From: Ectocarpus siliculosus
Lineage: Eukaryota; Sar; Phaeophyceae; Ectocarpales; Ectocarpaceae
NCBI GenBank assembly: GCA_000310025.1
Contig: FN649733.1
Location: 3,505,899-3,569,898, forward strand
Direction of reading: 5' to 3'
DNA length: 64,000 bases
Both the position numbers and the translations under genes were made by a program. The notes beneath the pieces were generated by a model that was given only the letters and a program-made list of their open reading frames with translations, did not search any database and was not told the origin of the DNA. Shown here piece by piece: positions 1-64,000 of this stretch (position 1 is its first letter; each line of letters starts with the position of its first letter).

Positions 1-225
1 TCAACGGTCATGATGGCATCTTTGACTATTATATGTTCCCAGGATGGTTATTTGACAGAACTCTTTTGCATGCAACGTAGTGCGTTGAGTCATGCCCGAC
101 CGCGCGTGACGGTAGATCGAGCAGTATTGCAGGAACCGTTCGAACGACTCAACGACAGTTGCGCTTGAGCAAGACCCGTCACACGTCTCCCCTAACGTCC
201 CCCTTCGCTACTTGTTCCCCATCAG

Positions 226-1157
226 GCTTTGGAAGCGGCATTGGAGGAGGCGGGGGAAGTCTATTCGCCGGCATGGAAGAACCTTCCACCGGTCGCGGCG
301 GAATTTTTGATGAGGCCAACACGTCCGGTGCCCCCGGTGGAGACCCGCATTCCTCGACGGTCGGAGGATTGTCGTCTGCGAGACAAGGCAGCAGCAACGG
401 CGTTGGGAGTGGGCTGTTTCCAGACGAAGAACCCAGCCCGCCGGAGTCGAGAGTTGGGGCTGGTGATGGTGGCTACGGGAATGTCGACGTCCAACCCGGC
501 GGATACTCCGGCCTGTTTGACTCGTCACCTCCCGTGGAGGGCTCGTCTTCGTCTATGGCCGATAAAAACGCCGGTGCCAACAGCCCGAAGGCGACAGTAA
601 CTACCCTGGAGGGATCGGCCACCGGCATCACCGGTGCCAGCTCAAATGCGACGATTGCTACAACCGCCGACGGGGCAGCCGATGAGATGGACGACTTCTT
701 TTCCACGCTGGAAGCCGCCTCTGTGTCGGCTCCGAGCACTGGTGCTGCAACGACCACCGCCACACGCGGCTCTCTGTTTGAAAACGATGGTATCAGTGGT
801 ACAGGCGATGGAGGCGACGATGATATATTTTCTTCCTCATACACAGGGGTGACCGGAGGAACGGGTGGCGACAGCACGCAAAGCAGAGGGAACGAAGGCG
901 AGCTGTTTGATCCGAGTGCTAGCCAAAGTGCGGGAACGAGCTTGTTCGATAGGATGGAGTTCTCCATGGATGCCGAAGACCCGGATGGCGGGAATGTCTT
1001 CGGTGGTGGCGGTGTAAGTGGCGGCGGGAGAGGTATCGGGGATGCTAGCGCATCGTTCTTGTCTGCAATGGGAGAAGTCGATTTGATGACGCCCGGCGGA
1101 GACGACGGTGTCGAAGGTGAAGTTGGAGGGGAAGCGGATAAGGAGGGAATGACAGAG
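226..1157 (+). CDS. Internal exon of an unrecognised Gly/Ser/Asp-rich protein with repeated LF motifs
   Basis: A 932-base open exon. It begins after a strong pyrimidine-rich acceptor (tract ending ..ttccccatcag at 225) with two bases completing a codon, and ends phase 0 at the donor gag|gtgagc (1157/1158), giving about 310 residues. The protein is low-complexity, rich in Gly, Ser, Asp and Glu, with no cysteine-rich or membrane segment. At least nine short hydrophobic-aromatic motifs occur at intervals, mostly next to acidic residues: SLFAGMEE, GIFDEA, GLFPDEE, GLFDSS, DFFSTLE, SLFENDG, DIFSSS, ELFDPS, SLFDRME. Repeated LF-acidic motifs are known from the tail of FAM21/WASHC2, which binds retromer, and DxF-type motifs from clathrin adaptors; that link is inference. 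Neighbouring exons were not found, so the gene is partial. The opposite-strand ORF over the same region looks like a shadow. Confidence 0.55.
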
Positions 1158-2380
1158 GTGAGCTTGTGAGTTGATGTGCATGCGCGATTTCCAGTACCGT
1201 GTTGGGCCGTTGACAGGTGGATACTTTCATTGTGCATGGCCTGTATGAAGCGGTGCTTCTTGTCGCATGCAGCCATGGATAAATCATTCAGGCAATACAC
1301 TAGCCGCTGAGTCTTTCCAGAGCACATCAGAGGGGTGACTGATGGTCTCGTGCCAAGGTTTTTGAGGGTGCCGTGAGGGCTTTGCCCAGAATGCTTCGGG
1401 TAGACGTGGTTGGATTCATGCTGTCGGACGCGGCGTTGCTTTGTGACCACCAGCTTCTGTGCCAATAACGTAGTGGAAACGCTTTCGCCGTGCGTAAGGA
1501 GTGGTAATGAACTTCGTCCGCGTCGAATGAGGTTGGGAAAGGCCGGGACGCGAGCGCATTTCGTCTCCATTTGCACTTTGATTGGAATTAGGGTTGTCTT
1601 GGCCGCTGGCCGGAAAGTCGTCGTCGATGGATGAATTGTGACGCCGACATTAGTCGTTGAGAGTCGTCTGCTTGACTGAGCAAACGATGGTAAGTCCTTT
1701 CGATATGCTGTCGGGGGGAGGATAGGATTCAACCAGGTCACCACCATGCCCTACTTTCCACCACTGTCATAAATGGGGGGACATGTTTATAGAAGAGCGA
1801 GGGACTTGGGGGACGTAATCAAGCGTTAATATTACAATCCACATCGTACCACCCGCGCCCTACTTCCTGCTCTTGGGAAACCAGCCTTTTCACTCTTGCA
1901 CGAGAGACGCTGCTACTCGAGCAAGCAAGACTGGATGCGTTCGTCCCCTTGCTTGTTGATCGTTAGTCCGTGGGCCAATGACACTGCTGTGGGACCGTCG
2001 GGGATGACACGCGTATGAACGGCGAACGCCCTGCCTGTTCGTTTGTTAAGAAAACTATAGTTTCGCCCTGGGAGGGAAGCCGTCAGGAGGGCCATTCAAG
2101 ACCCCAATGGGCAATAGCGAAGCCACGAGGATCAACTTGATTTCGTGGACTCGATGTACCGCCTAGGAGGTGCTGTCAATATCCGCCCGCAGTCTCCGCC
2201 CGCCAAAGCGCTCATGGCACGTTCATGTTTGCGTATCCGCATGAAATTGCCTGCGCGAGAGCTTTGGGAATTCTTGTTCACATTCCCACCGCAAAGTCTC
2301 GCGGTTGACTTGTGTTGCGCTCAGAAGTCTTTCAAATTAAAGATGGTACCAACTTGTACGACGCCACACGCTCTGTTCGT
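1158..2380. other. No supported gene
   Basis: Probably the downstream intron or 3' part of the LF-motif gene, followed by the spacer before the minus-strand gene that ends near 2381. ORFs on both strands here are short and lack convincing splice borders or protein-like composition. Confidence 0.4.
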
Positions 2381-4726
2381 TCATTCTTTGCCGTCGGACA
2401 GTTTGCCCGCGAGAGCATCAGCGTGATCTTGAGCAATCTCCTCGCACAATCTAGCCACCGACTTCGTCATGGCGTTTGGGACAGCCTTGGCAAATGCAGC
2501 GCCAACCCCCGTTTCACTGCGAAACCTGTTGCGGCAGTCCCCGAACACCCAGTGACAGCAAACGGCAAACAGAAGGAGGCGGGTCAAAACCTACAGCATG
2601 TGTCTTCCATGAACGATGGTGGTCGACGGCGTGACGCAAAAGTGGTGACATGACGCATTTGCCTCACTCACTATATCGTCGCGCGTGAACTGTGGGCCAA
2701 ACATACGAGACACACTGATCCGAACTACACGCCTTACCGCCGTCATGGATTGAAATCGGCAATTCGGGTGTTGCCACGTGCGACGGAAAATTGTACGTGG
2801 GACCTTCTTCGACGAAACACTGAAACTCCAAAATATGTGTAGCCTGCTTTTACTGGGCAGAGGAGCTGGAAAACCCGACACCACGACCACGACCCTAAAG
2901 AAAGCAAAATCAACTCGACACTCCCAGATATGTGCCTCAGCACCAGACCAAAAAGTAATGTGTGATGTGTGGAAACACTGGTTCTCACCGTGTGACAAAG
3001 TCTCTCAGTTCTGGATTGGTGAAACCACTGATCAGAATCACCGGCGAAGACGGTTCTGGCGAGGCATCCCTGGCCTCTTCTTGTTTCTCCTGGGCGTTTA
3101 CAGACCACGGCAGGGATTACGGGTGGAAAGTAACGACCACAATAGTGATGCTGGATTTACGGAGTAGTCACGGAGACTCGAAAACATACGGTTCTGCCTG
3201 AAACTGATATCGTTTTTGGCGACCACGATGTCACCTTCCAGCATGGCTTTGCGGGTACATATATATGCCATCCGCAATCAATCGCAAAATCGTTGCCGAC
3301 CTTTCAGGGCACACCTCCCTTGCGGCAAGCATGAGGAAACACGAGCATCATATGCACATGCATACCGGAATACTGGTGTGGAAGACACATGGGGAAGAGG
3401 CCTGTTTTTTGCCGGGTGGCGATGCGTCCAGTCTGCACGAAGAAGTGCAACAAAATTGCGTGCTGCTGCAAAAAAATCCGCATTAGACACCCCTTTGTCG
3501 CTACCTGAAGCAGACCGATCATCGGTGCATCAGTCAGGACGTCTCCCACCCTCTTCTCCGCTATTTCCAAGTTATGCGCCACCAAAGGTGTTCTGTCCTC
3601 CCGGTCTTGATCCTTGTCGTCAAGAATCGAGCGTATTGCCCGGCGCTCCTCCAGGGAAAGGCCACTTGCGAGAATACACCTGAATACCCGAGAGCAAGCG
3701 AAGACACAACTTCACTGCTCGGATTCCACCGAATCTCCACAGATGACTTGTGGTTGCTCCTGCTCTACACGCGGTCCTTCTGGGAGTTTCGTAGGGCCTG
3801 AGTTATCCCTAGGGTGGTTGGCCATCGGTATTGGTCACAGCCACAGCAATGGATGCACAGCGGTCAGAGTGTGCGGCTCGGATACGACTCTTTACGTTTT
3901 TGTTCAAATGCACTTTAGTGGGCACCCAAATTGGTGGCCTTCACGTCAGCGAGGAGACCTGTGTATTGTACATAGGTTGACGGTTACACGAAAAGGTTTA
4001 GAAAGCCGGCAGAAGTCCATCCATCCCCTCTCTCCCAAGATCTTGCGGTATACGGTACATACTGCTCTATAGGTGCTGTATTTTCGTCAATTTAGTCCCC
4101 ACACCTACCTGCTGTGTGATAGTTGTCCCACAGAACCGCTGAAAAAACATCTTACTAGGCTGCTTCGGTGCAAGGCCGCAAGTGCTTGTATTCAAGATGC
4201 GGCCCCGCCTGTTCTGCTGAGCAAATCACACGTCAAACAAAGGTTACGAACACCACACATGCAGCAACCAACCGCGGACGGCTGGAACTTCAAGCCAAAA
4301 ATCTGAATTGAATGTTGAGGTTCTAGTAGTCTATCTACCATTTGACTAGACTGCTGTGAACTCATGACGTCGTCACGCCGACTTCCCCGGTGTATAGCTT
4401 CACCTTGGCCCGAAGCTCTGCGCGTCCTCTGTCCCTCCCATCTTTACGAATTTCCCTTTGCCTGGCGGTGGGCCAGACATCATCATCATCATGATGCGCC
4501 CACCTCCTCCTCCTTCACACGCGCCTGACCTCCGAAGGCAACCGTTGCTGTATGCCGCCGCTGTCTCATGATTACAAGCCCATCCTCGAGGAGCATCGAG
4601 AGAAGCCCGTAGCCTCGTTCCATCACGTACTGCTGCTGGGGCGACAACGAACGCAGAGGTTGTAGTTGCCACCGCAGCAGCAGTAGCAGCAGCAGCCGTG
4701 ATGACTTGGCCCAGCCTGTGCATCAT
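2381..4726 (-). CDS. Nucleus-encoded, probably plastid-targeted protein of unknown family
   Basis: Exons read on the minus strand: 4726-4404, 3679-3505, 2819-2738 and a likely terminal exon about 2550-2381. The first three junctions keep phase (2, 0, 1) with donors gtgaag, gtagcg and gtaagg. I start at ATG 4726, not the in-frame ATG at 4840, because from there the protein opens with an Ala/Thr-rich signal peptide ending TTTSAF|VVAPA, matching the heterokont bipartite plastid leader in which Phe follows the signal cleavage site. The mature part carries GKGKFVKMGG, then a charged helix (SLEERRAIRSILDDKDQD), the stretch PMIGLLQ, and CFVEEGPTYNFPSHVATPEL. The last exon reads ARLCEEIAQDHADALAGK and stops after DGKE, but its frame does not join exon 3 cleanly. 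I do not recognise the family. Targeting is inferred from the leader only. Confidence 0.6.
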
Positions 4727-5467
4727 GTGTGTGTGTGTTTTCCCCACAACCTCCAACCTGCGGGTTTTCGGCAAGCGCGGCGATGCCACCTGCTTGTTTT
4801 CGCGGAAAACAAGCGCTACCCTTGTGCCACGCCCTGCCACGTACGGACAGCCGTCACTAGTGCTCGACGGTATGGCGGTCCTGTATCCTGTACTACAACA
4901 GGGTCTACAGCAGTGCTACATACAGTGTAGCCAATCAGGGACTTCATTCAGGACCGACGGCAACACGGGACTGTCAATTTAGCGGCGGGGGGGGGTCCGA
5001 AGATTTTTCCGCATCCAAACAAATCCAAAAGCTACTGCGCGCGCTGCGCACAGAGTCAGAGCCTGGCCATACTATTGTAGCATCGATTTGTCTGCCACTA
5101 CTGTTAGTCTAACTAGCACAGCAGTCGGATCAGGGTGGAAGTAGCATTAGCAGCTACATACAGCAGTATGCACACAGCAGCAGCATGACCTCGACAGGCA
5201 CGAGGGAGGCCTCCCACCAGACTACAGCAGCACAGCAGTATAACTTTCTTTGTGTGAGAAAAACGGAGATACTCAAGATACATGTATTTAGCACGCCGAG
5301 ACTACTACTATGGGATTCTCTTCGGAACCTCAAGACGGTTGTCTGTTGCCACTTGTCTGTTACCAGTACAGTAATTGACAAAGAGCAGTCCCGCACCTGC
5401 TTATCACCTTCGTCTTCAGTCGTCACAGTTCGTCAGCAGGCCTCCGCCTCCGCCGCCTCCTCCGTAC

Positions 5468-5631
5468 CTGGGGGCGCCATGCTCATCCTTTCCCACTACA
5501 ATGGCCAACGAGGGTTTTGCGCCTTCGTTGTTGCAGCAATGAGCGTCCGTCCATCCTGTCGTGATCTTGTGGGTTCGAAAGCCCGCTTGTTGTGTTGTCA
5601 GGGTCGCGCCCATCGATGTGCGATGCCGACG
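5468..5631 (-). CDS. Candidate isolated exon, unknown protein
   Basis: A minus-strand open stretch of 54 codons lies between an acceptor-like ..tttcgag (5632) and a donor ccag|gtacgg (5468/5467). The translation includes TQQAGFRTHKITTGWTDAH and PSLAIVVGKDEHGAPR, more protein-like than the other two frames. It lies upstream of the plastid-protein gene, beyond that gene's chosen start, so it would belong to another transcript or to a 5' extension. No partner exon was found. Confidence 0.25.
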
Positions 5632-8600
5632 CTCGAAATCAGCCGACGGGAAAAACAAGAAACACTTACGATGTACAGACAGAGTGTAGTTGCTTTGCAT
5701 CAACCGTTTCGTTTTTTTTGTTTCAACCCCGGGTGGGTGACGTTCATCGATATTATTGCTCTGTGCAGACTACAGCACATGTATACTACTGCTGTAGATC
5801 GGCAGTTTTTGTTGACGTGTGGATCACGTGGCTGTCGTGTCATATAGATAGCAACCGACCGCCTTCAGCCGAGAGTGGTAGACAGCAAAATCCTTACCTA
5901 CGGGATCTCGTGAACGAACGGTAGACGTAGTCTAGACACGACTTTTTTTGTTTTCCATTCTACAAAGAAGTACGGTATCGCAACGGATCACGTTGTTGTC
6001 CCGAGTCGTTTCTTTTGGGGAGAAAGAGCGATTCGAGGCAATATCGCAAACGAACACGACCCGTACAACAAAACTGTGTCGACTCGGGGGGCAAGTTTGG
6101 GTTTTGCGCTTCAGGAATCCCCTCGAATGGAGGATAACAATTTACAACGAACCTCGCCCTCACCTTGGTCGGCACGGTTTGAAGGCCCCGCCCCGCAGCC
6201 CCTTCACTGGGTGCTTTTGCTGGTTGTTGATGTTTTGGTTGCATTTCATGGTCTTTCATGCGCGCGCGTGGAGATCCACTGCGCCCGCGGCGGTTTTATC
6301 CCGAGCCATGTTCCGATATTTAACAGGTCTTGTAGGCGACATCATCAATGCCGCAGCTCGCATGAAATAAATGCTCCTTAGAAATCGAGGCTAAAGAAGA
6401 AGTTGATTGTTATGTCCTCACACAGCAAAGAAAATACGATGAGTGTCGGCCTCTGTCCATCCAACAGAAGAAAAACAGGAAACGTCCACCACTTCACCGT
6501 CTCATTCCACTTCTGAACGTAACGAGTCGATGCAGCTCAAATGTATGTGCGGTGGAGTCGAGAGTCCGCAACCAAGATAGATGCAACTCCGTTTGTGTGA
6601 AGGACCCCCCGTTCACTTCACACATCGTCGAGTCTTGCCCGTGGAACACACATCACATATGATGATCCGAAAGAAAGCATGTGTCCCAAGGTACTACTGG
6701 TACGCACATACATTCGCCAGCAGGAATCGCAACAGACGGTAACCTCTCTCTGCACCAAGTATGGCCTGTGTTGGCAACGCTGCAAGGTCACTACCTACGT
6801 TCCAGTAGTTATGAACGAAGTTCACATTTGTTTGTTTGTTTTGCACACATACATGCGCAAATGTAGACGTCACCCGGGGTATCAGATGATGAGTCCGAAG
6901 GGAACGGACTCCACCCGGCACTATGGGCGCCCTCCTGCAAGGAGTACAATTTGTGTTCACCAAAGTCGACACACGGTTGGGTCCGTGGGAGTCGGAAAGG
7001 AAAATTCCATTCGGGGACCGCGGGCGAGCCCCCTAGCCATTGTTTTCACATACTGCTGTATAACCCACTTCCATACTCTGACAAAGCATCCTTCAGACAC
7101 ACCAACGCCCCACGCCCGAGGCGCCTCAAGTAAAACTCAAAATACTCTGATTTCACATTCAATAACATGGACGGGCTTCGCCTGGAAAGCAGTTCTTTAT
7201 CGAGAATCGGCGTCGACACCGGCGTCGGTCGATCCGCCACACTCGGTTTCTTCCGCACTGTTCTCGTAACCGCAAAAATCCTTTGACAAAAAAAAGACGC
7301 GCCCGTTGTTGCTTCAAATCGGAATGCACGATCAGCACATAGCTTCGTAACAATTTGGGCTGAGAAAAAAAAAAAAAAATCGACTCTCACACCACGCACT
7401 TGCGGCGTGCCCAGAATCCAGAGAAATTCCTCCACTAAACCATGGATGAGATCAAGAAAATATGTAACGCCCAGCCTTCCGCTGCCGCTGTGCGGCAGTG
7501 ACGGACTCAAAACAGAAAGCTAAACTCCACTACAACAAACTCACCTTTCAACCAACCACTACTGGTATAGGATCGTCAACGACAACATGCAGAGTTAAGA
7601 GAAAATGACAACATCACGTCTACTAAAAGGCAAGCAACAAGTGTAACCCAACAAAAGGAAGAAAAACGACGCTAATTTTGTCAAACAACAGCGGCAGTGC
7701 TGCGTATTACATGCTACCAAGAAAATTGTTGAAGTAGTCCTATTGTACACAGAAGCACGACCTCCACAACTAGCCCACGATGCTGGGCACCCAAACCTGC
7801 GCCAAGACGCAGGATGAAGGAACGAAAAACTTATCGAAGGCATCGCGACTACTGCAGTGCTGCTCCCACATGACGGGAGGAGGGCAAAATACGCATATTT
7901 GGAAATGAAAACAATGGCACCAGGAAGAACGCAGGGGCAACCCGTCACACCACTGATGCGGTCGAACCGACAGGCCCCCATTCAGTCCGAAAACGAGAGC
8001 TTTCATGGCTGGCGCGGTCCAAACCCAACTCCAACTACTACATACACAGGTCAAGTGCACTTACAAAGGTGAGACGAGCAGCATGCATCTTCCTCCACGC
8101 AAGCAAACACAGGTGAAGTGAGTCTCCGATATCGTTCATCGCGGGATAATTGGCGGATTTCGCCGCAGGACATCGGAAACGTGTCTCTTACGGGTTGCAC
8201 CCCTCGAGATGCTCGACTTCTCCACCCCGACCAAGTCGGGGCACGTTTCCCTCCGCACAAAAGGAGCAGGTTTGTGCCCGCCAGCCAACACGGAAGACGG
8301 GCAAAGCACGAGCAATGCCATAACACCTTGGGCAGGGCAACCAAACCATGGATCACAGCCGCGTTGCGGCCTTTGTTCAAGACTATTTCCGACAAAAAAT
8401 AAACCAAGCTCCGACAGACAACACCACCGCGTGCACTGGAGGCAGGCAGTGAGGAAGAGCTGGAAAAAAAAAAGAACTAGTACAGCAGTAGTGAAGGGGT
8501 TGGGTCCAGCGACGGCCCTTAAACACCTTTGCAGGAATTGCCAAGCATTTACTATTCAACATACAACAGGCGTCCTCCCCCCCCGAAGAACTGCCTGCCA

Positions 8601-8747
8601 CCGAGAGATGAAAACCGAAACGGCAACACGGCGATCAATCCGAGCCCTTCGCAAAATTTCAGCCGGCCTAAACAACCGACTCTTGGTCCACACATTACCC
8701 GGCGGGCAGGTGCTTGATGGTGTTTTCGAGAAACCTCTCAGCAGTGC
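5632..8747. other. No supported gene
   Basis: Intergenic sequence between the minus-strand plastid-protein region and the 3' end of the Rab gene. It contains short homopolymers (A13 near 7367) and copies of the short TACAGCAGTA-type motif (for example 8481-8490), but no ORF with good splice borders. Confidence 0.4.
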
Positions 8748-11700
8748 TCAGACCCCTTCACAGCATTCTGCCTTGAATCTGGACGTAGCCGACATCTCTT
8801 CCGGCTTCAGCTGGATCCCCGATGGCTTGTTGCGTGGATGCGCCTCTAAATCCGAGAATATCTGCATCGCGGGGCAAAGGAGAAGAAGCCATGTGCGGAG
8901 AGAGAGGCGAAACGTGGGGAAAACAGCAAATGCATGGGGGAGAATGGCACAACTAGAGGATGGACCCGATGCTTGGGCGTATCGAATGAACGGGCGCGAC
9001 ACACGCGTCGGTATATTGACAGATAGACGAGACAGATGCGGGATACAGGTGGCAGGTCATGATTCTTACTGCAAATCGCAACGCGGCGCTCGTACCGTCG
9101 AGGTACAGCAGGGATTGACCACGACCGGGGTCGCGTCGCGTCACGTGCGATACCCATACCACTCGCGGGAAAGGATGGTCCAACACAGAGCCATGGGTGA
9201 TTGCGAGAAACCCGTCAATGCAAGACAGCATCTTTCCTTGATCTTTTCGATAGATATCCCTTCGCCTTTGGCAACCAACCGCCCAAGGTAGCAGAATCCT
9301 TCCTTCGCCTTACCCTTTCCGCGGTCCCGATGAAAGCTCGTTCCACCTGCGCTGCGTTTCTGGCCGACATCTCCATGAACAGCAAGCCGTGTTTGTCCGC
9401 GAACGCCTGCCCCTCCTCCGTCGTGACACACCGTCTGACAACGAGGCAAAACGATCGCACAGAAGTGGGATACAAGAGGTGCTCAGGGCATCATGCGCAG
9501 GCAGTCAACGGCAGGGGCCTGTCCAACAAAAACACAGCCAATTCGCTTGCTAGCAGCAGAGGTCAGGCTGCATGTGGTCTGTCGCTCATACACAGAGCGA
9601 TCCACATGCCCTTCGAATGAAACATCTGGGTGGTAGACGTGGCATTCTGCATTTGAAGGTTCTCCTTCATGCTGCCAAAAACAACGTGCATCGCGTGCGA
9701 TGGTGGGCATATTCTTGTACCGATCTTAGATTTTCTGGGCGAGAAAGCAATTCTCTGCACCGAATTTTTGCAACAACAAAGTGAACAACGCTCTTTTCAT
9801 CGGCAAACACCGCCTGTCAGCCAACAGCAAAAAACCACATCCCCCTTCAACAATGTATGTTGCGCTGCGTGGCTGAAGCTCTCCGAACGCACCGCGATTG
9901 CCCGAAAATCCAACAGCGGACAACAACCTCGACATCGCATGCCAAATGCACGACAGACTGTCTGCTGTGTGCTTTCATCCTTGCCCTGCCATAAGAACAG
10001 CAATAAAATGTTCTTGTACCTACTCGACGGAGACGCGATGGGTCGGCGTGGGTGGACTCTATCTCCCCTCATCCAACTCGCACTAACACTCCCTCACCAA
10101 CTCACGACAATTCTGAACACCCTCGCCAGACTTCTGGCTAAAAACAGCGCAACACTGGCTCACTTTTCGGCGAGATCTGCTTTGTTGGCGATAAGCATGA
10201 CGGAAAGATCCGGATTCGCCGAGTTCATCCTCGCCTCATCCAGCCACCGCGGCAGCGCCTCGAAGGATTTTCGGTCGGTGATGTCGAAGACCAACAGGCA
10301 GCCGTCGGTCCCACGGTAGTATGATCTACCGTACAGTGGTGGATGGTGGGACACCAGGGGGTAAGTGCCTTGAATACCAGCAGCAGCATCACCAGCTTTC
10401 GCTGAGTGTATCCCTGGCACCCTCTAGCAGTGATAATAGCAACGTCCGAACACCATATTCCAAACGTATGTGGTACAAGTGATCCTCAGCAGGTCGTTTG
10501 CGTCACCGCATCAATTCTGCCTGCCACTCTGTCAGAAGCGGTCAACATCCGACTAGATGAGGGTCGTAACCCAAGACTGTCGACAGCTGCAACGCAACGT
10601 TCAAGCTGCCATCCACAACGTCGTCTAATCCTCGACCCCCCTCCATCCACATCCCTCTGAAGAACAGCCCAAGCCACACTTGTTTTACATGTCCTCCGCA
10701 CCTCGTGATGCTGAGGAATGACTCTTGTCCCGCCGTATCCCAGATCTCCAGCTTAACCTGACGAAACAGAAGGAACACCGTAGGGGCCGCAGCCGGAGCA
10801 ACAGGTTTGGGTCACCACGACTGAAAAGTAGGCATGACACCGACGACGCCTCAGAAGAAAAACCCAGTCAAGGGCGTTCTTGTTAGGAGGGGGGGGGGGG
10901 AGAGACCCGAGGCCAGTGGTATCATCATTTCTCCGCACGCGGCGATAGCCTAACGTTTGCGCACGGAAAACCCACCACGAACGTTGGTGCCACCGCCGGG
11001 ACCGCGGCGGACAACTGGCTCAAAAGACTTACATCAAGGAACCAGCTGCGGCCGCGGTATCAGCAGCAGGTACAGCGGGAGGGACACCAAAAAAAGCTGT
11101 AGAACAAACGGGCATGGAATCCATCCCCCAATATGCACACGCCTCCCCCCGTCCCCCCCCCCCTCCTGTGACCCCGCTACACTCCCTCACTCCCCGCCCA
11201 TGCCGTAGGGAGCATCACGGACAGGCTTTCATGCATGCTACTCTATCGGACCACACACGACACGTGCAATATGCTGCAGACCATTGCACTGATCTATGAA
11301 TCCGCGCTCTAGTTTAAGCCCCTCTACTCGTTGCACCACTCTGGTGGCGCAGCCCGAGCTTCCGCGCAGTGCTGTCCTCTTTCCTCCGGTGCCTTGCCTT
11401 CAACGTCAACGTGGGAGAATGGTTCAGAAACGCACTCTTCCCTCGCGAACATGGAAGACGAGTTTTGCCTATTACTCGCGACAAGGAGTTTACTGACCAG
11501 GAAGGCCTCCAGCAGCAAAAAACCGGACACATATGTAACACAGATTTCCTCGACAACACTTTTTTGTGAAGTACGAAGACGGTGCTACGGCTATAAAACC
11601 TCCTTCAACGTGGATACGTCCCGCACACGAACACCTCGCTCGAACAGCCAGAGCTTTTGAGAGATGAAACCAGCGAGAATCCGAAGTTCTACCCTCGCCC

Positions 11701-14423
11701 TCACCTGGGCATCTCCTATCGACACGTCCTTGGCTCCAAACTCGACCCCGATTGTCATGTCGTGCGCATCGCGGAACTGTCGCTCTGTGAACTGCAACAG
11801 GATCGCGCTCTTCCCCACCGCTACGAGAAGCGAGCACGAGCGAGAGCAACAGCGGTCGGTCAAACGCAGGGCTTGTCAGATCGGTGGCGGTGAAACCGTT
11901 TCAAGATCTTTTCGACTGCCACAAAGAAGAGGCTATCGAGTTGTAACATTAGACACAAAAGAGACGGGGTGAACAAACACGAGACGGGGTGAACACACAC
12001 GAGCGTCACCACCAAGACCACACGGTCTTCAACAGCGTCGGAAAAACAAAACAGCAGTTCAGTGCGTTGTTGTGGTCAGGAACGGCTGCTGTCGGGGGGG
12101 GGGGAGGGGGGTCACGTAAGACAGTAGACAGACAGACGGTCAGGCACACCCACATCACTCGCACTCGTCGGGGCATCGTGGACCTTATTCTCGCAATTCC
12201 GCGAACAAAATCACCCGGGGCGGGAAAATGTAGATCGCCCAATACATGAGGCGCTTCTAACGGGATGTCTTACCTTGCTGCACCAGGCGGACTCTGCTAT
12301 TTAGGGTTCCTCAGCAGTGCTTGTTCGATTGTCACCTGCTCAATACCTTCAACCGCCCCATTAAATGTTATGGTTTCCACAACCATTTTCCCGCCACCAC
12401 CTGAAGGTACGCTACATATAAGTGTACATTCCAAACATCACTTCGAGTTGCGAAGCCGCTAACCTACCCTACCCCCCATGGCAAGAAAACACGCGTCAGC
12501 ATTGGATACTCCCGACACTTGGCGCTGTGAACACATGCAACAACTAGAGCACACAGCAGTCACCCGTCGAAAGTTCGGCAAAGCTCATGTCGGAGTTTAG
12601 TACCCCGTCTGTGTCTCGATCTCATCACCCACTCTCATACCGCGACTGGGGGAGGGAGCGGGGGTGTCTCACTTCCACTTGACTCAAAACATACACAACC
12701 TCCTGAAACAAAATTCAAATTTCCGGTTGGGTCGGGGTTGTCTTTATTTGCCATACGGCACTGAACAAGAGCGGAAGTAATTCTATAGGCTCGTACTGGT
12801 ACTTTCTGGTACGCACCCTCCCAAAAATTCGGGAGATACCTCTACACGCTGGGAGATGGCGTTTCTTCTCATCATGCGCCTCGGGTTATCGAATGTTTCT
12901 GTGATTCTTCATCATGTACTTCGGTTTTTCTCTATTGAGGCATACCTTTACCACGAACTTTTAACTCGTATTTTTTGGACCGCAGAACGAAGCGGACACG
13001 GTAAAAATAGATGGTAGTACACTCCAACACCCCTGCTGTTTCAAGGGGCCCTCCACGTGGAAACCGTGGAACACCCCAGCCCCCCCCCCCCCCCCCCCGG
13101 ACCAGNNNNNNNNNNNNNNNNNNNNNNNNNNNNNNNNNNNNNNNNNNNNNNNNNNNNNNNNNNNNNNNNNNNNNNNNNNNNNNNNNNNNNNNNNNNNNNN
13201 NNNNNCCCCCCCCCCCCCCCCCCCCCCCCCCGGACCAAGATTGCAGCGCAATATAGGGGGTTTAGGCGGCACGCTTGCAGCAGTCTATTGTATAGGATTT
13301 AGTGTGTTCATAGTAAACCCGATATTCTCTTCGTTGAATAGACTTTCGTGCCGCATTCTAAAACCCGTAAAATTCTCTTCAATTGTAGGCTTCGTGTTCG
13401 TCATACTAGACCTACATGCACTAGACCTCGCGACCAAGGTTGACGCGTATTCTTGGGGTGTTTCCATATTTTCCACTATTAATAGCTCTGTGGGGGATCC
13501 CGCGCGCGCGCGCTGTAAAAATCGCCCGAAAATGTCGAAACCCCGGGGATTTTGTCAAAATGTCCCCCCCGGGGACAATACAAGGACCCCCCCCCCCCCC
13601 CCCGCGACCAAGATTGCAGCGTAGCCCAGGGGTGTTCCGACGTTTCCAGATGGAGGGCCCCTTGGCTGTTTTGCCTTTTGCATTGTGAGCCCGTTTGGTG
13701 CGCCCACAAACACAGGAAGTACACATGTAGACACGCCGTGTCCCGAAAACGGTGGGTGGCACTATGATATGTCCGTACATGGTATGCATCTACGTGCAAC
13801 GTAACCAGGTACATCATTACATGTATGCGTAGCAAGAGCGATGAAGCGTCGCAAATTCACCGGGACAACTTTTAATATTTGTCTGAACCGATACTGCGTG
13901 CACGCCGGAAATAAATGTCCGATTTGTTTGAGAGCCATGACTCGCCAGTGGCAGATGGAAACAACCTTGTTGATTGTGGTGTGTGCGGGTCCTGTCCGCC
14001 ATTTAGTCGGGTATTCGGAACACCTTGGTGAGCCCGCTCAAGTTTCGACGTGCCGCCCGTGTTTTCTATCTTTTCACCGACAACGGGCTGCATCGCGATC
14101 ATGCAATGCTCTCAGAATGCGACCCCCGCCCTCAGCTGCTGGTTGCGAGTGTCTGTGGGGCGTCTCTACAACGCATCGATCTTTTCAGAAAATAAGAGAG
14201 AAGAGCCGCGTGCCCATGTTTGCGACTGCCTGCCAGAGTCAAAAAGTGATCTCTTTTCTTCAAGAATTCAGTTGCAGAGAACAAGGAAGAGCCCGTCAAC
14301 CTCCCACGACTACTGCTGTCTCAAGGGGGCAGGGAGGGGGGCATTGGGGAAAAACACGAGAACTCAAAGCTGCGGCTCACCGGTGTTGCCGATAATGATG
14401 TACTTGAACAGCAGGGTCGGCAT
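8748..14423 (-). CDS. Rab-family small GTPase, Rab2/4/14 group
   Basis: Six exons on the minus strand: 14423-14381, 11820-11705, 10757-10702, 10325-10164, 9434-9314 and 8861-8748. They total 612 bases, 203 residues plus stop, and every junction keeps phase. Donors are gtgagc, gtgagg, gtgcgg, gtgagc and gtaagg. The protein starts MPTLLFKYIIIGNT and has all GTPase boxes: P-loop GNTAVGKS, effector stretch HDMTIGVEFG, WDTAGQE, NKAD and SAR (most Rabs have SAK). WDTAGQESF, DARMNSANPDLSV and the EEGQAFADKHGLLFME stretch fit Rab2 best, with Rab14-like features near SGIQLKP. It ends ECCEGV, a CCXXX geranylgeranylation motif as in Rab11, rather than the usual Rab2 terminal CC. Family knowledge: Rab2/4/14 act in Golgi and endosomal traffic. 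Rab2 is usually about 212 residues, so this is near full length. Which paralogue it is remains unsettled. Confidence 0.92.
13022..13690. repeat. Poly-C-associated repeat family, direct and inverted copies around the gap
   Basis: A module of poly-C, then gaccaagattgcagcg, then ggggtgttcc..gtttcca..ggagggccccttg occurs several times. A clear copy is at about 13588-13672, a partial one at 13205-13247, and a diverged one at 13429-13475 (gcgaccaaggttgacgcg..ggggtgtttcc). The left flank 13022-13098 matches the 13622-13672 part in reverse complement. The copies lie within one intron and encode nothing recognisable. Possibly the ends of a non-autonomous mobile element. Confidence 0.6.
13106..13205. 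other. Assembly gap (100 N)
   Basis: Exactly 100 N, the usual placeholder for a scaffold gap of unknown size. It lies in the first intron of the Rab gene and is flanked by C homopolymers (C18 on the left, C25 on the right), which probably stopped sequencing. Confidence 0.99.
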
Positions 14424-15997
14424 GGCTCAGCAGCAGTGCCGCCCCAAGGCCCGGATGGTCCTCCTCCTCCCCACACCCACAGCTCCTGCAATCGACTGAA
14501 CCGCGGCTCGCCCAAGCACCGTCCACGACTTCCGCAGCAAGCGGGGGCAATGCCACCTGGTTGGAGCTACACAGCTAGCAGTGCCTCCAGCGGCGGGCCG
14601 CGGTGGATAGCAGCAGCTCTCAGGGACGCCGGAGTTCTACAACGGTGGGGTGTTTTGAGCGTTGATTGTGTGCGATCTGGAAAAGAGATCGGTGCCTTAG
14701 CAGCACAAGCTCCTTTGGTCCGCTTCCTCCCTGCTTGATCAGATGAGGAGATAAATGCGCCACAGACGTGCTGCGGCAGATACAACGGGTGGTCCTGGGA
14801 GAGGGGAAGACGGAGAGGTATGTATGTTTCACGTGGTATGTTTGCATCCATGCGCCCGCCCATTGCCCGCCGTCGACGGGGATCTGCTACTGGTATTGTA
14901 TTTTGAGTGGGGGTATGCACCTTTCGGGGTATCCACCTATAAGGTGGGGGCTCCGCACTGCCCAAGATGAGCCAACCACACGGGAACAGGGACCATGGGT
15001 AGGGATCAATTTTTTAAAAGCGGCGCCTCTGATTGGCCCAAACCGCCGCATTTGAACGAAGCTGATTGGGAGTTTGAAAGCGGGTTTTAAAAGCGGCACT
15101 TGGGATTAGTACAGGAGGAGTTGTAAAGACCACGCGCGCGTGCGTTGTGCTGAGAACCAACGTCCGCGCCGGCAGCACTGCACAGCACACAAGACGTGCT
15201 TGCCGGCGTATGTATGTCGCGTGGACAGACGCCGCGACGTGGTGAGATGCCAAGCAATGCCCCGCATGAAACCACCTGGGGCTGGGCTGCTACTGCGGCG
15301 GCGTGAACCTCCTGCTTGAAGCAAACGACCTCATCATCAACCAGAGCGCCGGTTGTGTTTTGGCATCATCATCATCATCATGACAGACCACGAAGCAACG
15401 GACATGGGATAAGGGCGTGGTGGCGACGGCTGGCTGTGTAAAACACGTTGCTGAGCACTAGCGGCGGTAAAGCTAGGAGGAGAGGCAGAGGTAGCAGCGG
15501 TCACCCCGTTTCGGCTTTTCCAGGTGAATATGTTGGTGCTACAAGCAGGTGTACAGCAACAGCAGTGAGTTGTAGCGCTTAGCCTTCGTGGGGTGTATCG
15601 TGTGCGTGCCTCTCTGTACGCTGCTTAGCACCCATTGATGTGACGGCTGCTGCTGTACTGCTGTAGTGTGCGTACATAACGGGTACCGAGCGTTTCTTCA
15701 TTGACAGATCAGCAGGTGCTGTCCTGCAACGTCGTCACGCAGTCAATCGGTCTTTTCTCGCAAGCATTTCACCACAGCGCAGCAACTTTACAGCAGTGTA
15801 GCAGATAGAGTCGATGACCGTCAGCAGTGCCGGCCCGCTCGTAAGAGCTTGGGCGAGGTTAAGCACCTTGCCGCAGCCATGTGAGCTGTGAATCATATCC
15901 TCTTACTTCATTTTTGCCAGCTAGTACTGCGAAGACAGCACAACAGATGGAGTTCATGCCCACCCCCTTCGAACACGAAGCTTTCATCCCAATGTGT

Positions 15998-16306
15998 CTA
16001 GTCTACATCAGAAGAAGGCATTACAAGACCGTCTGCAAGCACCTTACAGTAGGTTACCGTTCCCAAATGATAAGTCACCCGATCTATCGTATGCATATTT
16101 ATCCTCATCCTCGGTCGCTGTTTCAAACGTTGAGAATCCGCCCATGTTTCCGTGCCGGGGTGCCGCTCATCGCAGCCGTCGATCCGCTCGATCAACGCCT
16201 TTTCTCCCACGGACGATTTCGCCTCGTTTACACTGCTCGCATCTAGAGGCAACGTCACGCTAATAGTCCTTTGATGGGGCGTCAATGCCGCGCCGTGTGC
16301 ATACAT
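15998..16306 (-). CDS. Weak candidate ORF, 102 residues
   Basis: The one ORF between the Rab gene and 24 kb with protein-like composition: it includes TISVTLPLDASSVNEAKSSV and GEKALIERIDGCDERHPG. It starts at an ATG and has no recognisable domain, no nearby exon and no clear splice border. It could be a short hypothetical gene, one exon of something larger, or chance. Confidence 0.2.
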   Translation of the reverse strand: MYAHGAALTPHQRTISVTLPLDASSVNEAKSSVGEKALIERIDGCDERHPGTETWADSQRLKQRPRMRINMHTIDRVTYHLGTVTYCKVLADGLVMPSSDVD

Positions 16307-19278
16307 CGTCGTACATGTGGCTGTTCAGGGCAGCCACCTGATTGATCTGCCTCAATAACCACCCCCGAACCAAGCCTCAAGAACATACAAACAACCAAAC
16401 ACAAAGCGCAACCTAGCTCATGAGGGGGACCCCCGAAGACGAAATCCGTCCCGACGCTGCATCGCTGCATGTATCAAGCTGTGACTAGGGGTCAAAGGCC
16501 GTTTCTTCCCACGTCCAACCTCAAATCCTTTCTTTTGTAGCAACTGTATCCACGCAGTCCCTTCCGAGGAACTGGAGATCTGTGAAGGTCTGCTTGCTGT
16601 ACATCGACAACCTTGTCGTGGTTCTTTCTTTTTTGTCGTCAACGTTCAACTGCAACCTTCAGCAGTAGGTAGCGGGTTGTTTGTTCTTACCTCCTGTGTA
16701 CCGCAGTTTTATGTACATGGCGCGAGTGTAATTCCTACTTGTACAGCAGTAGTTTCAGGGTTTATCATCGGTAACGCTCGTTGAGGCGGACACAGGGTGC
16801 ACGCTTGTATGGTAGTAAATACGTGGTACACCGTTGAGGCGGGTCAATGCAGTTGCTGACGTTTTCCCTCCTGTATGTTCTTCGTGGCCCCTTTCCTCCT
16901 CTTGCTCCATCCGTGCATCAGGTAGACTGGCTCAGCATCCTAACGGCACCGCGGCGCTCGCGGGAAGCCGGCCGCGACTCGAGCCTCACTTGACAAGCCG
17001 GTTCATCTTTAGGTGGGTCATACGCATAGAGTAGCAACAGGGGGTTTCGTGCAGTCCAGATTGCGATACAACATACAACTCTATGGATGAGCGTGACATT
17101 GTTGAGGGATACACTTGCATGTGTGCTGCTGGGAGCGACATTTGTGCTACTCAAGTTTTTAGAGAGTTCCTGCATTTTTGTTTACGACGCATATCGATGG
17201 CACAACGGCCGGACACACTTTTTCCAACTGCCCGCGGTCGAACCATGGCACTACAGAGGGCCGTAGAGAAGCTCGACGCTTGGGTATGTTCACTTTTGCC
17301 TTTTGGCTTCTGATGAAAATACTGAATCGCAAAGCACATGTCACGTTCTCGCTTTGGATGACAGGTGTTTATACAACCGAGCGCTGGACATCAAGACGGG
17401 GTCGAAGGCTAATTTGGCGGTTCCTCTCCGTCGAACAGCTACCTAACCTATGGGGTGCCAGGGCAGTGTTTGAAGACGTGGTGTTAATCCTGCGCGATGT
17501 AACGGCGATTCAATGCGAACCTCTTGGTGATCATCGGCAGCCATCTTGCATCCTGCGGAGAACTGTTGTGACAACCGGAAGATGTAAACGCTTGGTTTAC
17601 GCACAGGCACATTCGGAGATCTAGGGTTGGTTTTCCATGCTTGTTCGTCGCTATTTCAGCGAGCGCCTATTCGGCGAGCAACTGCTGTTGTGTCCCGTTG
17701 GAATTTGGGAACGCCTTGTGTATAGGTTGCAGCGGTAGCAGCCAGTGACTGAGGTAGTGAATAGGGGCGGTTTGGTGGGGACGGGGGCGTCCATGCCGAA
17801 TGCGAAGGTGGGGATGAGGGGATAGAAGTACCATCCGTACTATGCAGGCTGGACACGTGTCATTTCTTGGGGGCGTGCAAACCTTGTGGGCACCACAACA
17901 GCAGTAGGAGTGCCTGGCAGCAACGTAAGTACGTAGCAGTAATGGGAGAGGACTACATAATATTGGCAAACTCTGCTGTCGCCGAAGTTCCAATTTTTGT
18001 TTCCCAAACCGGTTTTGGGGGTAAACGGCAACGACCGATGCTAGCCCTGATCGGGGTGTGGTGCAGGTGTTCTGTGGCAGAACCAACCTACACAAACGTG
18101 ATGCTGCCGCGTTTTTCGTAGAGGTTTGAATGTAGAAGAACACATGGCTTGAATGTACACGCATCGATCCTTCTCGTAAGATGCCCAATGTAGAGCAAAA
18201 CACTATACTTTGAAATCGAAGAGATATGTACACGTACAACAGACGCATGCAAGAAAAAAAAAAGGTTGTACCTTCCGCACAATCATAAATACTCTTAATT
18301 AGTGCACTACCTCGGCCGCAATTCCTTGTACATTCTGATGCGCATGCATCAGTCCTCCTCGCAAAGTGCCAGGGAATGCAGAGCAAAAAACGATTTTGAA
18401 ATCGAGCTCGATTTGAGCGAGATAACAGTCACAACAAGAGGGCACAAAAAGGAGAAAAAAAGAGGCTTCAGCCCAAACGCCTCTTCGTGTTTTTTTCGCG
18501 CTTCGCGCGAAATTAATATAACTCGTTCCCGGGTTGCCCTACCCATGGTCGCTGTGCCACCACACGCAGCAAACTTGGTACGAAGTAGTGTTGATGATGT
18601 CTATTCCCCAACGATCTCAATCTGGTTTTGTGGGTTCGGCAAGCGACACATAGCAGTTGTCGCTCTTCGACAGCACACTGTTATTGTCCACCCGTTCTCG
18701 CCAGTGGTGGAGGGAATACGCAACCAGCGTCTTCCGTCCAGCGACGATTCAGGATGTTTTTGGTCAGACCTCTGCCTTCTTTCCGTCTCCCTTGTGGGTT
18801 AGAATCTTGAATCTCGTTCATTGCGCCTGAAACATCACAAGACACAACACACACATGGTACATATGCATCGAACGTGAGAGAGGGTGGTCCCTCGCCTAT
18901 CGTGGCATCTTCGCACGGAGAGAGTTTATATTTCCCGGCGTCAACATTATCGGCAAAATTACGAGGATGTATATCTTGTGTAGACTACATAGACTACATG
19001 TTTCAAAGAAAAGACAGACAGGCATGCATAGACTACAGGAGGAGTGTACTGTACAGTAGTGCGGTAGATATAGCGTGCATCTGTATTCTCGTATGCAAGC
19101 GGCTGGCACTTGTTGGCCCGGTGGTACCGAAATCTCATGAATTCGTCCACATGCAACTCTTTGGGATTACCTTCTTGTCCCGCTGGCCGTATTTTCTGTC
19201 CTCCTAGTTGGGACCGCCTACTACGCAGAATTTTAAGAGTATCTACCGTAGAAAAATAACAGGAAGAGGGCACGCAGA

Positions 19279-19306
19279 CCCTATCCCTAACCCGAACCCT
19301 CACCCC
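19279..19306. repeat. Degenerate interstitial telomere-like repeat
   Basis: Five imperfect hexamers in a row, ccctat ccctaa cccgaa ccctca cccc, close to the CCCTAA/TTAGGG telomere unit. It is short and degenerate, so it may be chance or a healed-break relic. Confidence 0.35.
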
Positions 19307-19409
19307 AAAGCACGGATTGAATACTTTATCCCATATGTTCGCCTCATCAATTTTGCTGCGTACACTTCTACTGGCTAGCTAGTTGGTCCCCCGTTCGGGG
19401 GGTTGCGAA

Positions 19410-20032
19410 GGTGTACCGATTGATGTTGGTAAATGAATAATGTCAATCGACGGATACCCTGCGAGTCGGGTCCTCCTTAATTAAAGTTCTCCACTATCTG
19501 TCGTCGACTTTTATTGGCTTGCGGACCCTTCGGATCCATTTTATTTTCGTATACCATTTTTTGGTAAGTTAACCTGACCTGTGACCACGGGAATCGACCC
19601 CGTCAAGTGTTAGACTAGTATGGACAGAAGAAGGTACTGGGTAGAGAGAAAGGAACGGTTTTTAATGTAAAGACAACAACAAAAAGCCACAGAGTTTACC
19701 CTCAACTGAGAACCTCTCGTGGCCCGGACAAGTAATTCGACGAAGTGTCACAAATTTGTAGGATCGACTCCATCCAAAAGAAGGAGAGGTGCTCTCAGGA
19801 CTGACACACATTTTTTGCGTCCGTCCTTGGGAAAATGTCAAAGTCAGGAGAACAATGTGCATGGCATGCACCCAAGGAGCTCCGAACCAGTACTACAGTA
19901 GTGTCCTGCCGCTGACACCGTATGCGGAGGTGTACCGATTCTGGTAAAAGTAAATCAACGGATACCCTGCGAATCGGGTCCTCCTTGACAAGCAGGGTGC
20001 GAAGAAGGTGTACGGATTCTTCTGTAAATAAA
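19410..20032. repeat. Dispersed direct repeat, two long and one short copy
   Basis: The sequence ggtgtaccgatt, a variable spacer with ggtaaa, then cggataccctgcga(g/a)tcgg and gtcctcctt occurs at 19410-19478 and 19929-19986. A third partial copy (gcgaagaaggtgtacggatt) is at 19999-20018. The copies share the gcgaaggtgtac lead-in and differ in spacer length. No coding function is seen. Confidence 0.55.
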
Positions 20033-20881
20033 AAGGCGGACAACTAGCTAGCATAGAACGGTATCATCTACATACATACCTGTACATCCCCTGCTCTATG
20101 TACCGTTTTTTGCAACGACAAATATTTTACTCCCGATTCCCCTTGTTTGTATGTTTCTTGCGCGAGTCGCGGGAATATCTTCGATCGAGTGTTTCTCGCT
20201 GAACAAGGCAAAATACGCTCTCACCGGGGTTCAAGACGGAATATAAGTCTTCTTTCTCTCTTTGCACGCAAATAATTTGAAATCGTGTGTAAATAGTAGT
20301 GGTCTCCTTGTCATCCATGGCAAAGGGGACAGGTGCACTGGTATCCCAGACAGACAGGGTTTTTGGCCGATATCTCAATTTCAAGTTTACTCAGAGTCAG
20401 AAAAGTACGCACACAAACATTTGCTCCGAGATCTGTCCAAATCGGTTGAGATATGTAGTATTAATTGGGATCGACAGGGAGCGCCACCCCCCTATAGGAA
20501 ACAAGGTTATCCACGTTTTTTCGTATGCATCGCGTCTTACTTGAGGGAAAAAAACATGAACATCGAAAATAATTCACAATCAGCTGCACCTGGAGATAGG
20601 GCTTTTGCCGGTATCTTCGTCTTTCGGCACAACCACCCCTACATCCAAATATGCGCTACTATGCACCTTGGCGGTGAAAAGAATGGGCGGAGTCCCGCGC
20701 ATAGACCATTTGATCTGTTATGTACGTATGTATTTGGTTACCAGAACAGTAACAGGAAGTCCCAGGCCCGCGACAAGTGACAAACAAACTCCAGAGTCAC
20801 GAAAAAAAACGAACCAACTTCCCCGCATAATCGCTTTCATATCTACAACGATTCAGGCACTTCACAAACCCCAGCTTTATA

Positions 20882-22506
20882 GTTTTCCTTCGAATTGCCT
20901 TGATTAATATTTCTGTGGCCTACGGAGGGAGACATCCCCCGTACCACACGTTCCGCACGGCACAAAGCCTCCGCGGTATCCTAACGTGTCTCTGCTTCTA
21001 AAACACAAAATCTCCCTCCGAATACTACAAGACGGGACGAAACTGTTGCACAGTAGCAGTCTCGGACGATTGAGCCTCCCAATGGTACGCACTACCATTC
21101 AGAAAATACCCCAATGCTACGCCATACTTCTGCGTGGCAAAGGTTGCACCAATTCCGAGTCACAGAAATATTAAGATGCCTCTCCTAGGTGAGTCCTCAC
21201 TCGCAACATCTCCTATCCCCCACCTTCGAAAGAAAAGGGGTGGGTGGGCGGGAGAAAAGCTACGAATTTCTGCTAGCTACACGGGTCCAGCTAGCTGCTG
21301 CCCTTCCCGCGTGACCCTCCGACGCGGGCTGCGTCTTACACACTGTGCATTCCTCAACACGTGGCCCTTGGTCCAGTAGACACGCGTCTATCAAACTCTT
21401 GATACAGGAGCAGCGAGGCAGCAGAATGAGAACTCCGTGAGACCTTTCTTTTGTAAGACCCCAGAAAATCAAACCAAGACAACCCAACCAACACGCCTCC
21501 GGGGCGGCACAACAAGAACCCAAATACAACCGTAGATCTTGGAGATATTCCGAATTCTTCCGTGCATAATAAACTACAGTTTAGTCGGTCTTGACAACAA
21601 ACTTTCATTTTATTGTTTTCCTTCGAATTGCCCTTGATTAATATTTCTGTGGCCTACGGAGGGAGACATCCCCCGTACCACACGTTCCGCACGGCACAAA
21701 GCCTCTGCGGTATCCTAACGTGTCTCTGCTTCTAAAACACAAAATCTCCCTCCGAATACTACCAGACGGGACGAAACTGTTGCACAGTAGCAGTCTCGGA
21801 CGATTGAGCCTCCCAATGGTACGCACTACCATTCAGAAACACCCATTTCGAAGTCGTGCGATATCTGCTTCGGGATACAACAACAGTACAACCCGTCGGG
21901 TCGTCCGATGTCGTGCATTACGCTTATTATATTACCAACACATAACTGTGAGATACGCACCCTGCACGCAATTTGACCGCGAAACGGGACGGCACAGCTC
22001 AGCCGTTGGCCTTCGTGACGCGCCGCCCGCCTAGAAAATCTCCAAATCGGAGGACTCAAAGAGTTCCTCCACCAAGAAGCACAACGGCGAGCGCTACCTC
22101 AGAGAGACCCTAGTCTGTCTCTCGGCGGTGGCTACAAAAGCTACGAATTTCTGCTAGCTACACGGGTCCAAACTTCGATGTAGCTAGCTGCTGCCCTCCT
22201 TCCCGCGTGACCCTCCGACGCGGGCTGCGTCTTACACACTGTGCATTCCTCAACACGTGGCCCTTGGTCCAGTAGACACGCGTCTATCAAACTCTTGATA
22301 CAGGAGCAGCGAGGCAGCAGAATGAGAACTTCGTGAGACCTTTCTTTTTGTAAGACCCCAGAAAATCAAACCAAGACAACCCAACCAACACGCCTCCGGG
22401 ACGGCACAACAAGAACCCAAATACAACCGTAGATCTTGGAGATATTCCGAATTCTTCCGTGCATAATAAACTACAGTTTAGTCGGTCTAGACAACAAACT
22501 TTCATT
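20882..22506. repeat. A-m1-B / A-m2-B tandem duplication with unrelated middles
   Basis: Segment A (20882-21105 and 21615-21839, about 225 bases) and segment B (21255-21609 and 22136-22506, 355 and 371 bases) are each nearly identical between copies, with isolated substitutions and an 11-base insertion in the second B. The pieces between A and B (21106-21254 and 21840-22135) differ in length and show no similarity I can see. The block could be a tandem duplication followed by replacement of the middle, or two insertions of one element family with different cargo. No recognisable protein is encoded. Confidence 0.8.
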
Positions 22507-24016
22507 ATTCTTCCTTGAATCTTACACGTTTCCGACAACTTTTCTTGGCGAGCAAGCGCGGCCTTTCTTTTGTGTCTGGAATTTTCCATTCTAGTTTGCT
22601 GGTTTTACTTGTTGTGACCACATAATTTTCGCGTCTGTGCACCTAGTCTTGAGGTTTGCTTGAGAGGACAAGGAAAGACATAGGAATTACGAAACCGGAA
22701 GAAAACGTCAACAGCGAACACGACTGCATCACCATCAACCATTAAGACATTGATGCGGGAATGCTCGAGCCAACCTCTCTGACACCGCCGCATTCCTATC
22801 ACGAGCAGTCTCATATCGCAGCCTCCGAAACACCAACCGTACACACCTAAAAGAGCGACGTATCCAACTTGCCGCATTGTTGGTTGCAAATGCAAATGCT
22901 TCACAAACCTCTGGGGAGCCTAACTCTCATCGCGAGGTGTCCCGTAAAGATCAACGCTGCGGCTACCAATTCACCACCCACACCCCTGCCTCCAAACAAA
23001 AGTAGCCGCGTAAGGTGAAGTTGGGGGGGAGACCATGGAAACGTAACATCCAAAACGAACAGCATGCGGCCTACAGTGATGAGCATTGCGAGTGGAAACT
23101 GCTTGCGTACGTCAAGCCTACAAATATTGAGGTACTTGATAGCAAACCTAACTACCAATCCACCTACGTAGCCGTCGCGGGCGTGTACACCAACCGTGGC
23201 GGGCCCAGATCAACCACGGTCGCGGAACAGTTCCCCGGACGGTGCAAGGGTTTGAAACAGGTCTCAACCTCACAAAACCTCTGCTTGGCATCTCCGTTGA
23301 AACGTCCGGAGTGGTGTGCAGCAGCCGGGAAAAAAAAAAACTGGGGGTGTTAGAGAAACTCAGAGAGTCAAGAGGAAAACAAGAACAAGATTGGAAGACT
23401 TTGGAATGGACAGAACGACGAAACATCCCGGATATGTGAAAAGAAAACCACGCGAGCGGGATGTTCAATAGCTAGAGTCTTGGTAATCACAGCTTGATGA
23501 AAACAAGGTTGCACGAACACCGGGAATTTTCGTCAGGCCATCAAAGATACACACGCGAGCGAAGGTTCGAATTCATCATGGATCTTTGACCCATCTCGGG
23601 GCTCGAATGGGGAAAACAAAAACACCCAACCTCATTCCAACCAAAACCCACTGACGCCTCTGACCACCTGCTCTCGCCACAAGGAAGGGGGGGGTCACAC
23701 GAGGGGCTCATGTCGAGGACTCGAAACAGAATGGTCGCAACCTACCTAGCACGACGTCGCTTTTTCGATGAGACAAATGACACTTCGATCAACACATGAC
23801 TCGTGAGCGATGGTATGCCATGAAACGGAGACAAAAAAAGACTGGTCAAAGGTCGGCCGGCACGAAAACGATGAAGACATTTCGAATTGAAGGTCAAAAA
23901 CACCATTGTGTCAAAACTCTGACTTTCTTTGTTACTCGTCGAGTCTCAACAGAATTTTTTCCAAAATAAATATGCCCCTGACACTCTGCCATCCCACCAG
24001 TCTATACTACTGGCAC

Positions 24017-27000
24017 CTAATCTATACTTCGTCCCGTCTCGACAACCGTGCTTGGGATGGCTCCGACCGTCGCGTCGTCGTCTTCGATTCGGATACCGCT
24101 GAGCCGGAGCTCTTCGGTTCTCGAAGCTCTGCTTTCGGGGCCTTCTTCTCGATCTTCGAGGCTTATGTTCTCGGTATCATCATCGGTAGCGAAAGAATCG
24201 CCCGAGTAGCTGTCATCACCCACGATAGACGTTGTCCCACTTGGCTCTTTCACGTTGCGGTTCCAGGTAGCAGACGTTCCCGGCCCGCGTTGGGTTCCCC
24301 CCTTCTCGAGACTCTCTGGTTCACCCCCCCTCCTACCTCCCGCGGCATTCTTGCTGTTGCCGCGTTCACGACAAGATCCAATTCGGCCGCGACATACATT
24401 GCCGCTCGTATCGCGGGATTCTCTGTTGCAGTTCGCGCCCCCGACCCCAGGTTCTTCCGTGACACAGTTTCTGCTACCTGACCGGTCATTAGGATGCCGT
24501 CTCGGAGGACGGGAGACCAATGCCGAATGTTCAGCGCTGCTTCCCAACGCCGCAGCATTTTTCGTGCTGACTGTCTTCGCCCATTGGAGGGCCTTAGAGC
24601 TACTCTCAGGGCCCGAGGTGGTGGCGCCGATACGTCTCGGGCCCCCGCCCCGTCCTCGGCGGGCGACGCCTGCCGGTGCTAGTGCCCGTGCCCATGCAGA
24701 GCGTGAAACACGAGGGGCACGCGTTGTAGGAGAGTGCGACTGCTGCTGACTATTTTCACGCAGGGGTGTTGCTGACTGTCGAGGATCACCGCGGCGGAAT
24801 AAACGGACGAGGGGGGGGGAGGGGTGATGAAACCTTGCAATTGATAACGTTTGAGCGATTAGAACGTTCGTCGGGCACTATCGCTGAAAGCAATGCATGC
24901 GGGTTCGATAACCGGGAAAGAATTCCACTGCCGATTCCCAGTATTGGGATGGCACGCTTAGTACGACTACCATGAATACGGGTCGATGATGTTCAATCAC
25001 ACGAACTAACAGAGAGGTAGACACTGGTGTGGAAAGGCATCTAAGGATGTCAATAATGGCCAGAAGACGGCGTATCGAAAGATTTTCACGTACAAATGTT
25101 TCTTGGTCGTTTGCAGTGACTATCATGCATGTTCTGCGGGAAAACGCTCACTTCGGAGCACAACCTCCAACTCAAGCGAGTTACCGTGCACAGGCATAAA
25201 TATCCCCCGTACGGCCGTGTGACCAGGATGTAGGTATCGACATGTTTACTGCAGAGAACCGTGTGAACATATCGAAAACGAGTCACCTTGGCACATCGGG
25301 CATTGCCAGCGCGCCTCGGCGATACGCCCCCCCCCCCAGGGTCTCCTATTCCGGTGCCACTGTACGCGGCGAAGAGACGACGGCTGCGGAACGCAACATT
25401 AGATCGGTCGTAGAAGTTCCACCCACTGGTACCTGTGTGTGCTGGCTGCTGTTGCTGCTGCCGCTGCCGCTGCCGTTGTTGCTTGTGTTCGTGCCGTGTT
25501 TGTATGTGTCTTTCACGTTCGTCTTGCCAAGCATTCATTGTTGAAGATTCATCGGCACCGACGCATTCATTAGAAGAATTGAAGCCGTCATCCGGGCCGA
25601 CACGATCTTCGTTACTATCACCATCACCGCCGCCACCACCACCACCATCGCCACCGCTACCACCATCGGCATCGCTTCCACAAGAGGTGTGCCGTAGGGC
25701 GCTGCTGGTAGTGGTTTCATTCGCCCTACCCTCGTTGTTGTTGCGAAAAGAAGTCTCAGTGGCCGACTTGCCGTTGCTCGGTGTTGCCATCCGCACCTCC
25801 TCATGGTACTTAGTCGCAACGCTGAACCCACCGGGCGGTTGGGTTGCGCTCACGATCTTGCGCGGAGAGTGTTGGAATACCTTCACGAAAATAGGAGGCA
25901 ACGGTCGACCCTTTGTCAAACTTGTCGTGTGAAACACCTATCCAGGCAAACCGCGACCGATGAAAACTGTTGACTTTGTTGTTCTGCACTCACTGGTTTT
26001 GAGCCCCCTTCGTCCACGGAAACATTCCCAACTCCATAAGGCAAAGCAAAACCGAACAAGAAATACAGGCTCCTGTCCTGTAAAAGACATCTAACACAAG
26101 GGCTACTAAGGTTCTGCCTCGTTGTAAGATTGTCTCTCAAAACGCTGTACGTACCTGCTGTCTGGGCGATAGGCCATCAGTTGTGCTTGGTCGATTGCCG
26201 AGTCTTTTACCGAGCGGTCGCTTGGGAACATATCCAAACTGCTTTATCGGCACCTCGCCCATGCGGCTTGGCCCGCCCCCGAAGCAGTTCTGCAAGCGTG
26301 TTCGGGTCTGAGAGGGTTCTGATGATGCTGATGCGACTCGTCGTTGGAAAGCTTTGATGTCTTCCGAAACTCGAGCTTTGCGTTGGCTATGGTTTGCAAG
26401 GCGATTCCAGAACACGCGGGTGATTGAGAGGTACCATTCAGGCTGAAGCCGGGGATGATGAGGTCAGTGTTGCACGTATCAAGCGCTGCCGTGACGAAAA
26501 AACACAAGACAAGATTAGCGTCGTGTACGATGGTAGTATACTCAATGTGGACCAGGCCGTTGCGCGAAGCATCGATCCTAGCATGTTGTCATTGAATACA
26601 CCTGTTTCGGAATCGACGTCAGACTCGGGAAACGTGAGCAGCGTTGCTGGAATAAAACCACCCTGCTGGTCGAGCCGTCTCGGGTTTGAGGTAGGACAAT
26701 TTCATCAACAGGTACAACACGCGGTAGCAGTGACCCTCGTCCTCACCGTTCTGACAGGGGCGGGGCGGAGGTCGTGACCCCCAGGCGGGCGGCTAGCTCA
26801 GTCATTTTTCTCTTCGCCGCATCATTCATCTCGCGGAGTCGCACATCTGTTGGAGGGTATTTGTTCAGGACACTCTTGAAATTCAGGACACTCTCGAAAG
26901 AGTGTTGAGATTTGATTTCTGTCAGCCCTGATATCCGTCCGACGGGTTCACTTGTTCTTCGCTTCGTATTTAACGCTATATCCTGCCGATTTCCAGCCAT

Positions 27001-30000
27001 AACAAACCGCAAAGCCACATTGCTCAACCACATTCTCCTTCATCCCACAATAAACGGCAGCAAGCATCTGGGCACCCACCCGAAGCGCCGGCGATTTCGA
27101 GGGCGCACTCTCTGCAGACACTGACTCTTCGCAACCGCAGCCTGAGATCTTCATTGCAGCGCACTGAGATTGCTTCCGCGCGGACTCCTGGGTGGAGCCT
27201 ATTGAGCACCCGAAAACATCGCTTGACTCCGATCCTGGCGATTGTTCTTCTCCCTGTGACTTCCGTTGAAAGGCGTGCAGGGTGGGGTTCACGTTATTCT
27301 CGTTGAACATTCTCTGACGCACTGGAGCAGACTCATTACCACTGTCGCTCATGCGGCGTCCGAAATAGCTACTACGAACAACGGTGACAACATCGTTTCG
27401 GGGTCGGATGCATCGCGGTGCGCGATAGCTCGATGTGTGGGATGCACCACCGCTGTCTACGTTTGTCGCTGAAAGCTGTGCCAAGGCCATCATGCAGCAC
27501 GTGTGAGCGCTCTCACCGTTGTTGGCAATCGAACCACAGTCGCCATTTCGTGCAGCGTGGCCACCGCGGAGTGTTTCAGACCAAGTACAAACATCCACCA
27601 CAATGCCGAGGCTTGTGTAGACTGTGCGGTCGAGTGGAGAGAACGTAGTGGACGCCAAGCCATGCAGCGATGGTGCCCGTGACGAGGATTCTTCCCCCGC
27701 AGCCACCTTATCGTTGCCGGTGCAGTCTCCCAAGTTCGCCACCGCATTGTTGCAATTCGCGCTTGGACAACACATTGCAGGGCCCGTGTTCTGCGTCATC
27801 ACTAGGTGGCTAGGGGCTATTCCGCGGACTTGTGTATCCCCGTGCATCGTGCTCGAGCCGTTGTTATCGGAACGAACACCACCTCGTATGCCGGAGCGAC
27901 CGCATCCAGGGCATACGAGCCCGTGGTGTACAGGCCTCCCGTACTCTTGCAGCGCCCCCAGCCCTCCTACACTTCCCTCTCGATCGGGGCTTATTGTGGT
28001 CGCGACGGTAGGTTCTACTCCTATCCCCAATACGTGTTGTAACCGGGCCTGGTTGTCGAGTCCTACGGAGTCATGGATGGGCAGTGTTGCGCTACCCGTG
28101 CCAGTTCGGCACAGCAGTGGTTCATTCGCGTCGATTCCAAGTGAAGGGCTCTGACCTGCTCCGATGGGGATATGAACAGATCAAGCCATGGAAAAAAAAA
28201 ACAGATGTGCGGCATGGTTGGTGGCCTTTTAGGGGTTGTGGTGCATGCGTTTATACCACACAATCCCCAGGCTGCCTTTTGTGCCACATTGTACCGGTAA
28301 CTCAGGCTCAAACCAAGAGGGGAGTGGAGGGTAAATATCCAATGCGGTTGCAAAACGGACCACGAAAAAAGTGCATCCAAACGTACGGCAAGCGCTCGTG
28401 TCAGTTGCACACGGAGCGCGTGATGGCTGAGAACTCGAAACTACATTTCATTTCGTATGGTGGCCCAGTTCTGCAGGACATTTTGCGTGTGGTACTACAT
28501 TCCCGATATGAAGGATGGGGTTCAAACCACGCAATACTGCAGCCAGGTGGGCATCTCTGCATCTGGGCTTAAGAGAACATGGTTCTGATTTTCAGATCTC
28601 TTCGGGAGGAGATGCAACATCGCACTTGGTGCATCTCTCGTTACATGTGACAGTTTGCAAAGACGACAGCGCTTTAGTTGGCTGTCATCGGTAAAACTGT
28701 AGTTGGTCTTACCCCATCGGGAGAGGAACATCAAAAAAGTCCGCCCGTCCTCCCCCTGACGGAAGTAACTCGTCGCCAACTTCGGCCGGAATTCTCCTCT
28801 TGTCACCTAGGTGTGGAAAAAAAAAAAGGGAGTCGCTGTGCGATTTTTCAAGGCATTTGTCGCCGTCGACAATTGTTTTCTAGCGGATACCCTATCTGTC
28901 ATTGTTGATACTGAAGGCATCTACTTGACGTGCCACGAGCAGCCTGTAATTAGAACGCGCAGTGAATTTCGCCATCTACCTAGAGAACCTCGGTGCACCA
29001 TCTTACGCTGGGCCCTAACCGGGTATTTCGGCTATTGCGCCTAAGACGACGGCTGCGCACTGATGACCTTCAATCTGATGTAACACACCAGCGAGACATG
29101 GTCCAATGCTGCGGTGCATGCCTCTACGACTGTCTGCCTCAGGGCGGGGCTCTTCATCGGCTCCCTCACGCTTCGAGGCCACAGCCCCCCCCTGCTGGAG
29201 GGCGGTGGTTCCTCGAATGTCACGCACCTGAAAAATGATAGTAGCAGATAGGGAGTGGTGCCGTCCTCCGGTTTCTCAATACACTGCGTAAAGAAGAAGT
29301 GCGCCCACGTCCTGTTGCGGAATAAGGCGCTAATACCTATGCGTCTTATAGTTGTCTACCACCTTGTCGCCAAATCGGTGCCGTTACAAGTTTCGATGTG
29401 CACGAACGTGGTCTATGTACGCCCAAACAAAGATTGACCTTCACACCTCGCTTTGTACTCCCCCAACCCCCTGCGGGAGATCAGATGTATGTTCGAACGC
29501 CTTTGGTCACACATGCAGTCTTTCGGGTATATCACGATGTCGGGCTTCATACATTCCAAGAAGTATCTCGCCTGATCTTCCGAGCACGTTCGTGTCGCCG
29601 CGCTTGTCATGTTTCTCGTGGAATCAGTCTGGATAGGGTCTTGTTAGCTTTATTGATGCTTCGAAACACCCGAGAGCAAACCCCACGTGCTGATAAGGGG
29701 GGGAAACATACGCCTATCCAAAGTACGATCTGATATTTGAACTCTATTTAGCAGCCGAAGTCAAAGCTACTCCCACCCTGAACAACGGAGAACTTCTTCT
29801 TCCTTGAGACCCTGGATAATCTTGGATAGAGCATGGGCGACGGATGGAAGAGATCATTCGATGGACTCCTTGCCGCACACTACATAGTTGTGCTTACCTG
29901 TGTTCACAGGGGAGGTCTTTGCGGTCGGCGCGAAAAACGTTTGTGCTCCGCTCCAGCAGACATCCGTTGTACACGCCCCCCGAACTGGACAACCTTCCCG

Positions 30001-33000
30001 CCGCCCCGAGCTCGAGCTCGGCGGTCTCTGCAGCAGAGGAGTGAGCGGTGGCATCAATATCTGTCCCTCCTGATCTCTACGACGTTTAGGAACAGACGGT
30101 CCGCAGGCAGATTTACCACGCGAGGTGGTCACCACTTTGCCTTACTCGGTTCAGGCCATCTCTTCTGTGCGTGACACAACACACTCATGCCAGGACTGCA
30201 AAATTCGTGGGTTAAACGTAGATCTGTCCTCGTTGCTTTCTTCACCCACACGGCGCGCTCATTGATCCCAAGTCAAATATTTTCCCAACGGTCATTATGT
30301 CCCAGTGTTCCCTTCGGAACGTCTCCTCAAGGTTAACTTCGATCGTTTCGCTTTGACACTCGTCATGGTACACACTATTCAGGCCGTAAGTACTACTCCA
30401 CTACTAGTGTTCACAGTGAACCCATGAGCATCTCATACAGCATAACATTTCAAGAGTACTATTCGTGCATGAGAAATCAACCGACGACATCTATCTTCTC
30501 GCACCTTTGACCGACTGTTTGGGCACGCTCTGGTCTGACAATCGCTGCCGGAACGGCGACCGATCCGGGGATCGTTCCCGGAAGCTCATTTCTATCTCCT
30601 CGACGCTGCCCAAACGAAACCTATGCCTTTCCACTACGTCCGGGTGAGCGCTTCGGACACGCACCGGGGTATGAGATGACAACGCACTCCAATGACACCT
30701 GCACACCACGAAGCACCGTTTGAGGTGTTCCAGATATTCGCGTTGTTTACTTCGAAGAGCGACACTAACAGGCAGCGAACATGGCATCTGAGGCATGCAC
30801 GCGAGTGAAATACTAGTGCTTGCTATCAGCGCTGGCATGCAATGTTCAACAGCAATTTGTAGTGAACAGATTGGGAATGGCGTATCAATGTCTATCGCAG
30901 TTGTTGTATGGCACCTTGGAGAGACTGACGAAGCAACATATATGCTGAATGACTGCGTAAACCACACTCACCATCCTCCACAGAACAGGAAAGTTATGTT
31001 CACTTCAACGAAGTTCCTTGCCAAATTCGTTGTTATGAAGGATCAACGCATATGCACACACCTCAGGGTCGAGTTTCTTGTTCCCGTGGGTCCAATGTAT
31101 TGCTGCAGCAAACACCAGCCGCCGCTATCCCTATCACCAGCCCCGGCCCCTGCAGCCGTCGCCGCCGCCTCAGACCGTTCGATGTGTCGTCGTGCGAATG
31201 TCTCCGTGTAGGTTCCAGTGCCGCCGTCGCTTCTAGCTTGCAGGTGGAGCAGAGACCCGCGACCAATCGTGTGGAAAGCATCCACTTCATCGCCATTAAA
31301 AGCTTCATTTCGCTGTTGTTTTCCTCCGGTGGCAGTTTCCACCACTGGAGGAACAGGGTGCTGGTGATGGTTGGATCCAAAGAGGAAATCATGAAGCTCT
31401 CGAGCAGTAAGGTGTCGAATAGCCGCGTCTTGCTGATTCTCCAGTTGGGGATGGTGAAACTTTGCATGTTGTGGCTGTGGACTGTCTGGCTTCTGCAAGT
31501 GTTGTTGAGACCTGGCATCTTCCATCCCTGGCTGTATGTCTCGTCCAACGCCGGCTGAGGTTACTGACACGATGCCATCATCGTTCCTCGGGATCCAGGA
31601 GATAATAACAGCTACAGGGTCACCATCCGTGCTTCCTTTACAAAACTCTCGGAAAATATTGGAAAACAGCGTATTGCTGGAGAGGAATGAAAAACACCCC
31701 AAGTACGGACAGCCGAGCAAAGAGTGTTTGATGAGACCGAGGCACGGTGATTGGGCGCGAGGAAATCCGTGAGATTCTTCCAGATAGAGAAAGACTCAGC
31801 GACGTCTTATGGGATAGATGGACTCCATCCTCTGTTGCTGGATCGCATACCTTCCTACACGCCAGACTTCCTACACATACGATCCGTCTAGAAGCACCCC
31901 CCACGAAGAAACCCAGGCACCCCGCGACAGTATTTGCTCCCGACACCCCCCCCCCCCCCTGCGCGCTCCCCGGTATACATCACCTAGTGAGTTTCCGTTT
32001 TACCCCTCCCTCCCGCTTAGATGTGAAGAACCAGTCTCCTGCCTCCCCCATGGAGTTGAATACCACCGTGTCCGGAATTGGGCAACGCGAAAATGGACAA
32101 CGCGATCTGCGGAAAGTTCGTGAGGGTTCCCAGTGATGGCACGAACCCACAAGCAAACGAAGGAAGTGACTCTGTGTAAATACAAACATTCGGGGCAACA
32201 GTTGAACTTGGTCTTGTTCGTGCGCAAGACGTGCAGTAGCAATTGTTGATCGATTCTCCCAGCATTCTTTGGTGATGCAAGAGCCGGTGTGATGGCCCTA
32301 CAATTGTTCCCTCGGGTACCACTCTAGGAGATTGCCTGAATTAACCGCGCTAATGAAGGAGCAGACTTACAGCAAGTCATGCGGAGAAATCGTCTGATGG
32401 GAAACAAAAACGGAGAACGGGATTGATGCAATCAACCCCGACGCCATCAAGCACATAAAAGGCCTCTTTGCGTGGGAACAGACAGAGGATTACACAATAA
32501 TGAAGGTCGCATTTGAGGGTGATCCTCTTTCCACACCTGTCTCGCTGCCAGAGAAGATGAAACAGCCGCGCAGGGTGAACGGTTTGATGCTGACGATTCC
32601 CGTGCTCCTCCGGTTTCGGTGTCCCGTCGCCCACCGTTTCTAACCCCGGCTCGTGCTGACCAATACCGACATCCACGTCGAGGGAACCACATCTGGAGTT
32701 TCGAGTGCTGCTGCAGTTGCTAAAAATTGTTTTACCGCTGTCCTTGTATGCGGCAGGAGCATCATGTAAGATTCCCGTTGTACGCGAAGTCGAAGAGAGG
32801 CGACTTGCCGGCCGCCCCCCGCGGTTTTTTGCCACGGTAGCGACTACTCTCGTTGCAGACGGCGCCAAAACCTCATCATCGAACCATGCTGTTACATCGT
32901 GTTTGAGCCCAGCGAGGCCGACCACCTTCCCCACTGAACCGGACCTACCACATGCAGAACGTTCAACGGGTGCAACAACGGGTGGGACCGTCGCGGCTCC

Positions 33001-36000
33001 CGCCGGAGAGCCCGGCTTACCGTTGGTGCGATCAGTGGGTGTAGAGTTTGCAGGGTCAGAAGGAGATGTTTCGCGCGCGGAGACCATCGATGCCGATGAA
33101 GGAAATGGCGCGACCCCTTGTGCCACGGGACGACCGGACACCGGGGAGCCTGGGTCCACCGTTTTATCTTTACCGTTCCCGGTCCGTGTTTGAGAGGCGG
33201 GACTTTTCAAGTGATCGTCATGGACCCGCGGCACCACAGCAGAAGACCTCACTTTACCGGTACCCTGCAGGGTACTTGCACGGTTGTGTCGCGGCCCTCT
33301 GCAGCCTATGCTACCCTGAGGTGACCGTGTTGGCGTGGGAGGCGACGAAGAAAAGGCTGACGTTGCGTTCGACACCACGCTCCTTCCCCCACTTGGAAGG
33401 TTCTTTCGCGATCTCTGATAGGCATTGGGACGTTGAGACCGGTTGTCGGTCAGGATGCTGCCATTGGGATTGACAGCTACACTGTCATCTTCCTCGAACG
33501 TGCCCGAGGAATATTCTTGGTCTCGCTTTCGTACGGCTAGATGATCACCACCAGCACCACCAGCATCACCCGGACCTTCAAGCCTCCTGCTGTTGCTGCT
33601 ACCGATGTGATCGGTATAAGTGGCGCCCGTGCGCTTGTGGTTTTTCCTCCCGACGCCTGCCTCACTGGCAGTAGCGTTTTTTCTATTGGTTTGGTTGCTC
33701 CCGGCATCATCTCTGGAACGCTTCCTACAACGGTTGTTGGGACCGTTGGAGATAAATTTCGAACTCTCTGTGTCCCCATCCTTCCTGGGAGTAACCCATT
33801 TACCGACGCTGGATCTAGAAAGGGGACCGCTCTCCTTGCTAGCCTTAAAAGCACTACCTGTTGAATTTTGGAGGACCGACGCTGCCACGTCTTGTACCGT
33901 GATTCCGGTTAATGTTTCGGCTTCGTCCGGCACGGAATTCTTCACGGGGGCGGCCTGGTTTTCGGCATTCAATGTTGCTTCTACCGCCAGTTCCACCCCG
34001 TTCAAAGCAGCACCACTGCCGACGCTGTTCATGGAACCAACCCCATCTTTAATGAGGCTGTTGTCGCTGGGGGTGAAGTTTAGGACCGCCGACGTTGTTA
34101 CGGAGTGCACCACCAACTCCGCCAGCGACTCTGTCTCGGACATCAAACCCAACTGTGTTGAGGAGGGCCGTTCGTCGGTAACTACCACTGATGCTGCCGC
34201 CGCCGGTTCCACCTCGTCCTCAATGATACCACTGCCGGTGCCGTTCATGGAACCATGCCCAGCCTTGATGAGACTGCTGTTGTCGGAGGTAGAACGTAGG
34301 AGTGCCGACTGTGTCACTGAATTCACAAGCAACTCCGCCAGAGACTCCGTCTCGGACATCAAAGATGACTTTATTGAGGCAGGAAGTTCGTGGGCATCCA
34401 CGACTGGTGCTGTCGTCGACGCCTCCAGCTCGTGCTCGACAGCAACATTGCCGGTGCCATGCATGGAGCCATGCCTAGTCTTGATAAGGCTGTTGTTGCT
34501 GGGTATAGAACGAAGGAGTGCCGAATTCGTCACCGAGTTCACAACCAACTCCGCCAGCGACTCTGTCTCGGACATCAAACCCGATTGTGTAGTGGCGGGC
34601 CGCTCGTGGGAATGCACTGCAACTGCTGGTGCTGCCGCCGCCGGTTCCACCTCGTACTCAATGATACCACTACCGGTGCCGTTCATGGAGCCATTCCCAG
34701 TCTTGATGAGACTGCTGCTGTCGGAGGCAGAGCCCAGGAGTGCCGACTTTGTCACTGAGTTCGCAACCAATTCCGCCAGAGACTCCATCTCGGACATCAA
34801 AACCGACTTTGTTGAGGCGGGCGGCTCGTGGGCATCCGCTTTTAGTGCTGCTGCCGACGCCTCCAGCTCGTGCTCGATAGGAAAATTGCCGGTACCGTGG
34901 ATGGAATTAGCCCCAGTCTTGATGAGGCTGTTGTTGCTGGGTATAGAACGCAGGAGTGCCGAACGCGTCACCGAGTTCACAACCAACTCTGCCAGTGACT
35001 CTGTCTCGGACATCAAACCCGATTGCGTCGTGGCAGGCCGTTCGTGGGAATGAACTGCAACTGCCGCCGCTGCTTCTACCGCCGGCTCCACCTCGTCCCC
35101 AACGATACAACTGCCGGCGCCGTTCATGGAGCCATTCCCAGTTTTGACGAGACTGCTGCTGTCGGAGGCAGAGCGTAGGAGTGCCGACTTTGTCACTGAG
35201 TTCACAACCAATTCCGCCAGGGACTCCGTCTCGGACATCAGAACAGACTTTGTTGCGGCGGGAAGTTCGTGGGCATCCGCTTTTAGTGCTACCGCCGACG
35301 CGTCCGCCTTGTCCTCAGCTTTGCTGTTGCCGGTGGCATTGGTGGAACCGACCCCGGTCGTGAAGAAGCTGCTGCTGCTGGAGATAGAGTGCAGGAGTGC
35401 TGAGTTTGTCACAACCAACTCCGCTAGCGACTCTGTCTCAGACATCAATCCCGACTTACTGGCGCTACGGTCGCACCCTGTTGCAGTAAAAGGTTGGTTG
35501 CGAGGGGGGTACTGTTCTGTTGCGCCGCCACTGCCCGAACCTTGTTGGACCGTCCGTGTCGCCAGGTGAGAGGGATCTTTGTTCGCGATATGGGAGTTGG
35601 ATGACGGTGAATATTGACCTCGCTCTTGGTCGTAGCGTTGTTGGTCTTGCCATCCATCCTTCGAGCTAGCTCGAACGAAAGCGGCCAGGTCCTATGTGCG
35701 ACATTGGTCGGTGTAGCGAACAGGCCAAATGGAGAGCGAAAACATTCGCGACAAACATAGGTTTGTTTCTGCATAAGTTTGTCACTTGTCGCAAAGATAG
35801 TCGCAACCGACTGCAGTGGGAGGCGACGCGGAATGATAAGACGGCGGGGCAAGAAGGCACGAGCAAACTACGGCGGTATTACTGTAGCTTGGTCATGGTT
35901 GGGAACATTCCCTGTGAGGTGCGCAATTCGTCATGGCCATTCTTAGCTCACGGTAATGTCGTTACAAATAGTAGCAAAGCTACCGGATATAAAATCTATT

Positions 36001-37749
36001 GGACCATGAGTATCCTTCTTGAACGGATACAAACGGAGAATAGTGGTGTGTGGTTGATGGCCGCTGAGTGTCAGCATACATCACGCACACCGCACGTGCG
36101 TGCTTCTTTCCAAGAAGTCGGAAGGGAGGCCGCCCCGATGATCATCACCCTGTCACACTGCCCCTAAAAATCCAGGACGCTTTCCGACAGGTCTGTGGTC
36201 CCTGTCTACTACGGGTTTCCTGGGCTCTGTCACACCATTAGACTTTCCCGCATACACCTTCATCTCCGGATGCTGCCAGCTTCAAGGCTTCTCCTCTTTT
36301 GATCTCATAAAACATATATTACGCCCCACTCGTGAACCTCTGCACAAGATCGACAGTCAGCTGCCTGTTTTTCATCGATCCAATAATGTGACGCGTTCAT
36401 TGGCAAAGCGATTCATTCTGGTTTTGACCTTGGATACATACCTACGAATCTTTTTTGCATTTTATTACTGCTTGGATCCAAACCGACTGTGCAACAGCAG
36501 TACCGTTTACCAAGCACCGACGAGGGCATGGCGTCCGCAATGGACGGGCCGTGGTTTGTATTGTAAAGTTACCTCTAGGCCTCTCGCACCGACTGTGGAT
36601 AGTGTGGAGTCAGACATGGCAGGTTGAATACATGTTCTTTCCCTCCTCTTGCTGCTCTTTGTCCTGCTCCTGCTGCTCCTCCTGCTGCTCTTTCTCCTCC
36701 TCCTCTTCCTCCTCCTCCTCCTCCTCCTCCTCCTCGTTCCCTGTTGGGCGCCGGCAACATTACAAGGGTTGTCTGCGTATGAAAGCCTCGCAGATGGACA
36801 GCGCTGGAAGGACCATGGCAAACGGCTTGAGTGGCATAAACTTGTCCCCTGCCTGTTCTAATCATGAGGGTCTCCATTGCCAGGAACAAGACAAATCCGA
36901 TGTTAATTTTCATCGTGATGGCAAGGACGGGAGCAACAAGTCAAGTGATTGTGACAGTTCTGGGAGTGCGTTTCCCACAACGCCAAGAGAGGGGTCGCAA
37001 TTTGTCTGGTTTGGAGATATGACTCCTCGAGAATCTTCAAAGACGAGGTGACATTAGGTACCTACCATGTGACTGTAGAAGCTTGATGGTTATGGCGGCA
37101 ACCCCATGCGCGGGAGCAAACACGACAAAGCGAGTGAGTGGTGGATGAACTCATACGAGTCGGGCGTCGATAGAGGCGTAGAACCAACGCGATCTGTGCG
37201 TCGACGCTGTCCGCTGGAAAGGAGGGCGCCGGAGCTGTCACACCGCATGCAAACCGTCTCCTTCCATGTTTAAACCCCCGAGGTACCGACCATCTCTCGA
37301 CTCGGCACTAGAGAGAGCCACGGCCCTTGTTTCCCGAAGAAACCTTCTCCTCGTGCCATACCATGTGCATTATATTGTGACTACTGTAGCAAGTCGTATA
37401 CAGTCGAGTGTTAGCTTGTGGGAAGGAGCCCTCGGAGTTGAAGGAAGAAAGGCTAGCTATAGTGATCGCTTGCACATTTGGAGAGCATTGGAGAGTCACC
37501 TCGTAATTACTACAATATAGAAGCTGAAGTGCACCTCCATAGAGCGGTGTCCAGGTGAGCAACGAGTGTCGGAGTCCTTGTGGATACCCTGGAAAAGCCT
37601 TGAAACATGTTGTGGGTGTCCATCAACATAGATACGTACTGCAGATGCGCAACCAAGAGGTGAAAGTTGTTCGCTTCCGTTTGCTTCTTTCCTGTGGGGG
37701 AGGCGACGGCCAGGGGTCCGAACGGGTCTCGGAGGAATTCGCCAAACAT
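24017..37749 (-). CDS. Large unrecognised gene, about 2,500 residues, with an N-terminal tandem-repeat region
   Basis: Proposed minus-strand exons: 37749-37588, 35691-32537, about 31700-31062, 30764-30505, 30134-29908, 29628-29447, 29227-29068, 28806-28713, 28155 to about 26960, 26927-26747, 26386-26155, 25937-25287, and a last one about 24480-24017. Phases agree at most junctions (for example 2/1, 1/2, 0/0 through 30764-28155 and 26747-25287). The start ATG at 37749 sits in ccaccATG. After the repeats the protein is basic with KRSRDD and HKRTG stretches (nuclear-like). Further on it has HPDVVERHRF, DQARYFLECMKPDIVIYP, FRPKLATSYFRQGEDGRTF, VCPGCGRSG, VRLREMNDAAKRKMTELA and acidic SIVGDDSYSGDSFATDDD. 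I recognise no domain. Uncertain points are the first exon, the borders of the exons near 31.7 and 26.95 kb, the 3' end, and whether all exons belong to one gene. Confidence 0.55.
32537..35691 (-). CDS. Large repeat-bearing exon of the minus-strand gene
   Basis: An uninterrupted 3.2-kb exon (1051 codons plus two bases) from acceptor acatag|gac (35692/35691) to donor gacag|gtgtgg (32537/32536); without that donor the frame stays open to 32377. It begins DLAAFVRASSKDGWQDQQ, enters the tandem repeats at residue 80, then runs into a long basic, Ser/Thr/Pro-rich tail with KWVTPRKDGD and RKRSRDD. Minus-strand coding is supported by the repeats: copies differ at third codon positions of this frame (aca/acg Thr, tcg/tct Ser) while the same changes alter residues in the opposite frame. 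Confidence 0.85.
33935..35448 (-). repeat. Seven tandem repeats of about 72 codons with alternating A/B types
   Basis: Each unit opens with MSETESLAELVVNSVT followed by SALL, then SLIKTG..GSMNGTG, an acidic patch and an Ala/Val-rich tail. Units 2, 4 and 6 share ASDSSS, EVEPAAAA and HERPATTQ; units 3 and 5 share IPSNNS, HELEAS and DAHE.PAS. The array therefore looks amplified as a two-unit block of about 145 codons. A degenerate eighth unit (PDEAETLTGITVQDVAASVL) follows. The amphipathic helix is the most conserved part. Confidence 0.85.
36666..36736. repeat. CTC/CTG trinucleotide microsatellite
   Basis: An imperfect run of ctc and ctg triplets inside the proposed first intron of the minus-strand gene. 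On the plus strand it would encode poly-Leu or poly-Ser, on the minus strand poly-Arg/Gly; I treat it as non-coding. Confidence 0.7.
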
Positions 37750-38886
37750 GGTGGGGTTGAGCCTACAATATATCCGCTTTGTGACGTTTCTACGTTTCTT
37801 ACCGTGGGCCGATCTTGTGAGTTTTTCGCAGGTTATTTTCTATCCCAGTTCACTATGTTGATTAGGGTGCAGTGCTTCGTATTTCCGCCCGTCTCTAGGG
37901 TATCCCTTGTAAATTATCTATCTGATTTGTCGTCTGAGTCAACACTGGACGAAAACGAAAAAAGAACAAATTGCTTTCGACTATTTCTTGAATACCCACT
38001 TTGGTCGCCCCGGTAGTCTACAGTGGTCATCCTCGCAGTAATAGCAGGTTGTGTGTTCAATTCTCTTCAGACTGTTTCTTTTTTCTTGCAACTTGTACTG
38101 CAAAGTAGAAGGAAGGCGATAACTTTCGTGAGTCACATGGTCGACGAGGGAAAGGGGCGGCTGGATCCCCTTCCCGAATGACAACTATATATTCGAGGCA
38201 AGCACAGCCCAGACCTGTGTATGTACATGTGTTGTAGCTAGTCTTGGCCGGAGAAAGGTAGGGGTAATACAAAAGCAAACATCCTGTATGGCATCCCTCC
38301 TGCGTGTTCCCGGCTGACACGTCTTGTACCGCAAGATGTGTAGCCTGGTGCCAGAATATGGGATGCATGAAGTGTAGGTGCACACATTCTTTGACCAGGA
38401 TCTTTATGGTCGGCAGGCCCCTTGTTGTGTAAATACTGTAATACCAGAGGGAGTGTACGCCATCACCTCTTACACGCAGTGCATGACGTGTAGCAGGAAA
38501 GGAGACCCGTTTGGGCATGGTTGCGAAGGGTTCGATGCATTGCGTTCATATCTCAGTTTTACGTTCCAAAGTTAAGTCTATGTCGCGAGCCCGACAGGTC
38601 GTTGCCTGGCAACCTCGTGTGAACCTGCGGATCGTCACGTCTCGATGCTGGCGGCATGTCAATTAAGTATTGGTTTGGTGCGGAGCGGTCCTCTCGAGCA
38701 GAAGCCTACCGCACCTGATCGATCCTCATCGTGTACTCACCTGGCGGCAACAACAGTTGGGCGCGTGTGTGGTGAGTGGCGATAGAAGGAGGGAGAGCCG
38801 CGGTTTCATCGGGGTGCGGCGTGTCTAAGGGTGCGTGAGCGGCGGAACTGGACGCGGCGGAACTGGGCCGTCGGCGAAACTCACAG

Positions 38887-41800
38887 AGCGGCAGTGCGAC
38901 AGCGCGCGCAGCGTCGCTTGCATGTCGCTTGCCGCTCGCGGTTCGCGCAGAGTTGGGAGAGCAAGCAGAGCTACACCACAAGGAAACCTGCAAGAAACAA
39001 TGCACACAAGAGGCAGGAAGCACGGATCTCACGGCTTCCAAGGAAGCTGTTGAACTGGGCGGCCCGGGCGTGGCAGGTGTGATGCGCTCCAACAAGGCGG
39101 CAGTGCATACGTAGCACATGTACATAGACTACTGCTGTACAGCAGTTCGCGATCCTCAGAAAAACATGAAATGAAGTACACGTCGAGTCTTCGTGAAATG
39201 TACCGCGCAGCTGTATGTCACGCCGTCTTCTCGTCCCATGCCCACACCCACAGATATTGTCTGTCTACTTGGTCTACTGTAGTCTATGCCGTCGTTGTAC
39301 ATCTCGTCAGGAGCAACATCGCCGTACACTCCCCCAACTCAGCACCATGTGCTTGTGTTCCACACTAGTGTAGTCTATTGCGTCGAATAGGATCGACAAC
39401 GTGGAGTCTAAGACACCCTGATGCACGAAGTGCTTGGCTGCGCACAGATTTCGGAATCTATGAGGCCAGTGCCAGCATTGTTGGATGGAAACTCCCTTTT
39501 CTCGACCGTTTTTTTTGCGGCATCACGCCACCCCCCCCCAATCCCAAATGGCTAGTGGCCAGTGAGGCAAAACGGCAGTTTGGCGGCATCTTCCGTGCCT
39601 CTTGTCCATGGTTCTGTCCGTTCTCTGTGATATAAACTATTGTCGTCACTGTTATTTTTCGTTGCATGATTGGCGCAGGGAGTCGATCATCCGTTGGATA
39701 TCGAAGATTCTTATGGACTTGAAAGATCCTCCTACAGAAATGAGACGTAATTACTTTTAATCAGAAAGGTGTGTCGATGTTTTCATCGTTTCGGCTACGT
39801 GTTTGGCACACGAACTCGGGAGGTGGACGGTCGTTCTTATCCTCGGAGGGAATCCAGGCTACGAGGTTCAAATATCAACAAGAGCCCAACAGGGAACTTT
39901 ACTGGGAACCCCGCCACCACGTTGCTTCTACCGTCGAAAACGTCGCGGCGTGGGAAGTTGTGGTGAGCACCACCTTCAACCGTCAACGGTAGACTAGGCA
40001 GGCTTTCCGATCATGCATTGGCGCGAGCTGGCAGTGCTCTCTTGCTCCGCGCGGCGCATTCGACTGTAGCAGTGACTTCCTCCTACTGTTGGGTGTCTGA
40101 GAAATATCACTTTGGTACGTTGTCCATACCGGGGTAAGAATTCCACGTGTTCTTTACTTCGTCGAGACGCCCCATGTTATAGTATGTCCTACCAATGCAT
40201 TCGCATGCTCAGCAGGTGGAATCTGCGGAGTCCGAGCCGCCACTTTCCCTGAATATCGCCCTTGGCGGCAATGGTACGCCCACTATAAAAACTGTTAAGG
40301 ATTTTTTCATTCAGAGCATGGTGGGAGAGGTGAGCCTAGATCAGAAAGTCACCGATGGCTGCAGACGACGGGTGGGCAACCATCGACAGACTCCAAACGC
40401 TGCTCTTGCCAAGCGGGTCCACCGATGTGCTCCGTTAGGGCTTATGGTCGTCGAGCCAGACTACGTGGAAGGTTTTTTACCCGCAACCTTAAGACCAAAA
40501 AGGTGAAAGCTCGAGTGCCTGGAAATCATGCCCACAGCAGTACAGACTTGGTACATTCAGGTTTTGAGAAGGCAAGTGTCCGTACATCTGGCTGGTGTGA
40601 GGAACCGCGAGCGACCGTGGCAGTGGCAGCACTAGTCAACGTTGGGCCGTCAATGCCAAACTAGGGGGGGGGGGGGAGAATAGCTCACAACCCACTTGCG
40701 CGAACTACCTTGACCACTCCCCCACATGACAGGCCACGGCGATCACTTGCTGCAAAGCTCAGGCTCCAACCGATACCGTTCGACGGGAACGCCGATTCCC
40801 TACAGCCTGCAACCGAACCTGGAGCTGGACGCGCCTCCTGTCAAAGTATTGTGGAATCGAAGCAACAGCGGCAAGACGCTTGCGAGGATCGTGGTGAGAG
40901 GCTTGGCGACGCGCCAAGCGGGTGCGGCATCGATGGTTCCCCTCACGGCACTGCCATTTGTAGCCCATCCCTCGACATACTGATGTACGAGTACCGAGGA
41001 CCAACGGCGTCAATATCGGAAAATCACCCGTTACAGTCAACACCGTCAGCCATGGACGTCAGAAGTCCTGCTTCCCCTTCGTTGGAGCCGATAGGTGGGC
41101 CGAAAGTGGCGAAAGGGCATGGTGACTCTGAAATGACATCGGCGATCCTTGGTAGCTCAAGCCGATGTAAACAAGTGACCAATGGGGGGACTACGATGGC
41201 GGCGTTAGAAGGTAAAGGCGGGAAGGCCCCAAATGGAAGCAACGAGGGAGCGATACTTCAAAGGAACACAAAAGACATGCGCGAAACTAGGGGAGGTGCT
41301 GCTATTAGGTCTGGCAGAGGGTTAGAGGCGGAGGAGGAGAACGAGGGAGAAAACGACCCGCATATCGCGGACGGTAGCGACGCTGGGGGACGTTTTGCTA
41401 CATGGCCAGCGTCAGAAATGATCAAAGGGGCGAGATCGATGTCGACGATGACAAAGCAGAACTTTAGAGACGTCGTAATACCGATGGCCCTTCCCGGGGA
41501 GGCACATCAGATGGACTTTGGAGCCGCCGCGAAAGCCGTGGTTCTGGCCTCAGGATCATCCCGGTTCAACGTTTCCAGGTACAATTTGGCTCGACAAATC
41601 TACAATTCTTGGCAACATCGTTCGCCACGACGCCGATACTCGTATTAAAACACCGGAATGCTGTCGGGGAAAGGTTGCGATAGACCGCTGTTCGCTCGTC
41701 ATGTACACCCGATGTTGTAGATGAAGGCTGTTGGCACAATGAAGGCGGTCGGCACGACGTTAACTAGGGAACGTGCAGCAACACAGTCATACTGGGCCGA

Positions 41801-44800
41801 CCTGCGGGGACAAACTCACTTGGTCAGCAATCTCCTTGATGTCGGCCGCAGTGTTTTCTCAAGAAAATCCTGACGGTCGTTTTACGGCGTAAACTTCGTG
41901 CCTGGCGAGCGGTTGAAACACCATGAAATAGCTCAACCCCCCCTGCGGCTCCGTCCCTGGCATACTCTGACGCCCACGTGGCGCGCTTGGTGGAGGTGGA
42001 CACACATGAACTACAAAAGTACGCCGTCGCGAGAGAGAGCCCAACGGACCAAGTACAATAACCCATCTCGCTGTCATGCCCCTGTTCTCAACTTGAATGT
42101 AGACGACAGTGTGTCACGCATTGTGTAGCGCCCCATTCGTTATTTTGCTGCACTTCTTTGAGACCTATGCATATTATTTGATGACTTTTTAGGTATGCTC
42201 GAGGGAAGGTGTTACCATCGAGAGTTGAGCTCCCTTGGAGGCCCCCGCTGAAACCGCCTTGGCGCACGAAGGATGGTGTCACGATAGAGGAACAGCAGCC
42301 GGATCAATCGGGGGAGAGGCAAGCATGGCAACTATATCGCCATCAGCAACAGCAGCACTGGGACCTACACCACGCGGCCCTTGAGGTAAAACTATCATCA
42401 GGTGGAACATTGCCGGACATTCGGTACTGCGCGGAAAAAAACAGCGATCGGGATTAGAAGAACTGGCATTAACACTCGGAGGCTTACGAGTGGGATCATT
42501 TACCGCCTTGCCGTCCTTCTCCCGAAGGGTGTTAAACAGGGGTTCACGCGAACGATACGCCATACGTCATTGGTCAGGCCAGAAAAACCTATATTACCTG
42601 AAAACCCCATCAGTCTGCTGTTTTGTCGCACAGTAATCCCGGCTGTCGTAATATCAAACTATTGATGTCGCAGATTCAGCGTGCGTGGCGGGGATACCTC
42701 GCTCGGGCGGCGTTCTGGACAGAAGGTGGCGTCGGCCTCCACGCGGTTGCCACCAGGATTCAACGGATCTTTCGGGGCTGGCGTGGGAAGGTGCTGCTGG
42801 GACTTTCGCCATGTTTTTTTCTCCAAGTGGTCATTGAAACAGAGACTTCAGAATGCTCCCCATCGTCGCGGCTTCTCCTAGTTCGCCTGCTTTGTTTTCT
42901 GGACACGCCTCCAATATTTTTGTCCATGATCTGAAGGTCTTCATTGGCATGAACCCGTGGTGCGAACCGCACGAGAGCGGGGTTGGTGTTGGTACAGCTT
43001 CCCCAATAGCACCGGGCGTCGCCAACGCGCCAACCATTTACCATCGTCGTATGGGCATTAACAGGTCCGTGCTGTGCAAGCCTTATTGGAGAAAAGAGCA
43101 CGAGCAGCTACGGTGATAACGGCTTTGGGTCGAGGGTTCCAAGGCCGGCAGGAGGCCAGGCGGCTACGCGTGAACTGGCACAACGCGGCAGCGGCGAAGA
43201 TCCAGAGGCACTTCCGAACACGTGCAGCAAGGAGGTACTGCAGTAAACTATGTGCATTCAATATCCAAGAAATCCGTTGGGGCGCGATGAACTCATAATC
43301 ATCAGTGACATAAGGCGCATGTCTCCTACTTTCCCGGCTTCAAAAGACGCGAAAATTGGGAGTAGCACTGGCACCCCTAAGCGTGGCATCTACGTCGTCT
43401 CCTGCGAACATAAATCACCGGGGCAAGTGTGGCGGCGGCCCTTCGATGGGTGGGGTACGCGTGCCTGAGCACTGCGTCTCTGGTGACCATGGATCTCTGC
43501 CCACAGAGTAGAATGCGTTCCGTACTCGTCGACATCTTCTAAGCGGATGGTCCAGTTTCCGGGCAACGTGAAAGCTATGACGAATCACAACTACAAAACG
43601 ACAGGTGGATGGAGCAGCTTCATCTCGTAGCGGCCATTCAGGGGGCGACGCGAGTCCAAGCTGTCTGGAGAGGTTCTGCCGCCAGGAGGCGATTCCGCGT
43701 GCTCCACTTAGACCAAACCATGGAAGAGAAGGTTCTCAAAGGTGTGGGGTGGCAGGTCAAGCACAATTAGCCTAGCTAGAACACAGTTACAGGGGGTCGC
43801 GTGGACACGAAGAAAAACTCGATGCAAGGTGATGCAGTGGGAAGTGGGCTTGTGCTGTACAGGAAGGGTCCAAGACTCGACTAGAAAACCCCATCGCTTG
43901 TGTTTCTCAAAACGACTTCCGGCCTATCTCACGAGCCGTTGGAGCAGGCCTACGCTGTCTCGTGCCTACGGGTACACAACACCCCATCCCTTTTGCGGCA
44001 GTCAGAACGTGATCGAGAGTGCTGGAGTTGACCCTAAGTCTCAGCAAGCGTAGGGACATGTGTGTTGCTTTCTGAAGTGAACCTGGTTCTCAACGTTGTA
44101 TTGGTGTTTCTTTCCATGCTTCTCCCCAAAACACTGTCCTCTGCTTGTCTCCCCTGAAAAAACTCGTCGCTGTACCACAGCTATATGCCTAGACTACACG
44201 GGACGAAAAGGGTGGACTAAGAACGCGCAGACGAGGACACCGAGACTTCGCTCAACATCGGTGTCGCTCTTCGGTGTGTCGGTCCTCATGCCGGCTCTTC
44301 CGGAGGGTTTTGCTGCACGTTTTGATGCCTCAAATCCAAACTGTTTGAAGGAAACATGTGCAAGTTGTGAAGGACAGAGTTCCCGACAAGAAAGCCGGAT
44401 GGCCGACGGAGAAACGACGCCCAACGAGGCTTCTCCCACAGGGGATATCGCTGCGTGCACACCACGACCTGGTACCCTTGCTGGCGGCGTGTTTGGGGGC
44501 GCCTTTCATTACCCGTGCCAGCCGCAGCAGGTTCTCCGCCCTTCTCCTAAGGGGTCGCCTCCCCGCTACCCCGCAAATGTAGACGGCGGAGTTCCAACAG
44601 AATGCAAGACGTGCGCGATTGGTAGTTCTGCTAGTCCAGGTTGCCGTGGCGGCAGAGGTCCTCCTGATGCTGGTGGCAGCAGCGGTGGTGGCGGGGATAG
44701 TGCTGCTGCTGATAGACCCGTCACCGCTGCGGCCCTTGCCATCTCTTGTGTCCGTGCTGGGCCAGTCGTCGAATCTCAAGCGTTACTGTCCGATCAGTAT

Positions 44801-47800
44801 TACGTCGGTTATGGACACTGTCTACTTGTCGGCGCGGGTAGTGGAGCCCTCGACGAGGCGGCGGAGGAAGCAATAGCAGAAGGTCGTTCGGGTGGAAACG
44901 GGGGCCCATCGACAATCAAAGACTTTGGTGGCGCCAGGGCTAGGGCACGGATCCGTGAAAAGAACAGAACCAGGGGATACGGCGATGCCCTGGAGGTTTT
45001 TCAGGAAGGGCTTCGGCGATTTCCGAGTTCGGCGGCCTTACTCTACGGGGCTTCTATAGCCATGCAGGCGAGTACACTGAGTTGGTGAGCATCAGTCATC
45101 TTTGTGGCCTTGGAAGCATGCAACGGTACGGTGCCGCCCAGTCCAGACCTACTCGAGCTTGGCGTACAACCGACACGAATTGGGGAAGACGTACCTTATC
45201 CTGAACGCACAGAACAGTATTGTGCGCTACGTTTCCAAATCATTGCGTAACTTTCGAACAGGCGACATGGTTCACCGACGGCCGTGGCTCCGCTCCAACA
45301 GAGGCCATGCTCGAAGCTTCTTTTTGTCTCCTCGCCGAAGCTTGGGCCCAGGATCCCGACAGGCGGTCCTACCAAGAGGTGGGAAATGCTCTGTGCTTGT
45401 AAAAGTCCAGAGGTGTCTTATCGCTTTGTCGTTCTCTGCTCTACTTCTCTCAATCGCTCTCTCCCTCTCTCTCTTTCTCTCTCTCTCGCGTCCTCTCGCT
45501 TCTCCTCTTTTCTCATACATGCGTGACTTTTTGATGACAATGCTTGCACATTGGCCACGATCAAGCTACAGGACCAAACGCTGAAAGACTTGTTTTCTCC
45601 TTGGATCGTGAAGAGCCCCTCATTCCATTCCTGCAACGTTGGTAGAGCTACACCAGATATTTGTACGAACGGACAATATTGGCGGCTGCATGTCACCGGC
45701 GGCGACGTGTTTATGTTATTGAACCATTCATCGAAACACAAAAAGTTTGTTCTGCATGTCACGTTTCGACGCTGGTGATCTTCAATGTTCGGCAAAGGTG
45801 GAAGCGTACTTCTTAGCCGCGACTAGGATAGCGAGGAGACGACTGTTGTTTGCAGAGACACAAGCAGCGGTTGCGCGAGACGCCGCGTTTGCTGAAAAGC
45901 GAAACGCCAAAGAGTTGAGCGCCAAAGGCGGTGCAAAGAACGGAGGCAAGGGCGCAAGCGGGGGGCTTACTCAAAGAATTGCGGGAGGATCGGGAGGCGA
46001 GAGAGAGCAACAGACCGATGACGAGCAGGAGGAGCAGAAAGACAAGAAGGTTCGCACCTCATGCTGTCTAACCCTATCTGTTAAAAACCTCTCAAGCTCC
46101 TGTCGATACACAATGGTTTCTACGGTAGCGTATATGCAGGAGTGAAGCAGCACGTGGAGATTAAACGAGCGACGTGCGCCACATTGAATGATCGTGTGAA
46201 AGAAAAGCGAGATTTGCTAGCGTGGCTTTTTCTGGCAGATGCGTCGTCACATGAAACCTCCTCAAAAGGCGCACAGCACTCACTGTGCCGATTGCCCTTG
46301 CTTTGATCCCTACCAGCAGGTGCAAGAGATTGGGCCCGAGGAAGAGGAGGACGAAGACGAGCCCGAGGACGTCACCGTTTGCAGAAAGGCAGCTGCGGTC
46401 GCCACGTTCCACGTCGCGCTTTGGAGCCAAATCGCGAACGGAAATCATGACATGGATCTAAGAAGGTACGGGATTGTTGGTGTCAGCTGGCATCTGCTTC
46501 GTAGGCGGACGGCTAATTCTTTCGGCCTCAAACGGAAATTGGCTTGGCTGGCATCCGCTCGTAGGCGGACGCCTTATCGTTGGGCCACGAACGAAATCGT
46601 TGACGTTCGCTGGCGTCCGCCTACGAAGCGGATGCCAGAGCAAGCCAACGATTTTCCCGTTTGAGTCCCTATGGACAAGCTCTCCGCCTACGAAGCGGAT
46701 GCCAACGAAAGCCAAGGATTTTTCCTCCAAGATTCGCGGCAGGCTAAATAGGACTCATGTCGAGGAGGGCTAAACGAAACTATTGATAACTCATACCTAT
46801 TATATGGTTTCAAACGAACATGGTGCGCACGTTTCAATATGACGAAAAGCAAAAGACGTAGTGGCGGAACTTGGAGAAAACGGCAGTGTTCGGAGCCTAA
46901 CAGCTCTACCATGTGAACTGTGGCAGTGAACAGAAACGGTAGCAGAAACCTCTGGCACTATTTCTACTTTGAAGCTGCGTAAACGTCGCTCCAGACACAA
47001 CCACCGCCCTTCAGTGGGGACTGGAAAGGGCATCCGGTTCGTGTTTTGTAGCCTATTTGCCCGCCTTGTTCCTAAGCAACAAAGAGAACACAAGGTCTTA
47101 CGTCGTGTACTCATGTAGCCCCCCGGGAGCGCTCTCAGCAGAATTTCGGGTTGGAGACATCAATCAGAGTAGTTCGCTTACCTTTTTTCCCCACCCAATG
47201 CCACTCTTTTACCCCGATGGCGAGCAGGTCGGAGACGCTGGCGGCATACCGACGCACGGAAAGGCTTTTCTCGATAGCAATGCAACTGGACACCAATTTT
47301 GAGCTGCCAGAGGTGTGTTTGTCTGTCAGTTGCAATTTGTTCAAACGCGTGGGTTGCGAACGGCCGCCGCCGATATTTGCTCCCCATCCTGGTCTCAATC
47401 CCATAGTCGCGCCGAACGAAAACATATTTTTAAATTCCGGAGTAACAACAAGCCTCCAAGGTGAGTATTCCGCGCAACATGAATGCGTATGAGCCGAAGA
47501 ACCAGACAGGATTTTCAGAGTGTGTTGTCCTGCCAACTGCCAGGTCGATTATGATCTGCTTGCCCTTCCTCTTGACCTAACAACAAACTGTTTCCGCGGA
47601 ACACCATTGTTTCTTACTCGAAAAATCACAGGTGACTCCCTACCGTTCTCGTATTGTGTGCTATGACAGATAAAAGCTTCCGAGCGTGTATTCAGCTCCT
47701 TCTATCGGGTACGATCAAGGTTGTTGACGACCCGTCCTCTGCGCCTCAAGCTCCCACCACACCCGGAACCTCCTACAGCCGAGAAGGGCGAGAGTACTGG

Positions 47801-50800
47801 GGACGAGACATCTACTCCTCGAGGGTTGTCTGGTCTGCCGGCTGATCCTGCTGCACGGTCTCTACAAGACCAGCAGCAGCAACGGCAGCCGCAGCAGAAG
47901 GAGGAACAACACCAGCGTCAAAACCTAGACGAACAACACATTCAGCAATTGCACGAACAAGACTGGCAACTGCAACAGCACGAACAAGAGCAACGGCAAC
48001 AACAGCAAGAACCGGAACAACAGCAACGCCAAACGAAGCAGCTCCTAAAGTCCATCCTTGTCGACACCCCTCTCGGAAAAATCTTGACCCCTTCAAGCCC
48101 AAAGCGGCCTCATGTAGCCCGGCGGATCGCGAATCGGGTCGTCACCGCTGTTCGCGAGGGAACTAAGATTATCATGCGGATTAGCCCCAGGAGCAGTCCC
48201 AGGAGCCCAAGAGCTGCTGGCCTATTTATGTTAGAAGCTGCTAGAAGCGATGCGGGCGGCAAGAAATCCGCATATCAGTCGCCGCAGGAACAAGATACGC
48301 CCCAGCACCCCCAGCAGGAATTTGGATCTGGGTCAGTTCTCCACCGTTTGGGACAAAGCGCCGGTAGTGATGGCGGGGGCCGAGAGGAAGCGGCGGTAGA
48401 GGGAAGCGCGTCGAAATTGCCCATTTCGCAGGCTGAGGTACGAATTTATTACGCTTGATTTTCCATGCAATGAATACATTTCCGACTGCAATGCATATAT
48501 TTCCCGACGAGTCGGGAAGCCTTGACAATGCGCATTGAACGCTTTTGTACGGATCAAGGTTAGCAAACCACAAGCGGGCTGTGTGTGGTATTCCCCGACA
48601 CACGAAGACGGGCAAACGTCTGCAGCCTCTGGCGTATACCCTGGATGAAGATATCAGATTAATTATATTTCTGGCGTCGATCTCGGAGGTTGAGTTCAGA
48701 AAGCATCCCATCGACACGAAGAACCCCACGCTCGGAGTGTGGGAAGTGACGCTCGGGGGTTGGCATGGTTCAGCCTTCTTCGGCCCTACCCGCAAGATGA
48801 TCTACCCTGTACCGCGTTAAATGTTCAAACCATGACGTATTTCTTGGACATGCTCACCAGCGAGGACGACGTCGTCAAATGTGTATGTCGACCCTGCATA
48901 TCGCATCACGGGTCTCCCGGTGTGGTCATCGCGTCGAAGGATGCACATGTATTCACGAGGGAGAAGTCGGGCATGCCATATGTTGGCTCCGAACATTTCC
49001 TCGCAATGGTTACCTCGTCTCGACAAGTACGTGCTACTGTGAGGGGGTTGGTATTCAGCCTTGTGTTGCAAAGATGAAGCCTATTCCGCAAGCATACGTA
49101 TCCCATTCCGACCCGCCGACCGCCTTTACTGGGTAGGGCCAACCTCCAGAGGCCCTGGCGATTCGAACGAGAGCAAGGGTCACCGACAAGAACGTGGAGG
49201 CCACCGGAAATGGCACCAACGTTTCCTTGCCGAAGCCAGTTGCAGCACAGTTCCACCAGACTTCGCTTCGCCTTACCGCGACCGCGTGGCGATGCGGGAC
49301 AAAACTGGTCCTAAGGGTCAATGAGAGACGCGATGTCGATGATATCGTGGGTGGTGCTTGCACTGGGGATGGTGGTTTGAGTCCACCGAGAGGGGCCGGT
49401 GGTTCTCTTTCTGGTACCACTGTGAACGAGGGCGAAAAAACACCACTGATCAAGGATGGGGGTACGATCAGACGAGCCACGGAAACAAGCTCACCACTGG
49501 GGGCAGGGGGGTCCGCCACGATTATCATCCATGAGGCCGAGGTGATTTGAGCAGTTCCCAGCGCAAGCTGCAGGCATTCATCGAAGAAGAGATTTGTCTT
49601 CTTGAACGATAACCTTCTCCTGTTCTACACGGTGCAGAATGAGCTCTTAGCGTTGTGAAATGTGGAACATAGAGCCAGAAAAAAGCTCGTTATCCTCATG
49701 TACTACGCCGTGATGGTAAGTTTTGTTGACCACATGTGCACAATCCCTGTTCAGCTACCAACCTGACCCGATCCAAGGGTACCTGTACACATGCATGAAG
49801 TATCCACACCTTCACACCATAGCCTGATACCTGGGACCTATGGGCTCAATGTAAGACTTCTTCATACCGCACCGCCCCCAACTGCCGTGCAGATATATCG
49901 TGACAGCAGCGCTAACGATGGTACCCGATTCACAAGACAATATGCCTATTTGCGGAACCCATGTCTGCCTTGTTGCTGCATAGATGTGCTATTGTACTTT
50001 GGCGGTTGTATCGTCCACTTGGTTTCGAAGATTACCGGACTCCAACAACTCCAACCACTGGTTATTTCCAAGCGGTTCTTTACGCTTCATTAAATGTTCT
50101 CCCTCGGGGCCGAGCCACATCTCAAGAAATCAGACTTTTGTATATTTTTCTATCTCCGTGTAGCAGTTCTCTTCACGCCGATCGATCCTCCCGTATTCTA
50201 GCTTTCCTAGTTCAAGATTCACCAATCAATTGCAGGAGCTCGGCATGGGGCTGGTCGTATCGCAGTTTAATGCCCTAATGTCAAGATGCCCACACGACGA
50301 TTCTCAAACTCGGCAAAGCTCACCATCAGCTCGGCCGTGACGCGATTGCACGACTGGTGTCGTATGAACGGTCACACCCCCGACTTGTAAAGCGTTACGT
50401 CTCATCAGCCGTTAGGTAGTACGTGATCGTTGGCACGCCCATTTTTGGGAGCTCCACGTGGTTCATATATAATCTCTGAACTTTCTTTTCAACTCAACAC
50501 GTTTGGTTGTCACCGACAAACCAATTTTCACGGTCACCTTATTCCGGTTGCCAAGATGGAACGGCTGCTCGTCGCTGCCGTCGAGGAACAAGTAGCCGAT
50601 GGTCGTCCACGAGAATTGGTCGAAGCCAAGGAGCCGTTTCGTATGGTCAGCGAATATTTCATCGGGAAGGTGCGTCAGCTTCATGTAAATATTAGTTACC
50701 TCATAAATGAGTAGGCTTCGCTCTTTCTGTGAGCCTAGGGCCGTCATTTATGCCATAAATGTACAGCACTCATGATGATTTCTCTTTCTCAACATCCAAC

Positions 50801-53800
50801 GACATTGCAGGTTCCGTTTCGTCGTCTACACGTTCGTTGGCTTTCAAGAATACTATGCATATTCCTCCCATTATTTGAATCCAGCTTTCAAAGCACAAGA
50901 CGATTCCTCTGGGGGCAGTGAAAGGAGTTTGGGGGGCAGGTTGCCGGTAATAGTGTAAGGTGTACCCTCTCTTGCAGGTTGGCGCGTTGCGCACAAGCCG
51001 GTAGGGGGCAGGTTGCGTATTGTAACGCGTACCCTCTCATAGAGGTTGTGCACAATGCGGCCGGTCTACAACAAACAGCAGTGCTCAACACCGTAGTGGC
51101 GGGTTCAATTCCCCTGCATTACGTTTTTTTTTGTTCATTGTTTCATTTGTTTTTTCGCCCCCTGTGTTCGAATCACTACAATTTTACCGTCGGTACATTC
51201 CCGAGCAAACTCCTGAAACAACGACATCCCGTGCCCATGCATCATACGCATTTTTGCCAGCTCTAGCTTAAACCCATCTCCGCCCGCGGCTTATCATCTC
51301 GACCCAGGGTCGTCAACATCCCCAAGTTGCACGAATACATGTAAGCGAGAACCATGAAAGGTACTCCAAATTTAAACAATACAAACATACCCTTTCGAAC
51401 GCCGTTTTGTGTATTGAATGTCCCCCCACACCAACAGCATGCCCTGGCCCATGACCGTCAGCGACGTCGATCATGGAGACGACCCACAATCCCCGCAATA
51501 AACTACCTTTGTTTGTTGTGAGGAAACACAACTCAGCCGGAGGCAACAGCTACACGTAGCGGCAGCAGTGTTATCCAAACGCACAGGTAGAAACGACCGT
51601 CTCTCCCGACACAAAACACAGAACCCCTCCCCACCCTGGCCGCCCCAAATTGTACAACTAACTCTAGTCAAGAAAAAACGTCACTGCCTGAGACGGAGTC
51701 AGCTGCGACAGCGGTGTCCCCCAAAAACAATGCAGAGACTGCAGAAATAGACCTCTCTACTTTCCCAACACCATCGAAACAACTCCCCCCTCCCCTCCCC
51801 AAAAAAAGCCACAATTTGAACGGACAAAAAACGGCGCGGACAAAGCCAAGAGGCTCCAGCGACAGATTCCAAACGCCCTTGCAGACACAGTAAGAAAACA
51901 CCTGGCTCTCATCCCGCGCCAGGCGCCCTCATGCACCAGCGAGAGCAACAAGCGTATCATAGCACCATATGATGAAAAAAAAAACTATGAGACATGGCGA
52001 GCGGGATATTTCTCCGCCTCCTCCGTCAAAGCTTCCACCCGTTGTGAACGTCATGAGGACCCGAGAAAACGCTTTGAACGATGTTGCAGCGGAGGCCCCG
52101 GCGACTCGACCTGGAGGTTACCGATCAGCAGCGAATAATGTTGAATTGTGAGAGGAAGGTAATAGTGGGCCGTCGAGGAATGGAGGGCATGCTCTCCCCC
52201 TTTGCTGCAGTATAGTTCTTGGTATAGCTGACAGATGTACATTGTCAACAACAATTTTTGCAAGCAGGCATGGGGGGGGGGGACACAAATCGACAGCATA
52301 AACGCAGGTCGTAGAATACGTCAGAGACGAGGATAAGCTACGCAACCCGGCAGAACTAAATTGAAGGGAGGCGAGGTACATTCAAACATCAGGGGTCGCC
52401 AACGGACACGCTGGGATGAGGAAGGGTGTACATTATAGGGAGCCGCGGGCATGACGGATGCACGACAAGAAACACGCAAGCATCCAACATCATCGCAGGC
52501 AGAGAGAAAGAGGCAGAAAGAGAGGCACGATTTTGGAAAGGACAAGACACATGACATACCTTGTCAACACGGTTTAGGTGTCCGCCAAGGCTTTGTAGCC
52601 AGCGTAGTCATCAGGACCATCGCTTTTCTCGCTCGGAGACGAAGAACATCCCCGTCTCCATCTTTAGTTTACCCTCCACCCCCATCCGCCCCTGGGTCAC
52701 CTCCTCCACCTCCTGCCCCCTCGTCCGCGAACAAGCACGGCTTGAGGTAGCGCTTAGCATCGTCCTGACGATCAATACTCTCGGCGGCGAGGATCGGCCC
52801 AACGTATTCCAAGCCGAACCGCAGGAAGCTCTCCTAGGACCTGAGACACGAAACAAAGAACAAATAGCGTTCCATGTGAATGTCAGTTTGTTTGACGTCA
52901 CGGGTTCATACATAAATAGCTTGCGACAAACCACCCGCGCGTCGACTGCCTAGGAGCAACGTCAGGGGACGCTGAAAATGTGGGAAAGTGATTGAAAAGG
53001 CTGGAAACGCGTCAGGAACAAAATAAACGAGAGTGTTGGACGTTCAGCAGAGCTTGCACGTCCAATGAGCGCTTATCGGCCTGACAAATTGCCGACAGTA
53101 CACCAGGGGAGACGGGGTTAGAAGAATACGCTAAATACAACAAAAACCCTCAGCCCCGTAGAGCTTAGTTCACATATCAACAAAGGCAACGTACATGTCG
53201 CAGATGACGTCCAAGTTTTTTCACGGCCGCCGCCCTTCACAGCAAACGCGCCTTTTCGAAAAAGGCCTCGCACACGGGGAAGGTACGGCAATACCGTCGT
53301 GGTCGGGGTCGCTCTTGTTACCGAAGTGTAGCCTGTACTGCCCACCTTCGTCTTGATATCCGTGAGGACGTACTGCTCGAGTACCTTCGAACGACGCCAA
53401 TCGATACCGTGAGGGGGGGGGGAGTGGTGCTGAGCGGGCAAGGGGCTGGATGGATGGATGCACCAGAGCAAGGGTGACAGTACATGGCCTGGAATTTGCG
53501 CCGGAAACAGCAAGCAGGAGGGCGAACAGGACATCAGCAGCTGCTATCCTCCCTGTAAAAACGTGCATGAGGATAAAAAAATTCAAGCGTCATAACCACA
53601 GGGAAGCGGCGTTAACATTTCAAGGACAATAACTCTTCGTCCCCGGCGCTATTGCTTGGCATCATGAGATGTTGGCTAATTGCACACTATCGGTTCACCT
53701 TGCGACGCCCTTCTGTCTTGCACCATAAGCTAACGCTACAACATGTGAGACCCTCAAACCAACAGCAGTACCGGTGCGCGTGCGTCAAAACTCTCTACTC

Positions 53801-56800
53801 CTTCCACAAGCAATGCATCGCGACGAATAGTTGCCTGTGTTCCTTCCCTTTATTGTATGCATACGCTTTGGTTGAGTCTCATAAATGAACGAATGAACAG
53901 CTCTCGACAGAAGGTATTCCATCGTTCCTTCCGGTTCACATTCAAATAGGAGCGATTTACTCAAAACTTGCGTGGAGCTATGCCGGAGTGATCGACGATG
54001 TTATGCACGACTCTGACAGCAGGTGCCGTAGCAGACCTTCATCGTTCTCGGTGGACAGAGGTGTCGCGGGTCGGACATGAACTTTCCATCATACTCTGTT
54101 TTTCAAATCACTGGGCACCATTTCTGAACAAAATCTCGCACTTTCTGCGGAGAGTTCACTTAACCCGACCGGACCTGAGCTATGGGGTGGTGCGCTTGCA
54201 TCGGTGGACCTGATTGAAGGTCACGCTCTGCATGGCCTCCTCCTCTGACACGGGAATGCCGTGGTTGGCTGGCCCTAGAACGTTCGAGAACATGACGGTA
54301 CCAAGCCCACTCATGGCGATAACCGCCTACATAGTACGATAGAAGGGGGGGGGGGGGGGCGGAGTGGGGGAGACGCAATTATATGAAGACGCACATGCAT
54401 ATCCCTTCGCTCTGCTATGCATACTACTGGTGCCCTCTTCGTTTCGCATCAGTGGCGCGGCACGGGGGGACCCGCTGCGCCCGCCTTTTCTCAAGGAGTT
54501 TACTTGGTATTTTGTATTTTACGGCCAATAAAGTTTTCAAAGGGGTACATCGAAATTCCGGAGGAAAAAGAAAGAGAAAAAATATGGCGCAGAGGAGAAT
54601 CGAATCCACTGATCTCACAGCACAGCAGTTGGTTGCACAAGATACCACGCCTGATTATTCCACGCCAGAAGGAGTGGCGAGGCCAGAAATGGCTGCATTG
54701 GAACTTTCTCGTGGAGAGCTTTTCGAAAAGTATCGTTTGATTTTCGGAATCATCTTCGTCGTGGAACATGATAGGTTGAAACTTGGTCAAGGGGGTGTGG
54801 TATCTTGTGCAACCTACGGTTACCGTTAATTCTTGCTTTGAACACGATATATTTTGCACGCGTGTGAACGACCTGTGTCAATGGAGCAACCCATGTAAAA
54901 CAATTGGGTGTGATGAGCGCTGGGCGTTGGTTGAAGCATGTGGACGGTCGACGCGGTCGATGCTATGCATGTGTGTGGACAGGTCAGATACAGCAGCAGA
55001 CATGCGGAGTTGTTACTGTACGTTGTTACTGTACGTTGTTACTGTTGAAGAAAACGAGCGCCCCCCAAAAAACAAAAAAAACAGTTGAAAATAACTAAGT
55101 GCCTACCCGCCCTCCACAAAGCTCTTTTATGAGGCTGGGCGCTTATTGACGCCTCCGGGATAATCCCCGCTCTGTACATGGTGAGGAAGTGCCGCACACA
55201 CGCAGTAGGCCGAGAGCCGTTGGGTGTGCAGGACCACCTGCTGGTGTCTGAGCGTACATGCATCTACAGTAGAGACTTCGCGCCCTTCCCAACGGGGACA
55301 TATGCATAGAGATACACACAACACACAATATTCCCTCAATTCATCCTTCTATTGCTACCATCCAGATGTAACTGGAGGGGAATCGCTTACCTAATCAGCA
55401 ACTGCTGCCGGAATGTCGCTCTCTGTTCTCCACGCGCGCCGTGTAGAAGCTCGTCTTGCCGCTCTACAGCAGCAGTGTCGTGCGGCGGGTTTAGCTCGCG
55501 GTGGTTGCTGTGCCCCGAGTCCGAGCATCTAGAGATGGCATAGCTGTTTGCCTTGGTTACGAAAGGAATGACACCAGCTTGGTCGCTATTCGTCTTGGCA
55601 TGCTGCGGCCTCTGGTCGCCTGTGTCAAGGCTAGCTAGCTCTTCACACGGGGGCGATGCAGGGCCAAACAAAGCCACATGCAAATGCAATAGGGGGCTCG
55701 ATGGTTCGGATGCTCTCCACCCCCTCTTCCCACCTGTCTGGCGGGATCTGTAACGGGATCTGATCTGAGAGCTTGTTGTACCCTGCACAATGTAGGTGGT
55801 ACACACATAGCACTCGTGAATCCCCGCACACACTCACACAAAAGCCCAAATTGAATAGTGTATGCGTTCATTTAGTACGCATTGTGCCAACGTGTCCTGG
55901 GCTCTTATATCTACATATCTGTGTTGGAGACGAATTTGTTGCGTTTGGTCCCGCCGGAAAAAAAAAAGAAATGGTACATGTGGTACACTGAAGTCCAGTT
56001 TTAAGGAATAATAAAAACACACACAGAAAGACTACCCATTCGAGATATACCCACAGTCGAACGGAAGTTTTTTCCGGACCGTCGAACCGACACAATCTAC
56101 AGCCAGGAGGTCTGGCCTTCGGTTGTGACTGCCTCCCAACCTGTATCATCTGCTTTCACAACCAGGAGGTCTGGCCTAAAGTTGTGGCTGCCCCCCAACC
56201 TGTGTGATCGGTGCTTGCACAACTAAGTGGTATGGCCAACGTTGTGGCTGCCTCCCAACCTGTGTGACCGGTGCTTGCACAACGAAGAGGTGTGGCCTAA
56301 CGTTGTGGCTGCCTCCCAACCTTCCGCATCCGTCCTTGTACAACCAAGCCGTTTGGGCCAAGGTTGAGGCCTCCTCCCAACCCCCCTCAACAACCTACCT
56401 TGTGGATGCTCACAACCCACCCACAACCTGCCTTGCACCCGTGATGCAGCTATGCTCGTCCTGTTCGCCGGGGGGCGAGAAGGGTTCCATGTACCACTTC
56501 AACCGGGAAAACAGTTACTCAGTTTCGCCGTGGGCCTTTTGGGCGACCCTCTGCGCATGGGGCGCAGGCATGATATCGTCCAATGCCCAATGGAACCAAC
56601 CGTGCATTTTTCTCGGCCGTCTCAGGTGGTTCTTTTGCCGGAATTCGACAAGGATCCCCGGTACAAGTTCAGCAGCAGCAGAAGCATCCGCAGCCGCAAG
56701 GGAGGGTTTTCCGCTGGACTCGGCCACTTCTCCATAGCGCTGCCGTATCTGCAGGTCATGAGAGAGCAACAGGCAGAGGTAAGCCATGTGCAAATAATCC

Positions 56801-59800
56801 AGCCCCTTTGCAGTAATGCCGGTTGTGCTTTTCAAAACTTATTCGTGTACCCACCTCTTGCGGTCCAAGCCTCCATCCACGCTTGTACATAAGCACATCA
56901 AGAAGGAATAACGCAGCCTTGGGGTTCATGGTCGAAGAGTCGGAATGACTCCCGTCATTTCACACCCCGCCGGCTAGCTAGTCCTGTTCTCCTAGGCGTT
57001 CGTATGAAATGGCCTAATCATCCAATTCTAACGCTACGGGTGGGGATATATCGTTTTGGGCATAACCTGCAGAAATCGGCGAGAGACGATGGGGCGCGCG
57101 TGTTGCAGCGTGCCTTCGGTGGTCTGCTGGCAAGGTCCAAATGTCGCCTCGTTTGCTACGACGTCCTGGAGGTACGTGCGTGCCGAATGTCAATCCGCGA
57201 ACACGTTCGGGTACCGCGAGGTACTTAAGGCGAATAGCTCTGTCATCGCGACGGGTGTAAATACGCAAATACACGTCCAGTGAGGAAGTATTGCGACCGA
57301 CGGTCAAGTCGTCAACGGTACAATGTGGTGGATGTGAGAGTGAATCGCGACTCCAACTGATGCTGACACCCCTTGGAAACCGGTACATTTAGCCCGATCC
57401 TTACACTCGCGAGTACATCACACCATGGAAACCATTGAAGGCCATGGAAGAGGTTCGACAGCAAGGCCGACGACTCCTTGAAGAAGACATTCTCCGGCAG
57501 AAGGAAAGCGATGCAGCCAGATGTATTCAAGGGGCGTGGAAGGGACGGAAGTTGCAGATCAAGCTTTCGGAGCTGAAGGTATTGGACTGCACAAAGTGTT
57601 CTTTAGAAGACATTTTTCACTCCAACTATCGGAGTATGGTCACGTTTCCCCTCCCTATGGCTCAGTTTTCAAGATCGTAACCGTTCTGATGAGTAGGCGA
57701 AGGCTTGAGGTTCAACGAAGTGGAATGCTTCTACGTTTGATGCCTTTCGCTGAAGAGCAACGCATACAGTTCATGAATATGTTGGAGGGAGCGTTTTCGG
57801 GGGCACTGTCGAGCTAGAATCACGGCCAAACCGTTTCGAAACGAAGGAAGCACCATCCTCGGGGTGGTACTGTAGATTCTGTGAGCGATGGTCTTCGATA
57901 GGATTACCCAAGAACACCTAAAAACTCGTTCGAAAGCAGTGCCAAGGTGTGCTTCGTACGAGGAAATGGTGTGTTGTAGATCGTGAGATCTGTTTGATTC
58001 GATGTATGGGTATGTCAAGGTACATGTTGCCTTTGTGCCAAAGACGGTAGTTGCTACACCGTTTAGTTCGCGGAGCCCGATGGGCTTGAGTCAGGCAAGG
58101 TCGCCTGTGGCCCGATATGAGCCCCATCTCTTAGGCTCCCAACGAATTGAAACCAACGCAACTCTCGTTGTTCTTGTTTGTACACAGTCGGCTGCAAAGG
58201 TGGTCCAGCGATGCTTCCGCAGGCTTGAGGCGAAGCGAGCGGCCGAAAAAGCCGAACGAAACCGCCTCGAAGGCCCGGAGGTACTTGTACATTTAAATAT
58301 CAAGTTCAATCGCAGAACCCTCGAGTGCTGGATACATGCTGCTTTCTAGGATGTCATGTCCCTTGCCCACGCCCGGTTCATGTCAGCAAGCTCGAACCTT
58401 TCCCAAATACCAGCACCCCTTCCCCGCACCAAGTCAATGCAATGTTGCCCACACTCTAGCCACAAAGCAGGCTATTGTTCGTTTCCATCAGGGTACGAGT
58501 TCCGAAATGGTGAAGAAAACGTCGGCAGCTTGCCCTCCGTGACGACATGTTGAAACCTTTCTCGCGTCAGCCGATGTATTTAAGACTGTGACCTAGCTCA
58601 TTTGGGTACCTGCAAAGAATGGCCAGACACCAGCGTAACTACGAGGTTTGCCGTGCCACATCTTGTAAGTCTCAGGTCTACCGTAGCTAGCATGTATGTA
58701 CCGCTTTTGAATTATGACAAGTTGAAACTCCTGCACCACAAGCTGTTGAACAAGATTGAGTTATGTCACCACCGATGCTAATGTCCACGGCAGGTTCTCA
58801 CGGTGTACCACGGAGGAACCGTGATAAGCGGCGTGCCGCTGATGCTCTCCGTCTTGCGCTGCGGCTACAGCTACAAATTTGTCGGGCGCGATCAGGAGGC
58901 GTGCTGGGCTCACCATGGGTACTGCTACGAGTTCGAGGTAGGGTGTCTCCGATTTCGAAGTGCACAGGTACATACGTCTCATGCTTCTACATGTTTACGC
59001 TTGGCAACTCGGGCGGCTGTGGCGTGCGCTTCGTCAGACTCCTCGGACACCAATGTATTCGTGGCGAACGAATGAGCTCACCGTGAGGGAAAGTACCAAA
59101 AGCTCCAGGATGTTCGGAACAAAGATTCAACATCCCGGCCAAAGGCAACACATTCTTACCCTTGTTCATTTCACGTAACTCGAATGATGGCCACAGGTCG
59201 TGAAAATTGTGCAGCACCACAACCGGAGGTATGCGGAGGGGCACAGGGGAGACACGTTCCTAGCGGGCCGGGTCGGACCAATAGATCCGTCTCGTCATAA
59301 GAAGGTGAATTTGTGCTACTTCCATGGAGTGGTACTGTACGGGAAAGAGAAGACAATGCTGGCGGAATGGTAGATGCTACGCAGTTCGCGCTATTCAGGA
59401 TAATAATCGGCTTCTTTGCATGGTGCACAGGTTCCTCCACACACCTCTCCGCCGTTTTCCCCCGTGACTCTGTCTCTGTCCCATTGTGAGTAGATTGTGG
59501 AAATGCTGGTGTCAAGACTGGCCTTAGTGGATGCTCTCCCCGGTCCAACAGCTGAACTGCGTGGTCAACACCGGTGCGAAAACTTAGTGTTGTTCATGAG
59601 GTGCCGGAGGGTGTCCCGAGGGTTCTGCTTGATAGGGTCATGGCGTTCCACTGCGGTCATGGATGTACAGTATTTCTATATATGAACCGCCCATGATTTC
59701 GTAACCAAGGTCCAACGCTTTTTCGGAGAAAGTGCTGGTGTTTTTCAAGAGAAATACATAAATAGGAATGCAAAAACAGATGAGACAGGCCGCAGCAGAG

Positions 59801-61775
59801 AACCAACAAGCATCAGACAGCTGTTATGGGCGCAACGATAACGAATACGCTACTTGTGCTTCCAGGGAAAAAAGAGCGGGCGTAATGGATCGTACAATTG
59901 TATTGCCGATTACCTTGCAGATTTTTCCGTCTTTATTTCGATAGTCGCGGCACGCCGTCTTGGGTTTTCAACATGTTGCCCCACACAACAAGTGTGAGGC
60001 GAAAGTTGGCAACTCGACGTTTTCTCGACCCTGTTTTCTCATCGGCGCCGTCTCAACAACAGGTCCTTGTGAATGAGCTGGTGATTCCTGCAGCGTTCGA
60101 TTGGTTCACAGTATGTTATTGAGATTGTTGTTTTTGTCGGGTAAAGTACCTTGAGGGAGTGTCAAACGATCCATACTTAGCTCATGGCCCGTTCCCCACA
60201 GTTTTGGATAGGCCCGTTCTAACGCCAGTGGCGAAAGCTTTCCGACGTAATTTTGGGTCCGCTCGGTTTTCTGACGTCGCAGGTAGGTTGTTTCCTCAAG
60301 ACAATTCTCCAACTCCCGGGACGACGTTCGGTATCAAAACACCCCGTGTGACTGGGCGTGGTACTGTTGACATTTGTTTTCATCGGAAAAAACTATGGCA
60401 GGCACTCCGATCGTGAAACAAGAGGGAGTATGAGGCAAAGGTGCAGGTGTTGGCTGAACGTACTCCAGTTGACTGTTGTGTAGAGCTGCTACATCAGCCA
60501 TCGGTCACGCTGCAACTTACATCATTAGCATGATCTGACATATAGTGACCATGATTCAGCTCATCAACCAACCGTGGTTGGGCGAAAGGGACCAAATACA
60601 CAATCTGGCGCGGGTGTACCAATCTTTCAACCAGCGTGGCACTCCCTGTACCCGTTTCCTCGATTTTGGTAGGTACAAGACACTCGTCGTACAAACCACC
60701 GACCTCTCCCTAACGGTCGACAGCGACCACGGCTCGTTGCCTTCTGCCGCACCTGGAACGGTAGAAGTTTGCAGACCCGTCGGAGGAGACGTGATCAGCC
60801 AGAGAGGTGATCGCGTGAACGTTGTTCCAATACTTCATCTTTTGGGCGTCGCGATGCCCGAAACAGGTCACTATTGGGCTTAAAGGAGCCCTGTTTTCAA
60901 TATTGTTTGTGTATACAACGAACAAGCAAGTTCTCGAACCGTCATTTCTTGGTCACCAATCGAACTTCCTGTCTCGAGGACTTCACGATTGTTGTTATGA
61001 ATATGGCATCTCCTCGTCATGAGTAACATTTAATTCCACCTCGAATCTCGCCGGTTTGTTGAAAACCTCGGGGCGGCACCGGGACATGTGGAGACCAGGT
61101 CTAAGGGGTCCTGGAATCTTAGCTGTTGGGGCCGAGCACGGAAGGGGTCTCCGCGACACCAGGTGACATGCGCGACATGCTGCATCGATGTATAGCCTTT
61201 TTTCGTTGTCTTGGTCTTAGTGCGCTACCCAAGGGACCCAATGAAGTCACCACAACCGCTCAAATCTACTGCACCACTTACCCAAGCTGGAAAAAGCGTG
61301 GAAGGAAAATGCGTCAATTCAGTCGAATCAGGCAGAAGAATGAAGATTCTGTGATGAAAAGATCAGTCACTATCGACCACATCACAACCCGATTCGGGGT
61401 TCGAACACCCGGCTTCAGGATCATGTGCGGTTCACACGTGTTCCACCTGATCAAGACCAGACTTCATCTACCCTAAGTTCCCGTAGCCGATACTTCACAC
61501 CCAGACAATTGTCCCCCCGGCGTTAGGCTTTTGAACCAATAATACCGCTGTGTCAACCAACCTGTCCTGCTTCTGTATGCTGAGTCCCCCATTCATCATG
61601 AGCTCCTCTTTGAACAAGTGTGTCCTCTGCACTGTTGCTCAACTGGTGTTGTCTACGCAGAGCCCTCGTGGGGAAGAGCTTGAAGAGGTATCAGAAGAGA
61701 CAGGCAAAGTGGGAAGAGTCGAGAAGGAGACAGGCGTACATGCAGCACCACCAGAACATAGCGTCGCAGAATTAG
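38887..61775 (+). CDS. Giant IQ-motif and TPR-like protein gene
   Basis: Plus-strand exons with fitting phases: 38887-39076, 39765-39962, 40216-40329, (frame-ambiguous) to 40502, 40733-41578, 41932-42018, 42193-42385, 42674-42790, 43065-43234, 43605-43731, about 44531-45084, about 45137-45381, about 45798-46049, 46239-46465, 47228-47312, 47670-48437, about 48618-48690, 49150-49541, 50556-50669, 56626-56778, 57073-57171, 57393-57578, 58188-58280, 58794-58937, 59197-59304, 59494 to about 59610, 60063-60110, 60147-60282, 60546-60668, and possibly 61661-61775 (ends RQAYMQHHQNIASQN, stop). Most junctions in 41.9-43.7 and 56.6-60.1 kb are phase 0. The product would exceed 2,000 residues and bind calmodulin-like proteins through IQ motifs. 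The true start and end, and whether 38.9-50.7 and 56.6-61.8 kb are one gene or two, are open. Confidence 0.6.
42674..43731 (+). other. IQ-motif cluster I (three exons)
   Basis: Exons 42674-42790 (39 codons), 43065-43234 (56 codons plus 2) and 43605-43731 (1 plus 42 codons) join in phase. They carry IQRAWRGYLARAAF, IQRIFRGWRGK, VITALGRGFQGRQEARRL, IQRHFRTRAARR and VQAVWRGSAARRRF, all fitting the IQxxxRGxxxR pattern that binds calmodulin or EF-hand light chains. The spacing of the motifs suggests a continuous helix. Confidence 0.85.
45456..45488. repeat. CT microsatellite
   Basis: A run of ct dinucleotides broken by ccc and ttt in an intron of the IQ gene, downstream of the donor near 45381. 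Confidence 0.75.
46470..46720. repeat. Foldback element with nested inverted repeats
   Basis: Four copies of a 21-22 base box (ggcatccgcttcgtaggcgga type) lie at 46489-46510 and 46550-46570 in one orientation and 46615-46636 and 46683-46703 in the other. The inner arms extend to about 45 bases each (46528-46572 against 46613-46664, ctcaaacgg..cgttggcttg..). The outer pair nests around them. It lies wholly in the intron between exons ending 46465 and starting 47228. This is typical of a foldback or MITE-type element; no target duplication was established. Confidence 0.75.
47670..48437 (+). other. Glutamine-rich exon of the IQ gene
   Basis: Exactly 256 codons in phase 0, from acceptor ctatgacag|ata to donor gctgag|gtacga. 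It encodes a basic start (RVFSSFYRVRSRLL), a Pro/Thr region, a long Gln/Glu/His tract (residues about 55-110, short QQQQ runs), then KSILVDTPLGKILTPSSPKR and RIANRVVTAVREGTKIIMR, and a Ser/Gly-rich end. A competing frame at 47654-47845 (SFRACIQLLLSGTIKVVDD) is open but does not fit the phases. Confidence 0.7.
50902..51132. repeat. Tandem repeat ending in a Pol III B-box-like site and T9 run
   Basis: Two copies of a unit of about 70 bases (gggggcaggttgc..gtgtaccctctc..gttg.gca) lie side by side from about 50920 and 51005. Just downstream GGTTCAATTCC (51102-51112) matches the tRNA B-box consensus exactly, and nine T follow at 51124-51132, like a Pol III terminator. I could not fold a proper cloverleaf, so this may be a tRNA-derived SINE relic rather than a tRNA gene. 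It lies in the 6-kb intron of the IQ gene. Confidence 0.4.
52673..53384 (-). CDS. Candidate opposite-strand exons nested in the IQ-gene intron
   Basis: On the minus strand 53384-53346 (VLEQYVLTDIKTK, donor aag|gtgggc) and 52833-52673 (acceptor cctag|gag, donor gg|gtaaac) join in phase 0. The second encodes ESFLRFGLEYVGPILAA, then AKRYLKPCLFADEG and a Gly/Asp tail. The first border set is weak. No family is recognised. An overlapping plus-strand frame (52561-52953) is also open, so strand is not settled. Confidence 0.35.
56100..56395. repeat. Minisatellite, about five copies of a 59-61 base unit
   Basis: Units beginning (a/c)accaggaggtctggcc..gttgtggctgcctcccaacctgtgt start near 56102, 56161, 56220, 56280 and 56341. 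Divergence grows towards the right end. The array lies directly upstream of the exon starting 56626 and appears intronic. Confidence 0.8.
57073..58280 (+). other. IQ-motif cluster II (three exons)
   Basis: Exons 57073-57171 (33 codons), 57393-57578 (62 codons) and 58188-58280 (31 codons), all phase 0 at both ends, with donors gtacgt, gtattg and gtactt. They carry VLQRAFGGLLARSKCRL, CIQGAWKGRKLQIKL and VVQRCFRRLEAKRAAEK. The middle exon adds a charged helix RRLLEEDILRQKESDAAR. The upstream exon 56626-56778 and downstream 58794-58937 and 59197-59304 are also phase 0; 58794-58937 is beta-like (VLTVYHGGTVISGVPLMLSV). Confidence 0.82.
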
Positions 61776-64000
61776 TTGGAATACATATTCGGACACATGT
61801 GTACTAAACGCGAGCGTTGTGTCAGACCCCTGACGAGTCTCCGGAATGCGAAGGTTTACCATTGGTGGGGACTATCAGCCAGGAAACCCCTCGACAGCGG
61901 GAAGCTGTGACATGAGAATGTTCATGATGCTGTTCAGAATGCTCGACGGCAAAAGAGAAATGACCATGGCCACCTAGTGGCGGGTCAAAGGAATTCGCGA
62001 GCCAGATGGCACCGCGGCGTGCGACTTGCGTGCCCAGTATCCCCAACAAAACGCTTGCCCTGCGGGCCATTGTTTTCTCATACCTCTGTGGGATGGAAAA
62101 ATTCCACCACTACGATGCTGCATCACAGTGTCATAGTACTTCGAGCAAAATCTCCGCGTCTTGCGCTCGAATCTTTTACGCAGAGACGCACAGCAAGGTA
62201 TCATGACCTGGTGAATGCATGCCATATTTGGGCGGTTTGCTTAGTGTAGCTCGTACGATGCGTATGGCTTCCGCCGGAGACGGGTATTCAGAGAAAAATA
62301 AACATGATAGTCCACATAGTCTGTACTTTTCAACTGCTCGAACACGTTTGATTTTTTTGTGGCTGCCAATGAGTAGGAAGTGTTATGTCCAGGGCACTTT
62401 AGGTGTCGAAAAGTACGGGTTGTCCCTAGGAAGCAAGAACCCGCGCACCTGCGAGGATACGCGAGAGGTATTAGGGGGACACGTCGAAGCTGCCGAACAA
62501 CCAAAACTGTCACTGTCGGACGTAGGGGCTTTTTAACCTGCAACACCTGCCATAACAACGGCGGCAGGTTGTATGCCATGTCTCCCAAGCTTGTCCCGTC
62601 TTGTCGACGGGGTCGTTGATAGGGATCCCCTCGCAACGGAGACTGTGCTCATCGTGACCACTCTTCCCCAAGCTCTCTCTCTCCTGTACTATGGACGGTA
62701 CCGCGGCTGCGGTGCACGCAAGCTCACCTACGTGGATTGTACTATCACCAGCGTTCATGAAATAAATGTGCCCCCTCTTTATATAGGATTTAGCATGGGA
62801 TTATTTATATTGGAAATTGTATGGCGTTTTTTTTTTTTTGGGGGGGGGGGCTTCGTACCCACACCCCCACACCCCCGGAGAGGTCCAAAATAAAGTTTTG
62901 TCGTGGAGGGGTCTGAATTTGTTTTGAGCACGCTTTGTTTGTCTTCCCAACCCTCTTTCACCCCGACAATGATGACTCTCTCTTGCGCCATCAGGTTAGA
63001 ATCGGCGTTTGTAACTGTTTTATGCTACTGCTAGTGGCTTCTAGTCTATGTGCGTGTTGCAAGTGCGGTAATTAGGGAGCATTCAAGAAGCAAAGTATGT
63101 TTTTAGAAAACTGTAGGGTTCCCTTCACTCATCACCTACTACCTGCTGTATGTGTAGCCCGCATGCGTCGGAACACACAGCTTCACTATTAAGTCTATCA
63201 ATTAAATCATAGACTTAATCAAACATTGTTAGTCATTTGGAACCCAAACCCGTGCAAGCCCGTGCCGTCTAGAAGTTGAATTATTTAACACTTTCGCCCG
63301 GTCTACATATGACAATGAACGTTGCCAAACTTGTCGGTCATCAATTTTGAACAACCGAGAACGCAACAAACACATATATATATAATATTTGATATAATAT
63401 TTGGTAACTTTTCATGCTTCAGCGTGTCTTTCTCTCGCCCCAGCGAGTCTTTTCTCGCGGTTCCTCCTCAGGGGCACGCAGGAGGCTCGTCGGTACATTA
63501 ACGCCTGTGCCCGGAGCTCGGTAGGCCTCCGTGGCGCGTGTGGTTGACGGCTAAAGTTACGAAAACTGCATTCCGCGCTGACAAAGCCTGGCGAACCAAT
63601 TCTGAAACCTATCAAACCTATCAAATACGACGGTTTGAAATATTTGCCTCTTGCTTCTCCACTTTAATTTGTTCATTCATTCGTTCGATGATTCATGGCT
63701 GTGACTCTTCGTGTCATCGCATTGTCCAACAGCAGTACCCACGTTTACTACTACACTTCGCAGCGGGCCAAGTGTAGAGAAGTCTGAGAGTATGTATCCA
63801 GCCGCAGTGTTAAACATGCCCCATTTGGGGTGTTGTTTCGGCTTGAAATTCGGTTCTCATCGAAAATCTGCCATCATCAATCAAAGACAACATGGAAGTC
63901 TGAGTTTTCGCTGCCAAAATACTGTCCGCTCGAGCTGGCTCCAATTCAATGTAGAATAACTACGTGCGCGATGTTTTGTGCGGAAATACAAGCGTTGTAC
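61776..64000. other. No supported gene
   Basis: Downstream of the possible last IQ-gene exon. It holds a T/G homopolymer (about 62827-62850) followed by C-rich cacccccacacccc, an AT-rich stretch (63372-63405) and short ORFs without splice support. Confidence 0.4.

What the first reader, a model, noticed from the sequence alone, without database searches (positions are those of the whole stretch)
33935..35448. Seven-unit protein repeat amplified as alternating A/B pairs
The repeats alternate between two subtypes, so the array seems to have grown by duplicating a two-unit block of about 435 bases. Differences between copies fall at third codon positions of the minus frame, which suggests selection on the protein. 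I recognise no matching family.
Basis: seen in the sequence. Interest (0 to 1): 0.75.

Follow-up and report, generated by a model that had tools for sequence, protein, structure and literature searches.

The report
Repeated helical motif in algal protein
An unnamed protein, probably of a brown alga, carries seven copies and a worn eighth of a short conserved stretch that probably folds as a helix, spaced by freely changing linkers; it looks like a row of docking sites for an unknown partner and matched no family in the libraries searched.

Summary
The repeat is real. Seven units of 69-75 aa (window 33934-35457, minus strand) lie in one 1104-aa open frame (32377-35691), followed in register by a probable worn eighth core (33862-33927). 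U1-U6 alternate between two subtypes, with moderate tree support; U7 fits neither. So growth by a two-unit block of about 438 bases is supported for U1-U6 only.

The 'third codon position' claim needs correcting: third positions hold 477 of 1217 pairwise differences. Constraint sits in a 22-residue core (LMSETESLAELVVNSVTxSALL): codon-model omega is about 0.15 there and about 0.8 in the rest. Synonymous divergence is about equal in both, so selection, not recent copying, holds the core. AlphaFold makes the core a helix with modest confidence.

Searches of Pfam, NCBIfam, PDB sequences, viral contigs, prokaryote genomes and the window's own genome found no relative; no other eukaryote genomes were available.

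Most likely: an orphan, largely disordered protein bearing an array of one short helical docking motif. Partner, transcription and exon ends are not shown. An AKAP-like reading was tested; 0 of 7 cores meet the strict pattern.

The parts
32377..35691 (-). Open frame of 1104 codons plus stop that holds the array; probably one large exon, ends undecided
   Evidence: chance of so long an open run about 3e-19 at this composition, codons taken as independent
35251..35457 (-). U1, subtype A (weakly), 69 aa; lacks three residues in mid-core
35026..35250 (-). U2, subtype B, 75 aa
34810..35025 (-). U3, subtype A, 72 aa
34588..34809 (-). U4, subtype B, 74 aa
34372..34587 (-). U5, subtype A, 72 aa
34156..34371 (-). 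U6, subtype B, 72 aa
33934..34155 (-). U7, neither subtype, 74 aa
33862..33927 (-). Probable worn eighth core (DEAETLTGITVQDVAASVLQNS), in register after U7
   Evidence: best of 497 windows, 0 of 3000 shuffles as high; not significant with the full unit profile

Best explanation
An orphan, largely disordered protein carries seven (plus one worn) copies of one short motif of about 22 residues (L-M-S-E-T-E-S-L-A-E-L-V-V-N-S-V-T-x-S-A-L-L). Shown: the repeats, the long open frame, purifying selection on the motif and near-neutral change between motifs. Supported by a modest-confidence model: the motif is a helix. Inferred: each helix is a docking site that folds on a partner, so the array works as a multivalent scaffold that binds several copies of the partner or raises avidity, and the linkers only keep the sites apart. 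Also inferred: the array grew by duplication of a two-unit block (U1U2, U3U4, U5U6) beside older single units (U7 and the worn eighth). The closest copies already differ at about a fifth of synonymous sites, so no recent amplification or homogenisation is seen.
For: Core (columns 4-25) pN 0.061, pS 0.366; rest pN 0.304, pS 0.388; none of 20000 random column choices was as extreme. Codon-model likelihood, best kappa of a grid, peaks at omega about 0.15 for the core (-229.0 against -240.8 at omega 1) and about 0.8 for the rest (-885.9 against -886.6). Closest pairs U3-U5 and U4-U6: pS 0.21-0.22, dS 0.24-0.25. Probable worn eighth core in register. AlphaFold on the 7-row unit alignment: helix 7-27, mean pLDDT 77 in residues 11-20. 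Single-sequence run of the array: a helix on each of the seven cores, all at pLDDT below 50. Unit lengths vary from 207 to 225 bases, each a multiple of three (the units were cut by codons, so this restates the open frame). Block duplication.
Against: No transcript, ortholog or partner. The core's hydrophobic moment is not above permutations of its residues (P 0.10-0.49 in 8 of 8 copies). U1 lacks three residues in mid-core. Codon usage does not resemble kinase exons of the genome, and after the array the minus frame scores among the lowest of six. Both models also draw helices outside the cores at low confidence (52-62 of the unit; 482-500 of the array), so a drawn helix alone says little. 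The full-profile test of the eighth copy failed.
Confidence: 0.45

Rival explanations
1. The units form a folded structural repeat or coiled-coil-like assembly by packing on each other, not separate docking sites.
For: Regular spacing of 69-75 aa; each core drawn as a helix.
Against: Linkers change nearly neutrally and are low-confidence in both models; pTM 0.22 and 0.24, no packing predicted with confidence. The alignments are too shallow to exclude it.
Confidence: 0.15
2. The array has no function of its own: an orphan or decaying open frame amplified by chance.
For: Linkers near neutral; weak codon usage; no relatives found; no transcript evidence.
Against: Core omega about 0.15 with core synonymous divergence as high as elsewhere; 1104 open codons.
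Confidence: 0.15
3. [quoted passage not shown] a special case of the best explanation.
For: The genome encodes a RIIa match (1, over cut-off) and Dpy-30 matches (5, of which 4 over cut-off; two of the four cover complementary parts of the profile 1.4 kb apart and may be one gene). A loose AKAP-IS-like pattern fits 4 of 7 cores. Five helical turns are needed for PKA R-subunit binding and four for DPY-30 (passage of PMC12203939); the drawn helix of 21 residues is long enough.
Against: The strict pattern (recalled) is met by 0 of 7 unit cores; its 3 matches in the frame (two in a linker, one in the worn eighth core) compare with 1.83 expected in shuffles. The loose pattern was written after seeing the core and allows its threonine. 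Hydrophobic moment not significant.
Confidence: 0.1
4. The core is another short motif, such as a nuclear export signal or a helical activation/coactivator motif (LAELV, LAELL in U6).
For: By eye only: L-x-x-L-V/L steps after acidic residues; a basic stretch RCRKRSRDD follows the array. No test was run.
Against: No known pattern was tested or matched; the conserved part is longer than such motifs.
Confidence: 0.08
5. The coding strand is plus: open frames 33620-35053 and 35054-35569 read the array in antisense.
For: Pooled pN/pS is as low as in the minus frame (0.59 against 0.61), because third positions coincide. The codon bootstrap of the strand test leaves 7% of draws without a minus-strand advantage.
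Against: One stop inside the array in that frame; in the core, changes silent only in the minus frame are seen at 44 of 559 opportunities and those silent only in the plus frame at 4 of 312 (with columns 1-22 as core 56 of 451 and 5 of 282). These rest on 4 and 1 variable columns.
Confidence: 0.05

Closest known systems
Multivalent arrays of short helical docking motifs in disordered proteins (general kind; recalled)
   Same: Short conserved stretch, probably a helix, repeated with variable linkers
   Different: No catalogued motif matched; partner unknown
AKAP and other D/D-docking anchoring helices (AKAPs, RSP3; passages of PMC8339350 and PMC12203939)
   Same: Helix of similar length with hydrophobic steps; D/D-type domains are encoded in the genome
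   Different: Strict pattern met by 0 of 7 cores, moment not significant; seven copies in one protein
Domain repeats that grow by several units at a time (Bjorklund et al. 2006, PMC1553488, abstract and outline seen)
   Same: Expansion by a multi-unit block
   Different: The unit here is an unnamed 72-aa element without a Pfam match

Membership tests
AKAP / RII-anchoring helix | Strict RII-binding residue pattern (recalled) | tested here: not met
   0 of 7 unit cores; 3 matches in the whole frame (two in a linker, one in the worn eighth core), 1.83 expected in 300 shuffles
AKAP / RII-anchoring helix | Amphipathic helix | tested here: inconclusive
   Helix in models; hydrophobic moment not above permutations in 8 of 8 copies
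AKAP / RII-anchoring helix | Binds a D/D domain | not testable with these tools
   D/D-type domains are encoded; binding not tested
Any Pfam-A family | Match over the curated cut-off | tested here: not met
   Whole frame: 3 matches, all under their cut-offs, best E 0.013; 0 families for 7 of 7 units
Any NCBIfam family | Match at E up to 1 | tested here: not met
   0 families for the whole frame; the library is prokaryotic
Any protein with a solved structure | Sequence match in the PDB | tested here: not met
   Whole frame 0 matches at E up to 10; core profile 2 matches, best E 0.2, part of a spidroin

The most novel reading that the evidence does not exclude
The core is a new, lineage-specific helical docking module, and the protein is a multivalent scaffold that gathers seven or eight copies of one partner (possibly a D/D-domain dimer) in a brown alga.
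Probability: 0.12. Interest if true: 0.55.

Novelty: new member of a known kind. Interest (0 to 1): 0.3.

Why it matters
If the core is a real docking helix, kept by selection while its linkers drift, the protein holds seven natural variants of one motif that show which residues matter, in a lineage where many genes are unnamed. As it stands it is one orphan repeat protein without a known partner, and growth of protein repeats by several units at a time is described as frequent (abstract of PMC1553488).

Tried and rejected
Family and structure searches led nowhere: Pfam on the frame, the units, the three minus-strand frames of 22001-37000 (E up to 0.01), 37001-46999 and 12101-22000, and the three plus-strand frames of 31001-40999 (E up to 0.05 in these three); NCBIfam; PDB sequences. 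PHROGs and PADLOC were not searched. No structure-library search was run, because model confidence is too low.

Relatives elsewhere: viral contigs with the array (8 pattern stretches, 0 relatives) and with the unit alignment (21, 0); prokaryotic genomes (26, 0). These scans start from a few short peptide patterns, one only. Own genome: the array (1 match, itself), the part after it (1, itself) and one 30-aa core (7, all in this array); these score only the first look's candidates (11, 9 and 7).

Codon usage did not settle the strand. In the array the minus frame scores -0.063 per codon and the open plus frame -0.089, but a frame with 16 stops scores best (-0.035); after the array the minus frame (-0.209) is fifth of six. 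Of 25 kinase loci fetched I used 18 (7 had an internal stop in the listed match); the script dropped 5 more because the stretch as I read it held a stop; 13 loci, 1622 codons, remained.

The eighth copy: full-profile HMMER score not significant (118 of 2000 shuffles as high); averaged-BLOSUM core score significant. Exon ends: acceptor-like sites inside the frame before the array at 35665 and 35477 and donor-like sites at 32736 and 32537 do not decide them. The first ATG of the frame is that of U1.

Full report
What is there. The minus strand of 32377-35691 is one open frame of 1104 aa; at the base composition of the stretch, codons taken as independent, so long a run has a chance of about 3e-19. 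Residues 79-586 are seven units of 69, 75, 72, 74, 72, 72 and 74 aa. Tandem Repeats Finder reports the array with periods of 216 (72% matches) and 438 bases (84% and 80% in two rows).

A and B. U2, U4 and U6 are 81-88% alike in DNA and U3 and U5 86%, against 70-76% between subtypes within U1-U6. In the tree of the seven units the A group has support 84/86 and the B group 72/86; none of 4 inner branches reached the strong mark. U7 is 62-67% from each other unit. The simplest history, inferred, is three A-B blocks beside an older U7 and a worn eighth copy. Synonymous distance (NG86) is 0.24-0.25 for U3-U5 and U4-U6, 0.32-0.38 for U2 with U4 and U6, and 0.50-0.85 for U1 with the other six, so the array is not a recent product.

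The eighth copy. After U7, in register (71 residues from core to core), DEAETLTGITVQDVAASVLQNS scores 30.6 with an averaged BLOSUM core score, the best of 497 windows after the array; the second (15.8) overlaps it, the next elsewhere scores 8.2, and 0 of 3000 shuffles reach it. With a HMMER profile of the whole unit its score is not significant: 118 of 2000 shuffles are as high. I take it as a probable worn core.

Selection. The statement about third positions is only weakly true: 402, 338 and 477 differences at positions 1, 2 and 3 over the 21 pairs of U1-U7. Split by place the contrast is sharp. In core columns 4-25 pS is 0.366 and pN 0.061; in the rest 0.388 and 0.304. None of 20000 random choices of as many columns reached it; columns are treated as exchangeable, and I chose the core after seeing the alignment. 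A codon model on a fixed tree, with kappa taken from a grid, peaks near omega 0.15 in the core and near 0.8 in the rest; over all columns the free estimate is 0.615. At omega 1 the core loses 11.8 log units and the rest 0.7. Pairs of units are not independent, so the likelihoods are the better guide.

Which strand. Third positions of the two open frames coincide, so the plus frame gives about the same pooled ratio (0.59 against 0.61). For the minus strand speak the 1104 open codons, the one stop of the plus frame inside the array and, in the core, 44 of 559 opportunities for changes silent only in the minus frame against 4 of 312 for those silent only in the plus frame (with columns 1-22 taken as core 56 of 451 and 5 of 282). 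A bootstrap over codons leaves 7% of draws without a difference, and the events fall in 4 and 1 columns. In the rest of the unit the two rates are 61 of 876 and 133 of 1232, the other way round, without a clear difference by the same bootstrap. I give the plus strand 5%.

Structure. AlphaFold on the seven-row unit alignment makes residues 7-27 a helix (mean pLDDT 77 in residues 11-20); 39 of 72 residues, nearly all after residue 32, are below 50, and a second, low-confidence helix is drawn at 52-62. The single-sequence run of the array puts a helix on each of the seven cores, part of one on the worn core and one elsewhere (482-500), with 535 of 535 residues below pLDDT 50. The core begins with S-E-T-E (D-E-A-E in the eighth copy), which would suit a helix cap (recalled rule). 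The hydrophobic moment at 100 degrees is not above that of permuted cores (P 0.10-0.49), so the helix is not strongly amphipathic.

Relatives. None found: Pfam, NCBIfam, PDB sequences, viral contigs, prokaryote genomes, own genome. No collection of eukaryote genomes was available, so this does not show that the protein is confined to one species.

How it probably works. A short, probably helical motif kept by selection and repeated with drifting linkers, in a frame rich in Ser, Ala and Gly (160, 118 and 94 of 1104), is what a multivalent docking array would look like. I tested one kind of helix that works so, the D/D-anchoring helix. The genome has one RIIa match over its cut-off and five Dpy-30 matches, four over the cut-off, two of these possibly exons of one gene. 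The core fits a loose AKAP-IS-like pattern in 4 of 7 units, but I wrote that pattern after seeing the core; the strict pattern fits 0 of 7. Both are recalled. I keep it as a rival at 10%.

What is known. [quoted passage not shown] I saw no paper on this repeat in the listings; they cover open-licence papers by words, not by sequence, so absence from print is not shown.

Noticed in passing
window 21255-21609 and 22136-22506: A segment occurs twice (blastn alignment of 371 columns, 95% identity), starts about 880 bases apart; minus-strand frames there read alike.
   Followed up: partly
window 56099-56382: A separate tandem array, period 61 bases, 4.7 copies, partly inside an open plus frame (56180-56737).
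   Followed up: no
window 44081-45088: An open plus frame of 335 aa ends in a stretch that reads like a TPR helix pair, by eye only.
   Followed up: no
G000 (C30, C191, C476 and others): 150 listed EsV_1_7_cys matches, many of them side by side within one frame.
   Followed up: no
window 24017-24877, minus strand: Open frame with GDDSYSGDSFATDDD, which resembles a YSxDF-type stretch of ciliary proteins (recalled, not tested).
   Followed up: no
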